From positions 62,001 through 126,000 of the forward strand of contig NZ_SBHM01000009.1 in NCBI RefSeq assembly GCF_004028095.1: a stretch of DNA of 64,000 nt, given 5' to 3'. The notes beneath the pieces were generated by a model. The model was given only the letters and a program-made list of their open reading frames with translations. It was not told the DNA's origin and made no database searches. Every line of letters begins with the position of its first letter. The first letter of the stretch is position 1. This DNA is from Paenarthrobacter ureafaciens (GTDB lineage Bacteria; Actinomycetota; Actinomycetes; Actinomycetales; Micrococcaceae). Made by a program: the position numbers and the translations under genes. This document shows, one piece after another, positions 1-64,000 of this stretch.

Positions 1-1223
1 TGGCTGAAGACGAGCCCGTTCTCGTCAGGAATATCAAGGAAGGCACTGGGATATCCGAGGAAATTGCCCGAATCGACGGCCACCACGCGTTCCTTGTCGA
101 GCATCCCGTCTAAAGCAATGGTGAGGGTCCGGGGATCGATGCGCTCTCCATCGCCCAGGTCCTCGTAAGGGACGTCCTGCCATCGGCCTTCGGACTTGAT
201 GGCTTGTGCGATCTCTTCAGTTCGGTAGCCAACACGGGAGAAACCGCGGCTGCGGAGCTCTCTGGCTGCGGCCGCTGCCGTAAGCCCTGCGTCGCCCAAA
301 ACGCCGAAGTCGACGGGCCGGTGCTTGCCGGGCGCCAGTGGATCAACGTCTACCTGCACCACTGTGGTGTCCGGGCCAATGAGTTCGCCGTGACGCATGG
401 TCCACATGTTCAATGCAGAACCAAAGGAGATGATGAGGTCGGAGTCCTGGATGGTACGAGCCGCCAGCGGTGTACTGAAGCCACCGGAAATGTCCAGGTA
501 GAACGGATCGTCATTGAACAGCCCGCGGGCGACCGCCGAGGTTGCCAAAAGGGCCCCCGAAACCTCCGCAAGATCGCGTAGCTGAGGCCCGGCACCGCGC
601 CCTCCTCGGCCGGCAATGATGACGGGTCGATTCGACCGCTCGATGAGGTCGGCCAAGTGGCTAATGTCTTCGGTTACTGGTTCAGCCACCGTTAAAATGG
701 CGGCCCCGCTGGCAACTGAGGCAGCATACTCTTCAGTGGTTTCGGAGTTTTGAATGTCCAAGGGGAGATTGACCAGCACAGGAATGCGGCGAGTTACTGC
801 TGTCCTGTAAGCAAGGGCAACGTCCCGGGCGGCAGTCTCTCTGGAGATACGGAAGCTCGCGGCTCCCACGGATTCAACGAGATGGCTCTGCTCGATGCGG
901 AAATTGGAATGAATAGCAGAAGACGCAACTTCGGCGGCGAGAATCAGCATTGGTGTGCCGGATTTCGCGGCTTCCGCGATGCCGGTGATGGCATTTGTCA
1001 GCCCGCATCCCTGATGCAAGGAGATTACAGGGACTGAGCTGCCGACTCGCCCAAAGGCGTCCGCCATCGATGCGGCACCGCCCTCGTGACGCGCGGCCAC
1101 GTATGTAGCACCGCGGGCAATGAGGGCCTTGGTCACGTCATAGTTGCCGCTGCCGACAACACCAAAGACCTGGCGGACACCAAGCCCTATCAGCGTTTCG
1201 GCCACTTTTTCAAAAACACGCAT
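1..1223 (-). CDS. ThDP-dependent enzyme, acetolactate synthase / benzoylformate decarboxylase-like (3' end outside window)
   Basis: Reading the minus strand from the ATG at 1221-1223 gives an open frame of about 407 codons that leaves the window at base 1. The N-terminus (MRVFEKVAETLIGLGVRQVFG, then ARHEGGAASMADAFGR near residues 50-65) is the typical PYR domain of thiamine-diphosphate enzymes; the Glu in RHEGG is the conserved cofactor-activating glutamate. The C-terminal ThDP-binding domain lies outside the window, so the substrate cannot be deduced; candidates are acetolactate synthase-like, benzoylformate decarboxylase-like or sulfoacetaldehyde acetyltransferase-like enzymes. It lies downstream of the LysR gene on the same strand, separated by 131 bases that contain an inverted repeat. 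Family assignment is firm, function is open. Confidence 0.85.
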   Translation of the reverse strand, partial: MRVFEKVAETLIGLGVRQVFGVVGSGNYDVTKALIARGATYVAARHEGGAASMADAFGRVGSSVPVISLHQGCGLTNAITGIAEAAKSGTPMLILAAEVASSAIHSNFRIEQSHLVESVGAASFRISRETAARDVALAYRTAVTRRIPVLVNLPLDIQNSETTEEYAASVASGAAILTVAEPVTEDISHLADLIERSNRPVIIAGRGGRGAGPQLRDLAEVSGALLATSAVARGLFNDDPFYLDISGGFSTPLAARTIQDSDLIISFGSALNMWTMRHGELIGPDTTVVQVDVDPLAPGKHRPVDFGVLGDAGLTAAAAARELRSRGFSRVGYRTEEIAQAIKSEGRWQDVPYEDLGDGERIDPRTLTIALDGMLDKERVVAVDSGNFLGYPSAFLDIPDENGLVFS

Positions 1224-1297
1224 CTGATTGGTACCTCTGGTTCTGATTGCTGGAAGCTCTATACGAAAATGCTCCCTGCGACGGGCTCGTCTGGCTA

Positions 1298-1332
1298 ATG
1301 CCTATTTCAGTCGGAGAGTCTGAATAAGGCAT
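1298..1332. promoter_or_regulatory. Inverted repeat between LysR gene and ThDP-enzyme gene
   Basis: ATGCCTATTTCAG and CTGAATAAGGCAT form arms of 13 bases, 11 of them matching, around a 9-base centre. It lies upstream of the ThDP-enzyme start and just after the LysR stop. It could be a LysR-type binding site for the ThDP gene or a terminator-like hairpin; there is no T-tract, which favours a binding site. Confidence 0.35.
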
Positions 1333-1354
1333 AGCTGCTGAAGAGGTCCCGCCA

Positions 1355-2296
1355 TCAGGAGGCCGAAAGGGTCTTCCGGATTTCTACAGCTACTTGTTCA
1401 AAACAACGCAACATCAACACCACTGCCGGGCTCGGCAGCCTGTCCTGCAAAGTGGTCACGCCAACCGTTTGGCTGATGCCTTTGATTCTCGCTCCGACAA
1501 TGCGTAGCAGGGGATCGGCGGTACCGATGGTGCGTGGTTGGAGCGCAAGAAAGTCCGTCTCTGAGACCATGGCACGAAGTGTCATGGTGGAGGAGCAATC
1601 CACCTGCTGTTCGGGGAGTTCGAGGCGCTCACGGGCGAAGGCACTCTCGAGCTCCCCGCGCAGTGCCGTCTGCGCTACCGGCATGATCCACGGGTAGTTC
1701 CGCAACTGATTGAGGGCGGTTTCGCCGCGCTCAAAAACAGGATGACCGTGTCTAGCAACGACCTCGAAGGGCTCATGGTACAGCGCCGCCTGCTGCAGTT
1801 CAGGAACGTCAGGATGGGGGGTAAGACGGCCAATGACTATGTCGATTTCTCCCGCAACGAGTCCGTTGGTTAACCGGTCAGGAGTCGCTTCGTGGACGTG
1901 GACGCTGACGTGTGGCCGCTGCTGCTTTAGCCGCGCAATCGCTTTGGGCAGCAAAAGGTTGCCTCCGGCGACATACGTGCCAATGGTGACTGAGCCGGCG
2001 CTGGCGTCCGCCAGCTCTGCTATGTGCTTGGTCGCTTGCTGGAGGTGACCGACCACTGCCCGTGCGTGACTGATGAAGACTTCGGCAAATGGTGTGGGGC
2101 GGACTCCGCGGGCGCCCCTTTCGAAAAGAGGCGCCCCGAGGGCATCCTCAACTTCGCGCAAACCGCGGCTGACCGCGGGCTGCGTGATGTACAGGTGCCT
2201 GGCCGCGCTGACGATGGTCCCGTGATCGGCGATAGCTAAGACCAACACCAGATGACGGATCTTCAGGGGGCCATTCAGCAAGGTTCTGATGTCCAT
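1355..2296 (-). CDS. LysR-family transcriptional regulator of the 3-hydroxyanthranilate cluster
   Basis: A 313-residue LysR regulator. The winged helix-turn-helix is at the N-terminus (about residues 8-65, with AARHLYITQPAVSRGLREVE as the recognition region), followed by a periplasmic-binding-protein-like effector domain. The frame is open for 89 codons further upstream, but the start MDIRTLLNGPLKIRHL at 2296 fits the family length. It is transcribed divergently from the dehydrogenase gene at 2418, the usual arrangement for a LysR activator of a catabolic operon. The inducer is probably a pathway compound such as 3-hydroxyanthranilate or an aminomuconate, but that is inference from position. 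Confidence 0.85.
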   Translation of the reverse strand: MDIRTLLNGPLKIRHLVLVLAIADHGTIVSAARHLYITQPAVSRGLREVEDALGAPLFERGARGVRPTPFAEVFISHARAVVGHLQQATKHIAELADASAGSVTIGTYVAGGNLLLPKAIARLKQQRPHVSVHVHEATPDRLTNGLVAGEIDIVIGRLTPHPDVPELQQAALYHEPFEVVARHGHPVFERGETALNQLRNYPWIMPVAQTALRGELESAFARERLELPEQQVDCSSTMTLRAMVSETDFLALQPRTIGTADPLLRIVGARIKGISQTVGVTTLQDRLPSPAVVLMLRCFEQVAVEIRKTLSAS

Positions 2297-2306
2297 GCCG
2301 ATGATG

Positions 2307-2318
2307 ATATGCCCATAT
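2307..2318. promoter_or_regulatory. Short dyad in the LysR / catabolic operon intergenic region
   Basis: ATATG-CC-CATAT is a perfect 5-base dyad beginning 11 bases upstream of the LysR start and about 100 bases upstream of the dehydrogenase gene. Its place in the divergent 121-base gap suggests a LysR (auto)regulatory site, although the arms are short. Confidence 0.35.
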
Positions 2319-2417
2319 GGACATGGCTTGCACGCGAAAAGGCATTCGACGGACATGGTTTGGGTCCAGCAGACTGGTGATACAACCCACACCGACGAAC
2401 CGGGAGAAGCACCCATC

Positions 2418-3896
2418 ATGGCGATTCCTACTCTGCGCAACTTCGTCGGCGGAGCCTTCCTTGACGCCGCCGACAGGACATTTGAAAAGATCAGCCCCGT
2501 CGATGGCAGCGTTGTCGCCCACGTTGCCGAGGCCGACCGCGGCACTATTGACATGGCGGTCAAGGCCGGTCGGAGCGCACTTCAAGGCCGCTGGGGGAGT
2601 TCCACAGTCAATGAACGCGCAGCCCTGCTGCGGCGTATCGCGGATCGCATCGAAGCACGATTCGACGATCTGCTCGCCGCCGAAATCGCCGATACCGGCA
2701 AACCGGAAGCACTTGCCAGAGACCTCGACGTAGCCCGTGCAGCAGCCAACTTCCGCGCCTTTGCAGACATCATCGCCGCCGAAGGCCTGGACTCCTTCCT
2801 CACCGAACTTCCCGACGGCCGACGGGCCCTGAACTACGCTTTGCGCCGACCGCTGGGCGTAGTGGCCGTAGTCGTGCCGTGGAACCTGCCTCTGTTGCTG
2901 TTGACCTGGAAAGTGGCTCCCGCAATCGCCTGCGGCAACGTGGTGATCGTCAAACCATCGGAGGAAACGCCATCGTCCGCGACCCTCCTGGCTGAAATCA
3001 TGGCCGAGGCCGGCGTACCCGATGGCGTGTTCAACCTGGTCCACGGCTTTGGTCCAGGATCGGCTGGCGAATTCCTCACCACGCATGAAGGCATCGACGG
3101 AATCACCTTCACAGGGGAGTCATCCACCGGCTCAGCCATCATGCACGCGGCAGCGTCCAACGTCCGCCCGGTCTCTTTTGAACTGGGCGGTAAGAATGCT
3201 GCACTCGTTTTCGCAGACGCGGACCTCGAAGCTACTGTGGACGGGCTCACCCGGTCAATCTTCACCAACACCGGGCAAGTCTGTCTCTGCACCGAGCGCG
3301 TCTACATCCAGCGTCCCATCTTTGACGATGTCGTAGCTGGACTTGCTGAGCGCGCCAGAGGCTTGACGCTAGGTCAACCTATGGATCCCCGGACCACCAC
3401 CGGACCACTGATCTCCCTCACTCACAGGCAAAAAGTTCTTTCATACCTCGAACGCGCTAAGCAGCTAGGCGGTGAGGCGATCGTGGGTGGTGGAATCCCC
3501 AATCTGGGCCACGAACTCAGTGGTGGCGCTTGGATTGAGCCGACACTCTGGACCGGGCTCAGCCACGACGCACCCGTGATGCGCGAAGAAGTCTTCGGCC
3601 CCGTCGCAGGCCTGATTCCCTTCGACGACGAGGAAGAGGCCGTGCGCCTGGCCAACGACACAAAGTACGGCCTGGCTGCTGCCGTTTGGACCACCAACCT
3701 GGAGAGAGGACACCGGGTTGCTGGCCGCATGAACACTGGAATTACATGGGTCAACACCTGGTTCCTACGCGACCTGCGCTCACCCTTCGGCGGAGCCGGA
3801 CTGTCCGGTATCGGCCGCGAAGGGGGAACCCACTCCCTCCACTTTTATACCCAACCCAGCAACGTGTGCGTAAACCTGAGCGAGGCAACACGATGA
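2418..3896 (+). CDS. nbaE: 2-aminomuconic semialdehyde dehydrogenase (NAD-dependent ALDH family)
   Basis: A 492-residue aldehyde dehydrogenase, the normal family length. The cofactor/catalytic signatures are in order: VVPWNLPLLLLTWKVAPA, VKPSEETP, FTGESSTG, FELGGKN with the general-base Glu, and NTGQVCLCTER with the nucleophilic Cys. The sequence type is that of 2-hydroxymuconic / 2-aminomuconic semialdehyde dehydrogenases, which oxidise the ring-cleavage semialdehyde to 2-aminomuconate. The aminomuconate assignment rests on the neighbouring deaminase, ACMS decarboxylase and 3-hydroxyanthranilate dioxygenase genes. The ATG at 2418 is preceded by GGGAGAA. It is the first gene of the operon and its stop overlaps the next start in an ATGA. 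Confidence 0.9.
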   Translation: MAIPTLRNFVGGAFLDAADRTFEKISPVDGSVVAHVAEADRGTIDMAVKAGRSALQGRWGSSTVNERAALLRRIADRIEARFDDLLAAEIADTGKPEALARDLDVARAAANFRAFADIIAAEGLDSFLTELPDGRRALNYALRRPLGVVAVVVPWNLPLLLLTWKVAPAIACGNVVIVKPSEETPSSATLLAEIMAEAGVPDGVFNLVHGFGPGSAGEFLTTHEGIDGITFTGESSTGSAIMHAAASNVRPVSFELGGKNAALVFADADLEATVDGLTRSIFTNTGQVCLCTERVYIQRPIFDDVVAGLAERARGLTLGQPMDPRTTTGPLISLTHRQKVLSYLERAKQLGGEAIVGGGIPNLGHELSGGAWIEPTLWTGLSHDAPVMREEVFGPVAGLIPFDDEEEAVRLANDTKYGLAAAVWTTNLERGHRVAGRMNTGITWVNTWFLRDLRSPFGGAGLSGIGREGGTHSLHFYTQPSNVCVNLSEATR

Positions 3897-4681
3897 CCGC
3901 AACCCACCCAGCCCCACCAATCAGCGAGATAGCCCGCAGACTCGATCAGGCCGAACGTAAAGGTATCGCCATAAGTCAATTCGGCGACCTACTGTCGCTC
4001 GAAGCTGCCTATGAGGTACAAGCCGAATTGCGGGACCTTCGCTTGGCGCGGGGAGAGCACCTTACAGGCGCGAAGCTGGGGTTCACCAGCGAGGCGAAGA
4101 TGGCGCAGATGGGCGTCAAGGAAGTGATCGTTGGATTCCTCACCTCGACCATGGAAGTGCACAACGGCGACCGCCTTCGGCTTGACGGGTCCGTTCACCC
4201 ACGCGTTGAACCCGAAGTCGCCTTCCGCTTCGGCCAGGCCGTTCCGCCAGATGCATCGGAGGAACAGATCATTGCAAGCGTGGACGCAGTGGCACCCGCG
4301 CTTGAGATCATCGATTCGCGTTATCTCAACTTCTCGTTCAGTCTCGCTGACGTCGTTGCCGACAATACCTCGGCCAGTCGCTACGTCCTGGGCGAGTGGG
4401 CTACCTTTACGGACGATCTTGCCGGTCGGACGGTAACGCTGCTTGTCGACGGATCCATCACCGAAACAGGGACCACTTCGGCTATCCTCGGTGACCCCCT
4501 GAACGCTCTGCGGGAGTTTGCCCGAGTGTACCGCCGCCACGGAGTCGGACTCCCTGCCGGTGCAGTACTGCTGGCAGGTGCAGCCACTGCTGCGGTTCCT
4601 CTCTCGCCAGGGTCCACCATCACTGCCATCGTCGCCGGCATCGGCAGCGTTGAACTGGAGACGGCAGGAGCTGACTCATGA
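3893..4681 (+). CDS. nbaG: 4-oxalocrotonate decarboxylase (2-keto-4-pentenoate hydratase family)
   Basis: A 262-residue member of the hydratase/decarboxylase family. Visible family motifs are [30 protein letters not shown] with metal-binding acidic residues, and [11 protein letters not shown]. It converts 4-oxalocrotonate, made by deamination of 2-aminomuconate, to 2-oxopent-4-enoate. Two paralogues of this family occur in the cluster (this one and 11420-12229). This one is assigned as decarboxylase because it follows the dehydrogenase directly and precedes the deaminase, as in nba-type clusters; the two roles could be swapped. The true start is the ATG in the ATGA overlap at 3893, not the longer upstream frame. 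Confidence 0.82.
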
Positions 4682-5139
4682 GCGGGGCGAAACTCATAGG
4701 GGACATGGCAAAGCCCCGTGGCCGCTTTCCCCACGTCAAGACTGCCGGTGACGTTATCTACGTCTCCGGGACAAGCAGCAGACGACCGGACAACACCTTC
4801 GTTGGTGTTGAAGCAGATGAACTGGGCACCACGAACCTCGACATTCGTGCGCAGACCCAAGCGGTCATCGAGAACATTGGACGCATTCTCCAGAGCGTCG
4901 GCGCCTCTCTCGACGACGTCGTTCAAGTCACTGCTTTCCTCGTCAACATGAATGACTTTGGCGGCTACAACGAAGTGTACGGACAGTATTTCGACGAGGA
5001 TGGTCCGGCCCGCACCACCGTCGCCGTCCACCAGCTTCCACATCCACACCTTCTTATCGAAATCCAGGCGATAGCCCACAGGAGGCAACCGCCGACAACA
5101 TCAACACGACAACTGGAACAACAAGGAGCAGGACAATGA
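4678..5139 (+). CDS. nbaF: 2-aminomuconate deaminase (RidA/YjgF family)
   Basis: A 153-residue RidA-fold protein. It has the family core ([18 protein letters not shown], then [26 protein letters not shown], then the C-terminal LIEIQAIAH strand). In nba-type pathways this protein hydrolyses 2-aminomuconate to 4-oxalocrotonate and ammonia. The last 15 residues ([13 protein letters not shown] region) are low-complexity and longer than usual. It is coupled to both neighbours by ATGA overlaps at 4678-4681 and 5136-5139. Confidence 0.88.
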
Positions 5140-5681
5140 CCACAAGCACCAACAAGACAAGCATCCTTCCCGTTTTCAACTTCCAGCAGTGGCTGGCCGA
5201 AAACGAGGCCTCTTTGAAGCCACCGGTAAACAACAAAGCAATGTGGACCCAAGTCGATGACTTCATCGTCCAGGTGGTCGGCGGCCCGAACCAGCGCACC
5301 GATTTCCACGTCGATCCCTACGAGGAGTGGTTCTACCAGGTAAAGGGCAACATGCATGTGAACGTCGTCACAGACGAAGGCATCAAGCGGGTAGACGTCC
5401 GGGAGGGTGAGATGTGGCTGCTCTCGGGCAACATCCCCCACTCACCCCAGCGACCCGAAGCCGGCTCCATCGGCATCGTAATCGAGCGCATCCGGGAGGA
5501 AGGAACCACGGAGAAGTTCCAGTGGTACTGCCTTGAGTGCTCCGACCTCATTCACGAGGTCGAACTCCAGGTCCGGGACATCGTGGAAGACCTGCCGCCC
5601 GTATTCGAGCAGTTCTACGCCAGCGACGTTTCGGCGCGCACGTGCAAGAACTGCGGGGCTGTCCACCCCGGCCGGGGCTAA
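5136..5681 (+). CDS. nbaC: 3-hydroxyanthranilate 3,4-dioxygenase
   Basis: A 181-residue cupin extradiol dioxygenase opening 3-hydroxyanthranilate to 2-amino-3-carboxymuconate semialdehyde. All expected residues are present with the spacing known for the bacterial enzyme: iron ligands His58, Glu64 and His102; substrate-binding Arg54, Arg106 and Glu117; and a C-terminal rubredoxin-like metal site Cys132, Cys135, Cys170, Cys173. This gene gives the cluster its identity. It is translationally coupled to the deaminase upstream and followed after 38 bases by the decarboxylase gene. Confidence 0.95.
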
Positions 5682-5719
5682 GCAACCCTCCGGAAAACGC
5701 ATCTAAGGAAAAGATCCCT

Positions 5720-6775
5720 GTGACCAACCTTTCACCAACCATCGACATCCACACCCACTACGTGCCGAACGGGTGGCCCGACCTTGCCCAGGAAACTGGC
5801 GCAAACGGGCCGTGGCCTTGGCTTCGCAGCGATTCGGAACGGGAAGCGATGCTCATGCTGGGCTCCGCTGAATTCCGGCCCCTCCGCTCTAACGCCTGGG
5901 CCGCCGAAGAGCGGCTCGCCGCCATGGATGCGGACGGTGTGGACGTACAGGTTGTCTCACCTACCCCTGTGTTCTTTTCCTACGCCCGCGATCCAAAAGA
6001 AGCGGTCAAAGTGAGCCGGATCTTCAATGATCTGGCGTTGGAGGTCTGTGATCCAGCACCCCAACGCCTCATCCCTTTCTGTCAGGTGCCGCTGCAGGAC
6101 ACGGATGCTGCGTGCCGTGAACTTGACCGGTCACTGGAGAACGGCCACGTGGGCGTTGAAATCGGCAACCACGTGGGGGACCGCGATCTGGACGATGAAG
6201 GTATCATCACCTTCCTGCAACACTGCGCAGACCGGAACGCCGCCGTTTTTGTGCACCCTTGGGACATGCCCACTTCACCCCGGCTCGATCGATGGATGGC
6301 GCGCTGGTTAGTGGGCATGCCCGGGGAAACACACCTGTCCATACTGTCGCTCATCCTCGGTGGTGGCTTCGACAGACTGCCCGCCCACCTACGCCTGTGC
6401 TTTGCACACGGCGGTGGCTCCTTTCCCTACTGGGTAGGGCGCATGGACAACGCCTGGCACCAGCGCCCGGACCTCATTGCCACATCCGAGTTTCCACCAT
6501 CGCACTACATCAACCGGTTCAGCGTGGACTCAGTAGTTTTCAATGACGCCTCCTTGCGGCTACTCACCGACGTGATGGGAAGCGAGCACATCATGCTGGG
6601 ATCCGATTTCCCCTACCCCTTGGGCGAAAGGCCCGCGGGAAACCTCATCAGAAAGTCTGCCTTCTTGACTCAAGAACAACAGAGTCAAATCCTGAGCAGT
6701 AACGCACAAAAATTTCTCGGGATGGACGTCGACGCTGACGTCCAGATCTTCGACGAGACTCCGGCCAGTGCTTGA
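5720..6775 (+). CDS. nbaD: 2-amino-3-carboxymuconate-6-semialdehyde decarboxylase (ACMSD)
   Basis: A 351-residue amidohydrolase-fold decarboxylase. It has the zinc-binding HxH near the N-terminus (IDIHTHYVP, His11 and His13), a histidine in the AVFVHPWDM strand, CFAHGGGSFPYWVGR, and the metal/catalytic Asp in MLGSDFPYPLGE. It removes the carboxyl group from the dioxygenase product to give 2-aminomuconate semialdehyde. The GTG at 5720 is chosen because AAGGAAAAG lies just upstream and homology begins there; the longer in-frame ATG at 5537 lies inside the dioxygenase gene. C-terminal residues beyond about 335 are not conserved in the family. Confidence 0.93.
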   Translation: MTNLSPTIDIHTHYVPNGWPDLAQETGANGPWPWLRSDSEREAMLMLGSAEFRPLRSNAWAAEERLAAMDADGVDVQVVSPTPVFFSYARDPKEAVKVSRIFNDLALEVCDPAPQRLIPFCQVPLQDTDAACRELDRSLENGHVGVEIGNHVGDRDLDDEGIITFLQHCADRNAAVFVHPWDMPTSPRLDRWMARWLVGMPGETHLSILSLILGGGFDRLPAHLRLCFAHGGGSFPYWVGRMDNAWHQRPDLIATSEFPPSHYINRFSVDSVVFNDASLRLLTDVMGSEHIMLGSDFPYPLGERPAGNLIRKSAFLTQEQQSQILSSNAQKFLGMDVDADVQIFDETPASA

Positions 6776-6844
6776 TGGCTGACCCGAAGGATCCCCAATG
6801 TCGCGGATCTTCGCCCCTTACCCCCCTTTTCCCAGGAGACGCTC

Positions 6845-8194
6845 ATGTCACAAAAAGCCCCAGGCACCAGCGATGCCAAAAGCCATGGAATTAAGCGCTA
6901 TATCGTCGCATCCCTCATCGGGAACTCGCTCGAATGGTACGACTTCTTCCTCTATGCGACGGCGGCTGCCATCGTATTCGGAAAACTGTTCTTCCCGGCC
7001 GGCACTGACCCGCTTGTTGGTACTTTGGGAGCCTTCGTCGGCTTCGCAGTTGGGTTCGCTGCCCGTCCTTTTGGCGGGATTCTGTTCGGTCACATCGGTG
7101 ACCGGGTGAGCCGAAAAACGGCCCTGGTGTTGACCCTGACCATCATGGGTATCGCCACCTTCCTGATGGGCCTGCTGCCCACGTACCAGCAGGTAGGTAT
7201 TTGGGCGCCGATCTTGCTGGTCGTTCTGCGCGTTCTTCAAGGCATCGCTGCCGGCGGTGAGTGGGGCGGAGGCGTTCTGATCATCAGCGAAAACTCATCG
7301 GATAAGCGCCGTGGCTTGTTTTCCGCATTCAGCCAGGGCGGCGTTACCCTCGGATTTGTCCTCGCGTCGGCAGCTTTCTATCTCGCTCAGCTACTTCCAG
7401 AGGAACAATTCCTGGCGTGGGGCTGGCGCCTGCCGTTCCTTGTGAGCATCCTGTTGTTCGGCGTGGGAATGTACATCCGGTTCCGCTTGCCGGAAACCAA
7501 AGAATTCGAGCAGGTCAAGAACGACGGCGAACGGGCCGCATTGCCGGTATTGACGGCACTGCGGACACACCCCAAGGAAATCCTGGTCGCCATGGGACTC
7601 CGGATGGCAGAAAACGGCGGCTCCTACCTGCTGCTGTCGTTCTCACTCGTTTACGGTGTGCACGTGGGAGTCGAACGAGGAACGCTGCTCTTGGGCGTTA
7701 TGCTCTCCATGCTCTTTGCATTCTGCACCATTGTTTTCTTTGGGCATCTATCCGACAAGATCGGCCGGCGAAAAGTGTACGCAATCGGGGCTACCGCACT
7801 GGCACTCATGGCCTTCCCCTTCTTCTGGCTCATCGACTCGAACTCGCCAGGCCTTATTGTTCTCGCCTACTTCATCGGAAACGGAATTTGCCACGCTGCC
7901 ATGATCGGGGCCCAGCCGGCATTCTTCCACGAACTGTTCAGCCCCGAGGTGCGTTATTCAGGAATGGCATTGGGCCACGAAGTAGCAGCCGTTTTTGCCG
8001 GGGGACTGGCACCGTTCATCGCTACCGCACTCCTGCTGACGTACAACAGCTCGACACCGGTTGCCCTGTATGCGATCGGCCTCGCTGCCATCACACTGAT
8101 TGCGTTGGTCTTTTCCAGGAATGTGGGCCAGCACCGAACGTCTCCTACAGATACTCAAAAGCACATCGACGACACTAGAGTCGCTCGCCGCTAG
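6845..8194 (+). CDS. MFS transporter, metabolite:H+ symporter (MHS) family
   Basis: A 449-residue, 12-helix major facilitator. IVASLIGNSLEWYDFFLYATAA in helix 1 and GHIGDRVSRKTALV in the first cytoplasmic loop are hallmarks of the MHS family (shikimate, proline/betaine and aromatic acid proton symporters). The position in the operon between the ACMS decarboxylase and the thiolase-fold gene implies uptake of the pathway substrate, plausibly anthranilate-like or kynurenine-like acids. GGAGACGCTC precedes the start. Substrate is inference. Confidence 0.88.
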   Translation: MSQKAPGTSDAKSHGIKRYIVASLIGNSLEWYDFFLYATAAAIVFGKLFFPAGTDPLVGTLGAFVGFAVGFAARPFGGILFGHIGDRVSRKTALVLTLTIMGIATFLMGLLPTYQQVGIWAPILLVVLRVLQGIAAGGEWGGGVLIISENSSDKRRGLFSAFSQGGVTLGFVLASAAFYLAQLLPEEQFLAWGWRLPFLVSILLFGVGMYIRFRLPETKEFEQVKNDGERAALPVLTALRTHPKEILVAMGLRMAENGGSYLLLSFSLVYGVHVGVERGTLLLGVMLSMLFAFCTIVFFGHLSDKIGRRKVYAIGATALALMAFPFFWLIDSNSPGLIVLAYFIGNGICHAAMIGAQPAFFHELFSPEVRYSGMALGHEVAAVFAGGLAPFIATALLLTYNSSTPVALYAIGLAAITLIALVFSRNVGQHRTSPTDTQKHIDDTRVARR

Positions 8195-8269
8195 CCTCGT
8201 CCATTCCTGCCGGAGCCCCCACCGTGGCACTCCGTGGGCTCCACCCAACTGAACAGAAGAGAACCAGAC

Positions 8270-9412
8270 ATGGCAGTATCCATCATCGGCGCCGGCGAAT
8301 CTCCGTACACGCGGCATCCACAACCGCAGACCACAACATCGGGCACTCTCGTTGACGCGGTGAGCCGCGCGCTCAAAGATGCCGGGCTTTCCCCAAATGA
8401 CGTCGACGGTTTCGCAGTATCAAGCTTTACCTTGGACCCGGACCACGCTATCGACCTCGCATGGAGGATGGGTCTGAAGCTGACTTGGCTCATGCAAGAT
8501 ACCAACGGGGGTGCCAGCGCCGGGAACATGCTGCAGCACGCCGTCCACGCCATCGAAGCAGGCGACGCCTCGGTCGTTGTACTCGCTGCTGGCGATCTCA
8601 TGGACCATGGTGCCTTCGCCAACCTCGTTGCCACATACAACCGGGCTACGGCTGACCATTTGTCCCCGCTGCCCATGGCGGGACCCAACGCGCTCTTTGC
8701 CATGCTGACCACCCGCCAGATGGAGAAATATGGTCTGACACGGGAGGACTACGGACGCATTGCAGTGGCCCAGCGGCAATGGGCGGGCCTGAACCCAGGG
8801 GCGGTGTACCGCGCACCTTTGACACTCGAGGAGTACCTTGCCGCTCCTTTGGTTGCCGAACCCCTGGGCCGCTTCGACTGTGTTCCCCCTGTTACAGGTG
8901 CCGACGCCGTTGTGGTGGTTGCGGACGAGAGGGCAAACGGACAGCGTAGGGCGAAGATTCTTTCGACAACCGCTTCCTACAATTCGGACAACCAGGCGGG
9001 CGATGGCCTGGTCACCGGCTTGCGGTCTTGCGCACCCTTGGCATGGGAGAGAGCGGGCGTCTCCCCGGGGGATGTGGACCTCATAAGTGTCTACGACGAC
9101 TATCCGGCAATGGTGGTCGCCCAGCTCGTGGACATGGGGGTGGTCGCAGAGAACGCGGGCATCCCGGAATTCATCAGGTCCCGGATTCAGCCCCGGGAAC
9201 TGGCCCTCAATACCTCTGGAGGGCAGCTCTCCGCCGGGCAGGCAGGATCTGCTGGCGGCATGCATGGCCTCGTGGAGGCCGTAAGGCAACTGCGGGGACA
9301 AGGGGGAGACCGGCAGGTGCAAGCGAAACTTGCCGCAGTAAGCGGCTACGGCATGGTGTTGTACCGCTACGGTGCGTGCGCAAACCTAGCAGTGTTGGAG
9401 GCTTCTGAATGA
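8270..9412 (+). CDS. Thiolase-fold protein (SCP-x / Ltp2-like), probable C-C lyase subunit
   Basis: A 380-residue thiolase-superfamily protein of the SCP-x/lipid-transfer type. N-terminal VSIIGAGESPYTRHP and C-terminal LNTSGGQLSAGQAGSAGG with GLVEAVRQLRG match this group. At the place of the thiolase nucleophile the sequence reads DTNGGASAGN, with no Cys, so ordinary thiolysis is unlikely. Such proteins pair with DUF35 partners (encoded next, ATGA overlap) in steroid side-chain retro-aldolases and in benzylsuccinate oxidation. No step of the 3-hydroxyanthranilate pathway needs it. It may release a side chain from a CoA-activated precursor; this is inference. Start ATG 8270 follows AAGAGAA. 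Confidence 0.82.
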   Translation: MAVSIIGAGESPYTRHPQPQTTTSGTLVDAVSRALKDAGLSPNDVDGFAVSSFTLDPDHAIDLAWRMGLKLTWLMQDTNGGASAGNMLQHAVHAIEAGDASVVVLAAGDLMDHGAFANLVATYNRATADHLSPLPMAGPNALFAMLTTRQMEKYGLTREDYGRIAVAQRQWAGLNPGAVYRAPLTLEEYLAAPLVAEPLGRFDCVPPVTGADAVVVVADERANGQRRAKILSTTASYNSDNQAGDGLVTGLRSCAPLAWERAGVSPGDVDLISVYDDYPAMVVAQLVDMGVVAENAGIPEFIRSRIQPRELALNTSGGQLSAGQAGSAGGMHGLVEAVRQLRGQGGDRQVQAKLAAVSGYGMVLYRYGACANLAVLEASE

Positions 9413-9714
9413 GTGCTGTTTTTCAAAGATGTGTCAATTGCCGGGCGGCCTACTTCCCGTTCCGCCTCATCTGCTCCACATGCTTCAAGTCTTCGTTCAT
9501 TGAAGACAAGGTCGACTCCGGGCTGGTGGAATCTGTCACCCTGCTCCCCAGCGGGCAGCAGACAGCCACCGTAGTATGCCTCGAGGACCTCCACTTCATT
9601 GCCCGGATTCAAGGGGGAACAGTGGAAGCAGGCGACCGAATCAGCCTCACCAACACTGCCAGTCAAGAAACTGCCCTTGCGGGCTACGTACCTTTTCAGA
9701 GAACTGAAGCCTAG
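9409..9714 (+). CDS. DUF35 zinc-ribbon/OB-fold protein, partner of the thiolase-fold protein
   Basis: A 101-residue protein with an N-terminal zinc ribbon (FQRCVNCRAAYFPFRLICSTC: two Cys-x2-Cys pairs) and a short OB-fold (IARIQGGTVEAGDRISL). This is the DUF35/OB-fold partner found with SCP-x-type thiolases, where it gates or binds the acyl-CoA chain. It is shorter than many stand-alone DUF35 proteins (about 130 residues). The start overlaps the upstream stop, so the two are probably made in equal amounts and act as one complex. Confidence 0.82.
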   Translation: MSAVFQRCVNCRAAYFPFRLICSTCFKSSFIEDKVDSGLVESVTLLPSGQQTATVVCLEDLHFIARIQGGTVEAGDRISLTNTASQETALAGYVPFQRTEA

Positions 9715-9721
9715 GAGTACC

Positions 9722-11338
9722 ATGTTCGACGATACCTACCATGCAGGGTCGGGGCCCGCCTCGATGACAGTTCCCGGCCTGCTGATAAACCGGGCCATAA
9801 AGCGCCCCAACGCACCGCTGCTGCGCTGCGGATCCATTCGCCGTGACGGTCAGCAAATGCTGCAAGCCATTGCCCTGGCCGGAGGAGTCCTGGTGAACCA
9901 TGGCATCCGTCCCGGTGAGCGTGTGGCGTTGATGTCCTCTAACCGGGTGGAACTCCTGGACCTCATCCTAGGGTGTGCATGGGTGGGCGCCATAGCTGTT
10001 CCCATCAATACAGCCGCCCGCGGCGAGCAGCTTCACCACATTCTTGCCAACTCCGAGTCGTCGCTTCTCGTCACGGAGGGTGCACTGCTTGAGCATGTGG
10101 ACCGCATTCCGGAGCTTTCATCATTGCGACAGATCTGGCTGCTGGATGAGCCGGATTCCGGCCTCGGCAGCCGGTACCCTGTCACTGGTCTTCCCCAGCC
10201 GGATTCGCGAGCCGAGCCTGCACCTGTGCTTCCGGGCGACACGGCCGCAATCCTGTACACGTCCGGTACCACCGGTGTGTCCAAGGGTGTTCAATGCCCG
10301 CAGGGCCAGTTCTACTGGTGGGGCGTCAACGTATCCCAGCAGCTTGAGCTCACAGACAAGGACGTACTCTACACTTGCTTGCCGCTTTTCCACACGAATG
10401 CCCTAAATGCTTTCAGCCAAGCACTGGTCAGCGGCGCCGAGTACGTTCTGGGACCTCGCTTCTCGGCTTCAAGATTCTGGTCAGATGTTCACAGCGCCGG
10501 TGCGACGTTCACGTATCTACTTGGTGCCATGGTGAGCATCCTCGCGAGCAAACCACCTACTCCGCTGGACCGGGCGCACGGAGTGGTTGCCGCTCTGGCG
10601 CCGGCAACACCGGCTGGCTTGCTGGAGTCTTTCCGGGACCGGTTCGGAATCACCCTGATGGACGGCTACGGTTCAACCGAAACCAACTCGATTGTGGCCT
10701 CCAGCCGGAGAGAGCAAAGGCCCGGCTACATGGGAAAGGTGCAGCCCGGGTTCAGTGCCCGTGTAGTGGACGAGTATGGGCTGGAAGTCCCCGCCGGACA
10801 GCCAGGCGAGCTGTTACTGCGCAGCGACCAACCCCATGCATTTGCGACTGGTTACTACCGGATGCCCGAAGCCACCGTCACAGCTTGGAAGGACCTCTGG
10901 TTCCACACTGGAGACCGCGTTGTGGTAGACGCCGACGGATGGATGCGGTTCGTGGACAGAATCAAGGACGTCATCCGCCGCAGGGGCGAGAACATCTCCT
11001 CCGCCGAAGTCGAGCATGCCCTCCTTGAACACCCCTTGATCAGCGAAGCCGCGGTCTACGCCGTGGACTCCGAACTCGGTGAAGACGAAGTCATGGCAGC
11101 AATCGTCGTCAAGGAACCCATCGAGTTCAGCGAGATCGCAGCCTTCTGCGAGCCACTGCTTGCCAAGTACGCCATCCCGCGCTTCATGCGCATTGTCCAG
11201 GATTTGCCGAAAACCGAAAACGGCAAAGTTCGGAAGACCGTGCTGAGAGAGGAAGGCACTGCAGCAGCCGAATGGGACAGGGAATCGCAGCAGCACAAAC
11301 AATCCACGCCGGCATTGAGCCCCATGGGCCATAGATAA
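9722..11338 (+). CDS. Acyl-CoA / aryl-CoA synthetase (AMP-forming, ANL superfamily)
   Basis: A 538-residue AMP-forming ligase. The P-loop-like motif ILYTSGTTGVSKGV, the YGSTETNS adenine-binding motif, the WFHTGD motif, the RIKDVIRRRGENIS hinge and the catalytic Lys region PKTENGKVRKT are all present, so it should be active. It resembles the crotonobetaine/carnitine-CoA ligase-like group, which does not fix the substrate. The start at 9722 has AGGAG 4-8 bases upstream, overlapping the stop of the DUF35 gene. The trio ligase + thiolase-fold + DUF35 suggests CoA activation of a carboxylic side chain followed by C-C cleavage, feeding the aminomuconate route. Confidence 0.88.
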   Translation: MFDDTYHAGSGPASMTVPGLLINRAIKRPNAPLLRCGSIRRDGQQMLQAIALAGGVLVNHGIRPGERVALMSSNRVELLDLILGCAWVGAIAVPINTAARGEQLHHILANSESSLLVTEGALLEHVDRIPELSSLRQIWLLDEPDSGLGSRYPVTGLPQPDSRAEPAPVLPGDTAAILYTSGTTGVSKGVQCPQGQFYWWGVNVSQQLELTDKDVLYTCLPLFHTNALNAFSQALVSGAEYVLGPRFSASRFWSDVHSAGATFTYLLGAMVSILASKPPTPLDRAHGVVAALAPATPAGLLESFRDRFGITLMDGYGSTETNSIVASSRREQRPGYMGKVQPGFSARVVDEYGLEVPAGQPGELLLRSDQPHAFATGYYRMPEATVTAWKDLWFHTGDRVVVDADGWMRFVDRIKDVIRRRGENISSAEVEHALLEHPLISEAAVYAVDSELGEDEVMAAIVVKEPIEFSEIAAFCEPLLAKYAIPRFMRIVQDLPKTENGKVRKTVLREEGTAAAEWDRESQQHKQSTPALSPMGHR

Positions 11339-11419
11339 GCCAGTCGAGGACCGTTCATGGAACCTCCAGCTGCCAACAACGACAAACTGGCAAGTCTTCA
11401 CGCGCTGATAGGAACAACA

Positions 11420-12229
11420 ATGCATACAACCACCAAGACCGGGCAGCGGCGGGAAGAGGTCCTGCAGGGCTTCGCCCAAGAGCTGCTCACCGCCACAAGA
11501 ACCAGAGTCCCTGTGCCACCCGTGCGTGACCGGCTGGCCTCCATGACCATCCAGGATGCGTACGAGGTTCAGGCCGACCAATTGAAGCAACACCAGGCAG
11601 CCGGTCGGATCCTCGCCGGAAGGAAAGTCGGCTTGACCTCCCAAGCCATGCAAGCACAACTTGGCGTCGACTCGCCCGACTTCGGTTTCTTCTTCGAAGA
11701 CATGGTCCATCACGACGGAGCAGAAATCCCCAGCGACAGTTTCATCTCTCCAAAAGTTGAGCCAGAGTTTGGCTTCCTGCTCAAAGAGTCACTCCAGGGC
11801 CCCGGTGTCACCTACCAGCAAGCAGTTGATGCCGTGGAAGCCGTCTACCCAGCGATCGAGATCATCGATTCACGCATCGCTGACTGGAATATCCGATTGG
11901 TGGACACTGTGGCGGACAATGCTTCCTGCGGCGCCATCGCAGTTGGCCGGACGCCGCTGGATATCCGCGTCGACGAACTCAAACAGGTCGAATGCACCCT
12001 GCGCATTGATGACCATCCTGTGGAAACCGGTACTGGCCAGGCTGTCATGGGTGACCCGATCCTGGCGCTGGTTTGGTTGGCCAACATTTTGGGAGAACAA
12101 GGCGTTGTCTTGGAAGCCGGACACCTTGTCCTCCCGGGATCATTCACCAAGGCCCTTCCTGTGGTTGCTGACAGCAGCGCGACCGCAGACTTCGGCGACC
12201 TTGGATCCCTGACAATCCACTTCACCTAG
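11420..12229 (+). CDS. nbaH: 2-oxopent-4-enoate hydratase
   Basis: A 269-residue hydratase paralogous to the product of 3893-4681. Family motifs are ILAGRKVGLTSQAMQAQLGV, FISPKVEPEFGF, AVYPAIEIIDSRI and the C-terminal VLPGSFTKALPV, the last typical of 2-keto-4-pentenoate hydratases. It adds water to 2-oxopent-4-enoate giving 4-hydroxy-2-oxovalerate. Two starts are possible: ATG 11357 (GAGGA upstream) and ATG 11420 (AGGAA upstream). The second gives the usual family length and is preferred; the first would add 21 poorly conserved residues. Confidence 0.85.
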   Translation: MHTTTKTGQRREEVLQGFAQELLTATRTRVPVPPVRDRLASMTIQDAYEVQADQLKQHQAAGRILAGRKVGLTSQAMQAQLGVDSPDFGFFFEDMVHHDGAEIPSDSFISPKVEPEFGFLLKESLQGPGVTYQQAVDAVEAVYPAIEIIDSRIADWNIRLVDTVADNASCGAIAVGRTPLDIRVDELKQVECTLRIDDHPVETGTGQAVMGDPILALVWLANILGEQGVVLEAGHLVLPGSFTKALPVVADSSATADFGDLGSLTIHFT

Positions 12230-12268
12230 CCCACGCATATCAACGGCTACCAATCAAAGGAAACCCAC

Positions 12269-13225
12269 ATGGCCAAGAAGACCGCCGCAATTGTCGGTTC
12301 AGGCAACATCGGGACCGACTTGATGTTCAAGATCATGCGACGCTCGAAAAACGTCGAAGTCAAATACATGATCGGCATAGACCCCAACTCTGACGGCCTT
12401 GCCCGCGCAGCCCGCCTCGGCGTGACAGTCTCTTCAGAAGGCGTCGAGTGGCTGCTGGCGCAGGAGGACAAACCGGACTTTGTGTTCGAATGTACTTCCG
12501 CTAAAGCCCACGCCGCGAACGCCCCGAAGTATCGAGAGGCGGGCATCCGAGCCATAGACCTCACCCCTGCCGCGGTGGGGCCTTACGTCGCCCCGGTAGT
12601 CAATTTGGAATCGATCACCGACACCATGAACGTCAACATGATTACCTGCGCCGGCCAAGCGACGACGCCGATCGTTGCGGCTATCTCGTCCGTAGTCCCA
12701 GTGGATTATGCAGAAATCGTGGCATCCATAGCCTCGAAGTCTGCCGGCCCCGGCACACGGGCCAACGTCGATGAGTTCACCGAAACTACCGCAGAGGCGC
12801 TCCAGGCTGTCGGTGGTGCCAAGCAAGGCAAAGCGATCATCATCATCAACCCGGTTGAACCGCCCATGATCATGAGGAACACCATCTACTGCGCCATACC
12901 GGCAGAAGCGGCCGAACCGGGTCCAACCCAGGAGCGAATTCGGGCTGCGATCGCCGAGGCTGTCGAAAAAACCCGCGAATACGTTCCTGGTTACGAACTG
13001 CGTGTCGAACCACAGTTCGATAGCTCCCGCGACGATTGGAATGGTGCCGGAAGAGTGGGCGTGTGGGTCCAAGTCAAAGGTGCCGCAGACTACCTACCCG
13101 AATATGCCGGCAACCTGGACATTATCACTGCGGCTGCAACCCGCACTGCAGACCTCCTTGCCGAGAAGATGGACGAGTCTGAGCTCGTCACAGCCTCCAC
13201 CGAGAACACCGGGAGCCAGTCATGA
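12269..13225 (+). CDS. nbaJ: Acetaldehyde dehydrogenase (acylating)
   Basis: A 318-residue enzyme that turns acetaldehyde, NAD+ and CoA into acetyl-CoA. The Rossmann motif [14 protein letters not shown] is at residues 8-21 and the catalytic Cys is in [11 protein letters not shown]. It forms a channelling complex with the aldolase encoded next (overlap at 13222-13225). GGAAACCC precedes the start. This is the standard terminal step of meta-cleavage pathways. Confidence 0.95.
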
Positions 13226-14256
13226 GCCCTACCGAAAACAGCGGTTCCAGCATCCGTCTGACAGATACCACCCTGCGCGATGGTTCACACGCAATGAGTC
13301 ACCGATTCACCGAAGCGCACGTACGAAGCGTGGTCCGGGCACTCGACGATGCCCATGTCGAAGTGATCGAGGTGACCCACGGAGACGGCCTGGGTGGCTC
13401 GTCCTTCAACTACGGGTTTTCCCTGACGCCGGAACTGCAGCTCATCAAGGCCGCCGCCGATGAAGCCGAACGCGCCAGGATCGCCGTGCTCATGCTTCCG
13501 GGCCTGGGCACCATTCACGACCTCAACCAGGCATACGACGTCGGCGCAACAGTTGCGCGGATCGCGACCCACTGCACCGAAGCAGACATCTCCACCCAGC
13601 ACTTCTCCCATGCTCGGGATTTAGGTATGGAAACTGTAGGTTTCCTCATGCTCTCGCATCGTGCCAGTCCCGAGGAACTCGCCAAGCAGGCCCGCATCAT
13701 GGCCGATTCCGGCTGCCAGTGTGTCTACGTCGTCGACTCAGCCGGTGCCCTAATTCTTGAAGATGTCGCGGATCGGGTCGCGGCCCTGGTGACCGAACTC
13801 GGTGCCGATGCGCAAGTAGGGTTCCATGGCCACCAAAACCTGAGCTTCGGCGTCGCCAATTCCGTCTTCGCTGTACGCGCCGGTGCGCGGCAGATCGACG
13901 GCACTCTTGTTGCCCTGGGGGCAGGGGCAGGCAATTCGCCCACGGAAGTACTTGCTGCAGCATTCGATCGGCTCAACATCTCGACGGGCGTAGACACCCA
14001 GGGTCTGATGGCCGCAGCGGAAGATATCGTGAAACCGATCATCACCCGCATGCCCGTCATGGATCGTGCTTCAATCATGCAAGGCTACGCCGGGGTCTAT
14101 TCCTCATTCCTTATCCATGCAGAGCGGGCAGCAGAACGCTACGGGGTGCCGGCCTGGCAGATCCTCCAGGAAGTGGGCAAAGCCGGCTACGTAGGAGGAC
14201 AGGAAGACATGATTGTCGATGTGGCGTTGAACCTACAGGCGGCCGGAACCAACTGA
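13222..14256 (+). CDS. nbaI: 4-hydroxy-2-oxovalerate aldolase
   Basis: A 344-residue HMGL-like TIM-barrel aldolase. [19 protein letters not shown] carries the metal-binding Asp and catalytic Arg, and [15 protein letters not shown] carries the metal-binding HxH. It splits 4-hydroxy-2-oxovalerate into pyruvate and acetaldehyde. The ATG overlaps the stop of the acetaldehyde dehydrogenase gene, in line with the stable two-enzyme complex known for this pair. Confidence 0.95.
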
Positions 14257-14275
14257 AACTCACACCAAGGACGCT

Positions 14276-15241
14276 ATGCCACACGCAATCGTTGCCACCC
14301 GCGCCGGCGGACCCGAAGTCTTGAACTATCTAACGGTTCCACGCCCTGTCCCTCAGCGGGGGCAGTTGCTGGTGCGGGTGGCCGCTGCTGGGATCAACTT
14401 CAGAGACGCCCTTGAACGAAGAGGCACGCGCAAGACCCTTTATCCCTACATACCCGGCACGGAAGCCTCAGGCACTGTTGTAGAAGCAGCAGAAGGGTCT
14501 GAGGAATTTAGCGAGGGCGATCGCATAGCCACGGCAGAAAGCGTCGGCTGCTACGCGGAATACGTCCTGGTCGACGCGGAAAAAGCATTGCCAATACCTG
14601 ACGACGTCGACGATGTCACCGCGGCCGCGCTAACCTTCCAAGGACTGACTGCCCACTACTTGGTAAATTCCTCCTTTGCTGTAGCCGGCCACCACACGGC
14701 CCTAGTCAACACAGACGGAGATGAAATGGGCTTGCTCCTTATCCAACTGCTCAAGGCCAAGGGCGCCCGGGTCATAACTACTGCGCCGGCGGACCAACGG
14801 GAAGCCCTCGCTCTGCAAGCCGGAGCAGATCAAAACTTCCGTCGCGCCGACTTCAACACGGACGTCCGCAACCTTACCGATGGCCGCGGGGTCGATGTTG
14901 TGTACGACTGCGTCGGTGGGGAGACAATTGCCGAATCAATTGCCTCGCTCACTGTTCGCGGTACCTTGGTGTCGTTCGGCCAACGCTCGGGTCCTGTCCC
15001 TCCCATCGACCTGCAAGGAACGATAGCCGAAAAGTCAATCACCCTCATGCAGCCATCCATGGCGGCGTATTTACAAAATCCCGTCGAACGGCGCTGGCGC
15101 TCCTCGGAGATCTTCACTGCTGCTGGAAGCAATGCTCTCAAGGTCCTTGCTAGCACTCAATATCCCCTACGAGATGCGTGCCGCGCGCACCAGGAACTTG
15201 AAGAGGGCCGACTTCAAGGGAAAGGCATTCTCATACCGTAG
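14276..15241 (+). CDS. Zinc-free quinone oxidoreductase-like MDR protein
   Basis: A 321-residue medium-chain dehydrogenase/reductase of the quinone reductase type. It keeps the GroES-like N-terminal fold (GINFRDALERRGTRK, YIPGTEASGTVVEAAEG) and a Rossmann domain, and has no zinc-ligand cysteine cluster. The usual glycine-rich NADPH loop is weak: where AGVG-like residues are expected it reads VNTDGDEMGLLLIQL. It is the last gene of the operon, 19 bases after the aldolase. A reductive side reaction on a quinone or enone intermediate is possible; no pathway step requires it. Confidence 0.8.
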   Translation: MPHAIVATRAGGPEVLNYLTVPRPVPQRGQLLVRVAAAGINFRDALERRGTRKTLYPYIPGTEASGTVVEAAEGSEEFSEGDRIATAESVGCYAEYVLVDAEKALPIPDDVDDVTAAALTFQGLTAHYLVNSSFAVAGHHTALVNTDGDEMGLLLIQLLKAKGARVITTAPADQREALALQAGADQNFRRADFNTDVRNLTDGRGVDVVYDCVGGETIAESIASLTVRGTLVSFGQRSGPVPPIDLQGTIAEKSITLMQPSMAAYLQNPVERRWRSSEIFTAAGSNALKVLASTQYPLRDACRAHQELEEGRLQGKGILIP

Positions 15242-15453
15242 TTATCGGTCCTTTGACCACACCGGCAGTGCATCTGTGCCCCGAAAAGTCTCTGTAGGTC
15301 AGGGTTTCTCCTGACCGCTGGTCACGCGCGGAGTGAAAGCCTCATCCAGCAGCGAAGCTTCAAAGGTGGCAGCCGTCGATTTCCGGGGGGCAGATTTTGC
15401 GTGCCCCTTCGTGTGAGTCGATCGAGCGAAGTATCGTCTGAGCAAAAAACGAG

Positions 15454-15472
15454 GTGTGGACAATGTCCACAC
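15454..15472. repeat. 19-base palindrome GTGTGGACA-N-TGTCCACAC, copy 1
   Basis: Perfect 9-base arms around a single central base (A). The same palindrome is found at 15941-15959 and 43791-43809. Such symmetry suggests a protein-binding site, for example for a recombinase or repressor. Confidence 0.75.
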
Positions 15473-15591
15473 TTTCCGCCTCGGACTGGCCCGTACAGCC
15501 GCCGGACTGGCCCGGATTCCGCATGTTTCCGCGGGATCCCGGCAATAGCAAGGCCAGGAATCGCGTTCGAGTCCCACCTCGGGCACTGCAT

Positions 15592-15614
15592 AACCCCTCG
15601 TCAGAGGGGTTTTT
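15592..15614 (+). terminator. Hairpin terminator after the tRNA-like segment, copy 1
   Basis: AACCCCTC-GTCA-GAGGGGTT followed by TTT, the standard form of an intrinsic terminator that normally follows a tRNA gene. It may also end transcription of the catabolic operon that stops at 15241. Confidence 0.7.
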
Positions 15615-15651
15615 GCGTTTAAGTGTGGACAAATGTTGACAAGTGCCTCTG

Positions 15652-16286
15652 CCTCATCGTCCCGGATGGTGCCTGGCCGCCGGGTACGGCCTGTTCAGTT
15701 TGGGTGGGGGAACGGGGTCGGTGCCTGGGCTGGTGGGCGCTCCGTTGGCTGGGTTGTGGAGTCAGTCGGTGTCCTTTTCTGGGGTTTTCCGGCGGCCCCG
15801 GTTGGCGGCGCACTACTTCATGGGCGGTGGTTGTGGCGACGACATGACGTTTCACCAATGCTGCTGAAATTTCTTCTCGAATCCGCTCCCCGTGTTGGCT
15901 GGCATCGAGGTTGCCTCCCGGTTTGTCCTACCAAAGGGGGGTGTGGACACTGTCCACACTTAAAGCAGGTACCACGTGGAGCCCTTCCTGACTCGGATTC
16001 CGGGTGATCACCTCTTCATTTGGTCTCTGAGTTCCTGGCAACATGATTTATCGCAAACGGAGCAGTGAACGAGCCGGCGCTGCGCCGCGCCGATCACAGG
16101 GCTAGCGGCGCTGCTGCTCGGATAGGTGTCCGAGGTTCTTCTCCTTCGACGCCCGCGCCCAGCGAAGGCCACGGAGATCAGCAATGAGTGGCTACGCAAC
16201 GGGCCACACCCCGCCCCGAGGTCGGGCCGAACAGGAGGTCCAGTCTGATTATGAGGCACAGTTCGAGCGGAGCTGACTGTTCGCCC
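15652..16286. other. Gene-free stretch with a second palindrome
   Basis: No frame here looks coding: the listed frames on both strands have arginine/proline-rich, unconserved translations and no ribosome binding site. The only clear structure is the palindrome at 15941-15959. This may be residue of a lost mobile element. Confidence 0.5.
15941..15959. repeat. 19-base palindrome GTGTGGACA-N-TGTCCACAC, copy 2
   Basis: Same palindrome as in the two 198-bp repeats, with C as centre base, but here without the tRNA-like segment or terminator. Confidence 0.75.
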
Positions 16287-16856
16287 CTACTCAGCTTTCT
16301 CCCTGGAGCCCGGTTCAAGGGTGGTGGCCGCGTCGAGGGCGTCATCGACGACAATGAGGTAGTTGTGGCGTCCTGCTGCCAAAGGGATGGAGTGTTCGCC
16401 GTATTTGTTGTAGGCGATGTCGACGGCGTCGTTGGCGTTGGTGATGTTGAGTCGCCGTAGGAGTCGGGCGATGTCGAGGGTGTCCTTATCCCGTTCCGCG
16501 GCGATCTTCATGGCGAGGAGCGTTTCGGTATCCGCTGCATGGATGGTGATCCCGTCGAGGCGTTCAAGTTCGACCCAGGTGGCGTTGTCCGGGAGGAAGG
16601 CTGCGGCGTTGGAGTTGAGCCAGTCGGGTGGGAGATCGTAGTCAGCGGCCATGTCCGCGACGACGGCGTCGATGGCGGTTTTGTCCGCGTAGCTGGCATC
16701 GATGTCGGCGGTAGGTCGGTTGCCGATTCCCTGCAGGATCAGTGCCGCACCGCCAACGAGCTTCACGTCCCCGTAGACGCCGCGGGCCTGCAGGCGGTGG
16801 CCGAGCTCTTCGAGGAGTGCATGGATTTGGATGGAGGTGAGTTCTCCGGAGCTCAT
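16287..16856 (-). CDS. Nucleotidyltransferase-fold protein, probable toxin of an XRE/NTase pair
   Basis: A 189-residue protein with the nucleotidyltransferase core: VKLVGGAALILQGIGNRPTADID has the glycine pair (35-36) and the metal-binding Asp51 and Asp53. It belongs to the DUF6036 / AbiEii-like group. Such proteins are toxins in several toxin-antitoxin or abortive-infection pairs. The start at 16856 is chosen because it overlaps the stop of the XRE gene upstream in an ATGA; a longer frame reaches into that gene. Toxin activity is inferred from family and pairing, not shown. Confidence 0.8.
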   Translation of the reverse strand: MSSGELTSIQIHALLEELGHRLQARGVYGDVKLVGGAALILQGIGNRPTADIDASYADKTAIDAVVADMAADYDLPPDWLNSNAAAFLPDNATWVELERLDGITIHAADTETLLAMKIAAERDKDTLDIARLLRRLNITNANDAVDIAYNKYGEHSIPLAAGRHNYLIVVDDALDAATTLEPGSREKAE

Positions 16857-17473
16857 GCGGTGGCCAGGCTGCGTTCGCGGATGAAGACGTTCATGGCGGC
16901 GAGTTCGTCGGGTGTTTCGGACATGGTGAGTTGCTTCATGGGTTCGCGGATGTGCCGGTAGGACTCGGCAGGCATCCACGCTTCGGTGAGTGGTTTGATG
17001 CGTTGGGTCCAGGGCGGTGCTGGTTGGCCGAGCCGGTGTGCCGTGTAGTTGGTGATGCCGGCGAGGGCAGCGGACCAGTGCGGGTCCTTCAGCCGGGGGC
17101 TGCGCTGGAGCAGAGGGTGACCTGCCTTGAGGGAGGCGGTGGCGTAGTCGGCGAGCATCTTGATCGCGAACTCGAAGTCCCGGTTGGCGAGCAACTCTGT
17201 GAAGGTTTGGGCGTAGTCGCGGCGGCCCGGGTCGTGGTCGCTGCCGCGTGGAATGGGGTCTATGGCTTCCAATGAGAGGCCGAGGGCTGACATGACGGCG
17301 AGGGTCTTGCCGAGTTCAGCGTGTTCGTGGCCGGCTTCGAGATCTATGAGGAACTTTCGTGACACCCCTGCCTTGTTGGCAAGAGCCTGTTGGGAGAGCC
17401 CGTTTGCCTGGCGCCGGGCGCGGAGGATCGCTCCGGCCGCGATCGGTGAGTTGATGCTGGTCCTGTACGTCAT
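16853..17473 (-). CDS. XRE-family regulator, probable antitoxin partner of the nucleotidyltransferase
   Basis: A 206-residue protein with an N-terminal helix-turn-helix (about residues 13-60; GLSQQALANKAGVSRKFLIDLEAG is the classic XRE signature) and an unrecognised C-terminal part of about 130 residues. It is the first gene of a two-gene unit with the nucleotidyltransferase, coupled by a 4-base overlap. A perfect inverted repeat lies 26-43 bases upstream of its start, as expected of an autorepressor. By analogy with AbiE-type systems the HTH protein would repress the unit and neutralise its partner. Confidence 0.82.
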   Translation of the reverse strand: MTYRTSINSPIAAGAILRARRQANGLSQQALANKAGVSRKFLIDLEAGHEHAELGKTLAVMSALGLSLEAIDPIPRGSDHDPGRRDYAQTFTELLANRDFEFAIKMLADYATASLKAGHPLLQRSPRLKDPHWSAALAGITNYTAHRLGQPAPPWTQRIKPLTEAWMPAESYRHIREPMKQLTMSETPDELAAMNVFIRERSLATA

Positions 17474-17498
17474 TATCGTTTCCCCTTCCTTTGCATTA

Positions 17499-17516
17499 TG
17501 TCACCGAATGGTGACA
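17499..17516. promoter_or_regulatory. Operator TGTCACC-GAAT-GGTGACA upstream of the XRE/NTase unit
   Basis: A perfect inverted repeat with 7-base arms, 26 bases upstream of the XRE start. Position, symmetry and the XRE domain of the first gene point to an autoregulatory operator. Confidence 0.72.
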
Positions 17517-17786
17517 GTTGCATTCTTGGCGGGCGTGGGCCGCGCCCGGGCAGGCGGGTCATGTTGCCGCGAGGTCGAAGCGCCATGAATGTGTGAAAGG
17601 AGGAAATCTGATGACAGCTTCCTGGACAGCTCTTATCAGTAGATCCGGTAGCCGCGGTGTACTTGGCGTCCCCACCGTGATGTCAGGCTGGCGTGCCCTC
17701 AAACCGTTGTGGGACCAAGTGGGCCGTTTCGTTCAGGTCATGGGGTGACCAAAACAACAGAGTGTCGGCTGCGATCATGCCTCTGT
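17517..17786. other. Gene-free stretch upstream of the XRE unit
   Basis: Nothing convincing. A plus-strand frame beginning at 17611 (ATG after AAAGGAGG) gives about 45 codons with no conserved features. The good ribosome binding site means a very small gene cannot be excluded. Confidence 0.35.
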
Positions 17787-18137
17787 TTATGGGTGGCTTG
17801 GCTGGTCGGTGATGCGGTGGTCCAGGCGCCAAATGTCGATCCCATCGAGGTGATGGATCAGCATGCGGCCCCGGCCGTTGGAGAGGATAATCCATAGAAC
17901 GCTTGCATCATCTGTTGTTTCGTCCACGTGCCCGGTGCCAACTATTGCGTTGCCACGCCGGAGTTCCACGAATTCACGGCGCCAAAGGTACTTCCAGTGC
18001 TTGATTAGCTGCGGCGTGCGTCGTAGTTCATCTTCCAGGTCAGCGGGTCCATTGGAGAGTTTCCAGTTCGCAGCAGTTTTGGGTGTACTGCGGCTGCGGC
18101 CCGCAATCCGGATGCGAACGTGCTTGTCATTTATCAC
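17787..18137 (-). CDS. Hypothetical protein, 116 residues
   Basis: I do not recognise this family. The frame has coding character: a basic N-terminal strand (KHVRIRIAGRS), a Trp-rich middle (NWKLSNG, KHWKYLWRREFVELRRG) and an ordered end (DASVLWIILSNGRGRMLIHHLDGIDIWRLD). The GTG start at 18137 has AAGAGC upstream. No signal peptide or membrane segment is seen. It is third in a row of small minus-strand genes (18653, 18365, 18137) that may form one transcript ahead of the XRE/NTase unit. Confidence 0.55.
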   Translation of the reverse strand: MINDKHVRIRIAGRSRSTPKTAANWKLSNGPADLEDELRRTPQLIKHWKYLWRREFVELRRGNAIVGTGHVDETTDDASVLWIILSNGRGRMLIHHLDGIDIWRLDHRITDQPSHP

Positions 18138-18200
18138 GGGGATGCTCTTTCGGCGAGGTGGTCGGGGTTGGGCTTGGTTCTGAAAAGCCGCTACAAGGCT

Positions 18201-18365
18201 TTAGCTTCCGGTTTCTTCGATTGTGTAGTGAAGGCCCATCCATGGCAGCGCTATGAGCGCGGTTTCATGTTGCGGTAGTTGAGGTTTTGGAGCGGCTCTT
18301 TCGACGTCCTTGGGGTCTGTGTCGTTCCGTCGTGACGTTGATGGTGTGCTGACGTCGAAGTACAT
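18201..18365 (-). CDS. Very small hypothetical protein, 54 residues
   Basis: This frame begins MYFDVSTPSTSRRND and ends HYTIEETGS. The ATG at 18365 has a perfect AAGGAG five bases upstream, the best ribosome binding site of the strip, which is the main reason to call it a gene. The middle is proline/charged (DPKDVERAAPKPQLPQHE) and probably disordered. It lies between two other small minus-strand genes. No function can be assigned. Confidence 0.5.
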   Translation of the reverse strand: MYFDVSTPSTSRRNDTDPKDVERAAPKPQLPQHETALIALPWMGLHYTIEETGS

Positions 18366-18410
18366 GTCATCTCCTTGGGGTCTGGCATGGTCATCGCTTG
18401 GAGGGTTTTG

Positions 18411-18653
18411 TCAGGAAATTCTTGTGGGGACGGGGTTTGACAACTCACGTTCGGTAATCGTTCCGTGGGGCACATCATTAGTAAGTTCGATAGTGAATGT
18501 TCGTCGATCGCGTCGGGTAACCAAGACGCCGCAGCCCGGGTTCGTTGGAGCTTCTTGAATTGCTTCCTCAACGGCTTTGTCGAGTTGGTGTTCAAGCTCT
18601 TTACCATCGGTTATTACTATTTCCGCGTAGTAGTGAGTCGATTGGGTAATCAT
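18411..18653 (-). CDS. Hypothetical protein, 80 residues
   Basis: A compact protein with alternating strand/helix pattern: HYYAEIVITDG, then an acidic helix KELEHQLDKAVEEAIQEAP, then CGVLVTRRDRRTFTIELTNDVPHGTITER. AGGAA lies four bases before the ATG at 18653. The pattern looks like a small alpha/beta domain; family unknown. It is the first of three small same-strand genes. Confidence 0.6.
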   Translation of the reverse strand: MITQSTHYYAEIVITDGKELEHQLDKAVEEAIQEAPTNPGCGVLVTRRDRRTFTIELTNDVPHGTITERELSNPVPTRIS

Positions 18654-18696
18654 TGGGTTCCTATATTTCGAGGGAACAGGCCACAGATGCTCTGCT

Positions 18697-19635
18697 TTAG
18701 GGGGTTAGAACGAGCTTGGCAGGGGAGCCCTGTTGCTGGATTTCCCATGCCCGCCCGCATTCGGCAAGCGGAAGAACTGCGGTATCTACGTTCAGGGCGC
18801 CGGTCGCTGCCAGCCCGGTAAGTTTCAGATAGGCGTTGCGGCGGACGTCGTACGGCGCATCCACATGTGCGAAACCGAGCAGTTCCAGCCGCGCTGCGCG
18901 GATGACATTCGCGGGCAGTTGTATAGTCGATGCCGCCGACTGGCCGATCTGAATGTGGCGGGCCCCGTTTGCAGCGACGTGCATGGCCGCCAGCGCTGGG
19001 TCACCCCAGATGGGATCAATGATGACGTCGTAGCCGCGCCCCCCACTGGCCTGTCTTAGGGCTTCTACCAAGTCCGTGTCCGGTGTAATGGTTACCGTGG
19101 CATCGGCACCTCGCTGTCGGGAAACGGCAAGACGGTCGGATTCACGGTCCGCGGCGACTACCCTGGCAGCGCCGAGGGCAGCTGCGATCTGGACAGCCAC
19201 TGACCCAAGTGCGCCGGTTGCTCCGAGCACGAGCACGTTCTGCCCGGGTTGAAGGTTCGCGCGCCAAGTGAGGGCCAGCCAAGCGGCCAGTCCGGTGTTG
19301 CCGAGGGCGGCGGCGGTGACGTCATCTATGTCGTCAGAGAGGTCCAGCAGATCCTGTTCAGCAACCAACGTTTGCTCGGCCCAGGAGCCGTGGGGCGCAA
19401 TTGGTGCGGTGAAGAAGACTCTGCGTCCGGAGGCCGTCCGTCCTACTCCGTCTGCCCCTATGACGTATGGCAAGGTGCCCGGGTCCCCGTAAGCGCCGGA
19501 GGCCCTTGCCAGGTCGAGGTGGTGGACCCCGGCAGCAACGACATCGACGATGACATGGCCAGTTTCGGCTTGAGGGTCCGGGAACTCTGCATACTCCGGT
19601 GCGGTTCCGGTCTGTGTGAGGACTGCTGCTTTCAT
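18697..19635 (-). CDS. Zinc-free NADPH:quinone reductase-like MDR protein
   Basis: A 312-residue medium-chain dehydrogenase/reductase of the zinc-free quinone reductase type. It has the N-terminal GroES-like domain (VAAGVHHLDLARASG, YVIGADGVGRTASG) and a well kept NADPH loop (VLVLGATGALGSVAVQIAAALGAARVVAADR). It is the last gene of the six-gene minus-strand operon led from 24990, 10 bases after the FAH-family gene. It may reduce an activated double bond in the pathway; substrate unknown. ATG 19635 is preferred over an upstream in-frame start inside the FAH gene; AAGGACAC precedes it. Confidence 0.85.
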   Translation of the reverse strand: MKAAVLTQTGTAPEYAEFPDPQAETGHVIVDVVAAGVHHLDLARASGAYGDPGTLPYVIGADGVGRTASGRRVFFTAPIAPHGSWAEQTLVAEQDLLDLSDDIDDVTAAALGNTGLAAWLALTWRANLQPGQNVLVLGATGALGSVAVQIAAALGAARVVAADRESDRLAVSRQRGADATVTITPDTDLVEALRQASGGRGYDVIIDPIWGDPALAAMHVAANGARHIQIGQSAASTIQLPANVIRAARLELLGFAHVDAPYDVRRNAYLKLTGLAATGALNVDTAVLPLAECGRAWEIQQQGSPAKLVLTP

Positions 19636-19645
19636 GGTGTGTCCT

Positions 19646-20587
19646 TTATGACGGAGCGTTGGTTGTGGTGTTGGCGACGATCTGCACGCTGATTGAACCG
19701 AGGCCGGTGATCTGACCTTTGAGCTGATCACCCACGGTCATCCATGTCCCGGTGCTAAGGCCCACACCTGCAGGCGTTCCGGTGAGTACGACGTCGCCGG
19801 GTTCAAGTGTCACGTGTTCGCTGATTTGGGAGATCAGCTCGGGCACCGACCAGATGAGGTTGGAGGTGTTGGCGTTTTGCCGTAGCTCGCCATTGAGCCA
19901 AAACTGCAGTTGCAGGTCCGTGTCATCTACAAAGCGGGCGGGCACGATTTCCGGACCCAGGGGGCAGCTGTCGTCGAAGACCTTGCCCCCGAACAGGTCG
20001 AACTTGACCAGGTGCTTGGGATGGCGCTGCCAGTCCCGGGCCGACAGGTCCAGGGCGATCGTGTAGCCCGCGATGTGTTCCCGAGCCCGCTCCGCAGGTA
20101 TGTGACGGCCGGCCCGGCCTATGACGAACGCCAACTCAAGTTCGTAGTCGAATTTCTCGGTCTGGGTGGGGTACCGGACTGAACGTCCTTGGCCGACGAG
20201 GGTGGTGGTGGGCGGTTTGAGGAAGAAGACCGGAACGTTGTCCTTCTTCGAAAATCCCGCATGACCGCCGTCGTTAATGACATGGTCGTAGTAATTGGCG
20301 CCAGTGCAGATGACTTTGTTCGGATACTGCAGCGGAGTCAGCCAGTCCTCCAGCAGCGTCGGCTCGGTAATTGGCTGGACGTCACTGTTTGGCAGATTGT
20401 CGACGGCGGTGAGCAGCCGGGCTTCAGCGGCCTCCCAGTTGGCAAAGACAGCCATCAGCCCGCGCGCGGAATCGGCAGAAACCAACTCGGGGGAGACATC
20501 AGCGATTTTGTAGAGGCGACCGTCAGGGAGTCGGAGAGTTGGGGTTGGTACCCCATTGATCCGGATGGTCGAAAGAGAGAACGTCAC
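19646..20587 (-). CDS. Fumarylacetoacetate hydrolase (FAH)-family protein 2
   Basis: A 313-residue FAH-superfamily enzyme. Core motifs are CTGANYYDHV, PVFFLKPPTTTLVGQG, FDYELELAFVIG with metal-binding Glu residues, AGYTIALDLSARDWQ and DVVLTGTPAGVGLSTG. The family includes acylpyruvate hydrolases, HpaG-type isomerase/decarboxylases and oxaloacetate decarboxylases, all handling 2-oxo/enol acids with Mg2+. The start overlaps the kinase stop by 4 bases. Together with the extradiol dioxygenase of the same regulon, an HpaG-like isomerase/decarboxylase or acylpyruvase role is plausible. Confidence 0.88.
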   Translation of the reverse strand: MTFSLSTIRINGVPTPTLRLPDGRLYKIADVSPELVSADSARGLMAVFANWEAAEARLLTAVDNLPNSDVQPITEPTLLEDWLTPLQYPNKVICTGANYYDHVINDGGHAGFSKKDNVPVFFLKPPTTTLVGQGRSVRYPTQTEKFDYELELAFVIGRAGRHIPAERAREHIAGYTIALDLSARDWQRHPKHLVKFDLFGGKVFDDSCPLGPEIVPARFVDDTDLQLQFWLNGELRQNANTSNLIWSVPELISQISEHVTLEPGDVVLTGTPAGVGLSTGTWMTVGDQLKGQITGLGSISVQIVANTTTNAPS

Positions 20588-21630
20588 AGGGTTGGCTCCT
20601 TGATGGGCGCCGTGTCTGGTCTGCCGGCACTTGCCGCCACCATCCAGTCGTCGACGATCACGTCGACCGTGGAGATGGGGCCGGTCATGAGGGACCGCGC
20701 GAGTTCCCGGACCCGGTTGCGTTGGGATAGCGACAAGTACTCCACAGGGGATGCGCCGTCAACGCGTGCAAGTGCCAGCAGCGGCAGGAGCGCAGCGATG
20801 CGTTCCCTAAGGCGGTCTTCCGCTTCCCAGTCGATGTGCTGGACATATCCTTCCAACAGACGATGGACGGAGTGATGCAATTCCTCGGTGCGATCAGGCA
20901 GAACGATGGCCTTGAGCAGCAAATGGTTCACGCAGAACGCCACATCGAACGCAGGGTCACCGAACCAGCCACACTCGGCGTCGAGCAGCACCGGCCCGTG
21001 GGGTCCAAGAAGAATATTCTTTGGACTGACGTCCCCGTGGATCACTGTCAGGTGCGTGCCGGCTGTCACCTCCGCGAGCCAATCGATCCGGTCTTCAAGG
21101 TCCGGGTTTGCCCGGGCGGTGACGCGGAAGTAGGGCTCGATGCGCAAGGCATCGAAGTTGTCGTCAGTAGCGAACGTGGTTGCAGCCGTTGAGTCCTTGG
21201 TGCTTGCTGAGTGCAAGCGACCAAGCAATTCTCCGACTGACTGCGCGGACGCTGGATCGATGTGCCCGGCAAGGAGCTCGGACTTCCACACCGGGTAGTC
21301 TTCCGGCGGGAGGAACTGCATGGCGAACAATCCAGCTAGCTCGTCATAAGCCAGCACCTGCGGAACCTGCTGGGGAGCAGTCCGGGAGGCGAATTGCAGC
21401 CAGTCATACTCCACCCGGTTTCGGGAAGTGGGTGCCAACCATTCCTGGGCTACCTTAAGCCGGCCCAGCGCACCCTTGACGCAGAGCGTACGGCCAGGCA
21501 AGTCCACCCGCCAGAGGTCCGAACTCACGCCACCAGTCAGGGGGGTGAATTGTGCCGCCTCGGAAGGCTGCACGAGCCCGTGGCGAAGCAGGAACTCCCT
21601 CACGCGGGCTTCAGGCTCCACGGCGTTCAC
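20584..21630 (-). CDS. APH-family phosphotransferase (small-molecule kinase)
   Basis: A 348-residue kinase of the aminoglycoside phosphotransferase/choline kinase fold. The ATP-binding Lys is Lys52 (TLCVKG). The catalytic loop HGDVSPKNILL carries Asp200 and Asn205, and Asp217 in LLDAECGWFG binds metal, so it should be active. In a catabolic operon between an enolase paralogue and an FAH enzyme, resistance is an unlikely role. APH-fold kinases phosphorylate hydroxy acids in levulinate degradation (LvaA), and phosphorylation of a 2-hydroxy acid made by the neighbouring dehydrogenase is the obvious hypothesis. It overlaps both neighbours by 4 bases. Confidence 0.87.
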   Translation of the reverse strand: MNAVEPEARVREFLLRHGLVQPSEAAQFTPLTGGVSSDLWRVDLPGRTLCVKGALGRLKVAQEWLAPTSRNRVEYDWLQFASRTAPQQVPQVLAYDELAGLFAMQFLPPEDYPVWKSELLAGHIDPASAQSVGELLGRLHSASTKDSTAATTFATDDNFDALRIEPYFRVTARANPDLEDRIDWLAEVTAGTHLTVIHGDVSPKNILLGPHGPVLLDAECGWFGDPAFDVAFCVNHLLLKAIVLPDRTEELHHSVHRLLEGYVQHIDWEAEDRLRERIAALLPLLALARVDGASPVEYLSLSQRNRVRELARSLMTGPISTVDVIVDDWMVAASAGRPDTAPIKEPTL

Positions 21631-22931
21631 CGGACAGCCAATGGAGTGGTGCCCAAGGTGGGCAGCTGCCTGAAAGCCAAGGACGAATCTTCGGCGATGC
21701 GCACCAGTTGGTTGTACTTGGCCAGTCGCTCCGAGTTCCGGACAGAGCCAATTTTGATCTGCCCGGCCCCGGTGCCAACTGCGAGGTCCGCAAGGAAGTC
21801 ATCCTCGGTCTCCCCGGATCGCGCAGAAACAACTGGCGCATAGCCAGCCGCGCGCGCCTCCGCGACGACGTCGAGTGTGCCGGAAAGAGTGCCGTTCTGG
21901 TTGACCTTGACGAGGACACCGTTGGCGACACCGCGTGCTATGCCTTGGGCGAGCCGTGAGCTGTTGGTTGTGAACAGGTCATCACCGATCAACCTGACAC
22001 GTTGTCCCAGTTGCGAGGTCAGTGCCTCCCATCCGGCCCAGTCATCCTCATCAAGGGGATCTTCGATCGAGACGATCGCAAAGCGATCCACCCAGGACGA
22101 GACCATGTCGATCATCTCAGCTGTGCTGAAATGGCGTTCCTGCCGGCGCAGATGATAGTCACCGGAGCTGCTGTCATACAGGGACGAGGCGGCCACGTCG
22201 ATGGCGATTGCGATGTCAGTTCCGGGCTGTAAACCCGCGGCCTCAATGGACTGTGTGATCAGTTCGAGGGCTTCTTCACCGGTCCGACATGCCGGGCTGA
22301 GGCCGCCTTCGTCGGCCAACAGAGTTGGCAGCCCCTGTTCGGCGCAGAGCCTGGCGGCCGCCGCCCGCACCCGTGATGTGAGCTGGATCGCTTCGAGGGC
22401 TGACGTTGCCGCTACCGGGACGGCCAGAAAATCCTGGACATCCATTCCGCGGCCGGCGTGCAGCCCGCCGGAAAGAATGTTGACCATCGGCATCGGGAGC
22501 GCCGGCTCGTCGATGTTGGCGAGCTGGGCGATTCGCCGATACAGTGGCAGCTCTCTCGCGATGGCGGAGGCCCGGCAGACAGCCAGGGACACGCCGAGTA
22601 CGGCGTTGGCGCCAAGACGTGACAAGTTGGCTGTTCCATCCAACTCCCGAAGTCGCTCGTCTATGGCGCGTTGGTTCTCGACGTCGAGGCCACGCAGCGC
22701 TTCGGCGATCTCGCCGTTGACATGGTCCACGGCTGCCGTGACGCCGAGTCCGTCGAACGCCGACTCATCCCCGTCCCGCAGTTCGTGGGCCTCGTGAGTG
22801 CCGGTGGACGCGCCGGAAGGCACGGATGCCCGTCCCCTGACACCAGTGTGGAGGACGACCTCGACCTCCACAGTGGGTCGTCCTCGAGAATCGAAAATTT
22901 GGCGGCCGTGGACATGGTGGATCGTGCTCAA
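21627..22931 (-). CDS. Enolase paralogue with altered active site
   Basis: A 434-residue full-length enolase homologue. Retained catalytic or metal residues are the mobile loop SGASTG (40-44), His158, Glu208, Asp245, Glu290, Asp317, Lys342 and Lys393. Two canonical positions differ: the Glu of VDIQEF is Asp167 (MDVQDF) and the His of SHRSGET is Ala370 (VSARSGET). AASEFY is also changed to AASSLY, and QIGTLTET to QNGTLSGT. The gene sits in an operon with a kinase, a D-2-hydroxyacid dehydrogenase and FAH enzymes, not with glycolytic genes. It may dehydrate a phosphorylated hydroxy acid other than 2-phosphoglycerate. The glycolytic enolase is presumably elsewhere. Confidence 0.88.
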   Translation of the reverse strand: MSTIHHVHGRQIFDSRGRPTVEVEVVLHTGVRGRASVPSGASTGTHEAHELRDGDESAFDGLGVTAAVDHVNGEIAEALRGLDVENQRAIDERLRELDGTANLSRLGANAVLGVSLAVCRASAIARELPLYRRIAQLANIDEPALPMPMVNILSGGLHAGRGMDVQDFLAVPVAATSALEAIQLTSRVRAAAARLCAEQGLPTLLADEGGLSPACRTGEEALELITQSIEAAGLQPGTDIAIAIDVAASSLYDSSSGDYHLRRQERHFSTAEMIDMVSSWVDRFAIVSIEDPLDEDDWAGWEALTSQLGQRVRLIGDDLFTTNSSRLAQGIARGVANGVLVKVNQNGTLSGTLDVVAEARAAGYAPVVSARSGETEDDFLADLAVGTGAGQIKIGSVRNSERLAKYNQLVRIAEDSSLAFRQLPTLGTTPLAVR

Positions 22932-23917
22932 AATGACACTCCAGTGGTGAGAGGGGAAGGGGTGTTGCAGGGATAGCGGGCTGGTTCACCGCGCAGGACG
23001 CGCACAACTTCCTCGGCAGCGCTGCGGCGCAGGTCGATGACGGAAGCGTCGGACGCGAAAGCTATATGCGGCGTGACGACTACCCCGGGATGGGCCAACA
23101 GCTCTTCGGGAACAACTGGCTCTTCCTCAAGGACGTCCAAACCTGCACCGCCCAGATGTCCGCTGTTCAAGGAAGCGAGCAGCGCTGCCGTGTCCACCAG
23201 GCCCCCGCGGCTGACGTTGATAATAAACGCATCACGCGGCAGCAAGGCCAACTCCCGTTGGCCGATGAGATGGTGCGTCTGCGGGACCAAGGGCGCGTGG
23301 AGAATGACCACATCACAGCTCGCAAGGAGATCGTCAAGGGCCAGCACCTCCATGCCGTCGGTGTCGGCAGGCGCATTCGGATCACTGATCACAACGCGGG
23401 CTTCGAGGGCGCGCAGCTTAGCGGCGGTTGCTCTGCCGATCCGGCCATATCCGATGACGCCGCAAGTCAGGGTGGACAAGCGGCGAAGGCGGGCACCTGC
23501 CGGGTTCCACTTGCCGGCGCGCACTTCACGGTCGGCAGTGACCAGGCCACGGGTCCAGGCAAGAGCCAAGCCAACGGCGTGATCCGAAACCTCGGCCACG
23601 CAATAATCGGGGACGTTAGTGACCTGCACGCCGCGATTAGTAGCGGCAGATACGGCGATGTTGTCCAAGCCCACTCCCATGCGGGCTACGATCCGCAGGG
23701 GGACCGAGGAGGCGATCGCATCTGCGGACACGGCTGCCCAGCAGGTGAGGATGGCAGCGGGCTGGTGTTCAGCGACCAGCGCGTCGATGGTTTCCACCGG
23801 GGCGGGGTCGGCCGGGCCGGAGATGACGCGGTATCCGGCTTTTTCGAGTATTTCCCGCTCGATGCCGTCGTCGGGCCAGGCCCGGTCGGTCAGCAAGACG
23901 GTCTGCTGCTGGGTCAT
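22928..23917 (-). CDS. D-2-hydroxyacid dehydrogenase (NAD-dependent)
   Basis: A 329-residue D-isomer-specific 2-hydroxyacid dehydrogenase. The Rossmann motif is GVIGYGRIGRATAAKL (about 153-168). The catalytic triad is visible as Arg237 (VSRGGLVD), Glu in LDVLEEEP (264-266) and His284 (VTPHIAF). The family reduces 2-oxo acids to D-2-hydroxy acids (phosphoglycerate, glyoxylate or hydroxypyruvate type). The ATG at 23917 overlaps the FAH stop; the longer frame extends into that gene. Beside a kinase and an enolase it mirrors the hydroxypyruvate - glycerate - phosphoglycerate - phosphoenolpyruvate sequence. Confidence 0.9.
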   Translation of the reverse strand: MTQQQTVLLTDRAWPDDGIEREILEKAGYRVISGPADPAPVETIDALVAEHQPAAILTCWAAVSADAIASSVPLRIVARMGVGLDNIAVSAATNRGVQVTNVPDYCVAEVSDHAVGLALAWTRGLVTADREVRAGKWNPAGARLRRLSTLTCGVIGYGRIGRATAAKLRALEARVVISDPNAPADTDGMEVLALDDLLASCDVVILHAPLVPQTHHLIGQRELALLPRDAFIINVSRGGLVDTAALLASLNSGHLGGAGLDVLEEEPVVPEELLAHPGVVVTPHIAFASDASVIDLRRSAAEEVVRVLRGEPARYPCNTPSPLTTGVSF

Positions 23918-24990
23918 GCGTACTCCTTCATTCCTTGGCCTGTTTCGGCCGGATATGGGTGGGGTGTGGTTGTGTTGGGGGCTGGTTCCACGCACTGTGT
24001 GACCTGCGTGCCCAGCCCGGATACCGAGGCCGTGACTAAGTCGCCTGCACGGAGGAAACGGCCGTGGTGGAGGCCAAAACCGGCAGGGGAGCCCGTGCAG
24101 AGCAGGTCGCCAGGGCGAAGTGGGGTGTGCCGGGACAGGTGCTGCAGCTGTTCAGGAATGGTGAACACCATGTCCTCTGCTGTGTCATCCTGCATAGTCG
24201 TGCCATTAAGGGTCAGCTGCAGCTTGAGGCTGGAGGGGTTGGGTACCTGCCATGCAGGGACGAACCACGGGCCAACAGGCAATGATCCTTCCATGCCCTT
24301 GCATTGCAGCCAGTCGCTGCCCAGTACGGGGAGGTCGGGCCTGACCACTCGCGAACGGATGGTCAGGTCGTTGACGACGCAGTAACCGGCAATCACCAGC
24401 GGCGCTTCGGAGAGCGTCAGGCGCGTGGCAGAAGCCCCTATGACTGCACCGATCTCGACTTCCCAGTCCATCGTGTCCACGTCCTGGTCAATGATCAGTT
24501 CGCCGTAAGGGACGCCCACGCGCTCCATGCTGGTGAGGCAAATGTACGGGCTGCCCTCCCGTTGCCGCTGATCGAGCGCCCGCATAGTCGCGGTGCGCGT
24601 TCGTTCGGCGTCGACTGGAAGGGCGGCGTCGACGGCGGCTTCCACCACTTGCCTCCGATAGTTGCCAATAGTGCAGAACAGCTGCCTGGGCCGGAGTGGA
24701 GCTTCGATGCGAAGTGACCTGACGGCCAAGCCTTGTTCGGCGATCGCCCGTCCGGTCGCCGGTAGTTCTGTTAGGCATTGCAGTTCAGAGTGGTGCTCAT
24801 TCCACTGTTGGAGCAGGTCGCTGATCGAGGTGAACCTTGCGCACGGCCATTCTTGCGCCCAGTCCAGTAATGGAAGAGCACGGCTACCTTGTACGAGCCA
24901 CACCTCGGCCACCCCTCCAAGCGAGGCCGCTTGGGCGAAGACAACTCCTTTGGGGGCAAAGTCGGGGTTTGAGTGATCGTCATCGAACAT
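23914..24990 (-). CDS. FAH-family protein 1, first gene of the LacI-regulated six-gene operon
   Basis: A 358-residue FAH-superfamily enzyme. The conserved C-terminal core shows TIGNYRRQVVEAA, TMDWEVEIGAVIG (metal-binding acidic residues), IAGYCVVNDLTIRS and GDLLCTGSPAGFGLHHG. The N-terminal 90 residues are less conserved and may be a small extra domain. The LacI operator at 24992-25007 ends one base before this ATG, leaving no room for a ribosome binding site, so the message may be leaderless; the alternative upstream start at 25026 would put the operator inside the gene. Two FAH enzymes in one operon recall the paired HpaG domains. Confidence 0.85.
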   Translation of the reverse strand: MFDDDHSNPDFAPKGVVFAQAASLGGVAEVWLVQGSRALPLLDWAQEWPCARFTSISDLLQQWNEHHSELQCLTELPATGRAIAEQGLAVRSLRIEAPLRPRQLFCTIGNYRRQVVEAAVDAALPVDAERTRTATMRALDQRQREGSPYICLTSMERVGVPYGELIIDQDVDTMDWEVEIGAVIGASATRLTLSEAPLVIAGYCVVNDLTIRSRVVRPDLPVLGSDWLQCKGMEGSLPVGPWFVPAWQVPNPSSLKLQLTLNGTTMQDDTAEDMVFTIPEQLQHLSRHTPLRPGDLLCTGSPAGFGLHHGRFLRAGDLVTASVSGLGTQVTQCVEPAPNTTTPHPYPAETGQGMKEYA

Positions 24991-24991
24991 A

Positions 24992-25007
24992 GTGCTAACG
25001 ATAGCAC
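24992..25007. promoter_or_regulatory. LacI-type operator O1 (six-gene operon)
   Basis: GTGCTAACGATAGCAC, a near-perfect palindrome with central CG typical of LacI/GalR operators. It lies directly at the start of the FAH-led operon. The motif occurs five times in this region. Confidence 0.85.
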
Positions 25008-25075
25008 AGACTCGACACCGCGGCACTACCTTGCTTTCAACTAAAACGAACAGTTGCTTGGGAATTCACTCCTCG

Positions 25076-25104
25076 TTGACAGCGAGGCCGAGCTGAGTAA
25101 TAGT
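25076..25104 (+). promoter_or_regulatory. Promoter of the cupin gene overlapping operator O2
   Basis: TTGACA at 25076-25081, a 17-base spacer and AATAGT at 25099-25104. The -10 element runs into the operator at 25103, so a bound repressor would block polymerase. Confidence 0.6.
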
Positions 25105-25118
25105 GCTAACGATGGCAC
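25103..25118. promoter_or_regulatory. LacI-type operator O2 (cupin gene)
   Basis: GTGCTAACGATGGCAC, one base different from O1. It lies between the divergent FAH operon and cupin gene, overlapping the cupin promoter. Confidence 0.82.
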
Positions 25119-25142
25119 TGACGTTAGTTGAAGGGATTCACA

Positions 25143-25673
25143 GTGAATGTTCGCAGGGTGGTTACAGGTACCGATGACAGTGGAAGATCGGTGCTGGTCT
25201 CCGATGGGTTTGTCCCCAACAGCCATGACTTCCAGAGCATGCCTGGACAGTCGCAGACCAGGATCTGGTTCACCGCGGGCACGCCCACAGGAGACCTTCC
25301 TGAAGGCGAACCTACGGACAACCATGGGCCGGTGGTCCCCGGACCCGGGGGCGCCAGCTTCGTCATCGTCCGGTATGCGCCGGATTCCGTGGTTATGAGC
25401 CCGGACTTTGACCCGGTTGCGGCAGGACAGGAGCTAGGGGACTATGCACCGGACCTGGCGGAAGTATTTGAGCCCAATGGGATGCACAAGACGCGCAGCG
25501 TCGACTATGGGGTTGTTTTGGACGGAGAACTGTGGCTTGAACTCGATGACGGGTTCCAGGTGCGTCTCACGCCCGGAGACACAGTAGTCCAGCTCGCTGC
25601 GCGACACGCATGGCGCAACAAAACGAAGGCGCCGGCGGCGGTGGCTTTCCTGCTCACCGGCGTCGACGCCTGA
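25143..25673 (+). CDS. Cupin-domain protein
   Basis: A 176-residue protein whose C-terminal half is a cupin: MHKTRSVDYGVVLDGELWLELDDG is cupin motif 1 and LTPGDTVVQLAARHAWRNKT is motif 2, with His and Glu positions able to bind a metal. The N-terminal half (about 80 residues) has no recognised domain. Such stand-alone cupins can be isomerases, decarboxylases or small dioxygenases. The GTG at 25143 follows GAAGGGA; a TTG at 25128 is possible. It is divergent from the FAH operon and controlled by operator O2. Confidence 0.75.
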   Translation: MNVRRVVTGTDDSGRSVLVSDGFVPNSHDFQSMPGQSQTRIWFTAGTPTGDLPEGEPTDNHGPVVPGPGGASFVIVRYAPDSVVMSPDFDPVAAGQELGDYAPDLAEVFEPNGMHKTRSVDYGVVLDGELWLELDDGFQVRLTPGDTVVQLAARHAWRNKTKAPAAVAFLLTGVDA

Positions 25674-25706
25674 GTTCCGGGATCCCCGTCACGGGATCCT
25701 TGGAGC

Positions 25707-25750
25707 GCGGTGCCGGTCGATCACGTGGAGCGACCGGCACCGCTTTTCTT
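25707..25750. terminator. Strong bidirectional terminator between cupin and MDR genes
   Basis: A 13-base perfect stem, GCGGTGCCGGTCG (25707-25719) and CGACCGGCACCGC (25731-25743), followed by TTTTCTT. It lies between two convergent genes, ending the cupin message and probably the MDR message on the other strand. Confidence 0.88.
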
Positions 25751-25751
25751 G

Positions 25752-26861
25752 CTAGGGGAGAACGATGTAGTTGCTGAAGCCCCCTCGAGGATCCTTCAAC
25801 CGGCCGGAGATCGCGGTGTTGACATCCGACAAAGGAAACGCCTCGGTCTCCAAATAGTTAAGGTCGAGTGTTCCTGTCTCGATCATGTCGGCCATTTCCT
25901 GTCCCTGGGCTGCCGTGAACCAATTCGAGCCGATGAGTTGGACTTGCTCGTCCATCAGCCATTTCATGTCAACTGGAACCTCCTCGGAAACCCCGCCAAC
26001 GTTCACCACTTTCCCGCCACGCCTGACGCCCTTCATGGAGTCAATCATGGCTGCAGCATCGGCCCGGGCACCGAGCGCACTGATGACAAAGTGCGCTCCG
26101 TCGCCGCGTGTCCGCTCCCTGGCCCACTCTGCGCTCGACTGCTCGCCGAGCGTAAGGACTTCGATCCGGCGCGGCGAGAGGGCCTTAACACGCTCCAGCA
26201 ACTCCTGATTGCGTCCGGTCCCGAGGATTTTCGCCACCCCCATGCTCAAGCAGAGCACAGTTGCTGCAACGCCGAGTGTGCCCGTGATGCCGTCGATCAA
26301 GGCGACAGTGCCGGGCCCGGCGTCAGCCAATTTGAGGGCGCCGTACGCTGTGCCGATGTAGCCGAAACGGGCGGCCAACTCGAACGGCAAATTGTCCGGG
26401 ATTTTTACCAATGCCTGTTGAGGTGCGGTCATGAATTCACTGAAGCCGCCATATGGATATTGGTCGAAAATCCGCTGGCCGTCACGGGACGTGCTGAAGT
26501 ACCCGTTAAGGGTGTAATAGCGGCAGCGGCTCGGAGTACCAGCCGAACAGGCGTAGCAACTTCCGCAGGAGCGCAGCGGGCTTACGTAGACACGGTCACC
26601 TGGCTTGACGTTGATGACCGATTCTCCGACCTCCTCCACCACGCCGGTGGGGTCGAGTCCAAAGATTGCAGGAAAGGCAGGGATGGGCTGGTGTGGGAAC
26701 CAGGTCGGCCAGCTGTTGATGACGTTGGCCATGTTGGGCACGATGCCAACCGCCTTGACCCGGACAAGCACATCGGTGGGACGGGGTTTGGGTACTTCGA
26801 TCGTGTCGATCGACATGGGTTCGCCGATCTTATGTAGTCGTGCGGCGCGCATCATCGTCAT
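25752..26861 (-). CDS. MDR-family alcohol dehydrogenase-like protein lacking usual catalytic zinc ligands
   Basis: A 369-residue medium-chain dehydrogenase. The structural zinc loop is intact (LRSCGSCYACSAGTPSRC, four Cys). The catalytic zinc ligands expected in alcohol dehydrogenases are not visible: the VGICGSD-like Cys is replaced by VGIVPNMANV and the GHE motif by GLDPTG. The nucleotide-binding loop reads IDGITGTLGVAATVLCL, also unusual. It may be a reductase rather than an alcohol dehydrogenase. It is last of a three-gene unit with the dioxygenase and CMD genes under operator O3. The Met1/Met3/Met4 choice is open. Confidence 0.82.
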   Translation of the reverse strand: MTMMRAARLHKIGEPMSIDTIEVPKPRPTDVLVRVKAVGIVPNMANVINSWPTWFPHQPIPAFPAIFGLDPTGVVEEVGESVINVKPGDRVYVSPLRSCGSCYACSAGTPSRCRYYTLNGYFSTSRDGQRIFDQYPYGGFSEFMTAPQQALVKIPDNLPFELAARFGYIGTAYGALKLADAGPGTVALIDGITGTLGVAATVLCLSMGVAKILGTGRNQELLERVKALSPRRIEVLTLGEQSSAEWARERTRGDGAHFVISALGARADAAAMIDSMKGVRRGGKVVNVGGVSEEVPVDMKWLMDEQVQLIGSNWFTAAQGQEMADMIETGTLDLNYLETEAFPLSDVNTAISGRLKDPRGGFSNYIVLP

Positions 26862-26918
26862 TGACGGGGCTCCTTTGCATAGAAAGTTGGTTGGTATGGG
26901 TGTGTCCTTCGGGAACAG

Positions 26919-27461
26919 CTACTTGCGGTAGCTGTCCTCGAGATCGATGTGGAGGAGGCCCATGATGCGGACCCCGGAGTTGTACCAGGCAATGGTCAGG
27001 GTCAGTTCCACCATTTGCTGGTCATCCAGGTGTGCGGCGGCGGCATCCCACGTTTCGCTGGACACGTGCACGTCGTTGGTGGACTCCCTGGCGAGGGCAA
27101 TGACGGCAAGTTCAGCCTCGGTGAACAAGCCGGAGTTCGCGGCGTCTGCCACTGCTGCAAGCTGCTCGTCGGTGATGCCGGCCTTGCGGCCATGTGACTG
27201 ATGATGGGCGATCTCATATTCGGAGCCTGTGGCATGGCCTACTGACAATATGGCCAGTTCACGCAGCTTGGGGCTCAGCTCGGAACCGTCCCGCAGGGCG
27301 TTGGCGTAGGAAAGGAAGGCGTCGAGAAGGACCGGGGCGTTTGCCAAGGTGCGGAAGATGTTGGCCGTCGGCACTTTGCGCTCCGCTTCGAGCCTGTCCC
27401 AAAGGGGCTGTTGGTCGATGGACGCTGCATGGTCGCGGGAGAGGGAAGGTACTCGGGACAT
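26919..27461 (-). CDS. Carboxymuconolactone decarboxylase (CMD)-family protein
   Basis: A 180-residue all-helical CMD/AhpD-superfamily protein. The core helix SPKLRELAILSVGHATGSEYEIAHHQSHGRKAG lacks the CxxC of AhpD peroxidases and carries Glu and His instead, as in the decarboxylase-like and uncharacterised groups. It lies 28 bases downstream of the dioxygenase gene in the O3 unit. A role as decarboxylase or lyase on the ring-cleavage product fits the neighbourhood but is not proven; CMD proteins are functionally diverse. Confidence 0.82.
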   Translation of the reverse strand: MSRVPSLSRDHAASIDQQPLWDRLEAERKVPTANIFRTLANAPVLLDAFLSYANALRDGSELSPKLRELAILSVGHATGSEYEIAHHQSHGRKAGITDEQLAAVADAANSGLFTEAELAVIALARESTNDVHVSSETWDAAAAHLDDQQMVELTLTIAWYNSGVRIMGLLHIDLEDSYRK

Positions 27462-27489
27462 GATGTGTTGGACCTCAGTTCTGTGGGGA

Positions 27490-28491
27490 TCAGCGTGGTT
27501 GCGGGCTGGACAGGAACTTCTCCAGCGTCATGGGTGAAGGGGGAATGGCGGGGGACCTCAGCGGGACATCAACGAAGGCAGAAGCCTCGAAGTACCACTT
27601 CTCCAAAGCGGGGAGTCCCCACCGGGCATTGGTGCTGACCGATGTTGCGTCCCAGCGGACGGGCTCTGTCTCGATGTCGATGGTTTGGTAGTGGCTGTTG
27701 AAGACTTCGACGCGGTGGCCGTCCGGATCGCGAAGGTAGCTGAACAGCATGCCGCCCGGCCCGTGGCGGCCTGGACCACGCTCGACGCCGTCGCCGTACC
27801 CCAGGATGCCCGCGAAGTCGCAAGCGGTAAAGATGTCATGGCTTTCGGAGACGGTGTAGGCGAAATGGTGCAGGCTGGGGCCGTCGCCTGGAACCATGGC
27901 GAGGTCCAGACAGGTTCCTTTGCGATACATGAAGGCGCCGATGAGCTCGTCGCCGTGCTCCAGGTACTCCGAGTTGCGGAACCCCAGGCCGCTGTAAAAA
28001 GCACACGACTCATAGACGTCCGGCACCAGCAATTGAAAGTGATCCAGCCGCTGCGCATGTGCACCTTTGTAGTGTTCAAAGTTGATATGCAGACGTGGCC
28101 TGGTGGACATCGTTGCACACAACTCAAGGGGTGTGCCGGTGGGGTCGGATACTTGCAGCGTCCGGCCTTGGTGAGGCATCTCCACCCACTCAGCCGGGAG
28201 TCCGCGTTCACGGAAGTACCGGTAGGCCTCATCCAAGTCCTCGTCGAAAAAGACGCGGAATCCGAGACGACGGGCTGTACCGCCGTCGGGGCTTTTTTCC
28301 AGGACGAGGCTGTGGTGACAAGCCTCGGCCAAGCCGCGAAGATAGACGGTCGAGTCGTCCTCGTCACTCACCACCAAGCCCAGGACAGTGGTGTAGAACT
28401 TGCGGCTCTCGGCCAGGTCGGCGACGTTTAGTCGTAAATGGCTCGTCCGACTGATGTTGAACGGCGGGCGCAGGTCGACCGGTGGCAGCAT
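27490..28491 (-). CDS. Extradiol dioxygenase of the homoprotocatechuate 2,3-dioxygenase type, altered second sphere
   Basis: A 333-residue two-domain vicinal-oxygen-chelate protein. Iron ligands are His151 (QRLDHF), His209 (SLHHFAY) and Glu262 (GHRVEVF), and Tyr252 is kept. Compared with the Brevibacterium/Arthrobacter homoprotocatechuate enzymes as I remember them, the acid-base His200 equivalent is Leu195 (GTCLDLAM), Trp192 is Phe187 and Asn157 is Gln153. It should bind iron, but ring opening or substrate may differ. ATG 28491 follows GGAGA; the upstream GTG at 28524 would start inside operator O3. First gene of the dioxygenase-CMD-MDR unit. Confidence 0.87.
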   Translation of the reverse strand: MLPPVDLRPPFNISRTSHLRLNVADLAESRKFYTTVLGLVVSDEDDSTVYLRGLAEACHHSLVLEKSPDGGTARRLGFRVFFDEDLDEAYRYFRERGLPAEWVEMPHQGRTLQVSDPTGTPLELCATMSTRPRLHINFEHYKGAHAQRLDHFQLLVPDVYESCAFYSGLGFRNSEYLEHGDELIGAFMYRKGTCLDLAMVPGDGPSLHHFAYTVSESHDIFTACDFAGILGYGDGVERGPGRHGPGGMLFSYLRDPDGHRVEVFNSHYQTIDIETEPVRWDATSVSTNARWGLPALEKWYFEASAFVDVPLRSPAIPPSPMTLEKFLSSPQPR

Positions 28492-28508
28492 GATGTTTTC
28501 TCCAATTG

Positions 28509-28524
28509 GTGCTACGGGTAGCAC
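28509..28524. promoter_or_regulatory. LacI-type operator O3 (dioxygenase unit)
   Basis: GTGCTACGGGTAGCAC: the outer arms are identical to O1, the four central bases differ. It lies 18-33 bases upstream of the dioxygenase start. The altered centre suggests weaker binding or a different level of repression. Confidence 0.72.
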
Positions 28525-28575
28525 CCTCTATTCTTAGTGCGCACAGAGTGCGTATTTATTGTTGGTGTCACGGTT

Positions 28576-29607
28576 TCAGGCGGAGCGCTTGTGCTTTTCC
28601 GCCCGCGGTGCGGCAGTGCTTCCGCGGGGCACAAGCCAGCCCGCCGACACGGACTCATAGGGGTCGTTGCCGGCTGGCGGGCTGGTGAGCCTGCGGATGA
28701 ACCAAAGCCCACACGAGGTGGCGACGTCACCGATGGGAAGGCTGATGGTGGTAAGGCCGCGCCCCCACCATGAGAATCCGCTTTGATCGCCGAAACCGAC
28801 GACGGAAAGCTCCTCGGGCACCTCAAGGTCCATGTCCAAAGCTGCGTCGAGCACGCCGACGGTGTGTTGCACGGAACCGAGCACAAGGGCTGTCGGCGGG
28901 GTTGGCCGGTTCAGAAGCCGGCGGAGAGCCTCCTTTGCGTGTTCTGGCGACGCAGGTGGACCCAGCTCAATGAAGTCGGAGGTCAGCGGGATGCCTTGGG
29001 CGTGCAATGCCTGTTGATAGCCCTCAAGTCGTTCCTGGCCTGTAGGCAGTTCCTTCGAGGCTCCGATATACGCAATGCGCTTGTGGCCCAGTTCCAGAAG
29101 ATGCGCTGTGGCGTCCTGGAGCGCCCGTTGATCGTCAAGACCGAACCACTGCGCTCCAAGCGACGCATGCCTGCGCAACAACTGAACGTGCGGCATGCCG
29201 CGCAGCAGGTTGGCCGAGTCCACGTGCGGGTTAGGGGTCGGCGCAATTATCAAGCCCGCTGCGTGACTGGCCGACAGTTCCCGTAGGTGTCGTCTTTCAA
29301 TCAGGCGATCATCGAATGTTTCCGCGAGCATCAGCTGATACTCCTCGGCGGCCATGATGGCCGACAACTCGTGGGCGATAGTGGAGTAAAAGCTGTTGCG
29401 GACATCCGGGATGACCAGCCCCACAACGTTACTGGAGGCACCACGCATCATCCTCGCCGCGCGGTTGCCGACATATCCAAGCTCAGAGGCAGCTTGACGG
29501 ACACGAACTTTGGTTTGTTCGCTGATGCGTGCGTCGTCTGCCAGTGCTCGGCCCACCGTAGAAACCGAAAGTTTCAGGTGTTCGGCGATGTCTTTGGTTG
29601 TGACCAT
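28576..29607 (-). CDS. LacI/GalR-family repressor of the dioxygenase/enolase/glutarate regulon
   Basis: A 343-residue LacI-type regulator. The N-terminal HTH (VTTKDIAEHLKLSVSTVGRALADDARIS) and hinge helix (NRAARMMRGASSNVVGLVIPDV) are followed by a periplasmic-binding-protein-like effector domain. GGAGGAATGATG precedes the gene; the second ATG (29607) has the better spacing, the first (29610) is possible. Five operator copies flank the transcription units on both sides, including one in front of this gene, so it probably represses itself and the whole cluster until a pathway compound binds. The inducer is unknown. Confidence 0.92.
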   Translation of the reverse strand: MVTTKDIAEHLKLSVSTVGRALADDARISEQTKVRVRQAASELGYVGNRAARMMRGASSNVVGLVIPDVRNSFYSTIAHELSAIMAAEEYQLMLAETFDDRLIERRHLRELSASHAAGLIIAPTPNPHVDSANLLRGMPHVQLLRRHASLGAQWFGLDDQRALQDATAHLLELGHKRIAYIGASKELPTGQERLEGYQQALHAQGIPLTSDFIELGPPASPEHAKEALRRLLNRPTPPTALVLGSVQHTVGVLDAALDMDLEVPEELSVVGFGDQSGFSWWGRGLTTISLPIGDVATSCGLWFIRRLTSPPAGNDPYESVSAGWLVPRGSTAAPRAEKHKRSA

Positions 29608-29681
29608 CATTCCTCCAGGGCAATTCTTTTAGTGGGTCATTGCGTACGACGCGGCGGCTCGTAGCCATATCAGTCGCTTTG

Positions 29682-29697
29682 ATGCTAACGATAGCAC
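29682..29697. promoter_or_regulatory. LacI-type operator O4 (repressor gene)
   Basis: ATGCTAACGATAGCAC, the exact reverse complement of O5, 72 bases upstream of the repressor start; autoregulation is likely. The 143 bases between O4 and O5 would allow looping. Confidence 0.82.
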
Positions 29698-29822
29698 GAG
29701 TGCGGCACTCGTCAAGAGCGGGCTGGACGCTCGGCTGCGGTCCAGCGTGGGCCTACGTCTTTGCTTTCCACTCTCCGACGAAGGCCGCGTGGCGTTAGGA
29801 AGGGGAATTTCCGGCCGCGCCC

Positions 29823-29850
29823 TTGACTGGGGTCACTCCAGTGCTATCGT
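29823..29850 (+). promoter_or_regulatory. Promoter of the transporter/glutarate operon overlapping operator O5
   Basis: TTGACT at 29823-29828, a 16-base spacer and TATCGT at 29845-29850, the latter inside operator O5. The remaining ~150 bases to the transporter start form a 5' leader without other clear signals. Confidence 0.55.
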
Positions 29851-29856
29851 TAGCAT
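29841..29856. promoter_or_regulatory. LacI-type operator O5 (transporter/glutarate operon)
   Basis: GTGCTATCGTTAGCAT, reverse complement of O4, covering the -10 region of the transporter promoter. Confidence 0.82.
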
Positions 29857-30001
29857 CATCAAGCACCGAAAAATCTTCAAACCCCTCCCAGCGCCGGCAC
29901 ACCACGGCCAGAGCGAGACGAGGGTTCCCGCAGAGGTCTGTTAACCGCCTAAAGCCAGATCTTTCCTCTCCACGAAACAGCCCCATAACCAGGAGACAAC
30001 G

Positions 30002-31375
30002 ATGTCCCATCCCAATTCTTCCGTCCCGGGCAGCCCCTCGGGCGCAACGGGTTCCAGTGTCAAGCATTCAGTACCCACCTACCCTGAGCCTATGGACGCC
30101 ATCTCCATGGATGCCGTCCCAGCCAGCCCTGCTCCTTCCAGGGTCAAGAACAACCCCGAAGGCATGGCCACCAACGTCACAGCTGGCGTCTCACTGGGAA
30201 TTCTGGCAGTAACGTTCATGCTCAACGCGATGGACCGCCAGGTTTTCGCGCCGCTATTGAGCACGATCGCGAAAGATTACGGCTTTACCCTTCAAACGGG
30301 AGGGCTCCTTGCCACCGTTTTCACCCTCGGAATGGCTGTCGCCGGAATACCCGCAGGTTTCCTGGTGGAGCGTTTCTCCCGCAAAGCCGTTCTGTTGGTG
30401 AGCATCGTCATCTACTCGCTCGGCACGCTCGCCACCCCACTGGCAACATCGTGGGGAGACATGGCCGTTTACCGGATCATCTCCGGGCTCGGCGAAGGTA
30501 TGCAGGCTGCTGCACTCTTCGCCGCCGTGGGAGCGTATTTCCATCATCGCCGCGGTCTAGCCCTCGGAATCCTGGGCTTCGCATTTGGGCTGGGCGCCAC
30601 CTTCGGTCCTGCGCTCGGCATCATGTTCGCCGGCCAATTTGGGACGTGGCGGGCCCCGTTCACCATTTTCGGGCTACTCGGACTGCTCCTGGCAGTAGTT
30701 GCGATGTTCACCGTGAGCCGTAAATTCACTGAGCAGGCCATCAGCATGACGGGCGTTGGGGGCTCCTACGACTACATGCCGGCCAAAGCCTACAACCGCA
30801 ACTCCCTCGCTATAGCCGCAGCCTCAGGATGCGGTGCCCTCGCCCTTTATGGCTTCCTGGGGTTGTACCCAACGTTCCTGACCACACAACTGGGCGTCTC
30901 CACCGGAGAATCCGCGGTGGCACTCAGCTTCGTGGGTCTGGGCGGGCTGGCAGGCCTACTCGGTGGTTGGATGGGTGACCGGATCAACCAGCGGACCTTG
31001 CTCATCGTTTCCTTGGTGGTGATGGCTGTGCTCGGCGTACTCATCTATCAGGTGCAGGCGAACTTTGCATGGCAATGTGTGTTCGCCTGCCTCATGGGCG
31101 TCTTCGGAACGGGTGTCTTTTTCCCCAACACCAACAGTGTGATCCAGCGAGCCGTCCGTCCACACCAGGTGGGGCGTGCGGCCGGATTGTTCGTCACGTG
31201 CTATTACGGTTCCGCAGCCTTTTCGGGTCTCTTGTTCGCTGCCCTTGTCCCGCAGGTCGGCTGGCAGGGAGCCGGACTCCTGCAGGTCACCGCACTTCCG
31301 CTGGCGGCCGCTGCGATCATGCTTGTAGTTCAGACGTCCCTGTTCAACAACGCACCCCGGGCGGCCAGCCATTGA
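30002..31375 (+). CDS. MFS transporter, first gene of the glutarate operon
   Basis: A 457-residue major facilitator. Helix 1 begins only near residue 58 (ATNVTAGVSLGILAVTFMLNAMDRQVF); the preceding tail is Pro/Ser-rich and unusually long. AGGAG lies just before ATG 30002, which supports the long form; Met55 would be the alternative. The sequence type is that of anion/aromatic acid:cation symporters or oxalate/formate-like carriers. As the first gene of the LacI-controlled plus-strand operon it probably imports the substrate or a shunt product such as a dicarboxylate. Confidence 0.85.
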   Translation: MSHPNSSVPGSPSGATGSSVKHSVPTYPEPMDAISMDAVPASPAPSRVKNNPEGMATNVTAGVSLGILAVTFMLNAMDRQVFAPLLSTIAKDYGFTLQTGGLLATVFTLGMAVAGIPAGFLVERFSRKAVLLVSIVIYSLGTLATPLATSWGDMAVYRIISGLGEGMQAAALFAAVGAYFHHRRGLALGILGFAFGLGATFGPALGIMFAGQFGTWRAPFTIFGLLGLLLAVVAMFTVSRKFTEQAISMTGVGGSYDYMPAKAYNRNSLAIAAASGCGALALYGFLGLYPTFLTTQLGVSTGESAVALSFVGLGGLAGLLGGWMGDRINQRTLLIVSLVVMAVLGVLIYQVQANFAWQCVFACLMGVFGTGVFFPNTNSVIQRAVRPHQVGRAAGLFVTCYYGSAAFSGLLFAALVPQVGWQGAGLLQVTALPLAAAAIMLVVQTSLFNNAPRAASH

Positions 31376-31405
31376 TGTCCTGTGAATGGCTCAGGAGGAA
31401 ACCCC

Positions 31406-32647
31406 ATGACTGATGTGCACCACCATCCGACGGGTGCGATGGCCGGTGTGGTCGTTGCAGACTTCAGCCGGGTGCTTGCCGCTCCCTACGCAACCATGGT
31501 GTTCGGCGACCTTGGCGCAGACGTGATCAAGATAGAGCGCCCCGGCCTTGGGGACGACACCCGCCACTGGGGCCCACCCTATACCGATGATCACGAAGCG
31601 ACGTACTTCTTGTCCGTAAACCGCAACAAGCGTTCGTTCACGGCAGACATGTCCAACGAAGCAGACCATCGAAACCTCGTCGAGCTCATCCGGCGGGCAG
31701 ATGTACTCATAGAAAACTTCCGTCCGGGCACAATGGCACGGCATGGCTTGTCCTACCAACAAGCTGCAGCCATCAACCCACGATTGGTGTACTGCTCGGT
31801 CACGGGCTTTGGCTCAACTGAAGCCGCGGCTGCACTGCCTGGATATGACCTTCTGGTCCAGGCCGTTGGAGGGCTCATGAGCGTGACAGGTCCCGGCCCC
31901 GGCTTCCCTGTGAAGGCAGGCGTGGCCTTGGTGGACGTTCTGACTGGGCTTCATGCTGCGGTCGGTGTGCTGGCGGCCCTGCGGGCCCGGGAAACAACCG
32001 GCCGGGGTCAACTGGTTGAAGTCAACCTGCTGAGTACGTTGTTGTCCAGCATGGTCAACCAAAGTGTAGGTTACACCGCAGGTGGCTCGGTTCCAGGCAT
32101 CATTGGGAATCGTCATCCGTCGATCGCCCCCTACCAGCTGTTCCCGGCGTCGGACCGTCCGATCGTCATCGCGGTCGGAAATGACCGGCAGTTCGGCCGG
32201 CTCTGTGCAGCCCTGGGTATCCCGGAGGCCGCAGATGATCCACGGTTCACCGCCAACGCGTCCAGGGTGGCCCACATCGATGAACTCGACCGGCTCATCA
32301 GTACCCGCACCAGTGGGCAGACTGCCGGCTACTGGTACGGCACGCTTTCGGCATGCGGGGTTCCCTGTGGCCCTGTCAACAACATCGCCGACGCCTTCGC
32401 GATGGCCGAGGAATTGGGACTGAACCCCCTCGTCAATGTCGGCGGCGGGAACAATGCCGTCAGCTTGCCCGCCAATCCGATCAGCATGTCCGAAACACCC
32501 GTCTCGTATGTTCGACGGCCTCCGCGGCTCGGACAAGATTCCGACGACGTATCAGCGTGGCTTCATGGACCCGTCAACGCGAAATTACCGCAACAACCAA
32601 ACCACTTCAGTAACAGCAAGCAGCAACCAATGGGAGCACACTCGTGA
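31406..32647 (+). CDS. CaiB/BaiF-family CoA-transferase (class III), probable glutarate CoA-transferase
   Basis: A 413-residue class III CoA-transferase. VADFSRVLAAPYATMVFGDLGADVIKIERPGLGDDTR is the family N-terminus, and the catalytic Asp is in the GYDLLVQAVGGLMSVTG region. It moves CoA from a donor (succinyl-CoA or similar) to a carboxylic acid. The glutaryl-CoA dehydrogenase encoded next (GTGA overlap) makes glutarate the best guess for the acceptor. AGGAGGAAA precedes ATG 31406. The last 40 residues are low-complexity (LPQQPNHFSNSKQQP). Confidence 0.87.
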   Translation: MTDVHHHPTGAMAGVVVADFSRVLAAPYATMVFGDLGADVIKIERPGLGDDTRHWGPPYTDDHEATYFLSVNRNKRSFTADMSNEADHRNLVELIRRADVLIENFRPGTMARHGLSYQQAAAINPRLVYCSVTGFGSTEAAAALPGYDLLVQAVGGLMSVTGPGPGFPVKAGVALVDVLTGLHAAVGVLAALRARETTGRGQLVEVNLLSTLLSSMVNQSVGYTAGGSVPGIIGNRHPSIAPYQLFPASDRPIVIAVGNDRQFGRLCAALGIPEAADDPRFTANASRVAHIDELDRLISTRTSGQTAGYWYGTLSACGVPCGPVNNIADAFAMAEELGLNPLVNVGGGNNAVSLPANPISMSETPVSYVRRPPRLGQDSDDVSAWLHGPVNAKLPQQPNHFSNSKQQPMGAHS

Positions 32648-33807
32648 CCGACCTCGCCACAGACTATCTGGACATCGACGCCTTACTCACCGAGCCGGAA
32701 CTTGTCCTTCGCGGGCAAGTACGGCGATTCGTCGATGACCGTATCCGGCCCAACATCAATGCCTGGTACGAGGACGCCGTCTTTCCCCAGGACCTGGTCA
32801 AGGAGATGGGCAGCCTCGGCCTCTTGGGAATGCACCTGGAAGGGTACGACTGCGGTGGCCGGAGTGCCGTCGAATACGGCATCGCCGCGATGGAGCTTGA
32901 GGCCGGGGACTCCGGGATCAGGACCTTCGTGTCCGTGCAGGGGTCTCTGGCCATGAGCGCCATCTCCAAGTTCGGCTCCGAGGAGCAGAAGCAACAGTGG
33001 TTGCCGGGCATGGCTGCCGGGGAGCTTATCGGTTGCTTCGGCCTCACCGAGCCGACTGCTGGCAGCGATCCCGGTGGAATGGTCACCCGTGCCGTGCGCG
33101 GTAAATCGGGATGGGTCCTGAATGGAGCGAAACGCTGGATCGGCCTGGCCTCCATTGCAGACGTCGCGATCATATGGGCGAAAACCGAGGACGGCATACG
33201 CGGCTTTGTCGTCCCCACAGACACGCCGGGCTTCTCCGCCACCCCGATAACCGGGAAAATGTCCATGCGCGCGTCTATTCAGTGCGACATCACCTTGAGC
33301 AACGTACATTTGCCGGAAAGCGCCGCGTTACCCGGAGCGGAGGGTCTCCGAGGTCCCTTCTCCTGCCTCAACGAAGCACGCTACGGCATCATGTGGGGGG
33401 CCATGGGCGCCGCCCGTGATGCCTACCAGACGGTTCTCGCCTACACACAGGAGCGCACCCAATTCGGAAAGCCGATCGCCTCGTTCCAACTCACCCAACA
33501 AAAACTCGTGGATATGGTCCTGGAGATTCAGAAGGGAACGCTAGTTGCCCTCCAAACAGGACGGCTCAAGGACGCCGGCAGGCTGCGCCCCGAACAGATT
33601 TCCTTCGGTAAGCTCAACAACGTCCGGCAGGCGATAGAGATCTGCCGGTCCGCCCGCACCATTCTCGGCGGAAACGGGATCACCCTTGACCACTCACCGC
33701 TCCGGCACGCCAACAATCTGGAGAGTGTGCGCACCTACGAAGGCACCGACGAGGTACACACACTGATTATGGGTCGCGCAATCACCGGCATCCCGAGCTT
33801 CTCGTAA
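32644..33807 (+). CDS. gcdH: Glutaryl-CoA dehydrogenase
   Basis: A 387-residue acyl-CoA dehydrogenase that matches the glutaryl-CoA subgroup along its length: YGIAAMELEAGDSGIRTFVSVQ, GCFGLTEPTAGSDPGGM, GPFSCLNEARYGIMWGAMGAA, ARTILGGNGITLDHSPLRH, and the catalytic base Glu366 in TYEGTDEVH. Glutaryl-CoA dehydrogenases oxidise and decarboxylate glutaryl-CoA to crotonyl-CoA and CO2, passing electrons to ETF. The GTG start overlaps the CoA-transferase stop. The following genes supply the rest of the route to acetyl-CoA. Confidence 0.9.
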   Translation: MTDLATDYLDIDALLTEPELVLRGQVRRFVDDRIRPNINAWYEDAVFPQDLVKEMGSLGLLGMHLEGYDCGGRSAVEYGIAAMELEAGDSGIRTFVSVQGSLAMSAISKFGSEEQKQQWLPGMAAGELIGCFGLTEPTAGSDPGGMVTRAVRGKSGWVLNGAKRWIGLASIADVAIIWAKTEDGIRGFVVPTDTPGFSATPITGKMSMRASIQCDITLSNVHLPESAALPGAEGLRGPFSCLNEARYGIMWGAMGAARDAYQTVLAYTQERTQFGKPIASFQLTQQKLVDMVLEIQKGTLVALQTGRLKDAGRLRPEQISFGKLNNVRQAIEICRSARTILGGNGITLDHSPLRHANNLESVRTYEGTDEVHTLIMGRAITGIPSFS

Positions 33808-33810
33808 CCG

Positions 33811-35904
33811 ATGGAATCACTTGTCTCCATCTCGGCACCGCACGTCGCCGAGACTATAGTCGAAAAATCAGTTACAGAGACATCGATCTCCTACATCCAC
33901 CACGCGGGTTTCCGCTTTGCACTCCTGACACTGAGGAACCCAGAGCGGCGCCCGGTGACCATGGGACCTGCATCCTTGGCCGTGTTCGAGGCCGTATTGC
34001 AATCCGTGGATCCGTCCCAAGTTGACGCAGTGGCAGTTACCGGCGATGGTTCGGTGTTCTGTGCCGGAGCGGATTTGAAGTCGATGACCAGGGCCACCAC
34101 CCAGCGTGATGCCGAGGACGTGGCCAAGCAGGGCCTCAAGGCCTTGGGTCGCTTGGCGGGCCTCCCCGTGCCAACCTTTGCTTTTATCAACGGCACAGCC
34201 TTGGGCGGCGGCCTGGAACTCGCCCTGCACGCGAACTACCGCACTGTTGCCGGCTCTGCCAAGGCCTTAGGATTTCCCGAGGTCCGGCTTGGCCTGGTTC
34301 CGGGCTGGGGCGGCATCCCGAAAACCATGGCTCTCCTGGGCCTTGACCTCACTGCGCGGTTGGTAGTCACGGACGCACTGGCGGCCAAGACGCTTACCGC
34401 GCAACAGGCCACCGACATCGGATTGGTCGATCGCAGGTTCCCGGAGGACGGATTCCTTGAAGCCTCGCTGGATTTCGCGGCCGCTATCCTCTCAGGAACG
34501 GATCCGTCCACGGCCCACGTTGACCGCCCCACGCAGCGGAGACCGCCTGCCGCCGTCGTCGATCTCACTGCCCTGGACACAATCCGAAGGAAGCTGGACG
34601 CGCGCCTCCACGGTGCCGCGCCCGCCCCGTACCGGGCCCTGGAGCTGATCGCGGCGGCGGCCAGTGCACCAAGAGAGACCTCCGGGCAAGATGCGGAGAT
34701 TCGCGCCTTCGGCCAGCTGTTGCTTTCCCATGAGGCCCGAGCCAGCATATATGCCTTCGACCTGACGCAATCCAAGGCAAAAAAGCCCACGGGCAGGCCG
34801 ACCGCTGATCCGCAGTTGGTTCGATCGGTCGGCGTCGTCGGTGCGGGGCTGATGGCGAGCCAACTCGCGCTCATCTTTGCGCGAAAGTTACGCGTCCCGG
34901 TGCGGATCACAGACTTGTCCCCGGAACGCATCGATTCGGCGTTGACCTGGATCGGCGCCCAAGTGGACAAGCTCGTGGACGGGAACGGCCTTTCCGCCGA
35001 CGACGCCGACGAAATCCGCGCGTTGATCACCGGCGGGACGGACAAGTCGGTTCTCGCGGACAGCGACGTGGTCATTGAGGCAGTCTTTGAGGAATTGGAG
35101 CTCAAGCGCGCTGTGCTCGCAGAACTCGAACCCCTCCTTCGTACCGATGCCTTGCTGCTGACCAACACCTCCTCGCTGTCCGTTGAGGCCATGGGTGCCA
35201 GGCTGGAACGCCCGGAGCGTCTCCTTGGCTTCCATTTCTTCAACCCCGTGGCGGTGCTGCCGCTGGTGGAAATCGTCACAACCCCGCACAATGACGAAGC
35301 GACGCTGGCCACTGGCTTTGAGCTGGCACGGCGGCTGCAAAAGACGGCCGTGCTCGTCAAGGACACCGCCGGTTTCGTGGTGAACCGACTGCTGACACGG
35401 CTTTTGGACGAAGTGCTGTCCCTGATTGACGACGGCGGCGATCCTCGCACGGTGGACCTCGCACTGGACCCGCTCGGACTTCCCATGAGGCCGCTGCAGC
35501 TTCTGCAATTCATCGGGCCATCCGTGCAACTTCATATCTGCGAGACCATGAACCGTGCGTATCCTCAACGCTTTGACGTGAGCCGTAGCCTGACCGCACT
35601 GGTGGACGCGGGGCTCCCCGGCTACTTGGACAACGACGGCGGTATCTCACCCGCCGCCGCTGCCCTCCTGCCGCCCGCCCGGCCGGTGGATCCCGGCGCG
35701 GTCCGCACCACAGTGCTGGCAGCGCTGGCCCAGGAGGTTACGGCGATGCTCGACGAGAACGTGGTGACCGGCCCTGGGCAGATCGACCTGTGCATGATCC
35801 TCGGCGCAAATTATCCCTTCCACACCGGCGGCCTGACACCGCTGCTGGACCGAGAGGCAGGCACTTCCTTCCATCCCGGACTGCGCGTCTCCGCTGTCGG
35901 ATAG
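33811..35904 (+). CDS. Enoyl-CoA hydratase / 3-hydroxyacyl-CoA dehydrogenase fusion (FadB-like)
   Basis: A 697-residue bifunctional protein. The N-terminal crotonase domain (about 30-230) has the oxyanion loop and both catalytic Glu residues (ALGGGLELAL and FPEVRLGLVPGWGG). The C-terminal dehydrogenase part has the NAD motif VGVVGAGLMASQLALIFA near residue 350 and the catalytic His in LLGFHFFNPV. It would take crotonyl-CoA to acetoacetyl-CoA. The start lies only 3 bases after the glutaryl-CoA dehydrogenase stop. The NAD loop reads GAGLMAS where GAGxMGxG is usual, a small deviation. Confidence 0.9.
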   Translation: MESLVSISAPHVAETIVEKSVTETSISYIHHAGFRFALLTLRNPERRPVTMGPASLAVFEAVLQSVDPSQVDAVAVTGDGSVFCAGADLKSMTRATTQRDAEDVAKQGLKALGRLAGLPVPTFAFINGTALGGGLELALHANYRTVAGSAKALGFPEVRLGLVPGWGGIPKTMALLGLDLTARLVVTDALAAKTLTAQQATDIGLVDRRFPEDGFLEASLDFAAAILSGTDPSTAHVDRPTQRRPPAAVVDLTALDTIRRKLDARLHGAAPAPYRALELIAAAASAPRETSGQDAEIRAFGQLLLSHEARASIYAFDLTQSKAKKPTGRPTADPQLVRSVGVVGAGLMASQLALIFARKLRVPVRITDLSPERIDSALTWIGAQVDKLVDGNGLSADDADEIRALITGGTDKSVLADSDVVIEAVFEELELKRAVLAELEPLLRTDALLLTNTSSLSVEAMGARLERPERLLGFHFFNPVAVLPLVEIVTTPHNDEATLATGFELARRLQKTAVLVKDTAGFVVNRLLTRLLDEVLSLIDDGGDPRTVDLALDPLGLPMRPLQLLQFIGPSVQLHICETMNRAYPQRFDVSRSLTALVDAGLPGYLDNDGGISPAAAALLPPARPVDPGAVRTTVLAALAQEVTAMLDENVVTGPGQIDLCMILGANYPFHTGGLTPLLDREAGTSFHPGLRVSAVG

Positions 35905-35992
35905 ACAGGGCAGCCCCAAAGTTCGCCCGGAACTGGCGGCGTCCGCCGTCGTCCGGCCCTTCCCACCCACTTTCCCGTCCAAGGAGAAGAAA

Positions 35993-37180
35993 TTGAACCC
36001 AACGGAAGATGTTGTCATCGTCGGGGCGGCCCGCACGGCGCAAGGCCGTCTGATGGGCCAGCTCGCACCGCTGTCCGCAATCGACCTCGGTGGTGCCGCA
36101 ATCGCCGCTGCACTTGACAGGGCCCAAGTCCACCCGGAGGCTGTCGACGCCGTCATCATGGGGCATGTGCTCCAAGCCGGAGCCGGGCAGAATCCTGCAC
36201 GTCAGGCTGCAGTGGCAGGAGGCATCCCGCTCAAGGCTCATGCCGTGACCGTCAACAAGGTGTGCCTATCCGGGTTGAGCGCCATTATTGATGCGAGCCG
36301 GCTGCTGCGTCTCGGGGAAGCCGCAGTCGTGGTCGCCGGAGGACAGGAATCAATGAGCAACGCCCCACATTTGCTGCAGGGGTCCCGCGCCGGGCATCTG
36401 TATGGGGACACCGCGCTGATCGACTCAGCTGCCCACGACGGGTTGACCGATGCTTTTGACCACGAGGCGATGGGCCTGGCAACCGACCGCGCCAACGATT
36501 CCCTCGGAATAGCCCGGGTCGAGCAGGACAAGGCCGCGGCCGACTCTCACCGGCGAGCCGCGGCCGCGCAGGTCGCCGGACAATTGGAGGAGGAGATTGT
36601 CCCGATCAAGGTGCCGCAGCGTCGTGGGCAGACCGTTCTGGCCGACAAAGACGAAGGTGTACGCCCGGACAGTGACGAAGAGTCGCTCGGCAGGCTCAGG
36701 CCGGCGTTTTCCCCCAAGGGCACCGTCACCGCCGGCAATGCTTCCCCGCTCAATGACGGCGCCGCCGCCGTGGTCCTCACAACGCGGGCCTATGCCGACG
36801 CCCACAGTCTGAGGATCATGGCAGTACTTGGCGCTCCGGGTCAGACCGCCGGCCCGGACACCTCGCTGCCGGACAAACCAGCCCGTGCCATCTCAAAGGC
36901 GCTGGAGACGGGAGGCTGGAGCGTGGAAGATTTGGATTTCGTGGAGATCAATGAGGCGTTCGCCTCAGTGGCCCTGCATTCGGCCGCGCAGCTCGGGATC
37001 GGCATGGACAAGGTCAATATTCACGGCGGAGCGATCGCCCTTGGACATCCCATTGGTGCATCCGGTGCCCGGGTGGTGGTTTCCGCAGCGTACGAGCTCC
37101 AGCGTCGCGGCACTGGCAAGGCAGCAGTCGCCCTCTGCGGAGGCGGGGGCCAAGGAGAAGCACTCCTTCTGTCACGTTGA
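35993..37180 (+). CDS. Acetyl-CoA acetyltransferase (thiolase)
   Basis: A 395-residue thiolase with all active-site elements: nucleophile Cys in VNKVCLSGLSA, HGGAIALGHPIGASGAR with the catalytic His, and CGGGGQGEA with the second Cys. It would cleave acetoacetyl-CoA to two acetyl-CoA, completing the glutarate route. TTG at 35993 is the likely start because AAGGAGA lies 6 bases upstream and homology begins at once. Last gene of the plus-strand operon; its end is 8 bases from the convergent glutamate dehydrogenase gene, with no visible terminator. Confidence 0.92.
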   Translation: MNPTEDVVIVGAARTAQGRLMGQLAPLSAIDLGGAAIAAALDRAQVHPEAVDAVIMGHVLQAGAGQNPARQAAVAGGIPLKAHAVTVNKVCLSGLSAIIDASRLLRLGEAAVVVAGGQESMSNAPHLLQGSRAGHLYGDTALIDSAAHDGLTDAFDHEAMGLATDRANDSLGIARVEQDKAAADSHRRAAAAQVAGQLEEEIVPIKVPQRRGQTVLADKDEGVRPDSDEESLGRLRPAFSPKGTVTAGNASPLNDGAAAVVLTTRAYADAHSLRIMAVLGAPGQTAGPDTSLPDKPARAISKALETGGWSVEDLDFVEINEAFASVALHSAAQLGIGMDKVNIHGGAIALGHPIGASGARVVVSAAYELQRRGTGKAAVALCGGGGQGEALLLSR

Positions 37181-37188
37181 CCCACCCC

Positions 37189-40100
37189 TCACCGCCGGAC
37201 GATGGTCCGCAGTAGTTTGAGGGCCACAGAGACGGAATCGAGGTCTACTTTCCCGGGTATTGTGACCTCCGCGATAGTGTCCTTTATACGGCCCAGTTGC
37301 TCCTTGTGCGCGCGCTCCCACACGGCAATGCGCTCCATCGTTTCGACACGTGCCCCATTGGGGCTGCTCTGCAAGACAGACAGGGTGATGTCGGCCACGG
37401 CGGAGTACACGTCGTCACGCAATGCGGCCCGGGACAAGGCCTCCCAGCGGTTTTGCCGGGGAAGGTCGGTGATGCGCAGCAGCAGATCCAGCGCATCGAT
37501 TCGATGAAAGACCGCGTAATACAAGTCGGCGATCGTCGTAGAGGGTTCAGCCACCTTCTCGGACAGAAGTGAGATGTCAAGCAGTCCAAAGCCTTCAAGC
37601 AGATCGGAGGCGCGCTTCGCCAGCTCTTGCGGCATCCCGACTTCATTCCAACGCGCCAGTCGCTCCTCGCTGTGGTCACGATCTGAGCCCCGCAGAAAAT
37701 CCCGGGTCTTTGTCAGTAGCAGCTCAAACGTCGGCGCAATCCTGCCGAAGGCTTGAGCGACAGGCTGGTCCCGGTGGTCGTGAGTGACGTACCACCGAGT
37801 TGCGCGGTCCAGGGCCCTGCGCATATACAATGCCACTTCTGCCGCGTACTCTCCGGGAAAATCCGGTGGGAGTGCCGACAACCTGTCCATTATCCAGGGC
37901 AGGTTGTAGGCCTCCCGCATCACGACAAAAGCCCTGGCAATTGCAGCCGCCGAAGCGTTCGTTTCTTCGATGGCACGGAAGGCGAACGTGATTCCTCCGA
38001 GGTTGATCATGTCGTTGGCCAGCACGGTGCAGATGATCTGTCGGCGCAAGGGGTGTTCATCCAGTTCGGAATCAAAGCGCTCCGACAACTGGCGCGGAAA
38101 GTAGTCATGGAGCGTTCGCCTGAACCACGGGTCGTCGGTGAGGTCGCTGGCATTGAGTTCCCTGGCCAGCTCGATTTTTGCGTGGGCGGCAAGCACGGAG
38201 AGCTCTGGCGCAGTCAGCCCCAAGCCCGACAGCAGCCGGCCGTGGAGTTGCTCTGTGCTCGGAAGCCCATCGAGGCCGCGGTCCAACTCCGTGGCGTGCT
38301 CGAGCCAGTCCATCATCCGTTCAAAGCCGGGGCTCAGTTCCAGCACGAGGTGCCGGTCATTGAAAAGCAGGACGTTCTGGTTCACGTTGTTGGCCAGGAC
38401 CAATCGGGCAACTTCGCTCATCATGGAATGCAGGAAAGCTGCCCGTTCTGGCGCCGGCATCTTTCCTGCCGCGATTACGCGGTCCACCAATATCTTGATG
38501 TTGACTTCGTGATCCGAGCAGTCCACGCCGGCGGAGTTGTCCATGGCATCGGAGTTTAGAAGGACCCCCGTGAGAGCTGCCTCAATGCGTCCGCGCTGGG
38601 TGATGCCCAGATTCCCGCCCTCGGCCACTACCCGCGCCCTCAGTTCGTTGCCATTAACTCTGAGGGCATCATTGGCCTTATCGCCCACCTCCATATTGCT
38701 TTCATCGACTGCTTTTACATAGGTGCCAATGCCTCCGTTGTAGAGAAGGTCCACGGGTGCCCGGAGAATGGCCTGAATGAGGACATGAGGCGGTAGCGAA
38801 GCCGTTCCCGGCCTCAGGCCGAGCGATATCCGGACCTCGTCGGTGATTTCGATCTCCTTTGCACTTCGAGAATGGATGCCACCTCCCGGGCTGATGAGGG
38901 ATGGATCGTAGTCCGCCCACGAAGAGCGGGGGAGAAGGAAGAGACGTTGGCGTTCCGCGAAGGTCCGTTCTGTGTCAGGGGATGGGTCGAGGAAGATGTG
39001 CCGATGATCAAACGCTGCCAAAAGACGGATGTGCGGCGAGAGCAGCAAAGCGTTGCCGAACACGTCACCGCTCATGTCACCGATACCCACGACCGTGAAG
39101 TCCTTGCTTTGTGGATCCATTCCCAGTTCGTTGAAATGGTGCTTCACGGATTCCCATGCACCGCGGGCCGTGATGCCCATCTGCTTGTGGTCGTATCCCA
39201 CCGACCCGCCGGAAGCGAATGCATCGCCGAGCCAGAAGCCGTACTCCTGCGCCACTGCGTTTGCGGCGTCGGAAAAGGACGCTGTTCCTTTGTCCGCTGC
39301 CACAACAAGGTAGTAGTCGTCACCATCGTGCCGGACTACGCCCACTGGTGGGAGCACCTCTGTTCCGCTGGAGGTGGAGACCAAATTGTCCGTGAGGTCC
39401 AATAGACCCCTGATGAAGATTCGGTAGCATTCCAAGCCCTCGGCCAACCACGCTTCCCGGCCCGAGGCCGGGTCCGGTGGTTGCTTCGGGTAGAAACCTC
39501 CTTTGGCTCCGGCCGGGACAATAATGGAGTTCTTTGCTTCTTGTGCTTTGGCCAAGCCCAAGACCTCGGTTCGGAAATCCTCCCTCCGGTCGGACCAGCG
39601 CAGACCCCCACGGGCAAGGGCTCCGAAACGGAGGTGGACCCCTTCAACTCGTGGAGAGTACACCCAGATCTCGTATTTCGGTCGCGGTAACGGGACACTG
39701 GAGATCACTGTTGGATCCAGCTTGAAGCTCAGATGTGGCCTGTTCAGGAAGTAGTTGGTACGGAGCGTTGCTTCTACGAGTTCCATGAAAGTGCGAAAGA
39801 TACGATCGGACTCGAGCGCAGGGATCTCGTCGATCGCGGTCTGCAACTCATTCTTCGCCGCCTCCGTGCCAGTGAAACGATCGGACCCGTCCAACCTTGG
39901 ACCGAACTTGGCCTCAAATAGCGACAGCAGCGCGTGAGTAGCCCGCGCGTTTTCAGTCAGGGTGTCCACGATGAACTCGTAGGAGCTCGTCGTCCCCAAC
40001 TGCTGGAGGTACTTTGCATAACTTCGCAGAATCGACGTCTGCCGCCAGTGAATCCCCTCCCGGATGACGAGCGCCTCGAATCGGTCTGATTCAATGTCAC

Positions 40101-42024
40101 CCCGTACCGCAGCCGAGAACGCGTCCCCAAGCAGTTCCCTGCTTGCCTCCGGGTCAACGCCCTGCGGGTACTTGATACCGAGGTCATATAGAAACAGTGG
40201 CTGGCTGTCGCCTGGACGCAGTTCGAAGGACAGCTGGTCCAGCACTTCCAGCCCGAGGTTGTGCAGGAAAGGCAGGATCTGGGTGAGGCTCCGAGGGACA
40301 GCCAGATAAAGGCGGAGCCTGGCGTCCTCCTTTTGCGCGAGGGAGGCACCGCTTTTTTCGACGTAGACCTTCAGCGGGGGCTCCCCACTTTGACTGGCGC
40401 CTGAGCCTGAACCAAGCGACTCGATATTGAGAATGTCCCGGAGTGCAACGTCCGCCTGATAAACCGCACGATAGCTCGCTGGAAACGCGTTCGACCACAG
40501 GTCCGATATCCGCGCGGCCTTGTCCGGAGGGATGCGGTCACGAATCACGGCGTATAGTGCGTCCGACCAAGATCCCATGGCTGTGATGAGGTTCCGCTCA
40601 AGTTCGAAGGGATCAAGGGGGCCATTACTGTATGCCGGGCTATTTTGCGTGGACCTGCTTAGGGGGATTCTGAAGAAAACGCGTGCCATAGGGGACTCGG
40701 TCAGAACGGGAGTGACGTCCAGGAACTCCACTCCTAACGCCTGCCCGAGTACCTGCTCCATTCGAAGCCTTGCTGCCGTGTTGTATCGATTTCGGGGGAA
40801 CAGAACCAGCGCCGACACAAATTGGCCAAAACTGTCTGGTTGGAGGAACACACGTATCGCCAGCAGCCCCTCGGCATGCAGTATCTCTCCCGCTAGCCGT
40901 GCGAGTTCGCTTGCTTCAAGATAAAAGAGTTCATTCCGGGGAAAGGATTCCAAAAGGGCCGTTACGTCCTTATGCCGGTAAGACCGGGGTGCAAGTCCAA
41001 CGTATTTGGAGACGGCTTGCACCTTGTCGCGAAGTACCGGAATGGTCTGAATCGGTTGATGGGCCGCACTGGGCGTGAAAAACCCCACGAACCGCCGTTC
41101 TCCGGAGACCCTTCCGCCCTCGTCGAATGCATCGAGGCACAATTCGTCCAGATAAGATGTCCGCAGGATTGTGGACCGAATCTCAGAAGTCACAACTGTC
41201 AGAGTCTGGTGTCGACTACCTCGGTATAGTCGTTGCTCCTGCCCGGCAGTGGTCAACGATGGCGGCCTCAGCAGCCCCAGCGAGGAACCCTGCCGCTCAG
41301 TGAGCAGCTCCTGGCCACCCGCCGTCGTAAGTTCATATTCGGCGTACCCGAGAAACAAAAAATTGCCTGCCTCGAACCATCGGAGCACCTGGCTGAGTTG
41401 ATCCGTTGACGGATCAACGGCCCGCCGAAAATTATCCACCGTGGCGACAGCCTCTGTGAATTTACCTTGAATGGCCGCGGAGTCGTCGGCGACAACTCGT
41501 ACATCGTCCAAGACCTTTAGCAGGCGTTCCGTGAGCACGTTCGCGGCCGCACGATCGGCCAGTCTTCCGATTTCTACGGCCACCCAAGTCTCAGACCTTC
41601 CTCCGACGGAAGGCACTGATTCTTCCGGAAATCCTTCTCTGCGCCTGCCGGGGCGGATCTCCAAGAGCACGTGAGTATCAGGATCACGCAGCACGGAGAA
41701 GACCGGGTGGACAAGTAATCGGATGAATGCGTCTTCACGTGCGAGCGCCTCCGCTATGGAGTGAACCAGATAGGGCAAATCGTCGGCAACCACTGCAATG
41801 ACGCTCGCGTCCGGCTCGTTGTGAATGCTGACCAAACTCTGACCCGGTCGCCGAGTGGACGCCGCCGCGAAATGGCCTGCCGCCCGGGAACGGAGGGTTT
41901 CGAGGTTGTACCCCTTTAGATCCTCGGTGGGGACTTGCGCGTAGTAGGCGGCAAAGAAAGGCTCGTCCGGCGTGATTCCGTGCGATGAGGCAATGGGCTC
42001 CGCGGGGCCTGGTTTGGGTGACAT
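37189..42024 (-). CDS. gdhB: NAD-specific glutamate dehydrogenase, large (~180 kDa) type
   Basis: A 1611-residue protein of the bacterial NAD-GDH family, which interconverts glutamate and 2-oxoglutarate with NAD. N-terminal ACT-like regulatory repeats precede the catalytic core near residues 750-1150, where RGGLRWSDRREDFRTEVLGL and GAKGGFYPK (substrate-binding Lys) and FTVVGIGDMSGDVFGN (dinucleotide loop) are seen. The length is typical. ATG 42024 is the first Met before conserved sequence. It is a housekeeping-type gene converging on the glutarate operon and not obviously part of the LacI regulon. Confidence 0.95.
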   Translation of the reverse strand: MSPKPGPAEPIASSHGITPDEPFFAAYYAQVPTEDLKGYNLETLRSRAAGHFAAASTRRPGQSLVSIHNEPDASVIAVVADDLPYLVHSIAEALAREDAFIRLLVHPVFSVLRDPDTHVLLEIRPGRRREGFPEESVPSVGGRSETWVAVEIGRLADRAAANVLTERLLKVLDDVRVVADDSAAIQGKFTEAVATVDNFRRAVDPSTDQLSQVLRWFEAGNFLFLGYAEYELTTAGGQELLTERQGSSLGLLRPPSLTTAGQEQRLYRGSRHQTLTVVTSEIRSTILRTSYLDELCLDAFDEGGRVSGERRFVGFFTPSAAHQPIQTIPVLRDKVQAVSKYVGLAPRSYRHKDVTALLESFPRNELFYLEASELARLAGEILHAEGLLAIRVFLQPDSFGQFVSALVLFPRNRYNTAARLRMEQVLGQALGVEFLDVTPVLTESPMARVFFRIPLSRSTQNSPAYSNGPLDPFELERNLITAMGSWSDALYAVIRDRIPPDKAARISDLWSNAFPASYRAVYQADVALRDILNIESLGSGSGASQSGEPPLKVYVEKSGASLAQKEDARLRLYLAVPRSLTQILPFLHNLGLEVLDQLSFELRPGDSQPLFLYDLGIKYPQGVDPEASRELLGDAFSAAVRGDIESDRFEALVIREGIHWRQTSILRSYAKYLQQLGTTSSYEFIVDTLTENARATHALLSLFEAKFGPRLDGSDRFTGTEAAKNELQTAIDEIPALESDRIFRTFMELVEATLRTNYFLNRPHLSFKLDPTVISSVPLPRPKYEIWVYSPRVEGVHLRFGALARGGLRWSDRREDFRTEVLGLAKAQEAKNSIIVPAGAKGGFYPKQPPDPASGREAWLAEGLECYRIFIRGLLDLTDNLVSTSSGTEVLPPVGVVRHDGDDYYLVVAADKGTASFSDAANAVAQEYGFWLGDAFASGGSVGYDHKQMGITARGAWESVKHHFNELGMDPQSKDFTVVGIGDMSGDVFGNALLLSPHIRLLAAFDHRHIFLDPSPDTERTFAERQRLFLLPRSSWADYDPSLISPGGGIHSRSAKEIEITDEVRISLGLRPGTASLPPHVLIQAILRAPVDLLYNGGIGTYVKAVDESNMEVGDKANDALRVNGNELRARVVAEGGNLGITQRGRIEAALTGVLLNSDAMDNSAGVDCSDHEVNIKILVDRVIAAGKMPAPERAAFLHSMMSEVARLVLANNVNQNVLLFNDRHLVLELSPGFERMMDWLEHATELDRGLDGLPSTEQLHGRLLSGLGLTAPELSVLAAHAKIELARELNASDLTDDPWFRRTLHDYFPRQLSERFDSELDEHPLRRQIICTVLANDMINLGGITFAFRAIEETNASAAAIARAFVVMREAYNLPWIMDRLSALPPDFPGEYAAEVALYMRRALDRATRWYVTHDHRDQPVAQAFGRIAPTFELLLTKTRDFLRGSDRDHSEERLARWNEVGMPQELAKRASDLLEGFGLLDISLLSEKVAEPSTTIADLYYAVFHRIDALDLLLRITDLPRQNRWEALSRAALRDDVYSAVADITLSVLQSSPNGARVETMERIAVWERAHKEQLGRIKDTIAEVTIPGKVDLDSVSVALKLLRTIVRR

Positions 42025-42553
42025 GCCTATGCGCCTCCACTGCGCCGGGGATAGTCGCAGACTGCGATTAGACTTCGCGTCGCCGCGTACATCTCATCAT
42101 CGCCGTCGATTGAGGGCACGTCCAGAGAACCTGCACTTCGCCAGACGGATCCCTCAGGTGCGGAACAGCGTCGAGAGTGCGTGCAAGTGTCCATTTCAGG
42201 CATGCACCATCTGGGGGCGTCAGGGCTACACCGACGCACGTGTCCAGGCTCTCCTGGAGCCTACGCCTATTCTCCACGGAGTAGGGGACGGCAGAGGTCG
42301 GGTTCGGATGCCCTCAACATTCTCCGGCTTTTCAGGGTCGGGGACAGGCAAGCACCTGCCGGACATGAATGACCTGCATAATTACCCCACCCGACGCCTT
42401 GCGGCCGCGCTCGGCCCGGAGCCGGACCTCATCCAAACGCCGCGACTCATAGACCGTGAAACGTTGCATTAGAAGCCGGGAACCACGGCCGCAAGAACTG
42501 TAATGGCAAGCGGAGACAAGCCGGGAACCCAATATCCGGCACTACTGACCGGG

Positions 42554-42739
42554 TTAAGACTCCGATGAGGCTACGTCACTCGGAAATCGAACTGCCAGAA
42601 TCGCCCGCGACAAGGTAACGGCTCGGTCCGCCATCTTCTCGAGTTCAACGTCGTCGCAGTCGACCGGCGTCCATCGGGTAGCGCCTTCCAGTAAAGTCAC
42701 CACCACCCGGACGCGTTCCGTAGGCTCGGGCAGCCTATG
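42554..42739 (-). pseudogene. Possible C-terminal gene remnant
   Basis: A minus-strand frame closed by TGA upstream and TAA at 42554 reads PTERVRVVVTLLEGATRW, then VELEKMADRAVTLSRAILAV and ends VASSES. The amphipathic, protein-like composition contrasts with the surroundings, but no good start or ribosome binding site is seen, so it is probably the tail of a lost gene. Confidence 0.3.
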
Positions 42740-43169
42740 TCACGGGCCGCGGGCATGTGGTCGGTGAGGCGTGCAAAGCCGGCGCGTTCACGACTGACTT
42801 CCTCGTGCGTTCTTGACTGCTATTGAAGGGCCCGTCTTGCTGGGGGCTTCATCCGTCCATGGGCGATTGACATGTACTGCGCCATGACTGGATACCCCCG
42901 ACCTCGGGGTTCGGGCGCGGCGATGCCATTGGTCCTGCGAGCGACCCGGATGCAACGAATCTATTGAGCTGGAGCGCGCAGTCGTACGGGTTGGTTGAAT
43001 GCGGTCGAGGTCGAGGCTCGAAGGAGTCCACAGGGTTGCATGCAATCGCTTTAGCCCTTCGCCAACCCGTCGGAGCAGGCGCGAATCGGGGGAGTGGAGG
43101 ATTCGAACATATGCGCCGTTATCGGTTTTGCTTCCCTCGGTGGAGGATGTCTTTATCGCGGCCCGCTAG

Positions 43170-43186
43170 GGTACCGTTTTGGTACC
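43170..43186. promoter_or_regulatory. Paired GGTACC operator in front of the RHH antitoxin gene
   Basis: GGTACC at 43170-43175 and again at 43181-43186, 11 bases apart (about one helical turn), directly before the ATG. Repeated half-sites at this spacing are typical for ribbon-helix-helix autorepressors. Confidence 0.55.
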
Positions 43187-43402
43187 ATGGGTTTCATGGC
43201 TATGAATCTCCGAGTCCCTGAGGACCTTGATCGACGGCTGGAAAAGTTGGCTGCCGAGGAACACACGTCCAAGTCCGCACTTCTATTGCAGGGGGCCGAG
43301 TTGGTTCTGCAGCGGCACACGCGCCGGCGTGAAATTAGTGAGGGCCTTGATTTTGTGATGAGTCATGATGCTGAGCTGCTGACGCGCCTTGAGGACGCGT
43401 GA
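43187..43402 (+). CDS. Ribbon-helix-helix antitoxin of a Doc-type module
   Basis: A 71-residue CopG-like protein. MNLRVPEDLDRRLEKLAAEEHTSKS is the ribbon-helix-helix DNA-binding part; the C-terminal FVMSHDAELLTRLEDA region would bind the toxin. Three close Met codons (1, 4, 6) make the exact start uncertain. It is followed by a Doc toxin gene with a 4-base overlap. A decayed second copy of this gene is found at 60925-61092. Confidence 0.8.
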   Translation: MGFMAMNLRVPEDLDRRLEKLAAEEHTSKSALLLQGAELVLQRHTRRREISEGLDFVMSHDAELLTRLEDA

Positions 43403-43767
43403 CGGCTTACCTTGACATTGAGGATGCGCTTCAAGTTATTGATCGCTACGGCTTCCATATCCGCGACGTCGGCTTGTTGGCGTCGGCATTGGCTAGGCCC
43501 GCGACAACGGTCATGGGGGCTGAAGCTTATCCGGAACTAGCGATGAAGGCGGCTGCCTTACTTGAGTCGGTCGCGAGGTTCCATCCACTCCTTGATGGGA
43601 ACAAGCGGACTGCTTGGACGCTCATGGTGCTGTTGTTGTGGATCAACGGCTACCGTCATGACTTCTCAACTGACGAGGGCTTCGGACTGGTCGTCGGGGT
43701 CGCCGCTGGGGACGTTGAACTACGGGACTCGGCCGCTGTGATCTCGAATCATTTGGTGCCGCGTTAA
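43399..43767 (+). CDS. doc: Doc (death on curing)-family toxin
   Basis: A 122-residue Fic/Doc-fold protein. The active-site loop HPLLDGNKRTAW (His62, Asp66, Lys69, Arg70) is the Doc form of the Fic motif, used to transfer phosphate to elongation factor Tu in the studied P1 toxin. GTG start, overlapping the antitoxin stop. The gene ends 23 bases before the second copy of the 198-bp repeat. Confidence 0.88.
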   Translation: MTAYLDIEDALQVIDRYGFHIRDVGLLASALARPATTVMGAEAYPELAMKAAALLESVARFHPLLDGNKRTAWTLMVLLLWINGYRHDFSTDEGFGLVVGVAAGDVELRDSAAVISNHLVPR

Positions 43768-43790
43768 CTCGGCTTTTCCCCTAAGAGGAA

Positions 43791-43809
43791 GTGTGGACAA
43801 TGTCCACAC
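43791..43809. repeat. 19-base palindrome GTGTGGACA-N-TGTCCACAC, copy 3
   Basis: Perfect palindrome with A as centre base, identical to the copy at 15454-15472. Confidence 0.75.
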
Positions 43810-43930
43810 TTTCCGTCCCGGACTGGCCCGTACAGCCGCCGGACTGGGCCGGATTCTGCATGTTTCCGAGGGATCCCAGCAATGACAAGGCCGGGAATCG
43901 CGTTCGAGTCCCACCTCGGGCACGGCATGG

Positions 43931-43954
43931 CCCCTCTTCGGAGGGGTCTTTTGC
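43931..43954 (+). terminator. Hairpin terminator after the tRNA-like segment, copy 2
   Basis: CCCCTC-TTCG-GAGGGG followed by TCTTTT; the TTCG tetraloop is typical of stable terminator hairpins. Confidence 0.72.
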
Positions 43955-44279
43955 TTTTTAATGTGTGCGAATGTGGACACGTCCCTCTGATTGGGATCCG
44001 ATGACTAAGCTCTGGCCGCAGCGATCGGTCTGTGGAGGTGTGTGCGTAGCGCGGTCAGCGTCGGGACGCTCCGCTTTTGAGTTCCCCTTGCAGCCGTGCC
44101 CTCTTGGACCGACTATTCGCACACCAGCGGCGGCGTCGGCCCGCTGCAGTATCGCAGCAAGAACATTTCACCTGAACCAAGAAACAGTCCATGACGACGC
44201 GCTCACTCAGCACAGCGTCCTCATTACGGCGGCAGATACTCGACAACAAGAGTGCGGCTATGTAACGGGGGACGGCTCG

Positions 44280-45026
44280 CTACCGCAGGCAGTGGCGCAA
44301 ATACACCTGAAGGGCTCCGGAGCTTTCCCACTCAGCAGCGGTCATCACCTTTTTGACCTTGCTCACGTAGCCGGAGGCGGTGTCGAGGAGCTCACTTGAG
44401 AGGCCGCTAAGGTCCATTACTTCGTTGACTGCATCCAGCTGGTAGTTGGCCGCCGTTATGGCTCTCCGAAACTCTTCCCACACAGTTATGTGTGTCGGGG
44501 GTTGAAAGGGGGCAGAGGAGGGGATCCCTGGCAGTGGGCTAGGTGAGCTCTTCGAAGTCCCCGACATTCGATCGGCGTACAGCGAGCAAGTAGTGCTTTT
44601 CAGTAGCCGCCGTGCTGTGGCATCCAAGTGCTGCCTGAACGCTTGTGAGGGCGTCCTAATCAGGGAAGCCGATACAAGTTCGACCGCGTCCTTGCTGATG
44701 AAACCCATGACCTCATCTGAGACGCCCAACATTGCAGCAACTTGTTTTAGGGCCGCTGCGCGAGGCGCGGCGGCATCAACGGTTGCCTTCTCGGAAGCAC
44801 TCAGTGAAGTTCCTTCCGGAGTGTCTTTCAGCATGTCGTCAATCTTCGTGGACAGGCTCTTGAACTCCGAAGGGTCCGCTGCCCTGCTCAAGAGGCTTCC
44901 GGCTTCATCTACGCTGCTCTTCAGATTTGCCAGGGCCTGAACAGGTTTGCCGCACGATGTCAGTACCAACAGCAAAGCGGCGAACAAAACCGACAGGAGA
45001 CACTGTCGTCGTCCTTGCTGCCGCAT
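44280..45026 (-). CDS. Hypothetical lipoprotein
   Basis: A 248-residue protein starting MRQQGRRQCLLSVLF with a basic n-region, a hydrophobic stretch (LLSVLFAALLLVL) and a lipobox LTSC at about residues 26-29, so it should be anchored to the outer face of the membrane. The mature part is helical and alanine/serine-rich, with a Pro/Ser linker (SSPSPLPGIPSSAPFQPP). No known domain. The frame continues upstream to 45260, but the signal peptide fixes the start at 45026. Confidence 0.7.
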   Translation of the reverse strand: MRQQGRRQCLLSVLFAALLLVLTSCGKPVQALANLKSSVDEAGSLLSRAADPSEFKSLSTKIDDMLKDTPEGTSLSASEKATVDAAAPRAAALKQVAAMLGVSDEVMGFISKDAVELVSASLIRTPSQAFRQHLDATARRLLKSTTCSLYADRMSGTSKSSPSPLPGIPSSAPFQPPTHITVWEEFRRAITAANYQLDAVNEVMDLSGLSSELLDTASGYVSKVKKVMTAAEWESSGALQVYLRHCLR

Positions 45027-45284
45027 ACTGGCCACCTTCAGCCGCTGGATCCTGGACTCCTGTATACGCCGAGTGGGCAGCGGCGTCCAGAGGGTGGTGT
45101 GGCGCCATTGGAAGTCAGCTACAGACGCCGTTCCGCGAGGAATATGAAGGCGCTCCACGGCCTCGAAACCAATCGACAGTCCTGCCTGTGCCGGGCAGCA
45201 AACGACGGCTGACTTTTCTGTCCCGCACGGAACATAGCCCGTCCGGCACAGGACAGGCAAACCAATTAGGGAGCCGCATGTTTT

Positions 45285-45543
45285 ACCTCCTCAATGTCCG
45301 GACAGATGCCACATGCCGGGTTGGGCGCTTATAGCCCAACCAAAGCTGCCTTGACCATGCTGGCCCAGACACTTGCCTTGGAATGGGCGCCGGACGGCAT
45401 CCGCGTCAACGTCGTGTCCCCCGGCATGACTCAAACGAGGATGATCGCAAAGATGTATGAAGATCCAAAATCAAGAAAGCCAGGGAAGACATCCGACCGC
45501 TGGCATGGATCGGAGAACCAATAGACATTGCCAACGCTTAGCC
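45285..45543 (+). pseudogene. Short-chain dehydrogenase (SDR) fragment with frameshift
   Basis: SSMSGQMPHAGLGAYSPTKA followed by ALTMLAQTLALEWAPDGIRV and NVVSPGMTQTRM is the middle/C-terminal part of an SDR with the catalytic YxxxK (YSPTK). The N-terminal Rossmann part is absent. After EDP the homology jumps to another frame (KIKKAREDIRPLAWIGEPID) and then stops at a TAG, so a one-base frameshift near 45467 and a truncation have inactivated it. Confidence 0.8.
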
Positions 45544-45559
45544 CGCTGTCGGGGAAGTT

Positions 45560-45802
45560 TCAGTCCGGTTTTTGGACCAAGTCATCGGCAACGCGCCGAA
45601 GGTCTTGGAGCCAGCCGATTGAACGGGTAGGCGCCGCAGTGTTGGATTCAAAGTTTTCCAAGGCTGTGGCCAGATGGTTCAGTGCTTCGGATAGGTTAGC
45701 TTTGACGGCTGCGTATCCTTCTTCGGAGCGGGGGTCGGCTGAGGCCGTGGACAGTTGCTCGGCACCGGCTTTGATGATGAGTGAGGCTTCGAATTCGTTC
45801 AT
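45560..45802 (-). CDS. Small hypothetical helical protein, 80 residues
   Basis: Reads MNEFEASLIIKAGAEQLST at the start and IGWLQDLRRVADDLVQKPD at the end, with a predicted all-helical middle (EEGYAAVKANLSEALNHLAT). GAGGTGG lies just before the ATG at 45802. Family unknown; no membrane segment. Coding looks real because of the ribosome binding site and amphipathic helices. Confidence 0.55.
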   Translation of the reverse strand: MNEFEASLIIKAGAEQLSTASADPRSEEGYAAVKANLSEALNHLATALENFESNTAAPTRSIGWLQDLRRVADDLVQKPD

Positions 45803-46179
45803 GTGCCACCTCGCGTCTTAAGGCCGGGAACAGGCGTTTCCCGGTGTGCCAACCGTACACCCGGAGCAGGGCTGCCGGGCTGGAGGTCTTCTCGAGGAGG
45901 AGGCTTGCCGGCCGAATCATCGCGGTCTTTTCGTGCCGAGTCCTTCCTCTTAGGCGTGTGGAGGAGGTGAGCGGTGGGGAATTCATGCCCCGGCCACGCG
46001 CGCTGCTTCCGTTGGCCTACATCTATGCTTCTTTGGCCGCCCTCCCGCTTATCCCGTCTAATAGAAGACCAAAGAGTCGCAAGTGCCCCTGTCAGCGAGG
46101 ACGACGGCGGGAGTAACCTCCCGCCGTCGTGAGCCGTTCGGCTTACCGCAAACACCGCTTCGGTTTGCTGGCGAGACAC
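45803..46179. other. Gene-free stretch with one hairpin
   Basis: No convincing gene. The only clear structure is the hairpin at 46101-46130. Confidence 0.5.
46101..46130. terminator. Perfect hairpin downstream of the methionine locus
   Basis: ACGACGGCGGGAG-TAAC-CTCCCGCCGTCGT, a 13-base perfect stem 50 bases after the flavin reductase stop (minus strand). There is no T-run, as is common for actinobacterial terminators. Confidence 0.65.
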
Positions 46180-46752
46180 TCAGCCTTCAAGCTTGGAATG
46201 CTCGCCCAGCCGGTGCCATGAACGGTTGTGGTAAACCAGAGCATCGCCGGGTTCGCCCGCGTGGACGTCACGCAGCACCCGGGACTCAAGGGCGTGAACG
46301 GCGATGATCGTGGAGGTCCCTACCTCCATGCGATCGATGACGGCGCAGCGCACCCAGGCGCGGACGTCGTCATACACCGCTTCGCCGGTTGCAAGGGCCG
46401 ACCAGCGGTGCGTCTGGTCAAAGCGGTCGGCGCCGGGGGTTGCGCCAAACTTCGCCAAGTCGACGTCGTGCGCGTCCAGCAGGTGCACGACGACGGTCTC
46501 GGCGCGGGAAAGCACATCCGACGCAGAGGACAGTGCCGAGACCGAGAAGATCAGCAACGGAGGTTCCGCGCTGACCGACACCACCGACGACACCGTCAGT
46601 GCCACCGGTCCTTCGCCGGCATCGGCCGTGATGACGGCGACACCTCCGGGGTGGCCACGGAACAATGCTTTGAAGTCGTCGGCCGAGAGGGAAGACGGGA
46701 AGCTTTGAGTCGGAGCCCCGAACCAAGTGTCTGCGGGGTAGGCGTGAAACAT
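46180..46752 (-). CDS. Flavin reductase family protein (NAD(P)H:FMN), methionine locus
   Basis: A 190-residue flavin reductase-like split-barrel protein. FRGHPGGVAVITADAGEGPVALTVSSVVSVSAEPPLLIFSV is the FMN-binding signature, and YHNRSWHRLGEH is the usual end. It follows the mesD gene by 2 bases. Reduced flavin supply would fit the known oxygen dependence of the MesD/MesX methionine synthase. The start at 46752 is fixed by the family N-terminus; the longer frame runs into mesD. Confidence 0.87.
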   Translation of the reverse strand: MFHAYPADTWFGAPTQSFPSSLSADDFKALFRGHPGGVAVITADAGEGPVALTVSSVVSVSAEPPLLIFSVSALSSASDVLSRAETVVVHLLDAHDVDLAKFGATPGADRFDQTHRWSALATGEAVYDDVRAWVRCAVIDRMEVGTSTIIAVHALESRVLRDVHAGEPGDALVYHNRSWHRLGEHSKLEG

Positions 46753-46754
46753 CG

Positions 46755-47801
46755 TTATGACGCCTTGGGGGCGGAGCGCGCGAGTTCCTCGCGAATGATG
46801 TTGGTCCCTGCGCTGAGGGCACTCAGCTTGGCCAGTGCGACGTCCCGGGGGAACGGTGCCATGCCGCAGTTGGAGCTGGGGATGAGCTTGTCCGCATCGA
46901 CGAACTTGAGGGCCTTGCGGAGGGTATCGGCGACCTCCTCCGGGGTCTCGATGGTCTCGCTTGCGACGTCGATTGCCCCAAGCATGACCTTCTTGCCGCG
47001 GAGGAGCTCGATGAGGTCCATGGGCACGTGGGAGTTCTGGCATTCCAGCGAAATGATGTCGATGCTGGAGCTCTGCAGCAGCGGGAACGATTCCTCGTAC
47101 TGCCGCCACTGTGAGCCGAGCGTCGCCTTCCAGTCCGTATTGGCCTTGATGCCGTAGCCGTAGCAGATGTGCACGGCGGTCTCCGCACGCAGTCCCTCTG
47201 CCGCTCTCTCAAGTGCAGCCACGCCCCAGTCCTTGACCTCATCGAGGAAGACATTGAACGCGGGCTCGTCGAACTGGATGATGTCCACGCCGGCCGCCTC
47301 CAGTTCTTTCGCCTCCTGGTTCAGGATCGTGGCGAATTCCCAGGCGAGCTTCTCGCGGCTCTTGTAGTGGTCATCGTAGAGCGTGTCCACCATCGTCATG
47401 GGACCGGGAAGAGTCCATTTGATCGGCTGGTCCGTGGCTGCGCGGAGGAACTTTGCGTCGTCGACGAATACCGGCTTCTCGCGGCGCACCGGTCCGACGA
47501 CGGTCGGCACGCTGGCGTCGTAGCGATCGCGGATGCGCACGGTCTTGCGCTGTTCAAAGTCGACCCCGCTCAAATGCTCAATGAAGGTTGTGACGAAGTG
47601 CTGGCGGGTTTGCTCGCCGTCGCTGACGATGTCGATGCCGCGCCGGCTCTGTTCGTGGAGCGCGATGCGCAGCGCATCCTGCTTGCCCTCGAGCAGCCCT
47701 TCTCCCTCCAGCTTCCACGGGGACCAAAGAGTCTCCGGCTGTGCGAGCCAGGATGGTTTAGGCAGGCTTCCGACAACGGTGGTGGGCAAAAGTGTATTCA
47801 T
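46755..47801 (-). CDS. mesD: Folate-independent methionine synthase MesD (core-MetE type)
   Basis: A 348-residue protein consisting only of the MetE C-terminal catalytic barrel. TTVVGSLPKPSW begins it; zinc-binding residues are in VHICYGYG (His, Cys), ISLECQNS (Glu) and SSNCGMAPFPRD (Cys). The N-terminal methyl-folate domain of full MetE is absent. Together with the DUF1852 gene upstream this matches the MesD group, which makes methionine from homocysteine without methyl-tetrahydrofolate. ATG 47801 lies 20 bases after the DUF1852 stop. Confidence 0.88.
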   Translation of the reverse strand: MNTLLPTTVVGSLPKPSWLAQPETLWSPWKLEGEGLLEGKQDALRIALHEQSRRGIDIVSDGEQTRQHFVTTFIEHLSGVDFEQRKTVRIRDRYDASVPTVVGPVRREKPVFVDDAKFLRAATDQPIKWTLPGPMTMVDTLYDDHYKSREKLAWEFATILNQEAKELEAAGVDIIQFDEPAFNVFLDEVKDWGVAALERAAEGLRAETAVHICYGYGIKANTDWKATLGSQWRQYEESFPLLQSSSIDIISLECQNSHVPMDLIELLRGKKVMLGAIDVASETIETPEEVADTLRKALKFVDADKLIPSSNCGMAPFPRDVALAKLSALSAGTNIIREELARSAPKAS

Positions 47802-47821
47802 GATTGACGATTCTCCGTGGG

Positions 47822-48898
47822 TCAGTTGACGAGGGCGGGGTAGTTGGCGGTCCACTGGTCCAACAGGTCCTTGTGGGGCGTGATGAAGTGCTCCTCCGTG
47901 TACTTCGCCTGCGTGACCGCGAGCTGGCTGCGCTCGACGCGGTCGTAAGCGATCTGGGTCCGCGAGAAATCCTGCTCGCCCAGGCTCGGCTGGTAGACGT
48001 GGGCGGCGGCGGAGTTCGCGTTGTAGATCTCCGGGCGGTAGATCTTCTGGAACGTCTCCATGGTGCTGATTGTGCCGATGAGCTGCAGGTTGGAGTAGTC
48101 GTTGAGCAGGTCGCCGCGGAAGTAGAAAGCGAGCGGCGCAACGCTGCCGCGGGGCATGAAGTAGCGGACCTGCAGCCCCATTTTTGCGAAGTACGCGTCC
48201 GTCAGCGAGAACTCGTCTTGCTGGTACTCGACGCCCAGGACCGGGTGAAGGTTTCCGGTCCGCCGGTACGTCTTGCTCGTGGAGACGCTGATGCAGACCA
48301 CTGGCGGCTGCGGGAAGCGTTCCTGGCCTTCGGGGGAGTCGAGGAAGTGCTGGAACAGTTTGCCGTGAAGATCGCCGAAGTCCTCGGGAACGGTGGGCTT
48401 GCCCGAGTCCCCTGTGGCCGCTGGCAGTACGACGCTGAAGTCGAAGTCACGGACGTAGGAGGAGAAGTTGTTTCCCACGATGCCTTGGTGACGGACCCCG
48501 TTCAGCAAATCGAGGATCTGGATGTCGAGGACTTCGAACAGCGGGAACTGCTGACCCGTTCCATCCCCGGTGAGCTGTATCTGCACGGAGACGATCTCAA
48601 GTTCCAGGGCGTAGCGGTCCCGGTCCGGATTATCCCATTCTGCGAGATCGTTGAAGCGGCGCCGCATCATGGTCAGGGCATTGCGAAGGTTCTCCTGGCG
48701 GTGCTCGCCACGTGCCAGGTTGGCGAAGTTCGTGGTGATCCGCGAGCCTTCCGAGGGGGAGTAGTCCTCGTCGAAGCGGGTGGTCGTGATGCTGAAGGAG
48801 AAGTCGTCTGCCAGGCGCTGCCAATCCGTGGGTGATGGGCCGGGACGGCCTTTTCGAAAGGGGATGCATCCATGGTGCCGACTTTCAAGGGGTATCAA
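47822..48898 (-). CDS. mesX: DUF1852 protein (MesX), partner of MesD
   Basis: A 358-residue DUF1852 protein: DFSFSITTTRFDEDYSPSEG, RITTNFANLARGEHRQENLR and FVGNNFSS-like blocks are family-typical. It is the conserved partner of MesD-type methionine synthases. The start is uncertain: the frame opens with a TTG at 48898, no ATG or GTG lies in frame before the conserved DFSFSI block, and an ATG at 48874 is in another frame. A frameshift in the first 30 codons, or a TTG start, would explain this. LysR diverges 39 bases away. Confidence 0.85.
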   Translation of the reverse strand: MIPLESRHHGCIPFRKGRPGPSPTDWQRLADDFSFSITTTRFDEDYSPSEGSRITTNFANLARGEHRQENLRNALTMMRRRFNDLAEWDNPDRDRYALELEIVSVQIQLTGDGTGQQFPLFEVLDIQILDLLNGVRHQGIVGNNFSSYVRDFDFSVVLPAATGDSGKPTVPEDFGDLHGKLFQHFLDSPEGQERFPQPPVVCISVSTSKTYRRTGNLHPVLGVEYQQDEFSLTDAYFAKMGLQVRYFMPRGSVAPLAFYFRGDLLNDYSNLQLIGTISTMETFQKIYRPEIYNANSAAAHVYQPSLGEQDFSRTQIAYDRVERSQLAVTQAKYTEEHFITPHKDLLDQWTANYPALVN

Positions 48899-48937
48899 GT
48901 AACTCGTGGATACTATGCATTCATATAGACTTTTCCT

Positions 48938-49879
48938 ATGGCCCAGATTTCGAGCGGATTGACCCTGCAGCAGCTCCGCTACTTCATTGAAGTTGCCGCT
49001 GAGGGGTCGATCTCCGCAGCTGCCGATCTTCTCTACGTAGCGCAGCCCACAATGTCCGCAGCGATGAAGGAGCTTGAGGCCCGGGTGGGCCGTGCGCTCC
49101 TGCTTCGCTCCGCGCGCGGGGTCACCCTTACCGCCGACGGGGCAGAGTTCCTCGGCTACGCCAGGCAGGTCGTCGAGCAGTTCTCCCTCCTCGAGCAGCG
49201 CTACCTTGGCAGGCCACCAACACGACGACTGCTCGGAGTCTCAACGCAGCACTACTCGTTCGCGGTGGACGCCTTCGTCCGGATGGTCAAGGCCACTGAG
49301 GTGGCCGAATACGAGTTCTCGCTCCGTGAGTCCCGCACCTGGGACATCATTGAGGATGTCCGGACGCTCCGCAGCGAGATAGGCATCCTCTATCGGAACG
49401 ATTTCAACCGGAAGGTCATTGACAAGCTGCTCCGGGAATCCGGACTCGCGTTCACACCGCTTTTTCTCGCCGATCCGCACATTTTCATTTCACGAAAGCA
49501 CCCGCTCGCCTCGAAGGAGCGTGTAGCTCTCGCCGATCTCTCCGGCCTGCCGCGGCTAACCTTCGATCAAGGTGCGAACAACTCTTTTTACTTCGCCGAG
49601 GAGATTCTCTCCACGCTGTCCAGTAAGCAGGAGATCCGGGTGTCCGACCGTGCCACGATCTTCAACCTCATGATCGGGCTCCACGGTTATACGATCTCGA
49701 CGGGCATCATCAGCGGGGAGCTCGACCCGGAGATCGTAGCCATCCCGCTCGACGTTGACGAACGCATCGAGATCGGCTGGATCGGCCACGCCTCGATTCC
49801 GCTCACCGACCAAGCGCAGGGCTACCTCAAGGAATTGCGCGCCGTCGTCGCAGAGTTCGGCGTAGCGCTACTCGACTGA
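48938..49879 (+). CDS. LysR-family regulator of the methionine locus
   Basis: A 313-residue LysR regulator. The HTH is LTLQQLRYFIEVAAEGSISAAADLLYVAQPTMSAAMKELE; the effector domain follows. It diverges from mesX with only 39 bases between, so it very probably controls mesX-mesD-flavin reductase, perhaps sensing a sulfur compound as MetR or CysB do. Its end overlaps the convergent DeoR gene by 12 bases. Confidence 0.87.
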   Translation: MAQISSGLTLQQLRYFIEVAAEGSISAAADLLYVAQPTMSAAMKELEARVGRALLLRSARGVTLTADGAEFLGYARQVVEQFSLLEQRYLGRPPTRRLLGVSTQHYSFAVDAFVRMVKATEVAEYEFSLRESRTWDIIEDVRTLRSEIGILYRNDFNRKVIDKLLRESGLAFTPLFLADPHIFISRKHPLASKERVALADLSGLPRLTFDQGANNSFYFAEEILSTLSSKQEIRVSDRATIFNLMIGLHGYTISTGIISGELDPEIVAIPLDVDERIEIGWIGHASIPLTDQAQGYLKELRAVVAEFGVALLD

Positions 49880-50719
49880 ATACGGTCGAGCGGACGGGTT
49901 GTTACCCTGTCGGTGATCCTGGTCTGCAGCCGGGCCGGTTGCCGCGGTCTTCGCGACCTCGGCCAGCTCAACCTTGATGCCGGCGTCGACGAATTTCCGG
50001 ACTTGTTCAGGCTCGGCACCGTCGTCCGTGACGAGGGTCCATGGGAGCGCGAGCCGGGCCCACGCGTGGAAGGGCCGGAGTCCGAGCTTGGACGAGTCGG
50101 CGAGGACGTAGACGTGGTTGCCGCGGCGGGCCATGAGTTCCTTCAAGCGGGTCTGGGCATGGTCGGCTTCGCAAATGCCGTCATCGGCCGTGACGGCGTC
50201 CGCGCCGAGGAAGACACGGTCGAAGCTCATTCGTTCCAAGGCCGCTTCAGCGAGTGGGCCCACAAAGCTTTGGCTGACACTCCGGAGGCGGCCACCGATG
50301 CAGTCCACTTCTATGCGGTCGGAATCGGCAAGTTCCTGCATGATGTTCAGGCCCGGTGTGGTGACGGACAGCTTCTCGAACTTTTGCAGTTCGTGGGCGA
50401 GGGCTCCGACGGTGGACCCGGCGTCGAGGAGGATGCTTTCACCGGGAACGATCACTGCCGCGGCCCAGCGGGCGATGGCGTGCTTCTGCTCGAATGCTTC
50501 GCCTGTTCGCTGCCGCAGCGATGCTTCGGGGTGGGCTCCCAGCGCCATAGCGCCACCGTAGGTGCGGGCCAGCCGGCCTTGGCTATTCAAGAGAGCCAGG
50601 TCGCGGCGGATGGTGGAGGCGGTCACCTCGAACCGGGCGGAGAGTTCCTCCACCGAGGCAAGGCCAGTGGTGACAGCGAGGTGGTAGATTTCCTCGCGCC
50701 GCGCGTTTGCGCTCAGCAT
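49868..50719 (-). CDS. DeoR-family repressor of the sugar-acid locus
   Basis: A 283-residue DeoR regulator: HTH at residues 5-55 (EEIYHLAVTTGLASVEELSARFEVTASTIRRDLALLNSQG), then the phospho-sugar sensor domain (ILLDAGSTVGALAHEL, DRVFLGADAVTADDG, HVYVLADSSKLG). The family responds to phosphorylated sugars or sugar acids, in keeping with the kinase encoded upstream. AAGGAG lies 8 bases before ATG 50719. The C-terminal 25 residues are an unconserved tail. Confidence 0.88.
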   Translation of the reverse strand: MLSANARREEIYHLAVTTGLASVEELSARFEVTASTIRRDLALLNSQGRLARTYGGAMALGAHPEASLRQRTGEAFEQKHAIARWAAAVIVPGESILLDAGSTVGALAHELQKFEKLSVTTPGLNIMQELADSDRIEVDCIGGRLRSVSQSFVGPLAEAALERMSFDRVFLGADAVTADDGICEADHAQTRLKELMARRGNHVYVLADSSKLGLRPFHAWARLALPWTLVTDDGAEPEQVRKFVDAGIKVELAEVAKTAATGPAADQDHRQGNNPSARPYSVE

Positions 50720-50811
50720 TCCCGGTCTCCTTCCCGTGGCCGTGGTTACCATGCTAGTTCCGGCCCGGCGCAAGTACCCGCCGCACCGCCGCCCGCCCAG
50801 CCCTCAAAGAC

Positions 50812-51849
50812 CTAGCCGGCCGGCGCGGGTCGGGTGGCCATTTCAGCCGCCTGGTGGAGCGCCTCGACCATGGACCGCGGATCGGCGATCGCCTTGCCGG
50901 CGATGTCGAACGCGGTGCCGTGGTCCACGGACGTCCGGATCACCGGCAGGCCCACAGTGATGTTCACTCCGGCTTCGATCCCCAGCACCTTCACGGGGCC
51001 GTGTCCCTGATCGTGGTACATGGCAACGACGAGGTCGTAGTCGCCGCGTCCGGCCAGGAAGAACAGTGTGTCCGCGGGCAGCGGACCTACCGCGTTGATT
51101 CCGGCTGCCTGTGCTGCTTTGACGCCGGGCTCGATCTTCTCCGCTTCCTCGCCCTGTCCGAACAGTCCGTTCTCGCCTGCGTGCGGATTGATGGCGCAGA
51201 CGCCGATCTTCGGGTTGAGGATGCCCGCGCGGACCAGTGCCTCGTGTCCCCGGCGGATGGTGCGCTCCACCAGGCCAGGGTTGATCTTGCGCACGGCATC
51301 CACCAGCCCGATGTGCGTGGTCACGTGGATTACCCGGATCTTGGGAGTGGAGAGCATCATGGATACTTCTTCGGTCCCCGTGAGGTGCGCCAGCAGTTCA
51401 GTGTGCCCGGGGTAGATGTGCCCCGCCGAGTGCAGCGCCTCCTTATTCAACGGCGCCGTGCAAATGGCCTGCACCTTACCTGCCATCGCAAGCTCGCCGG
51501 CCACCCGGATGTACTCATACGCGCCGTGCCCGGCCACGGAGGAGAGCTGCCCCCACGGCAGGTCTTCGGGCAATAACGCCAGATCGATCACGTTCACCCG
51601 GCCCGGCGTGAACACCGCGTCCTCCACGTTTTCGATGCTCTGGATATCGGCCTCAATGCCCAAAACGTCCGCGGCCTGGCGAAGGCGCAGCGCGTCGCCG
51701 ATCACCACTGGACGGCACTCTGCGTTGCTCTGCGGATCCAGCACGGCGGCCACCACCACCTCCGGGCCGACCCCGGCGCCGTCGCCCATTGTCACGGCTA
51801 CGTAGGGCAATTTGTTTTGCTCTGCTGTGGTGCTGGCGGTCGTTGTCAT
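50812..51849 (-). CDS. pdxA2: PdxA2-type 4-phosphate dehydrogenase (four-carbon sugar acid degradation)
   Basis: A 345-residue PdxA-family dehydrogenase/decarboxylase. VTMGDGAGVGPEVV, AGHIYPGHTELLAHLTGT, INPHAGENGLFG and VAMYHDQGHGPVK carry the metal-binding His residues. Coupled by an ATGA overlap to a four-carbon acid sugar kinase, it belongs to the PdxA2 branch that oxidises and decarboxylates threonate- or erythronate-4-phosphate to dihydroxyacetone phosphate, rather than to vitamin B6 synthesis. Confidence 0.87.
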   Translation of the reverse strand: MTTTASTTAEQNKLPYVAVTMGDGAGVGPEVVVAAVLDPQSNAECRPVVIGDALRLRQAADVLGIEADIQSIENVEDAVFTPGRVNVIDLALLPEDLPWGQLSSVAGHGAYEYIRVAGELAMAGKVQAICTAPLNKEALHSAGHIYPGHTELLAHLTGTEEVSMMLSTPKIRVIHVTTHIGLVDAVRKINPGLVERTIRRGHEALVRAGILNPKIGVCAINPHAGENGLFGQGEEAEKIEPGVKAAQAAGINAVGPLPADTLFFLAGRGDYDLVVAMYHDQGHGPVKVLGIEAGVNITVGLPVIRTSVDHGTAFDIAGKAIADPRSMVEALHQAAEMATRPAPAG

Positions 51850-53180
51850 TTCTGCTCCAGTTGGTTCGAAAGTCGTGCGGGGGAAGTGGTAGGCACTGGC
51901 ATGGATTGGCCGCGGCGCTCCCGTATTTCGTTGTATAGCTGCAAGAGGGCAAGCTCGTCGCCGAAGCTGCCGGGTTTGGTGCCCACGAGCGTTCCGTCAT
52001 CGGCGCGGGTGAGTACCGCCCCGTGTTGCACGGCCGCGATCGGCACCAATTGTTGAAGTCCGACGGCGTCCAGGACTTCCCGGGCCGTCTCACCGCCGGT
52101 GAGGATCAGGTCGGCCGTTGTTCCCCGTGCTGCTTGTGCCGCAAATGCGGACAGGGACCTGACGATGCCGGCGGCCGAGGCCGGGTCCACGATTCCTCCA
52201 GCCATGGTGACGGCTACATCTGTGCCTGCCGCAAGGGATCGCTGCAGGTCGTCAAGCTGTTTTTGATAGGCGCCGTTCATACCGGCCTGCTGCGGGTGCA
52301 GCCTCACCACGGCGAAAGTGTCCAGCCGCTCCAGTTGGGCCTGTGCTGTTGCCGAAGCAGAGCCGACGACGGCGAGCACCGGCCTGGTGCCGTGCTGCAC
52401 TTCCGTGGTGGTTCCGTCTGCGTGCGATGATTGCGCGTTTTGCGCAGGTTGAGCGGCGGTATGTTGCGCAGCGAGGCGCTGCGCAAGGACGTCGGCGGTT
52501 CCGCCAGTACCCACGAGGACGATACGGCGGTTGGAGGCCTGGAAGCCAAGATGCAGCAGCGCGTCCGCCACGTCCTGCAGGTCTTGGACCGTCTCGCCGT
52601 CCACCACGATGATGGAGGGATGAACGGATTCCAGCGCGGCCGACATTTTCTGCGGCAGTAATCCTGAGCGGACCGCGGCCAGATCCAGGGCCCGCAGTGG
52701 CGTGGAATCTTCGGAACGGAGCAATGACGGAATATCAGCGGGTGGTTCAAGAACCTCGGCCTGCCACAGGTTGGTATCCGCCAAAGCAGTGCCAGCCACC
52801 AAAGGCTTTCCATTCAAAACGGAGCGGTGCAGCTGGGGGAGAGCGCCGGCAACCACGGCGTGGAAGCCTAAGACAGTCAGTGCCGCCACCTCGGCGCCGA
52901 TGTTCCCGCGCCATAGAGAGTCGATCTTCTTGAAAGCAACCTTAGCCCCCAGCGCCGCAGGACAAGCGAAGGCGTCCCGTACCAGTGCTTCCGCCGTGGC
53001 ACCGGGGAGCCCTCGTGAGTGCGAGTCGACGACCACAACGTCGGTGCGGGCCATCGCGAAGGGGGAACCGCCGTCGTGCGTTCCCAGCACGACCTGCGTG
53101 GAAAAGCCGTGCTGGACAAAGCAATAGCCAACCTCGGCGGCGCCGGAGAAATCGTCGGCTTGCACAAATACGGAAGCCAC
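51846..53180 (-). CDS. Four-carbon acid sugar kinase family protein (DUF1537)
   Basis: A 444-residue DUF1537 kinase. The N-terminal substrate domain begins SVFVQADDFSGAAEVGYCF, and the C-terminal nucleotide domain includes TADLILTGGETAREVLDAVG. With PdxA2 it forms the kinase/dehydrogenase pair for threonate or erythronate isomers. GTG 53180 is chosen because AAAGGAG precedes it and family homology starts there; upstream in-frame sequence is not conserved. The 282-base gap upstream probably holds its own promoter. Confidence 0.87.
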   Translation of the reverse strand: MASVFVQADDFSGAAEVGYCFVQHGFSTQVVLGTHDGGSPFAMARTDVVVVDSHSRGLPGATAEALVRDAFACPAALGAKVAFKKIDSLWRGNIGAEVAALTVLGFHAVVAGALPQLHRSVLNGKPLVAGTALADTNLWQAEVLEPPADIPSLLRSEDSTPLRALDLAAVRSGLLPQKMSAALESVHPSIIVVDGETVQDLQDVADALLHLGFQASNRRIVLVGTGGTADVLAQRLAAQHTAAQPAQNAQSSHADGTTTEVQHGTRPVLAVVGSASATAQAQLERLDTFAVVRLHPQQAGMNGAYQKQLDDLQRSLAAGTDVAVTMAGGIVDPASAAGIVRSLSAFAAQAARGTTADLILTGGETAREVLDAVGLQQLVPIAAVQHGAVLTRADDGTLVGTKPGSFGDELALLQLYNEIRERRGQSMPVPTTSPARLSNQLEQK

Positions 53181-53462
53181 GTTGCTCCTTTCGTCTGTGG
53201 CGGCAGGTACCCGCCGTTCAGCGGGAGGCTTTCGAGCATTCTGGCATGGATGCGCGAACCACGCTAGTTGGTTGCGTAAAATGCGCATAGACGGCAAAGT
53301 GATCGACACAACATTCGGCGCACCCATCCGGCCGCCAGCCGGCGCGCATCCCGGAAAAGCCGTCAACGGCTGCCGGCTCCGTCTCCTCCTGAGGCGCCTG
53401 GGGCCACGGTGACGTGGGAATCTACCGTCCACACTGACACGCGTGGCCCCCGGCAGGCATCG

Positions 53463-54344
53463 TTAACCTTTGAGGCCGGATTGGGCGAGGCCTTCGACAA
53501 ATTGGCGCTGGGCGAAGACGAAGACGATGAGAACCGGGACGGCGGTCATTGTCGCCGCTGCCATTTGCACGTTCCACATGGGTCCGCTGTACGCGTCGGT
53601 GAATCTTGTCAGTGCTTGGGGGAGCGTGAAGAGTTCCGGCGATGAGAGGTAAACGGTGGGCTCGAGATAGAGGTTCCAGACGTGGAGGAACGTGAAGATT
53701 GCGACGGCGGCAAGGGCAGATTTGGCGAGGGGCATTGCGATTTTCCACCAGATGGCTGTCCGTCCAAGTCCGTCGAGCCTGGCGGCTTCTTCCAGTTCTA
53801 CGGGCAGGGCAATGAAGAACTGGCGCATGATGAAAGTTGCCAGCACGCTTGGGGCTCCGATCGCGGTGACGAGGATCAGGGGCCAGTGCGTATTGATAAG
53901 CCCCAGTGAGTTGAACATCTGGAACAGCGGAATGATGGTCACTTCGGTGGGGACGAGCATTCCAGTGAGGACGATGAGGAAGAGTACGTTTTGGCCCCGG
54001 AACCGGATTCTTGCGAAGGCGTAGCCCGCCAGCGACGAGGTGATCATCGTGGTTATCGTTACGATGGCGGCGATGTAGAGACTATTGAAGTATTGGCGCG
54101 CGAACGGCTGGAACGTAAAGGCCTGGATGTAGGCCTCGATGGTGGGTGTGTTCGGCCATATGGTGGGTGGGAAAGCCAGCAGTTCGTTGACTGTTTTGAA
54201 TGACGAAATCATCATCCACCAGGTCGGCATAACGAATGGCAGGGCCATGATGGCAAGCCCGGCATATAGGGCGATGCGACTCCACCGCAGTTTCTTGCCG
54301 GCTTGCCGGAAGAGGAGACGCGGTACCGTCGGTTTAGTTCTCAT
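53463..54344 (-). CDS. ABC sugar transporter permease (MalG/UgpE type)
   Basis: A 293-residue inner-membrane permease with six hydrophobic segments. The EAA loop EEAARLDGLGRTAIWWKIAMPLAKS contacts the ATPase. It pairs with the permease of 54334-55290, whose end overlaps this start by 11 bases. ATG 54344 is the likely start; the longer frame lies inside the upstream gene. No ATPase gene is present, as usual for actinobacterial CUT1 importers served by a shared MsiK-like ATPase. Confidence 0.9.
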   Translation of the reverse strand: MRTKPTVPRLLFRQAGKKLRWSRIALYAGLAIMALPFVMPTWWMMISSFKTVNELLAFPPTIWPNTPTIEAYIQAFTFQPFARQYFNSLYIAAIVTITTMITSSLAGYAFARIRFRGQNVLFLIVLTGMLVPTEVTIIPLFQMFNSLGLINTHWPLILVTAIGAPSVLATFIMRQFFIALPVELEEAARLDGLGRTAIWWKIAMPLAKSALAAVAIFTFLHVWNLYLEPTVYLSSPELFTLPQALTRFTDAYSGPMWNVQMAAATMTAVPVLIVFVFAQRQFVEGLAQSGLKG

Positions 54345-55290
54345 GGAAGACCCATTTCTTGCGCATTTGCCACTGGACGACGGTGAGGACAAGGACAATC
54401 ACGAAGAGGAGGAGTGAAAGTGTTGAACCATATCCAAAATGGTGGAATTCGAATGCCTGCTGGAACACGTAGTAGACCAAGACTGTTGTGGACAATCCTG
54501 GCCCGCCCTGAGTGAGCACGGCGATCTGGGCGAAAGCCTGCAGGGAGCCCACGATCGTGATGATGATTGTGAGCAGGAGAGTGGGCGAAATCAGGGGAAG
54601 CGTGATGCGGCGTAACAGGACCCATCGTGTCGCGCCGTCGACCTTCGCGGCCTCATATAGCTCGGAGGGAACCCCTTGGAGAGCGGCAAGGAACAGCACC
54701 ATGTTGAGGCCGACGTTCTTGAAGACGTAGGTGGTGACGACGGCGGCCATTGCGGTTGGGCCGGTGCGCAGCCAGTTCGGTCCCGTGATCCCGAAAGTCT
54801 GGAGAATACCGTTGATCCCGCCGTTGTCTTGGAGCATGAAGCCCCAAACGAGGGTCCACGCCACCACTGAGACGACCACGGGGGAGAAGAAGATAGTACG
54901 GAAAACCGTAATTCCCTTGCCCTGACGGTTGAGCAGGACGGCCAGCAGAAGGGCCAGAGGGATGTTTATGCCAACGAGGCAGATCGAGAACACCGTGGTG
55001 GCCGCAAGGACGGAGGGAAGCTGTGGGTCTGCGAGGAGCTTTTCATAGTTCGCGCCTCCCACGGATTTGAAGGTTCCGGCCAGGACGTTCCACTCGTTGA
55101 AGCTGTAGTAGAAGACCAAAGCCAGGGGAAACAGCACGAAGCCAACGATGCCCAGCAGCTGCGGCGTGATGAAGGCGTAACCGGTCAGTGCATCCCGCCG
55201 CCTGGAGGTCAGGAAGGGAGCCCGCTTGGGGCCCCTCTCCCCGGCGCGGGTGGTTTCCCGCGCCGGGGAGACTTTATCGATAAGGGACAT
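54334..55290 (-). CDS. ABC sugar transporter permease (MalF/UgpA type)
   Basis: A 318-residue permease with a cytoplasmic N-terminus of about 35 residues and six membrane segments (first: YAFITPQLLGIVGFVLFPLALVFYYSF). The EAA motif is LYEAAKVDGATRWVLLRRITLPLISP. It lies 10 bases after the binding-protein gene, forming the usual binding protein - permease - permease order. Confidence 0.9.
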   Translation of the reverse strand: MSLIDKVSPARETTRAGERGPKRAPFLTSRRRDALTGYAFITPQLLGIVGFVLFPLALVFYYSFNEWNVLAGTFKSVGGANYEKLLADPQLPSVLAATTVFSICLVGINIPLALLLAVLLNRQGKGITVFRTIFFSPVVVSVVAWTLVWGFMLQDNGGINGILQTFGITGPNWLRTGPTAMAAVVTTYVFKNVGLNMVLFLAALQGVPSELYEAAKVDGATRWVLLRRITLPLISPTLLLTIIITIVGSLQAFAQIAVLTQGGPGLSTTVLVYYVFQQAFEFHHFGYGSTLSLLLFVIVLVLTVVQWQMRKKWVFHEN

Positions 55291-55300
55291 GGCTTTGGTC

Positions 55301-56599
55301 CTAGACAGCCAGAATCGGATCGATGGCCGTGCAAACGCTCTTCAGCACGCCGGGGACGTCGGCATTTTCCTGCCACATGGGATCAAGGGCCACCTTGATC
55401 TTGCTCGCGAGATCTGCCGAACTCGTGTGCTGGGGTTTGGGCGGCACGTTTTCCAGAGACTTGATCACTGTGTTCTGGATCTGGTCCTTGCTCAGCAGTG
55501 GGTTGGTGGCTGTCAGCGTCTCAGCATTCAGCAGCGAGGTCCGCGGCGGCGGGAAGTACTGGGCCAGCTGCCTCGAATTGTCCGGGTTGGTGAAGTAAGC
55601 CAGGAACTGCTTCGCTGCCTCGGGATTCTTGCTGTTCTGCAGCGCAGCCATTGCAGCCTGGCCGATCACGGAATAGTCGCCCTTCGGTCCGGACGGCAAA
55701 GGCAGCACGTTCCAGCCAAATTGAGCGTTCTTCAACAGCGAAGCCCGGGAAATTTGTGACACGGTTAAGGCCGATCCCCCGGCGAAGAAGTCGGGGCTGG
55801 TCCCCGGCCCGGGAAACGCCTTGCTCCCGAAGATCCCTTCGTGCAGGTACTCAAAGGCGCCGGTCATTTCGGGGGAAGCAAACGTGCATTTCTTGCCGTC
55901 CTCACTCCATGGAGAAGCACCCCAGCCCTTCCACAGCGATAGAAGCAGCAATGGTTGAGCGTAATTGAAATCGCGGATGATGATGCCGTCTTTGCCGGTC
56001 TTTTCATGGACTTGGGCACCGACCTTGGACAGGTCGTTCCAGTTCCATTTGCCCTGGGCTTTGAGTTCTGCGGAGCTGGGCAGGCCTGCGTTCTTGAGGA
56101 TGTCGTCGTTGGCAAACATGACGAAGGGTGAGGTGGAGAACGGGTATGCGTAGAGCTCGCCATCCCGGGTCCAGAGTTTCGCGAAGTCAGTTTTGAGGTC
56201 GTCGTAGTTGTAGCCGGGAGTGGCCTTGAAAGTGTCAGTGAGCGGAGCCAGTGCCCCCGACTCCACGAAGTCCGGTGCGTCGCTTTCCGGAACCCAGGCC
56301 AAGTCCGGACCGTTTCCTCCAGCGATCTGGGTGGTCAACGTCTTTGTGTAGTCCGCCGAGGGGAGGGAATCGAAAGTGATGTCCTTGATTTCCGGGTGGG
56401 TCGTTTTGTATTCGTCTGCGATGGACTTGAACAGAGCGAGCTGGTTCGCGTCAGCCGTCCAAGTGGTCAAGCGCAGCGACACACTGCCGGGAGCTGCGGA
56501 CGTTGGGGCTGCTGCGGGGCCGGGACCGCCGCAGGCGGAGAGCGCAAGCGACACCGCTGCCAGCAGTGTTACTCCTGTCAGCGTCTTTGCTGGTTTCAT
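55301..56599 (-). CDS. Extracellular solute-binding lipoprotein, family 1 (sugar)
   Basis: A 432-residue binding protein with a lipoprotein signal peptide (LTGVTLLAAVSLALSACGG, lipidated Cys near residue 23) and the family 1 fold (NGPDLAWVPESDAPDFVESGALAPLTD, ending in a repeated Trp/Pro-rich C-domain). It feeds the two permeases encoded downstream. The ligand is probably a sugar or sugar acid in view of the kinase/PdxA2 genes. GGAGCACG precedes ATG 56599. Confidence 0.9.
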   Translation of the reverse strand: MKPAKTLTGVTLLAAVSLALSACGGPGPAAAPTSAAPGSVSLRLTTWTADANQLALFKSIADEYKTTHPEIKDITFDSLPSADYTKTLTTQIAGGNGPDLAWVPESDAPDFVESGALAPLTDTFKATPGYNYDDLKTDFAKLWTRDGELYAYPFSTSPFVMFANDDILKNAGLPSSAELKAQGKWNWNDLSKVGAQVHEKTGKDGIIIRDFNYAQPLLLLSLWKGWGASPWSEDGKKCTFASPEMTGAFEYLHEGIFGSKAFPGPGTSPDFFAGGSALTVSQISRASLLKNAQFGWNVLPLPSGPKGDYSVIGQAAMAALQNSKNPEAAKQFLAYFTNPDNSRQLAQYFPPPRTSLLNAETLTATNPLLSKDQIQNTVIKSLENVPPKPQHTSSADLASKIKVALDPMWQENADVPGVLKSVCTAIDPILAV

Positions 56600-56615
56600 G
56601 ATCGTGCTCCTCGTT

Positions 56616-58235
56616 TCAGTAGCCGGTGACGTCGGGCCAGTGCAGCTCGACGCCTTCCCGGGTTAGCAGGTTCTGGAATTCCTCCAGGAGGTGGGGTGTG
56701 TTGCGGACGGTGCGGGGGTCAGTGGAATTTGCGAGGCAGAAGGATGCCAGCCAACCGGCAACTTCACCGATGTTCCATTCGACGGGGTGAAGTCGGAAAG
56801 CGCCGTTGGTGATGTGGGTCGTGCCAATGTTCTTACCGGCTGGAAGGAGGTTCTCCAGACGGACGGGAATGAATGATCCGAGGGGAATTTCAAAGGGCGC
56901 CGAGGCGACGTCTACGTAGTTGTCCCCACCGGTGGAGGGATGCAAATCGATCCGGTACATCCCCACGCCCACACTGTCAGGGAAAGTGGTGGGCGCGCCG
57001 TGCCCCCGGACAGCCAGGGAGAGATCGCCTTCCACCACGGTGTACTCGGCCTTGATGCGCCGGGATTCGCGGATATAGGGCGCTTGGGCCAGCCCGTCCC
57101 GGGTTCCGGTGATGTCGCCCCGCAGACGCAGTCCTGGCCAGCCCTTCCCCCCATCGGGACGGGGTGCTTCGGTTTGGAGCCAGTAGAACATCGAATACGA
57201 GAGCTGACGTGCGGCTTCGAGGTGCTTTTCCGCACCGGGATTATCGATGATCGAACCATCGAGGTAATCGATCATGGGCCAGTTGACCAACACAAGGTCA
57301 CTGTCGAAGTGCCCTTCCCGGAACAGCTTCCTGGCAAGGATGCGCCGGAAAGTCCATAGCTCACGATCGCCCGGGGGTCTCCCGCTGTTTCCCGGTCCGT
57401 GGCAGCCGATTGTTTCCAAGGGCTCGTCGTCGATGTCCGGTGTGAAAGTCCTCGTGAGCGTTTCAAGGGTCTGGGGTCGTGGTCCGGTGAGGGACAGCAT
57501 TGGTGCGCCCCAGAACTCCGGCTGGTATTTGCGCCAGTACTCGTAATCGCGGGGCTTGTCGATGACGTGGTTTCCCTCGACGTGATCGATGACGAAACAC
57601 CAGGACAGTGCCTGGACATTGTCAGGATCCGGCGTTTCCGGGGCGCTAGGCTCTCCCGTCTGGTGCCGGGACTCGGCGCCAACGACGTATTCAGCGCCGA
57701 CGAACGGAAGCAGGTCCCCGGTTTCCGTTGCGTCCAGCACATAGTGCGCGCTGATCACGGTTTCCTCGGATGTGCCCTCGCTGCGGACAGTGACCCGCTT
57801 GATCCGGTTCCCGTCCATCTCGGCACCTACCGGCACCGCCGGCTGAATCACCGTCAGCCGGCCCGTCCCCGTAAAGGGTGAGAGCATTGCATCAATCACG
57901 GCGACAGCGACGCGCGGTTCTGCACACACGGCGCTTACAGTTCCGGCGCCCGGGTTCAGGTCTTCTCTTCCCCGGGCCTCTTCAGTCAGCGGATACCAGT
58001 TCCGGTAATAATCGCGAATCCCATTGCGGAGTTTTCGGTAGGAGGCGGTTACACCAAACTGCTCGACCCAGCGGTGCTCGTCCATCGGCACCGCCTGACT
58101 GGTGAGCTGACCACCCAGCCACGGGTACTGCTCCGTGAGGACGACGTGCCGGCCAGCCTTGAGGGCCGCAAGGGCGGCTGCGACACCGCCCAGACCGCCG
58201 CCGACAATCAGGACATCGGTTTGAACATCAGTCAT
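56616..58235 (-). CDS. FAD-dependent oxidoreductase (FAD_oxidored family)
   Basis: A 539-residue flavoprotein. The dinucleotide-binding motif VLIVGGGLGGVAAALAALKAGRHVVLTE is at the N-terminus, VLDATETGDLLPFVGAEYVVG is typical of the FAD_oxidored family, and NLLPAGKNIGTTHITNGAFRLHPVEWNIGE is the conserved end. The family is common beside sugar ABC importers, but substrates are mostly unknown; oxidation of a sugar or lactone ahead of the kinase step is possible. ATG 58235 has AAAGA six bases upstream; ATG 58241 has no space for one. Confidence 0.87.
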   Translation of the reverse strand: MTDVQTDVLIVGGGLGGVAAALAALKAGRHVVLTEQYPWLGGQLTSQAVPMDEHRWVEQFGVTASYRKLRNGIRDYYRNWYPLTEEARGREDLNPGAGTVSAVCAEPRVAVAVIDAMLSPFTGTGRLTVIQPAVPVGAEMDGNRIKRVTVRSEGTSEETVISAHYVLDATETGDLLPFVGAEYVVGAESRHQTGEPSAPETPDPDNVQALSWCFVIDHVEGNHVIDKPRDYEYWRKYQPEFWGAPMLSLTGPRPQTLETLTRTFTPDIDDEPLETIGCHGPGNSGRPPGDRELWTFRRILARKLFREGHFDSDLVLVNWPMIDYLDGSIIDNPGAEKHLEAARQLSYSMFYWLQTEAPRPDGGKGWPGLRLRGDITGTRDGLAQAPYIRESRRIKAEYTVVEGDLSLAVRGHGAPTTFPDSVGVGMYRIDLHPSTGGDNYVDVASAPFEIPLGSFIPVRLENLLPAGKNIGTTHITNGAFRLHPVEWNIGEVAGWLASFCLANSTDPRTVRNTPHLLEEFQNLLTREGVELHWPDVTGY

Positions 58236-58713
58236 TAACATTCTTTCAATCGGCGAGCCGAACGGTTCGGCTCGTAATGGTTCGTGCGCTGCGCGGATGG
58301 GCGGAGGCGCAGATTAGCGACTGGCATCCGGGCAGGGGTGATCGGCAGGGCTGGCCTTGCTCCGATTCCCGGGGTAAAGGCATGCTTCCCTGCAGCATCA
58401 TTGAATGAACTCTGACGGGCTGACGGCGCGAGAATTTCTTTCGTCCAACCCTGGCGATGCTTCCTGGAGAAGCAACCGGTCGCTTACCGCCGCCCAGCAA
58501 CAACATGGAGTGATCCTGAGACCGTCCAGTCGTTTGGACGTGGATTGGCCTCCGAAGGTCAAGGAACATTCCAAGACGATCTCCGGCGTCGTGGCCTTAA
58601 GAGGCGTTTCTAACCTGAATCGTAGGGCCGGCAATCCTCTCTAAGGGATTTACCTGCCATCACAACTGTGACTTTCACCCCTCTAGCCAATCATTGATGC
58701 CGCATGACATACC
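58236..58713. other. Divergent promoter region between FAD oxidoreductase and AraC genes
   Basis: 478 bases without a convincing gene. It should hold the promoters and AraC binding sites for the ABC/FAD locus. I see no clear repeat or riboswitch. Confidence 0.5.
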
Positions 58714-59574
58714 ATGGACGAGATGAGCCAGATTGTGTCTGAGATTGATATTGAGTCCAGGCGTCTTCGCATCATCAACGCGGTTGTCGCAAGCGTTGAC
58801 CAGCCGCCTGGCTCACAAGTCGGTCCCCGACTTCAGCGGCATGTTCAGATGCTTCTCATCCACTCGGGTTCAATGAAGGTGGTCATCGACGAACGTCCGC
58901 CCTACGAGGTGCACGCGGGGCACATGTGCATTCTCCTGCCAGGGCACCGTGAAGAAATTTCGTTCCCGCATAAGATGACCCGGCAAACGCTCCTGCGGGG
59001 CGACTTCCTCGGACTGACTGCCGGCATGGCAGAGTGGCTGGAGAGTGTTCCACCAGTCCGAAAGCTCTCGTCAGCGCTCACGTACCTTGCACGGGAGGCG
59101 CTGACGAGTGAACAGACGCGTTTGACGGCTCAGGGAGCCCTGGTGGACGCCCTTTCCACGGCGCTGTTATGGAGGTTCATCGCGGAGCTTGAAAATTCTC
59201 CTGCTGCCCTGCCGGAGCCAATCGAAGCGGCGCGCCTGTTCATCCATCAACTCCTCAGCGAAGAGTTGACCTTGAGTGCGATCGCCAGCGCCGCTAACGT
59301 CACGCCCGCATATCTCGTCCGACTTTTCAGGGAACACATGGGCACCACCCCCATTCACTACCTGTGGGAACGACGAGTGACGCATGGGATCGTCCTGTTG
59401 ACCAGCACTGGCCTTCCGATCGGGACGGTGGCCGCAATGAGCGGTTTCAAGACGAGCTTTCACTTTGCTCGAAAGGTCAAGGAATCCACCGGAATGGCGC
59501 CCTCAGAGCTTCGCAGGTCCAACTGGGGAGAATTGTCCGCTCACAGCAGTAGTGACGCCAACCGGAGAATCTGA
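58714..59574 (+). CDS. AraC-family regulator of the ABC/FAD locus
   Basis: A 286-residue AraC regulator: an N-terminal cupin-like sensing domain (MLLIHSGSMKVVIDERPPYEVHAGHMCILLPGHREEISF) and a C-terminal double HTH (LTLSAIASAANVTPAYLVRLFREHMGTTPIHYLWERRVTHG and TVAAMSGFKTSFHFARKVKESTGMAPSELRRS). Divergent from the FAD oxidoreductase gene. No good ribosome binding site precedes Met1; Met4 (58723) is an alternative. Confidence 0.88.
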   Translation: MDEMSQIVSEIDIESRRLRIINAVVASVDQPPGSQVGPRLQRHVQMLLIHSGSMKVVIDERPPYEVHAGHMCILLPGHREEISFPHKMTRQTLLRGDFLGLTAGMAEWLESVPPVRKLSSALTYLAREALTSEQTRLTAQGALVDALSTALLWRFIAELENSPAALPEPIEAARLFIHQLLSEELTLSAIASAANVTPAYLVRLFREHMGTTPIHYLWERRVTHGIVLLTSTGLPIGTVAAMSGFKTSFHFARKVKESTGMAPSELRRSNWGELSAHSSSDANRRI

Positions 59575-59600
59575 ATGTTTTGCTTGTGGAAACCTAGGCT

Positions 59601-60924
59601 TCAGATGATGGCGTTCATGACGTTCCAGCCGGTCCCGACCTGAACTCTGGGAAGCCAGCCCAGTTTGCCGTTCCCGGGGTAGAGCCACAGTGTTCCCGCT
59701 GAATCACGCGCCAGAAGATCGACGTTGCCGTCGCCATTGAAGTCGCCGGGGGTAGCGATGGCTGTCATGACGTTCCAACCCCACCCAATGGCAGGGCCGT
59801 TTCCGATGGTGCCGCTTCCGCCCCAACACAGCCAGAGCGTCCCCACGGCATCCCGGCCAACGAAGTCCTGCGTGCCGTTTCCATTGATATCGCCGATTCC
59901 GCCGAGGTAATTCAGGGATTCGAAGCTGTAACCTACGTGCAATTGTCCTGCCCACCCGCCCCTGCCGTTACCCCGGTAGTGGATCAAGGAGCAGTAGCGG
60001 TTGGTACGGCCTATGATGTCCGCATTTCCATCAAGGTCAAGGTCACCGATGGGGAACATGGTATCCACAGCGCCCCACCCCCATCCGATTGCGCTGCGCG
60101 GGAGCCAGCCGCCTCGCCCGTCTCCGGGATAGAGCCACAGCGTGTCACTGCTGTCGCGGGCCAGAAGGTCATCCCTGCCGTCCCCGGTGAAGTCACCGGG
60201 CGCCGCGATTTCGGTCATCACATTCCAGCCTTGACCAACCTGGGCTCGGCTTAACCACCCTCCGCTGCCATTTCCGGGGTACAGCCAAAGTTTTCCCTCG
60301 GTGTCGCGCGCCAGCACGTCAGGCTTGCCGTCGCTGTTGTAGTCGCCACGTATGTCTTTTGGGTCGATCGTGATGGTGACAATCGGAGTTATCGCGTCGG
60401 GGCTGATGCCGTTCGTAGCTGATACACGAAAACTGTAGACGCCCGCGGCCGTCGGTATGCCGCTGAGTGCGCCGTTAACCAGTGTCACGCCCGGGGGTAG
60501 CGATCCGGAGGCAACCTGGATTTTCGGGGTGAGGGATCCAGAAAAATCAAAGCTGCCTGTGTAGAGCGATCCGACACGCCCCTTCGGGGGTATCGGCGGA
60601 CTGATGAGCTGCGGCGCTTTGTCGGTTCCGTCGATGACGGTGGCGCTGTATCCATTAGTCGCGTAGAGCCTGTTGGTCTTCTCATTAATGGCCAGTTCGT
60701 GGAAGCTGGTCGACATCGTCCTCACGAGATCGGAAGTCAAAGCGGTAGGTTTGTAGACACTGATCCCGTCTGACGATGCAACGTACACCTTGTTGGTAGT
60801 TGAATTCACCGCAATGTCCCTGGCAGTGTCTTTGGATGGGAAGCTCTTCTGTGCCTCGGTTATTCCATCGACCTGAACCAGCGATTGGCTGTTTGGGTGA
60901 AGGGCAAAGATTGTATTGGTTTTT
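59601..60924 (-). pseudogene. FG-GAP/VCBS-repeat protein, 5'-truncated
   Basis: The reading frame encodes a beta-propeller-like stretch (KVYVASSDGISVYKP, RLYATNGYSATVIDG), an Ig-like putative domain (SLPPGVTLVNGALSGIPTAAGVYSF) and five calcium-binding FG-GAP-like repeats (GDYNSDGKPDVLARD, GDFTGDGRDDLLARD and similar). Such proteins are secreted, but no signal peptide is present. The frame's first dozen codons (to 60956, MCFSAANFSKRK) are the reverse strand of the antitoxin relic at 60925, so the true 5' end has been cut off. Confidence 0.75.
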
Positions 60925-61092
60925 CGTTTGGAGAAGTTGGCGGCCGAGAAGCACACGTCTAAATCCGAGCTGTTGTTGCAGGGGGCAGAGTTGATACTGC
61001 AGCGCTATGCCCGGCAGCGGGAGATCTGTGAGGATTTGGATTTCGTCATGAGTCACGACGCTGAACTGCTGACCCGCCTTGAGGGCGCGTGA
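60925..61092 (+). pseudogene. Relic of an RHH antitoxin gene (second Doc module)
   Basis: Translating 60925-61092 gives RLEKLAAEKHTSKSELLLQG and then FVMSHDAELLTRLEGA before TGA, near-identical to residues 16-71 of the intact antitoxin at 43187-43402. The start and DNA-binding strand are missing. A GTG at the same overlapping position (61089) opens a toxin-like frame that stops after 11 codons (MSIDLDSAGTA), so the toxin is lost too. Confidence 0.85.
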
Positions 61093-61127
61093 GCATAGAT
61101 CTGGATAGCGCGGGCACGGCGTGACGT

Positions 61128-61454
61128 CTACATAGGGGGCTGCTGAACGCCCGGCGTCAGTGCCCTTCGAGCCGCTTTTCCAGGCGCTTTGCGGGCGCTG
61201 GCCAGGGACTGTTTGGTGAGCTTGGTGACGTCCTTGGCCCGCGCTGCTTCCAGAATGGCGGGTTGCGGCGTCCAAAGGCTTTCATCGTTGTGATCGATGG
61301 CTTCGGTGGCGCCGATGACCTTGTAGGGGCGGCACTGGAGCTAGAGGTTCTCAATAACTTCCACGAGGACGGGATTTCCACCTGCTGTATAGAGGGTTCG
61401 GAGCAATACCTCGTCCTCGTCCAAGGCGTCCCAGACCCTGCGCTCTGCCACTGC
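61128..61454 (-). pseudogene. GntR-family regulator fragment (FCD domain) with internal stop
   Basis: The minus strand directly after the TAA at 61455 reads AVAERRVWDALDEDEVLLRT, then LYTAGGNPVLVEVIENL, a TAG stop, then LQCRPYKVIGATEAIDHNDE and QPAILEAARAKDVTKLTKQS. This is the C-terminal effector domain of a FadR-type GntR regulator; the stop replaces the Trp usual after ENL. No HTH part remains. Confidence 0.7.
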
Positions 61455-61963
61455 TTAGCTGGGAACAATGTTCACGTCGTAAATAAAGGGATCCTGGGCG
61501 CGCCTTTGCGCCAGCATGGCCTGGATGAACGACGCCCCGTCTTCAGCAGTGCAGTCATCTACAAGCAGCACCTCAAAATGCGGGCGCCCAACGGTGGACG
61601 GGTGTTCAACCGATGCGGAAGCTGGTGCCGGCGCTGGGTCTTGGCGTCGCCGTCGTCGTTTGATGGCGGCGAGTGCTTCACCCAACCCGGCATAGTCCCG
61701 TTCATCGGCGAGTAGCCGCAATCCATCGATGGGGCCATACCGGGATGCGCCCAGTAGCCTTCCACTGTCTGGAGTTGGTCCAAGACCCTGACAATGTCCG
61801 AGGCCAGGTGCTCGCCGGCGTCGGCTGATAGCTCGTGACCCATCTTTTCAACGGTGTAGGTCAGGTACTCCCACAGGTCCTCTCGGATTCTCCAGACATT
61901 GGTGTGGGCGGCAGTTTCGTTGCCGTCTTGGATGGAGTACAGTTCGGGGGCGGCCGGATTCAA
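61455..61963 (-). pseudogene. Frameshifted gene of unknown family
   Basis: The frame from ATG 61963 (MNPAAPELYSIQDGNETAAH, then WEYLTYTVEKMGHELSADAG) looks coding up to GMAPSMD, then becomes arginine/cysteine-rich. A second frame continues the protein (GLRLLADERDYAGLGEALAA, then FEVLLVDDCTAEDGASFIQA, ending NIVPS at 61455). A frameshift near 61725 joins them. LLVDDCTAEDG resembles a receiver-like domain of PLP-dependent decarboxylases, but the gene breaks off there and runs into the GntR fragment. Confidence 0.6.
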
Positions 61964-62066
61964 TGTATTTCCTCTGCTGGATGGGGAATCCCGGGCATCG
62001 TCATTGCTGCCCGGGGCGATAGGAAAGCACCCGCGCCTATGGTGGCGCGGGTGCTTGGTTGACGAT

Positions 62067-63320
62067 TCAGTTCAGGAGGCCGGCGAGGGCGTCTGCCAGG
62101 GCCTGTGCCCCGGTTTCCGCGTCTTCGTCCACCACGTGTTCTTCGGGGGAGTGGGAGACGCCGCTGGGGTTGCGCACAAACACCATGGCGGTAGGGACAA
62201 ACGGGGACAGCACGCCCGCGTCGTGACCGGCCCCTGTGTCGAGGATGGGGGCGCCGGGAAGGGAGCGCTGCAGTTGTGCTTGCAGGCCACCATCGAAGTG
62301 GACGGTGGGGCTCAGTGATTCTTCGGTCAGGGTCACGGTGCAGCCTTCTTCGGCGGCGATGTACCGGGCTTGCTGGTGGATGGTCTCTACCACCGCGGCG
62401 GTGACAGCGTCGTCGGGGTGCCGGACGTCGAGCCAGAAGTCCACGCGGGAGGCGATGACGTTGGTGCCGCCGGGTACGGGTTGGAGCCTGCCGACGGTTG
62501 CCCTTGCGTGGGGTTGTTCGCGGGCGGTGTCGCGGATGGCCACCACGGTGCGGGAGGCGGCAACCATGGGGTCGTGCCGGTCTGCCATGAGGGTGGTGCC
62601 GGCGTGGTTGCCCTGGCCGTTGATGCTCAGCCGCCAGCGGCCGTGGCCGAGGATGGAGGAGGCGATGGCGATGGGCTGGTTCAGGTCGATCAAGCCGCGG
62701 CCTTGCTCGACGTGCAGTTCCACGAACGCGCCGATCTGGCCCAGCAGTTTCTCGTCCTTGCCCACAATGCGCGGGTCCAGGCCGTTGGCGCGGGCTACGT
62801 CGGCGAAGGTATTGCCGTCGGGGTCGCGGAGGTTGCGGGCTCTGTCGGGGTCGATGGCACCGGTCATCAGGCGGGAGCCGAGGCACGCGACACCGAAGCG
62901 GGAGCCTTCTTCTTCAGGGAAAACCACGACGGCGAGTGGCCGGGTTGGGTTGGTCCCGCGCGCCTTAAGGATGTCCACGGCCACCAGCGCGGAGGCGACG
63001 CCGAGGGGTCCGTCGAAGGGGCCACCGCCGGGGACGGAGTCGAGGTGGCTTCCGGTGACCAGGGCATTGGCTCGGTTCCAGCCCGGAGTGTCCCACCAGG
63101 CCCAGATGGCGCCGTTGCGGTCGGTTTCCACGGCCAGGCCACGCTGGGTGGCTTGGTCGATAAACCAGCTTCGGAGGTCCAGTTCAGCGGTGGAGTACAC
63201 GGGGCGTGTGTAGCCGCCGCGGATCGGGTCGGTGCCCAAGGCGGCGATGTCGGACATCAGTCCGGTCACCGTTGCCGGCGTCGTGCTGGTCTGGTTGGTG
63301 AGGCTGCCGGTGTTTGGCAT
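62067..63320 (-). CDS. Allantoate amidohydrolase / N-carbamoyl-amino acid hydrolase (M20 family)
   Basis: A 417-residue M20/M28-type amidohydrolase. Di-metal residues are visible in order: His in VTGSHLDSVPGGG, Asp in GPFDGPLGVASA, Glu in FPEEEGSRFG, His in ELHVEQGRGL, and His in SHSPEEHV. The sequence type covers allantoate amidohydrolases, ureidoglycolate hydrolases and L-N-carbamoylases. It overlaps the DAO-family gene by one base (TAATG), so both act in one operon, probably in purine or amino-compound breakdown. Confidence 0.87.
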   Translation of the reverse strand: MPNTGSLTNQTSTTPATVTGLMSDIAALGTDPIRGGYTRPVYSTAELDLRSWFIDQATQRGLAVETDRNGAIWAWWDTPGWNRANALVTGSHLDSVPGGGPFDGPLGVASALVAVDILKARGTNPTRPLAVVVFPEEEGSRFGVACLGSRLMTGAIDPDRARNLRDPDGNTFADVARANGLDPRIVGKDEKLLGQIGAFVELHVEQGRGLIDLNQPIAIASSILGHGRWRLSINGQGNHAGTTLMADRHDPMVAASRTVVAIRDTAREQPHARATVGRLQPVPGGTNVIASRVDFWLDVRHPDDAVTAAVVETIHQQARYIAAEEGCTVTLTEESLSPTVHFDGGLQAQLQRSLPGAPILDTGAGHDAGVLSPFVPTAMVFVRNPSGVSHSPEEHVVDEDAETGAQALADALAGLLN

Positions 63321-64000
63321 TAGTGCGCTCCTGCTGCCGTTGCCTGGGGGGCGAGGCGGAACTGCTCCGGGACGGTTCCGCTGCCGGTGGCGAGGTCGGC
63401 ACCCAACTGCCCGATGAGCGGGGCGAACTTAGCGCCATGGCCGGAGCAGGGAGAGAGGACTGTGATGCCGCCGGCGCGGTCAATGATGAAGTCCTCGGTG
63501 GGGGTGTTCGTGAAGAGGCAGGTGGTCTCGGCGTAGGGTTCAGGCACGAGGCCCGGGAGGTACTTTTCCACGTAGTCAATGACACGGCGGCGGTTGGCGG
63601 GGTCGATCAGCCCGTCCTGGTCAGCAGCCGAGGGCAGGATCTTGCCGCCGTTGTACTCGGCCACTTTCTGGCCGCGGAACCCGGCGTCGCGGCCCCCCGG
63701 CAACCCATAGGCCTGCCAGCCTTCACGCTTGTGGATGAACGTCGGCCACGTCTCGATTGCCGCTTGGTCGGCGTAGGGGAAGTGGTAGGCCTGTTCCTGC
63801 CGGACCTCGATGCGGGGCATGCCCGCCAGGAAGCCGGCGGGCAGGGACAGGGAACCGAGGAGCTGGGGGAGCCAGCCGCCGGCAGCGACAACGACATTGG
63901 CGGCCTTGAACGCACGGGCGTCCTCTGAAGTCAGAATGTAGTCACCGGCGGTTCCCTTGATGGAAGCGACGGCCCAGTTGGTGTGCAGTGCCGCGCCGTG
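63320..64000 (-). CDS. DAO-family FAD oxidoreductase, sarcosine / N-methyltryptophan oxidase-like (5' end outside window)
   Basis: The C-terminal 226 residues of a flavoprotein amine oxidase-like enzyme. AANVVVAAGGWLPQLLGSLSLPAG is the conserved FAD-domain segment, and FIIDRAGGITVLSPCSGHGAKFAPLIGQ, which includes the Cys that covalently binds FAD in monomeric sarcosine oxidases, is typical of the SolA/MSOX group. The N-terminal Rossmann motif lies beyond base 64000. It probably oxidises an N-methyl or other secondary amino acid; the neighbouring amidohydrolase suggests a joint pathway. Confidence 0.85.
   Translation of the reverse strand, partial: HGAALHTNWAVASIKGTAGDYILTSEDARAFKAANVVVAAGGWLPQLLGSLSLPAGFLAGMPRIEVRQEQAYHFPYADQAAIETWPTFIHKREGWQAYGLPGGRDAGFRGQKVAEYNGGKILPSAADQDGLIDPANRRRVIDYVEKYLPGLVPEPYAETTCLFTNTPTEDFIIDRAGGITVLSPCSGHGAKFAPLIGQLGADLATGSGTVPEQFRLAPQATAAGAH

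Follow-up and report, generated by a model that had tools for sequence, protein, structure and literature searches.

The window analyzed here, a stretch of 64,000 nucleotides from Paenarthrobacter ureafaciens (contig NZ_SBHM01000009.1, positions 62,001 to 126,000), carries an intact gene for an enolase paralogue of 434 a.a. (21627..22931, minus strand), which we refer to as the D/A enolase. Its TTG start codon overlaps the upstream stop by 4 bases. The genes on both sides lie on the same strand and overlap it by 4 bp each: one encodes an APH-family small-molecule kinase (20584..21630, minus strand; PF01636, 64.4 bits against a cut-off of 23.2) and the other a D-isomer-specific 2-hydroxyacid dehydrogenase (22928..23995, minus strand; PF02826/PF00389), for which the ATG at 23917 is the probable true start. 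An earlier note on this DNA had named a kinase and a 2-hydroxyacid dehydrogenase as neighbors, and Pfam confirms both; it had also called the three genes co-transcribed, which is what we infer from the 4-bp overlaps and the shared strand.

Other genes of the cluster on the minus strand encode two proteins of the fumarylacetoacetate-hydrolase (FAH) family (both PF01557), one at 23914..25026, with L-2,4-diketo-3-deoxyrhamnonate hydrolase (8gsr) as its best sequence match among solved structures, and one at 19646..20587 (best such match 1gtt); a quinone-oxidoreductase-like zinc-binding dehydrogenase (18697..19731; no NCBIfam cut-off passed); a zinc alcohol dehydrogenase (25752..26861) and a carboxymuconolactone-decarboxylase-family (CMD) protein (26919..27461), both with homologues in related clusters; a two-domain extradiol dioxygenase similar to homoprotocatechuate 2,3-dioxygenase (27490..28524; HpaD, 299.8 bits, below the cut-off of 321.4); and a LacI-family regulator (28576..29610; family match), homologues of which were found within 8 kb in 18 of 56 loci of one subfamily of such enolases and 12 of 36 of the other (subfamilies 1 and 2, below). 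On the plus strand are a cupin-like protein (25128..25673; Cupin_2, 24.6 bits, just under the cut-off of 27.2), homologues of which are encoded in related clusters of the two subfamilies, and, divergent from the cluster, an MFS transporter (30002..31375; name read from the sequence), with homologues beside related clusters. A scan for promoters and terminators gave counts near chance. Homoprotocatechuate itself was set aside as the ring substrate, as the dioxygenase does not reach the HpaD cut-off and lacks the residues that align with positions 200 and 293. The enolase gene thus sits, as had been proposed, in a catabolic-looking cluster and not with glycolysis genes.

The paralogue has both Enolase_N and Enolase_C domains and passes the TIGR01060 'eno' profile (516.6 bits, cut-off 300); PF13378, of the mandelate racemase/muconate cycloisomerase group, stays below its cut-off (25.4 versus 29.4 bits). 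Two Enolase_C matches are found in the genome (G000; 4.40 Mb in 11 contigs), the paralogue and a canonical eno on contig 7 (2542212; locus L001), so the gene is not the only enolase gene of its genome and its status as a paralogue stands. It is an accessory gene: two out of 37 same-genus genomes have it, the window genome included (the other is G016), and the remaining ones have a single enolase match, about 50% identical to it (G030 has none at the threshold used). Eight hosts (G000, G016 and G059–G064) have at least two enolase matches each, the other copy being read as canonical in G000 only. The nearest named relatives, among the best 120 of 8000 scored matches, are from Paenarthrobacter and Arthrobacter, and the named relatives among the matches listed for both of the queries used are called enolase or phosphopyruvate hydratase. 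Our search of the open-access PMC literature found no paper on such an enolase or cluster.

Alignment with canonical enolases confirms that the metal and lysine residues Glu208, Asp245, Glu290, Asp317(/318), Lys342 and Lys393 are retained, and that two positions are changed: residue 167, Glu in canonical enolases, is Asp (codon 22431..22433, minus strand), and residue 370, corresponding to His369 of the Escherichia coli enzyme, is Ala (codon 21822..21824, minus strand), both codon positions being reckoned from the open reading frame and the alignment. The lost histidine had been described as phosphate-contacting, which does not hold: in the structure of E. coli enolase bound to SF2312, His369 contacts, together with Glu167 and Lys392, a hydroxyl 'analogous to the C-3-OH of 2-PGA', i.e. 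the leaving group (PMC6863902). The same structure has the phosphonate bound by Ala40 N, Ser371, His158, Arg370 and Mg2, the carboxylate mimic bound by Gln166, Asp316, Lys392 and Mg1, and Lys341 taken as the base (PMC6863902). Asp167 and Ala370 therefore stand where the inhibitor complex has two of its three leaving-group contacts. The paralogue retains the third, Lys392, as well as the residues that contact the phosphate and the carboxylate.

The two changes go together. In an alignment of 84 rows, Asp and Ala occur in 54 (the window gene being counted twice, as the window and as L002), Glu and His in 30, and no row is mixed. Among the top relatives (the best 120 of 8000 scored, for each of two queries) all 240 have Asp167 and Ala370, a constancy among near kin, as these are at least 70% identical to the queries. 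His158, Gln166, Glu208, Asp245, Glu290, Asp317/318, Arg371, Ser372 and Lys393 are likewise identical in 240 out of 240, and Ser42 and Lys342 are the same except for one gapped row each. Variants of yeast enolase at His373 reportedly have much reduced activity.

Related loci were collected from three sources: the best 80 of 497 matches, plasmid records (seven plus five) and 29 regions from drawn genomes. The D/A enolases fall into two subfamilies that are ∼45% identical, the second of which was recognized next to a subfamily-1 copy in locus L015. A maximum-likelihood tree of 83 sequences separates the rows with Asp and Ala from the rest at a branch supported by an SH-aLRT of 99%; the tree was made by a quick method with a midpoint root, contains one long row and keeps the labelled column, and L046 (cut at a contig end) is unlabelled in it. 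Both subfamilies lack the canonical residue at 16 positions, including 154, 167, 206, 346, 370 and 394, with Ser or Gly at 154, Ala at 206, mostly Asn or Ala at 346 and Ile or Val at 394. The family thus differs from canonical enolases at more than the C3-OH site, an observation that counts against a leaving-group reading. Thr394 and Glu167 are each present in 30 out of 30 canonical rows, and Ile or Val replaces Thr394 in all 240 top relatives. The canonical rows of the tree and of the 16-position comparison were chosen by their His motif, so that His370 is there by construction; that Glu167 accompanies the histidine is the finding, and the 84-row alignment gives it independently of that choice.

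The kinase is a regular companion of these enolases, in counts over loci that are related to one another, so that the frequencies here and below are not independent. Of 52 window-type loci (the window, L073 and L075 included), 47 have an APH kinase and 28 a D-2-hydroxyacid dehydrogenase at most 6 kb from the enolase gene; with starts as called, 20 of the 47 kinase–enolase pairs overlap by 4 bp. Counted within 1 kb, over a set that excludes the window and includes five more loci from plasmids, the kinase is found in 49 of 56 subfamily-1 loci and 30 of 36 subfamily-2 loci, the other six having one in the same locus, and in none of 29 canonical eno loci; several loci, canonical controls included, have little flanking sequence on at least one side, so fewer neighbors can show, and L160, L161 and L163 are short. 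The seven subfamily-1 loci outside this count are three that end at or near the gene (L039, L046 and L087), one in which the APH frame runs off its contig (L040) and three from Caulobacteraceae (L038, L045 and L050) with no match beside the enolase in the available sequence. From its family and position, we propose that the APH protein is the 2-O-kinase of a 3-substituted lactate.

Three kinds of pathway genes recur around the kinase–enolase pair, frequently in clusters that seem suited to degrading compounds of the plant type; gene labels below curated cut-offs are tentative. (a) Ring-cleavage loci have extradiol or other two-domain VOC proteins and FAH proteins, and in many cases also the zinc alcohol dehydrogenase, CMD, cupin and LacI genes; this context spans Arthrobacter, Rhodococcus and Sphingobium and, with the second enolase type, Rhizobium. 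Other proteobacterial loci have additional FAD monooxygenases and Rieske oxygenases. (b) Loci of the sugar-acid type have a D-xylose-dehydrogenase-like SDR (∼330 bits, cut-off 400), an FAH protein similar to 2,4-didehydro-3-deoxy-rhamnonate hydrolase (351.6 bits, cut-off 500) and sugar ABC transporter genes, with a dihydroxy-acid dehydratase in L140 and L149. (c) Two loci are of the inositol type: IolD is over its cut-off in L147 and L150, and IolE in L150. In 61 out of 92 loci, the genes sought for ring cleavage and those for sugar acids are both missing; many of these loci are bare kinase–enolase pairs, which offer no clue to the leaving group.

The dehydrogenase follows these contexts: it is present in 24 out of 24 loci with ring-cleaving VOC or extradiol genes, versus none of seven of the sugar-acid type (Fisher p = 3.8e-7, a value that ignores the relatedness of the loci; the two classes, and the limit of 45% identity above which a dehydrogenase was counted, were set after the loci had been seen, and weaker matches of 34–39% in L138 and L147 are left uncounted), and in 13 of the 61 loci of neither class. 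Such a split is expected if a 2-oxo acid in the one case and a 2-hydroxy acid in the other reach the same kinase. In two loci from different subfamilies an unrelated reductase occupies the place of the dehydrogenase: an ApbA/PanE 2-oxoacid reductase adjoins in L018 (TIGR00745, 265 bits, cut-off 141), and a homologue 51% identical to it abuts the APH and enolase genes in L137, also by reading of the sequence.

A further neighbor bears on the product. PEP carboxylase genes are found in five out of 92 paralogue loci, from two lineages, and in none of the 29 canonical eno loci. Four of the five are near-identical rhizobial-type loci: the gene is beside the dehydrogenase–kinase pair on Rhizobium plasmids (L096 and L097) and in the same stretch as the enolase locus on a Pararhizobium plasmid (L100), and in L136 (genome G172), which has nearly the same cluster, the match is a 664-codon frame covering residues 260–917 only. 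In a fifth rhizobial-type genome (G108) it is ∼10 kb from the enolase. For G108 and G172 the cluster copy is the sole ppc match in the genome and may simply be the general one. In the Pseudomonas locus L017, the gene follows the kinase and two further genes, and another ppc is on a different contig of the same genome, so the cluster copy is an extra one. Both the L096 protein and the one from L017 pass the model for PEP carboxylase. The presence of this enzyme in the cluster in two unrelated settings points to PEP itself as the product and suggests that the module ends there; nothing would then be left on C3, which argues for a different leaving group.

We propose a three-step module that ends with the elimination of HX from C3 to give PEP, with X likeliest OCH3, a scheme whose reactions and leaving group we infer and which we hold at about an even chance. 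Ring cleavage followed by FAH-type C–C hydrolysis would deliver a 3-substituted pyruvate, X-CH2-CO-COO(-), which the D-2-hydroxyacid dehydrogenase would reduce to the (R)-2-hydroxy acid, a step absent where a sugar-acid route supplies the hydroxy acid directly. The APH-type kinase would then phosphorylate the 2-OH, and Lys342 of the paralogue would take the C2 proton while HX is expelled from C3, giving phosphoenolpyruvate; the parts of enolase that handle the carboxylate, the metals and the phosphate would be kept and the leaving-group pocket rebuilt. With X = OCH3, 2-phospho-3-O-methyl-D-glycerate would give PEP and methanol, an O-demethylation by elimination with neither oxygen nor an organic cofactor, and the pocket would need room for a methyl next to O3. 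2-Phospho-L-glycerate was set aside as the substrate, as a D-isomer-specific dehydrogenase should, from what is known of its family, yield the (R)-acid, and sulfolactate with loss of sulfite was considered and put aside.

The paralogue is probably not an ordinary 2-phosphoglycerate enolase. That the enzyme has merely diverged, the module being hydroxypyruvate reductase, glycerate 2-kinase and enolase feeding PEP carboxylase as in the serine cycle, would fit the enzyme classes, the PEP carboxylase and the TIGR01060 score; we consider it unlikely, because the eight hosts examined each have at least two enolase matches, and because a duplicate doing the same job is not expected to fix the replacements of Glu167 and Thr394 (invariant in the canonical rows) throughout the top relatives. 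A product like PEP together with the replacement of two of three C3-OH contacts by smaller residues suggests that X is probably not OH. With X = OH the module would repeat the route from hydroxypyruvate via glycerate and 2-phosphoglycerate to PEP, which the host enolase could finish. A methoxyl as X would give a separate kinase and enolase a purpose; a re-tuned active site that still expels OH is a less likely rival. The earlier note had instead proposed a phospho-hydroxyacid dehydratase with a larger substrate. The altered, non-glycolytic paralogue that it described stands, but extra bulk on C3 is less likely than another leaving group, given the PEP carboxylase. In that alternative, R-CHOH-CH(OP)-COO(-) would be converted to a substituted PEP for FAH, aldolase or TPP enzymes: the lost bulk of Glu167 and His369 could free space on C3 as well as on O3, and a TPP enzyme is directly upstream of the enolase in L027, L029 and L031 (Burkholderiales) and ∼4.5 kb off in L025. 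However, the enol phosphate would need to be released, and an unsystematic look at the named neighbors noticed no phosphatase; the PEP carboxylase in two settings also fits PEP rather than a substituted PEP. We regard this dehydratase, too, as improbable, to a similar degree as the diverged enolase.

For the preferred module with methanol as the most likely leaving product, the evidence on X comes from the neighborhoods. The same evidence would serve a leaving group that is neither OH nor OCH3 (another O-alkyl, an O-acyl or a halide), as the sequence does not name X; we give this little credence, since rings in nature often bear methoxyl, methoxylated aromatics being common, and Rieske oxygenases akin to VanA_C proteins turn up repeatedly in the neighborhood. 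These were found in seven of 56 subfamily-1 loci, in none of 36 subfamily-2 loci and in none of 29 canonical ones; VanA_C is a Pfam assignment for those of L028, L034 and L036 and rests on homology for the rest, and the best NCBIfam match of these Rieske proteins is methylsterol monooxygenase, far below the cut-off. In the L017 cluster, a Rieske homologue of the VanA_C group is accompanied by a formaldehyde dehydrogenase of the glutathione-independent type (766.9 bits, cut-off 637), which is found near the module in one of 56 subfamily-1 and none of 36 subfamily-2 loci; the Rieske enzyme may be the source of the formaldehyde. No gene for methanol was noticed in an unsystematic look through the window genes scanned and the annotated loci. 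Our wider reading is a tentative one: an enolase-derived family may perform O-demethylation by elimination, converting 3-methoxypyruvate or 3-O-methylglycerate, after phosphorylation at C2, to methanol and PEP, with methoxylated aromatics, O-methyl sugars and O-methyl inositols as the sources of its substrates.

Few enzymes are as conserved as enolase. A subfamily in which the leaving-group site is invariantly altered, and which has a kinase and pathway contexts of its own, would show how the chemistry of enolase can be turned to other ends; many annotations as enolase or phosphopyruvate hydratase would be corrected. If X is methoxyl, the module would be a new bacterial route for stripping methoxyl groups from lignin-type aromatics and O-methylated sugars, which is central to the degradation of plant material, and an O-demethylating family would be widespread, hidden under the label phosphopyruvate hydratase.

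The paralogue shares with enolase (phosphopyruvate hydratase, TIGR01060) the fold family, the length, Ser42, His158, Gln166, Glu208, the metal ligands, Lys342, Arg371, Ser372 and Lys393, and differs from the canonical enzyme in Asp167, Ala370, its accessory status, its APH kinase neighbor and the lack of glycolysis genes around it. Carboxyphosphonoenolpyruvate synthase, which acts on a phosphonate, is an enolase relative in another pathway; the likeness, compared by description only, is that of an enolase relative recruited elsewhere. We put it aside, as no named sequence was at hand for comparison and no phosphonate genes (PEP mutase type) were noticed in the ten window genes scanned or among the named genes of the annotated plasmid loci; the names PhpH and BcpC do not occur among the matches listed for either query. 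The proposed module has the same order of reaction types and the same end product as the serine-cycle segment of hydroxypyruvate reductase, glycerate 2-kinase, enolase and PEP carboxylase, but here the kinase is of the APH family, the leaving-group site is altered and the surrounding genes are those of ring cleavage, sugar acids or inositol. Known O-demethylation systems are Rieske oxygenases, THF-dependent methyltransferases and corrinoid systems; the proposed module would also remove a methoxyl group, but by beta-elimination after phosphorylation, requiring neither oxygen nor THF nor cobalamin.

Further genes accompany the pair formed by the APH-family kinase gene and the adjoining enolase paralogue gene in several other genomes. 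In three Burkholderiales loci (L027, L029 and L031) a gene for a thiamine-pyrophosphate enzyme lies directly upstream of this kinase–enolase pair; in a fourth Burkholderiales locus, L025, such a gene is found at the locus start, some kilobases from the pair. Inositol-degradation genes are also found near the pair, IolD in loci L147 and L150 and IolE in L150, a possible link of the pair to O-methyl inositols.

Both paralogue subfamilies occur in a Streptomyces locus (L015, 10001–14924), together in a stretch of less than 5 kb and on opposite strands. Two paralogues from Terriglobia and Bryobacteraceae records (L073, 1969–3222, and L075, 1924–3363) carry Asp167 and Ala370, retain Ile346 and form a deep branch; the APH kinase partner is present there too.

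The window holds further gene sets, whose names come from reading the sequence only. Apart from the paralogue cluster, a meta-cleavage-type set at 2289–15241 (+) comprises an aldehyde dehydrogenase, two hydratase-like proteins, an acetaldehyde dehydrogenase-like protein and a hydroxy-oxovalerate-aldolase-like protein. Consecutive CaiB-like, acyl-CoA dehydrogenase, FadB-like and thiolase genes at 31382–37180 are perhaps a dicarboxylate beta-oxidation set. At 16287–17473 (−) a helix-turn-helix protein is followed by a nucleotidyltransferase-like protein, the gene order of a toxin–antitoxin pair.

The extradiol dioxygenase of the paralogue cluster (27490–28524, −) is homoprotocatechuate-dioxygenase-like. 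When it is aligned to a reference chain, the positions corresponding to the metal ligands are conserved; position 200, at which the reference chain is itself altered (the wild-type residue is His), is Leu, and the Arg293 position is Asn. This dioxygenase probably acts on a catechol other than homoprotocatechuate.
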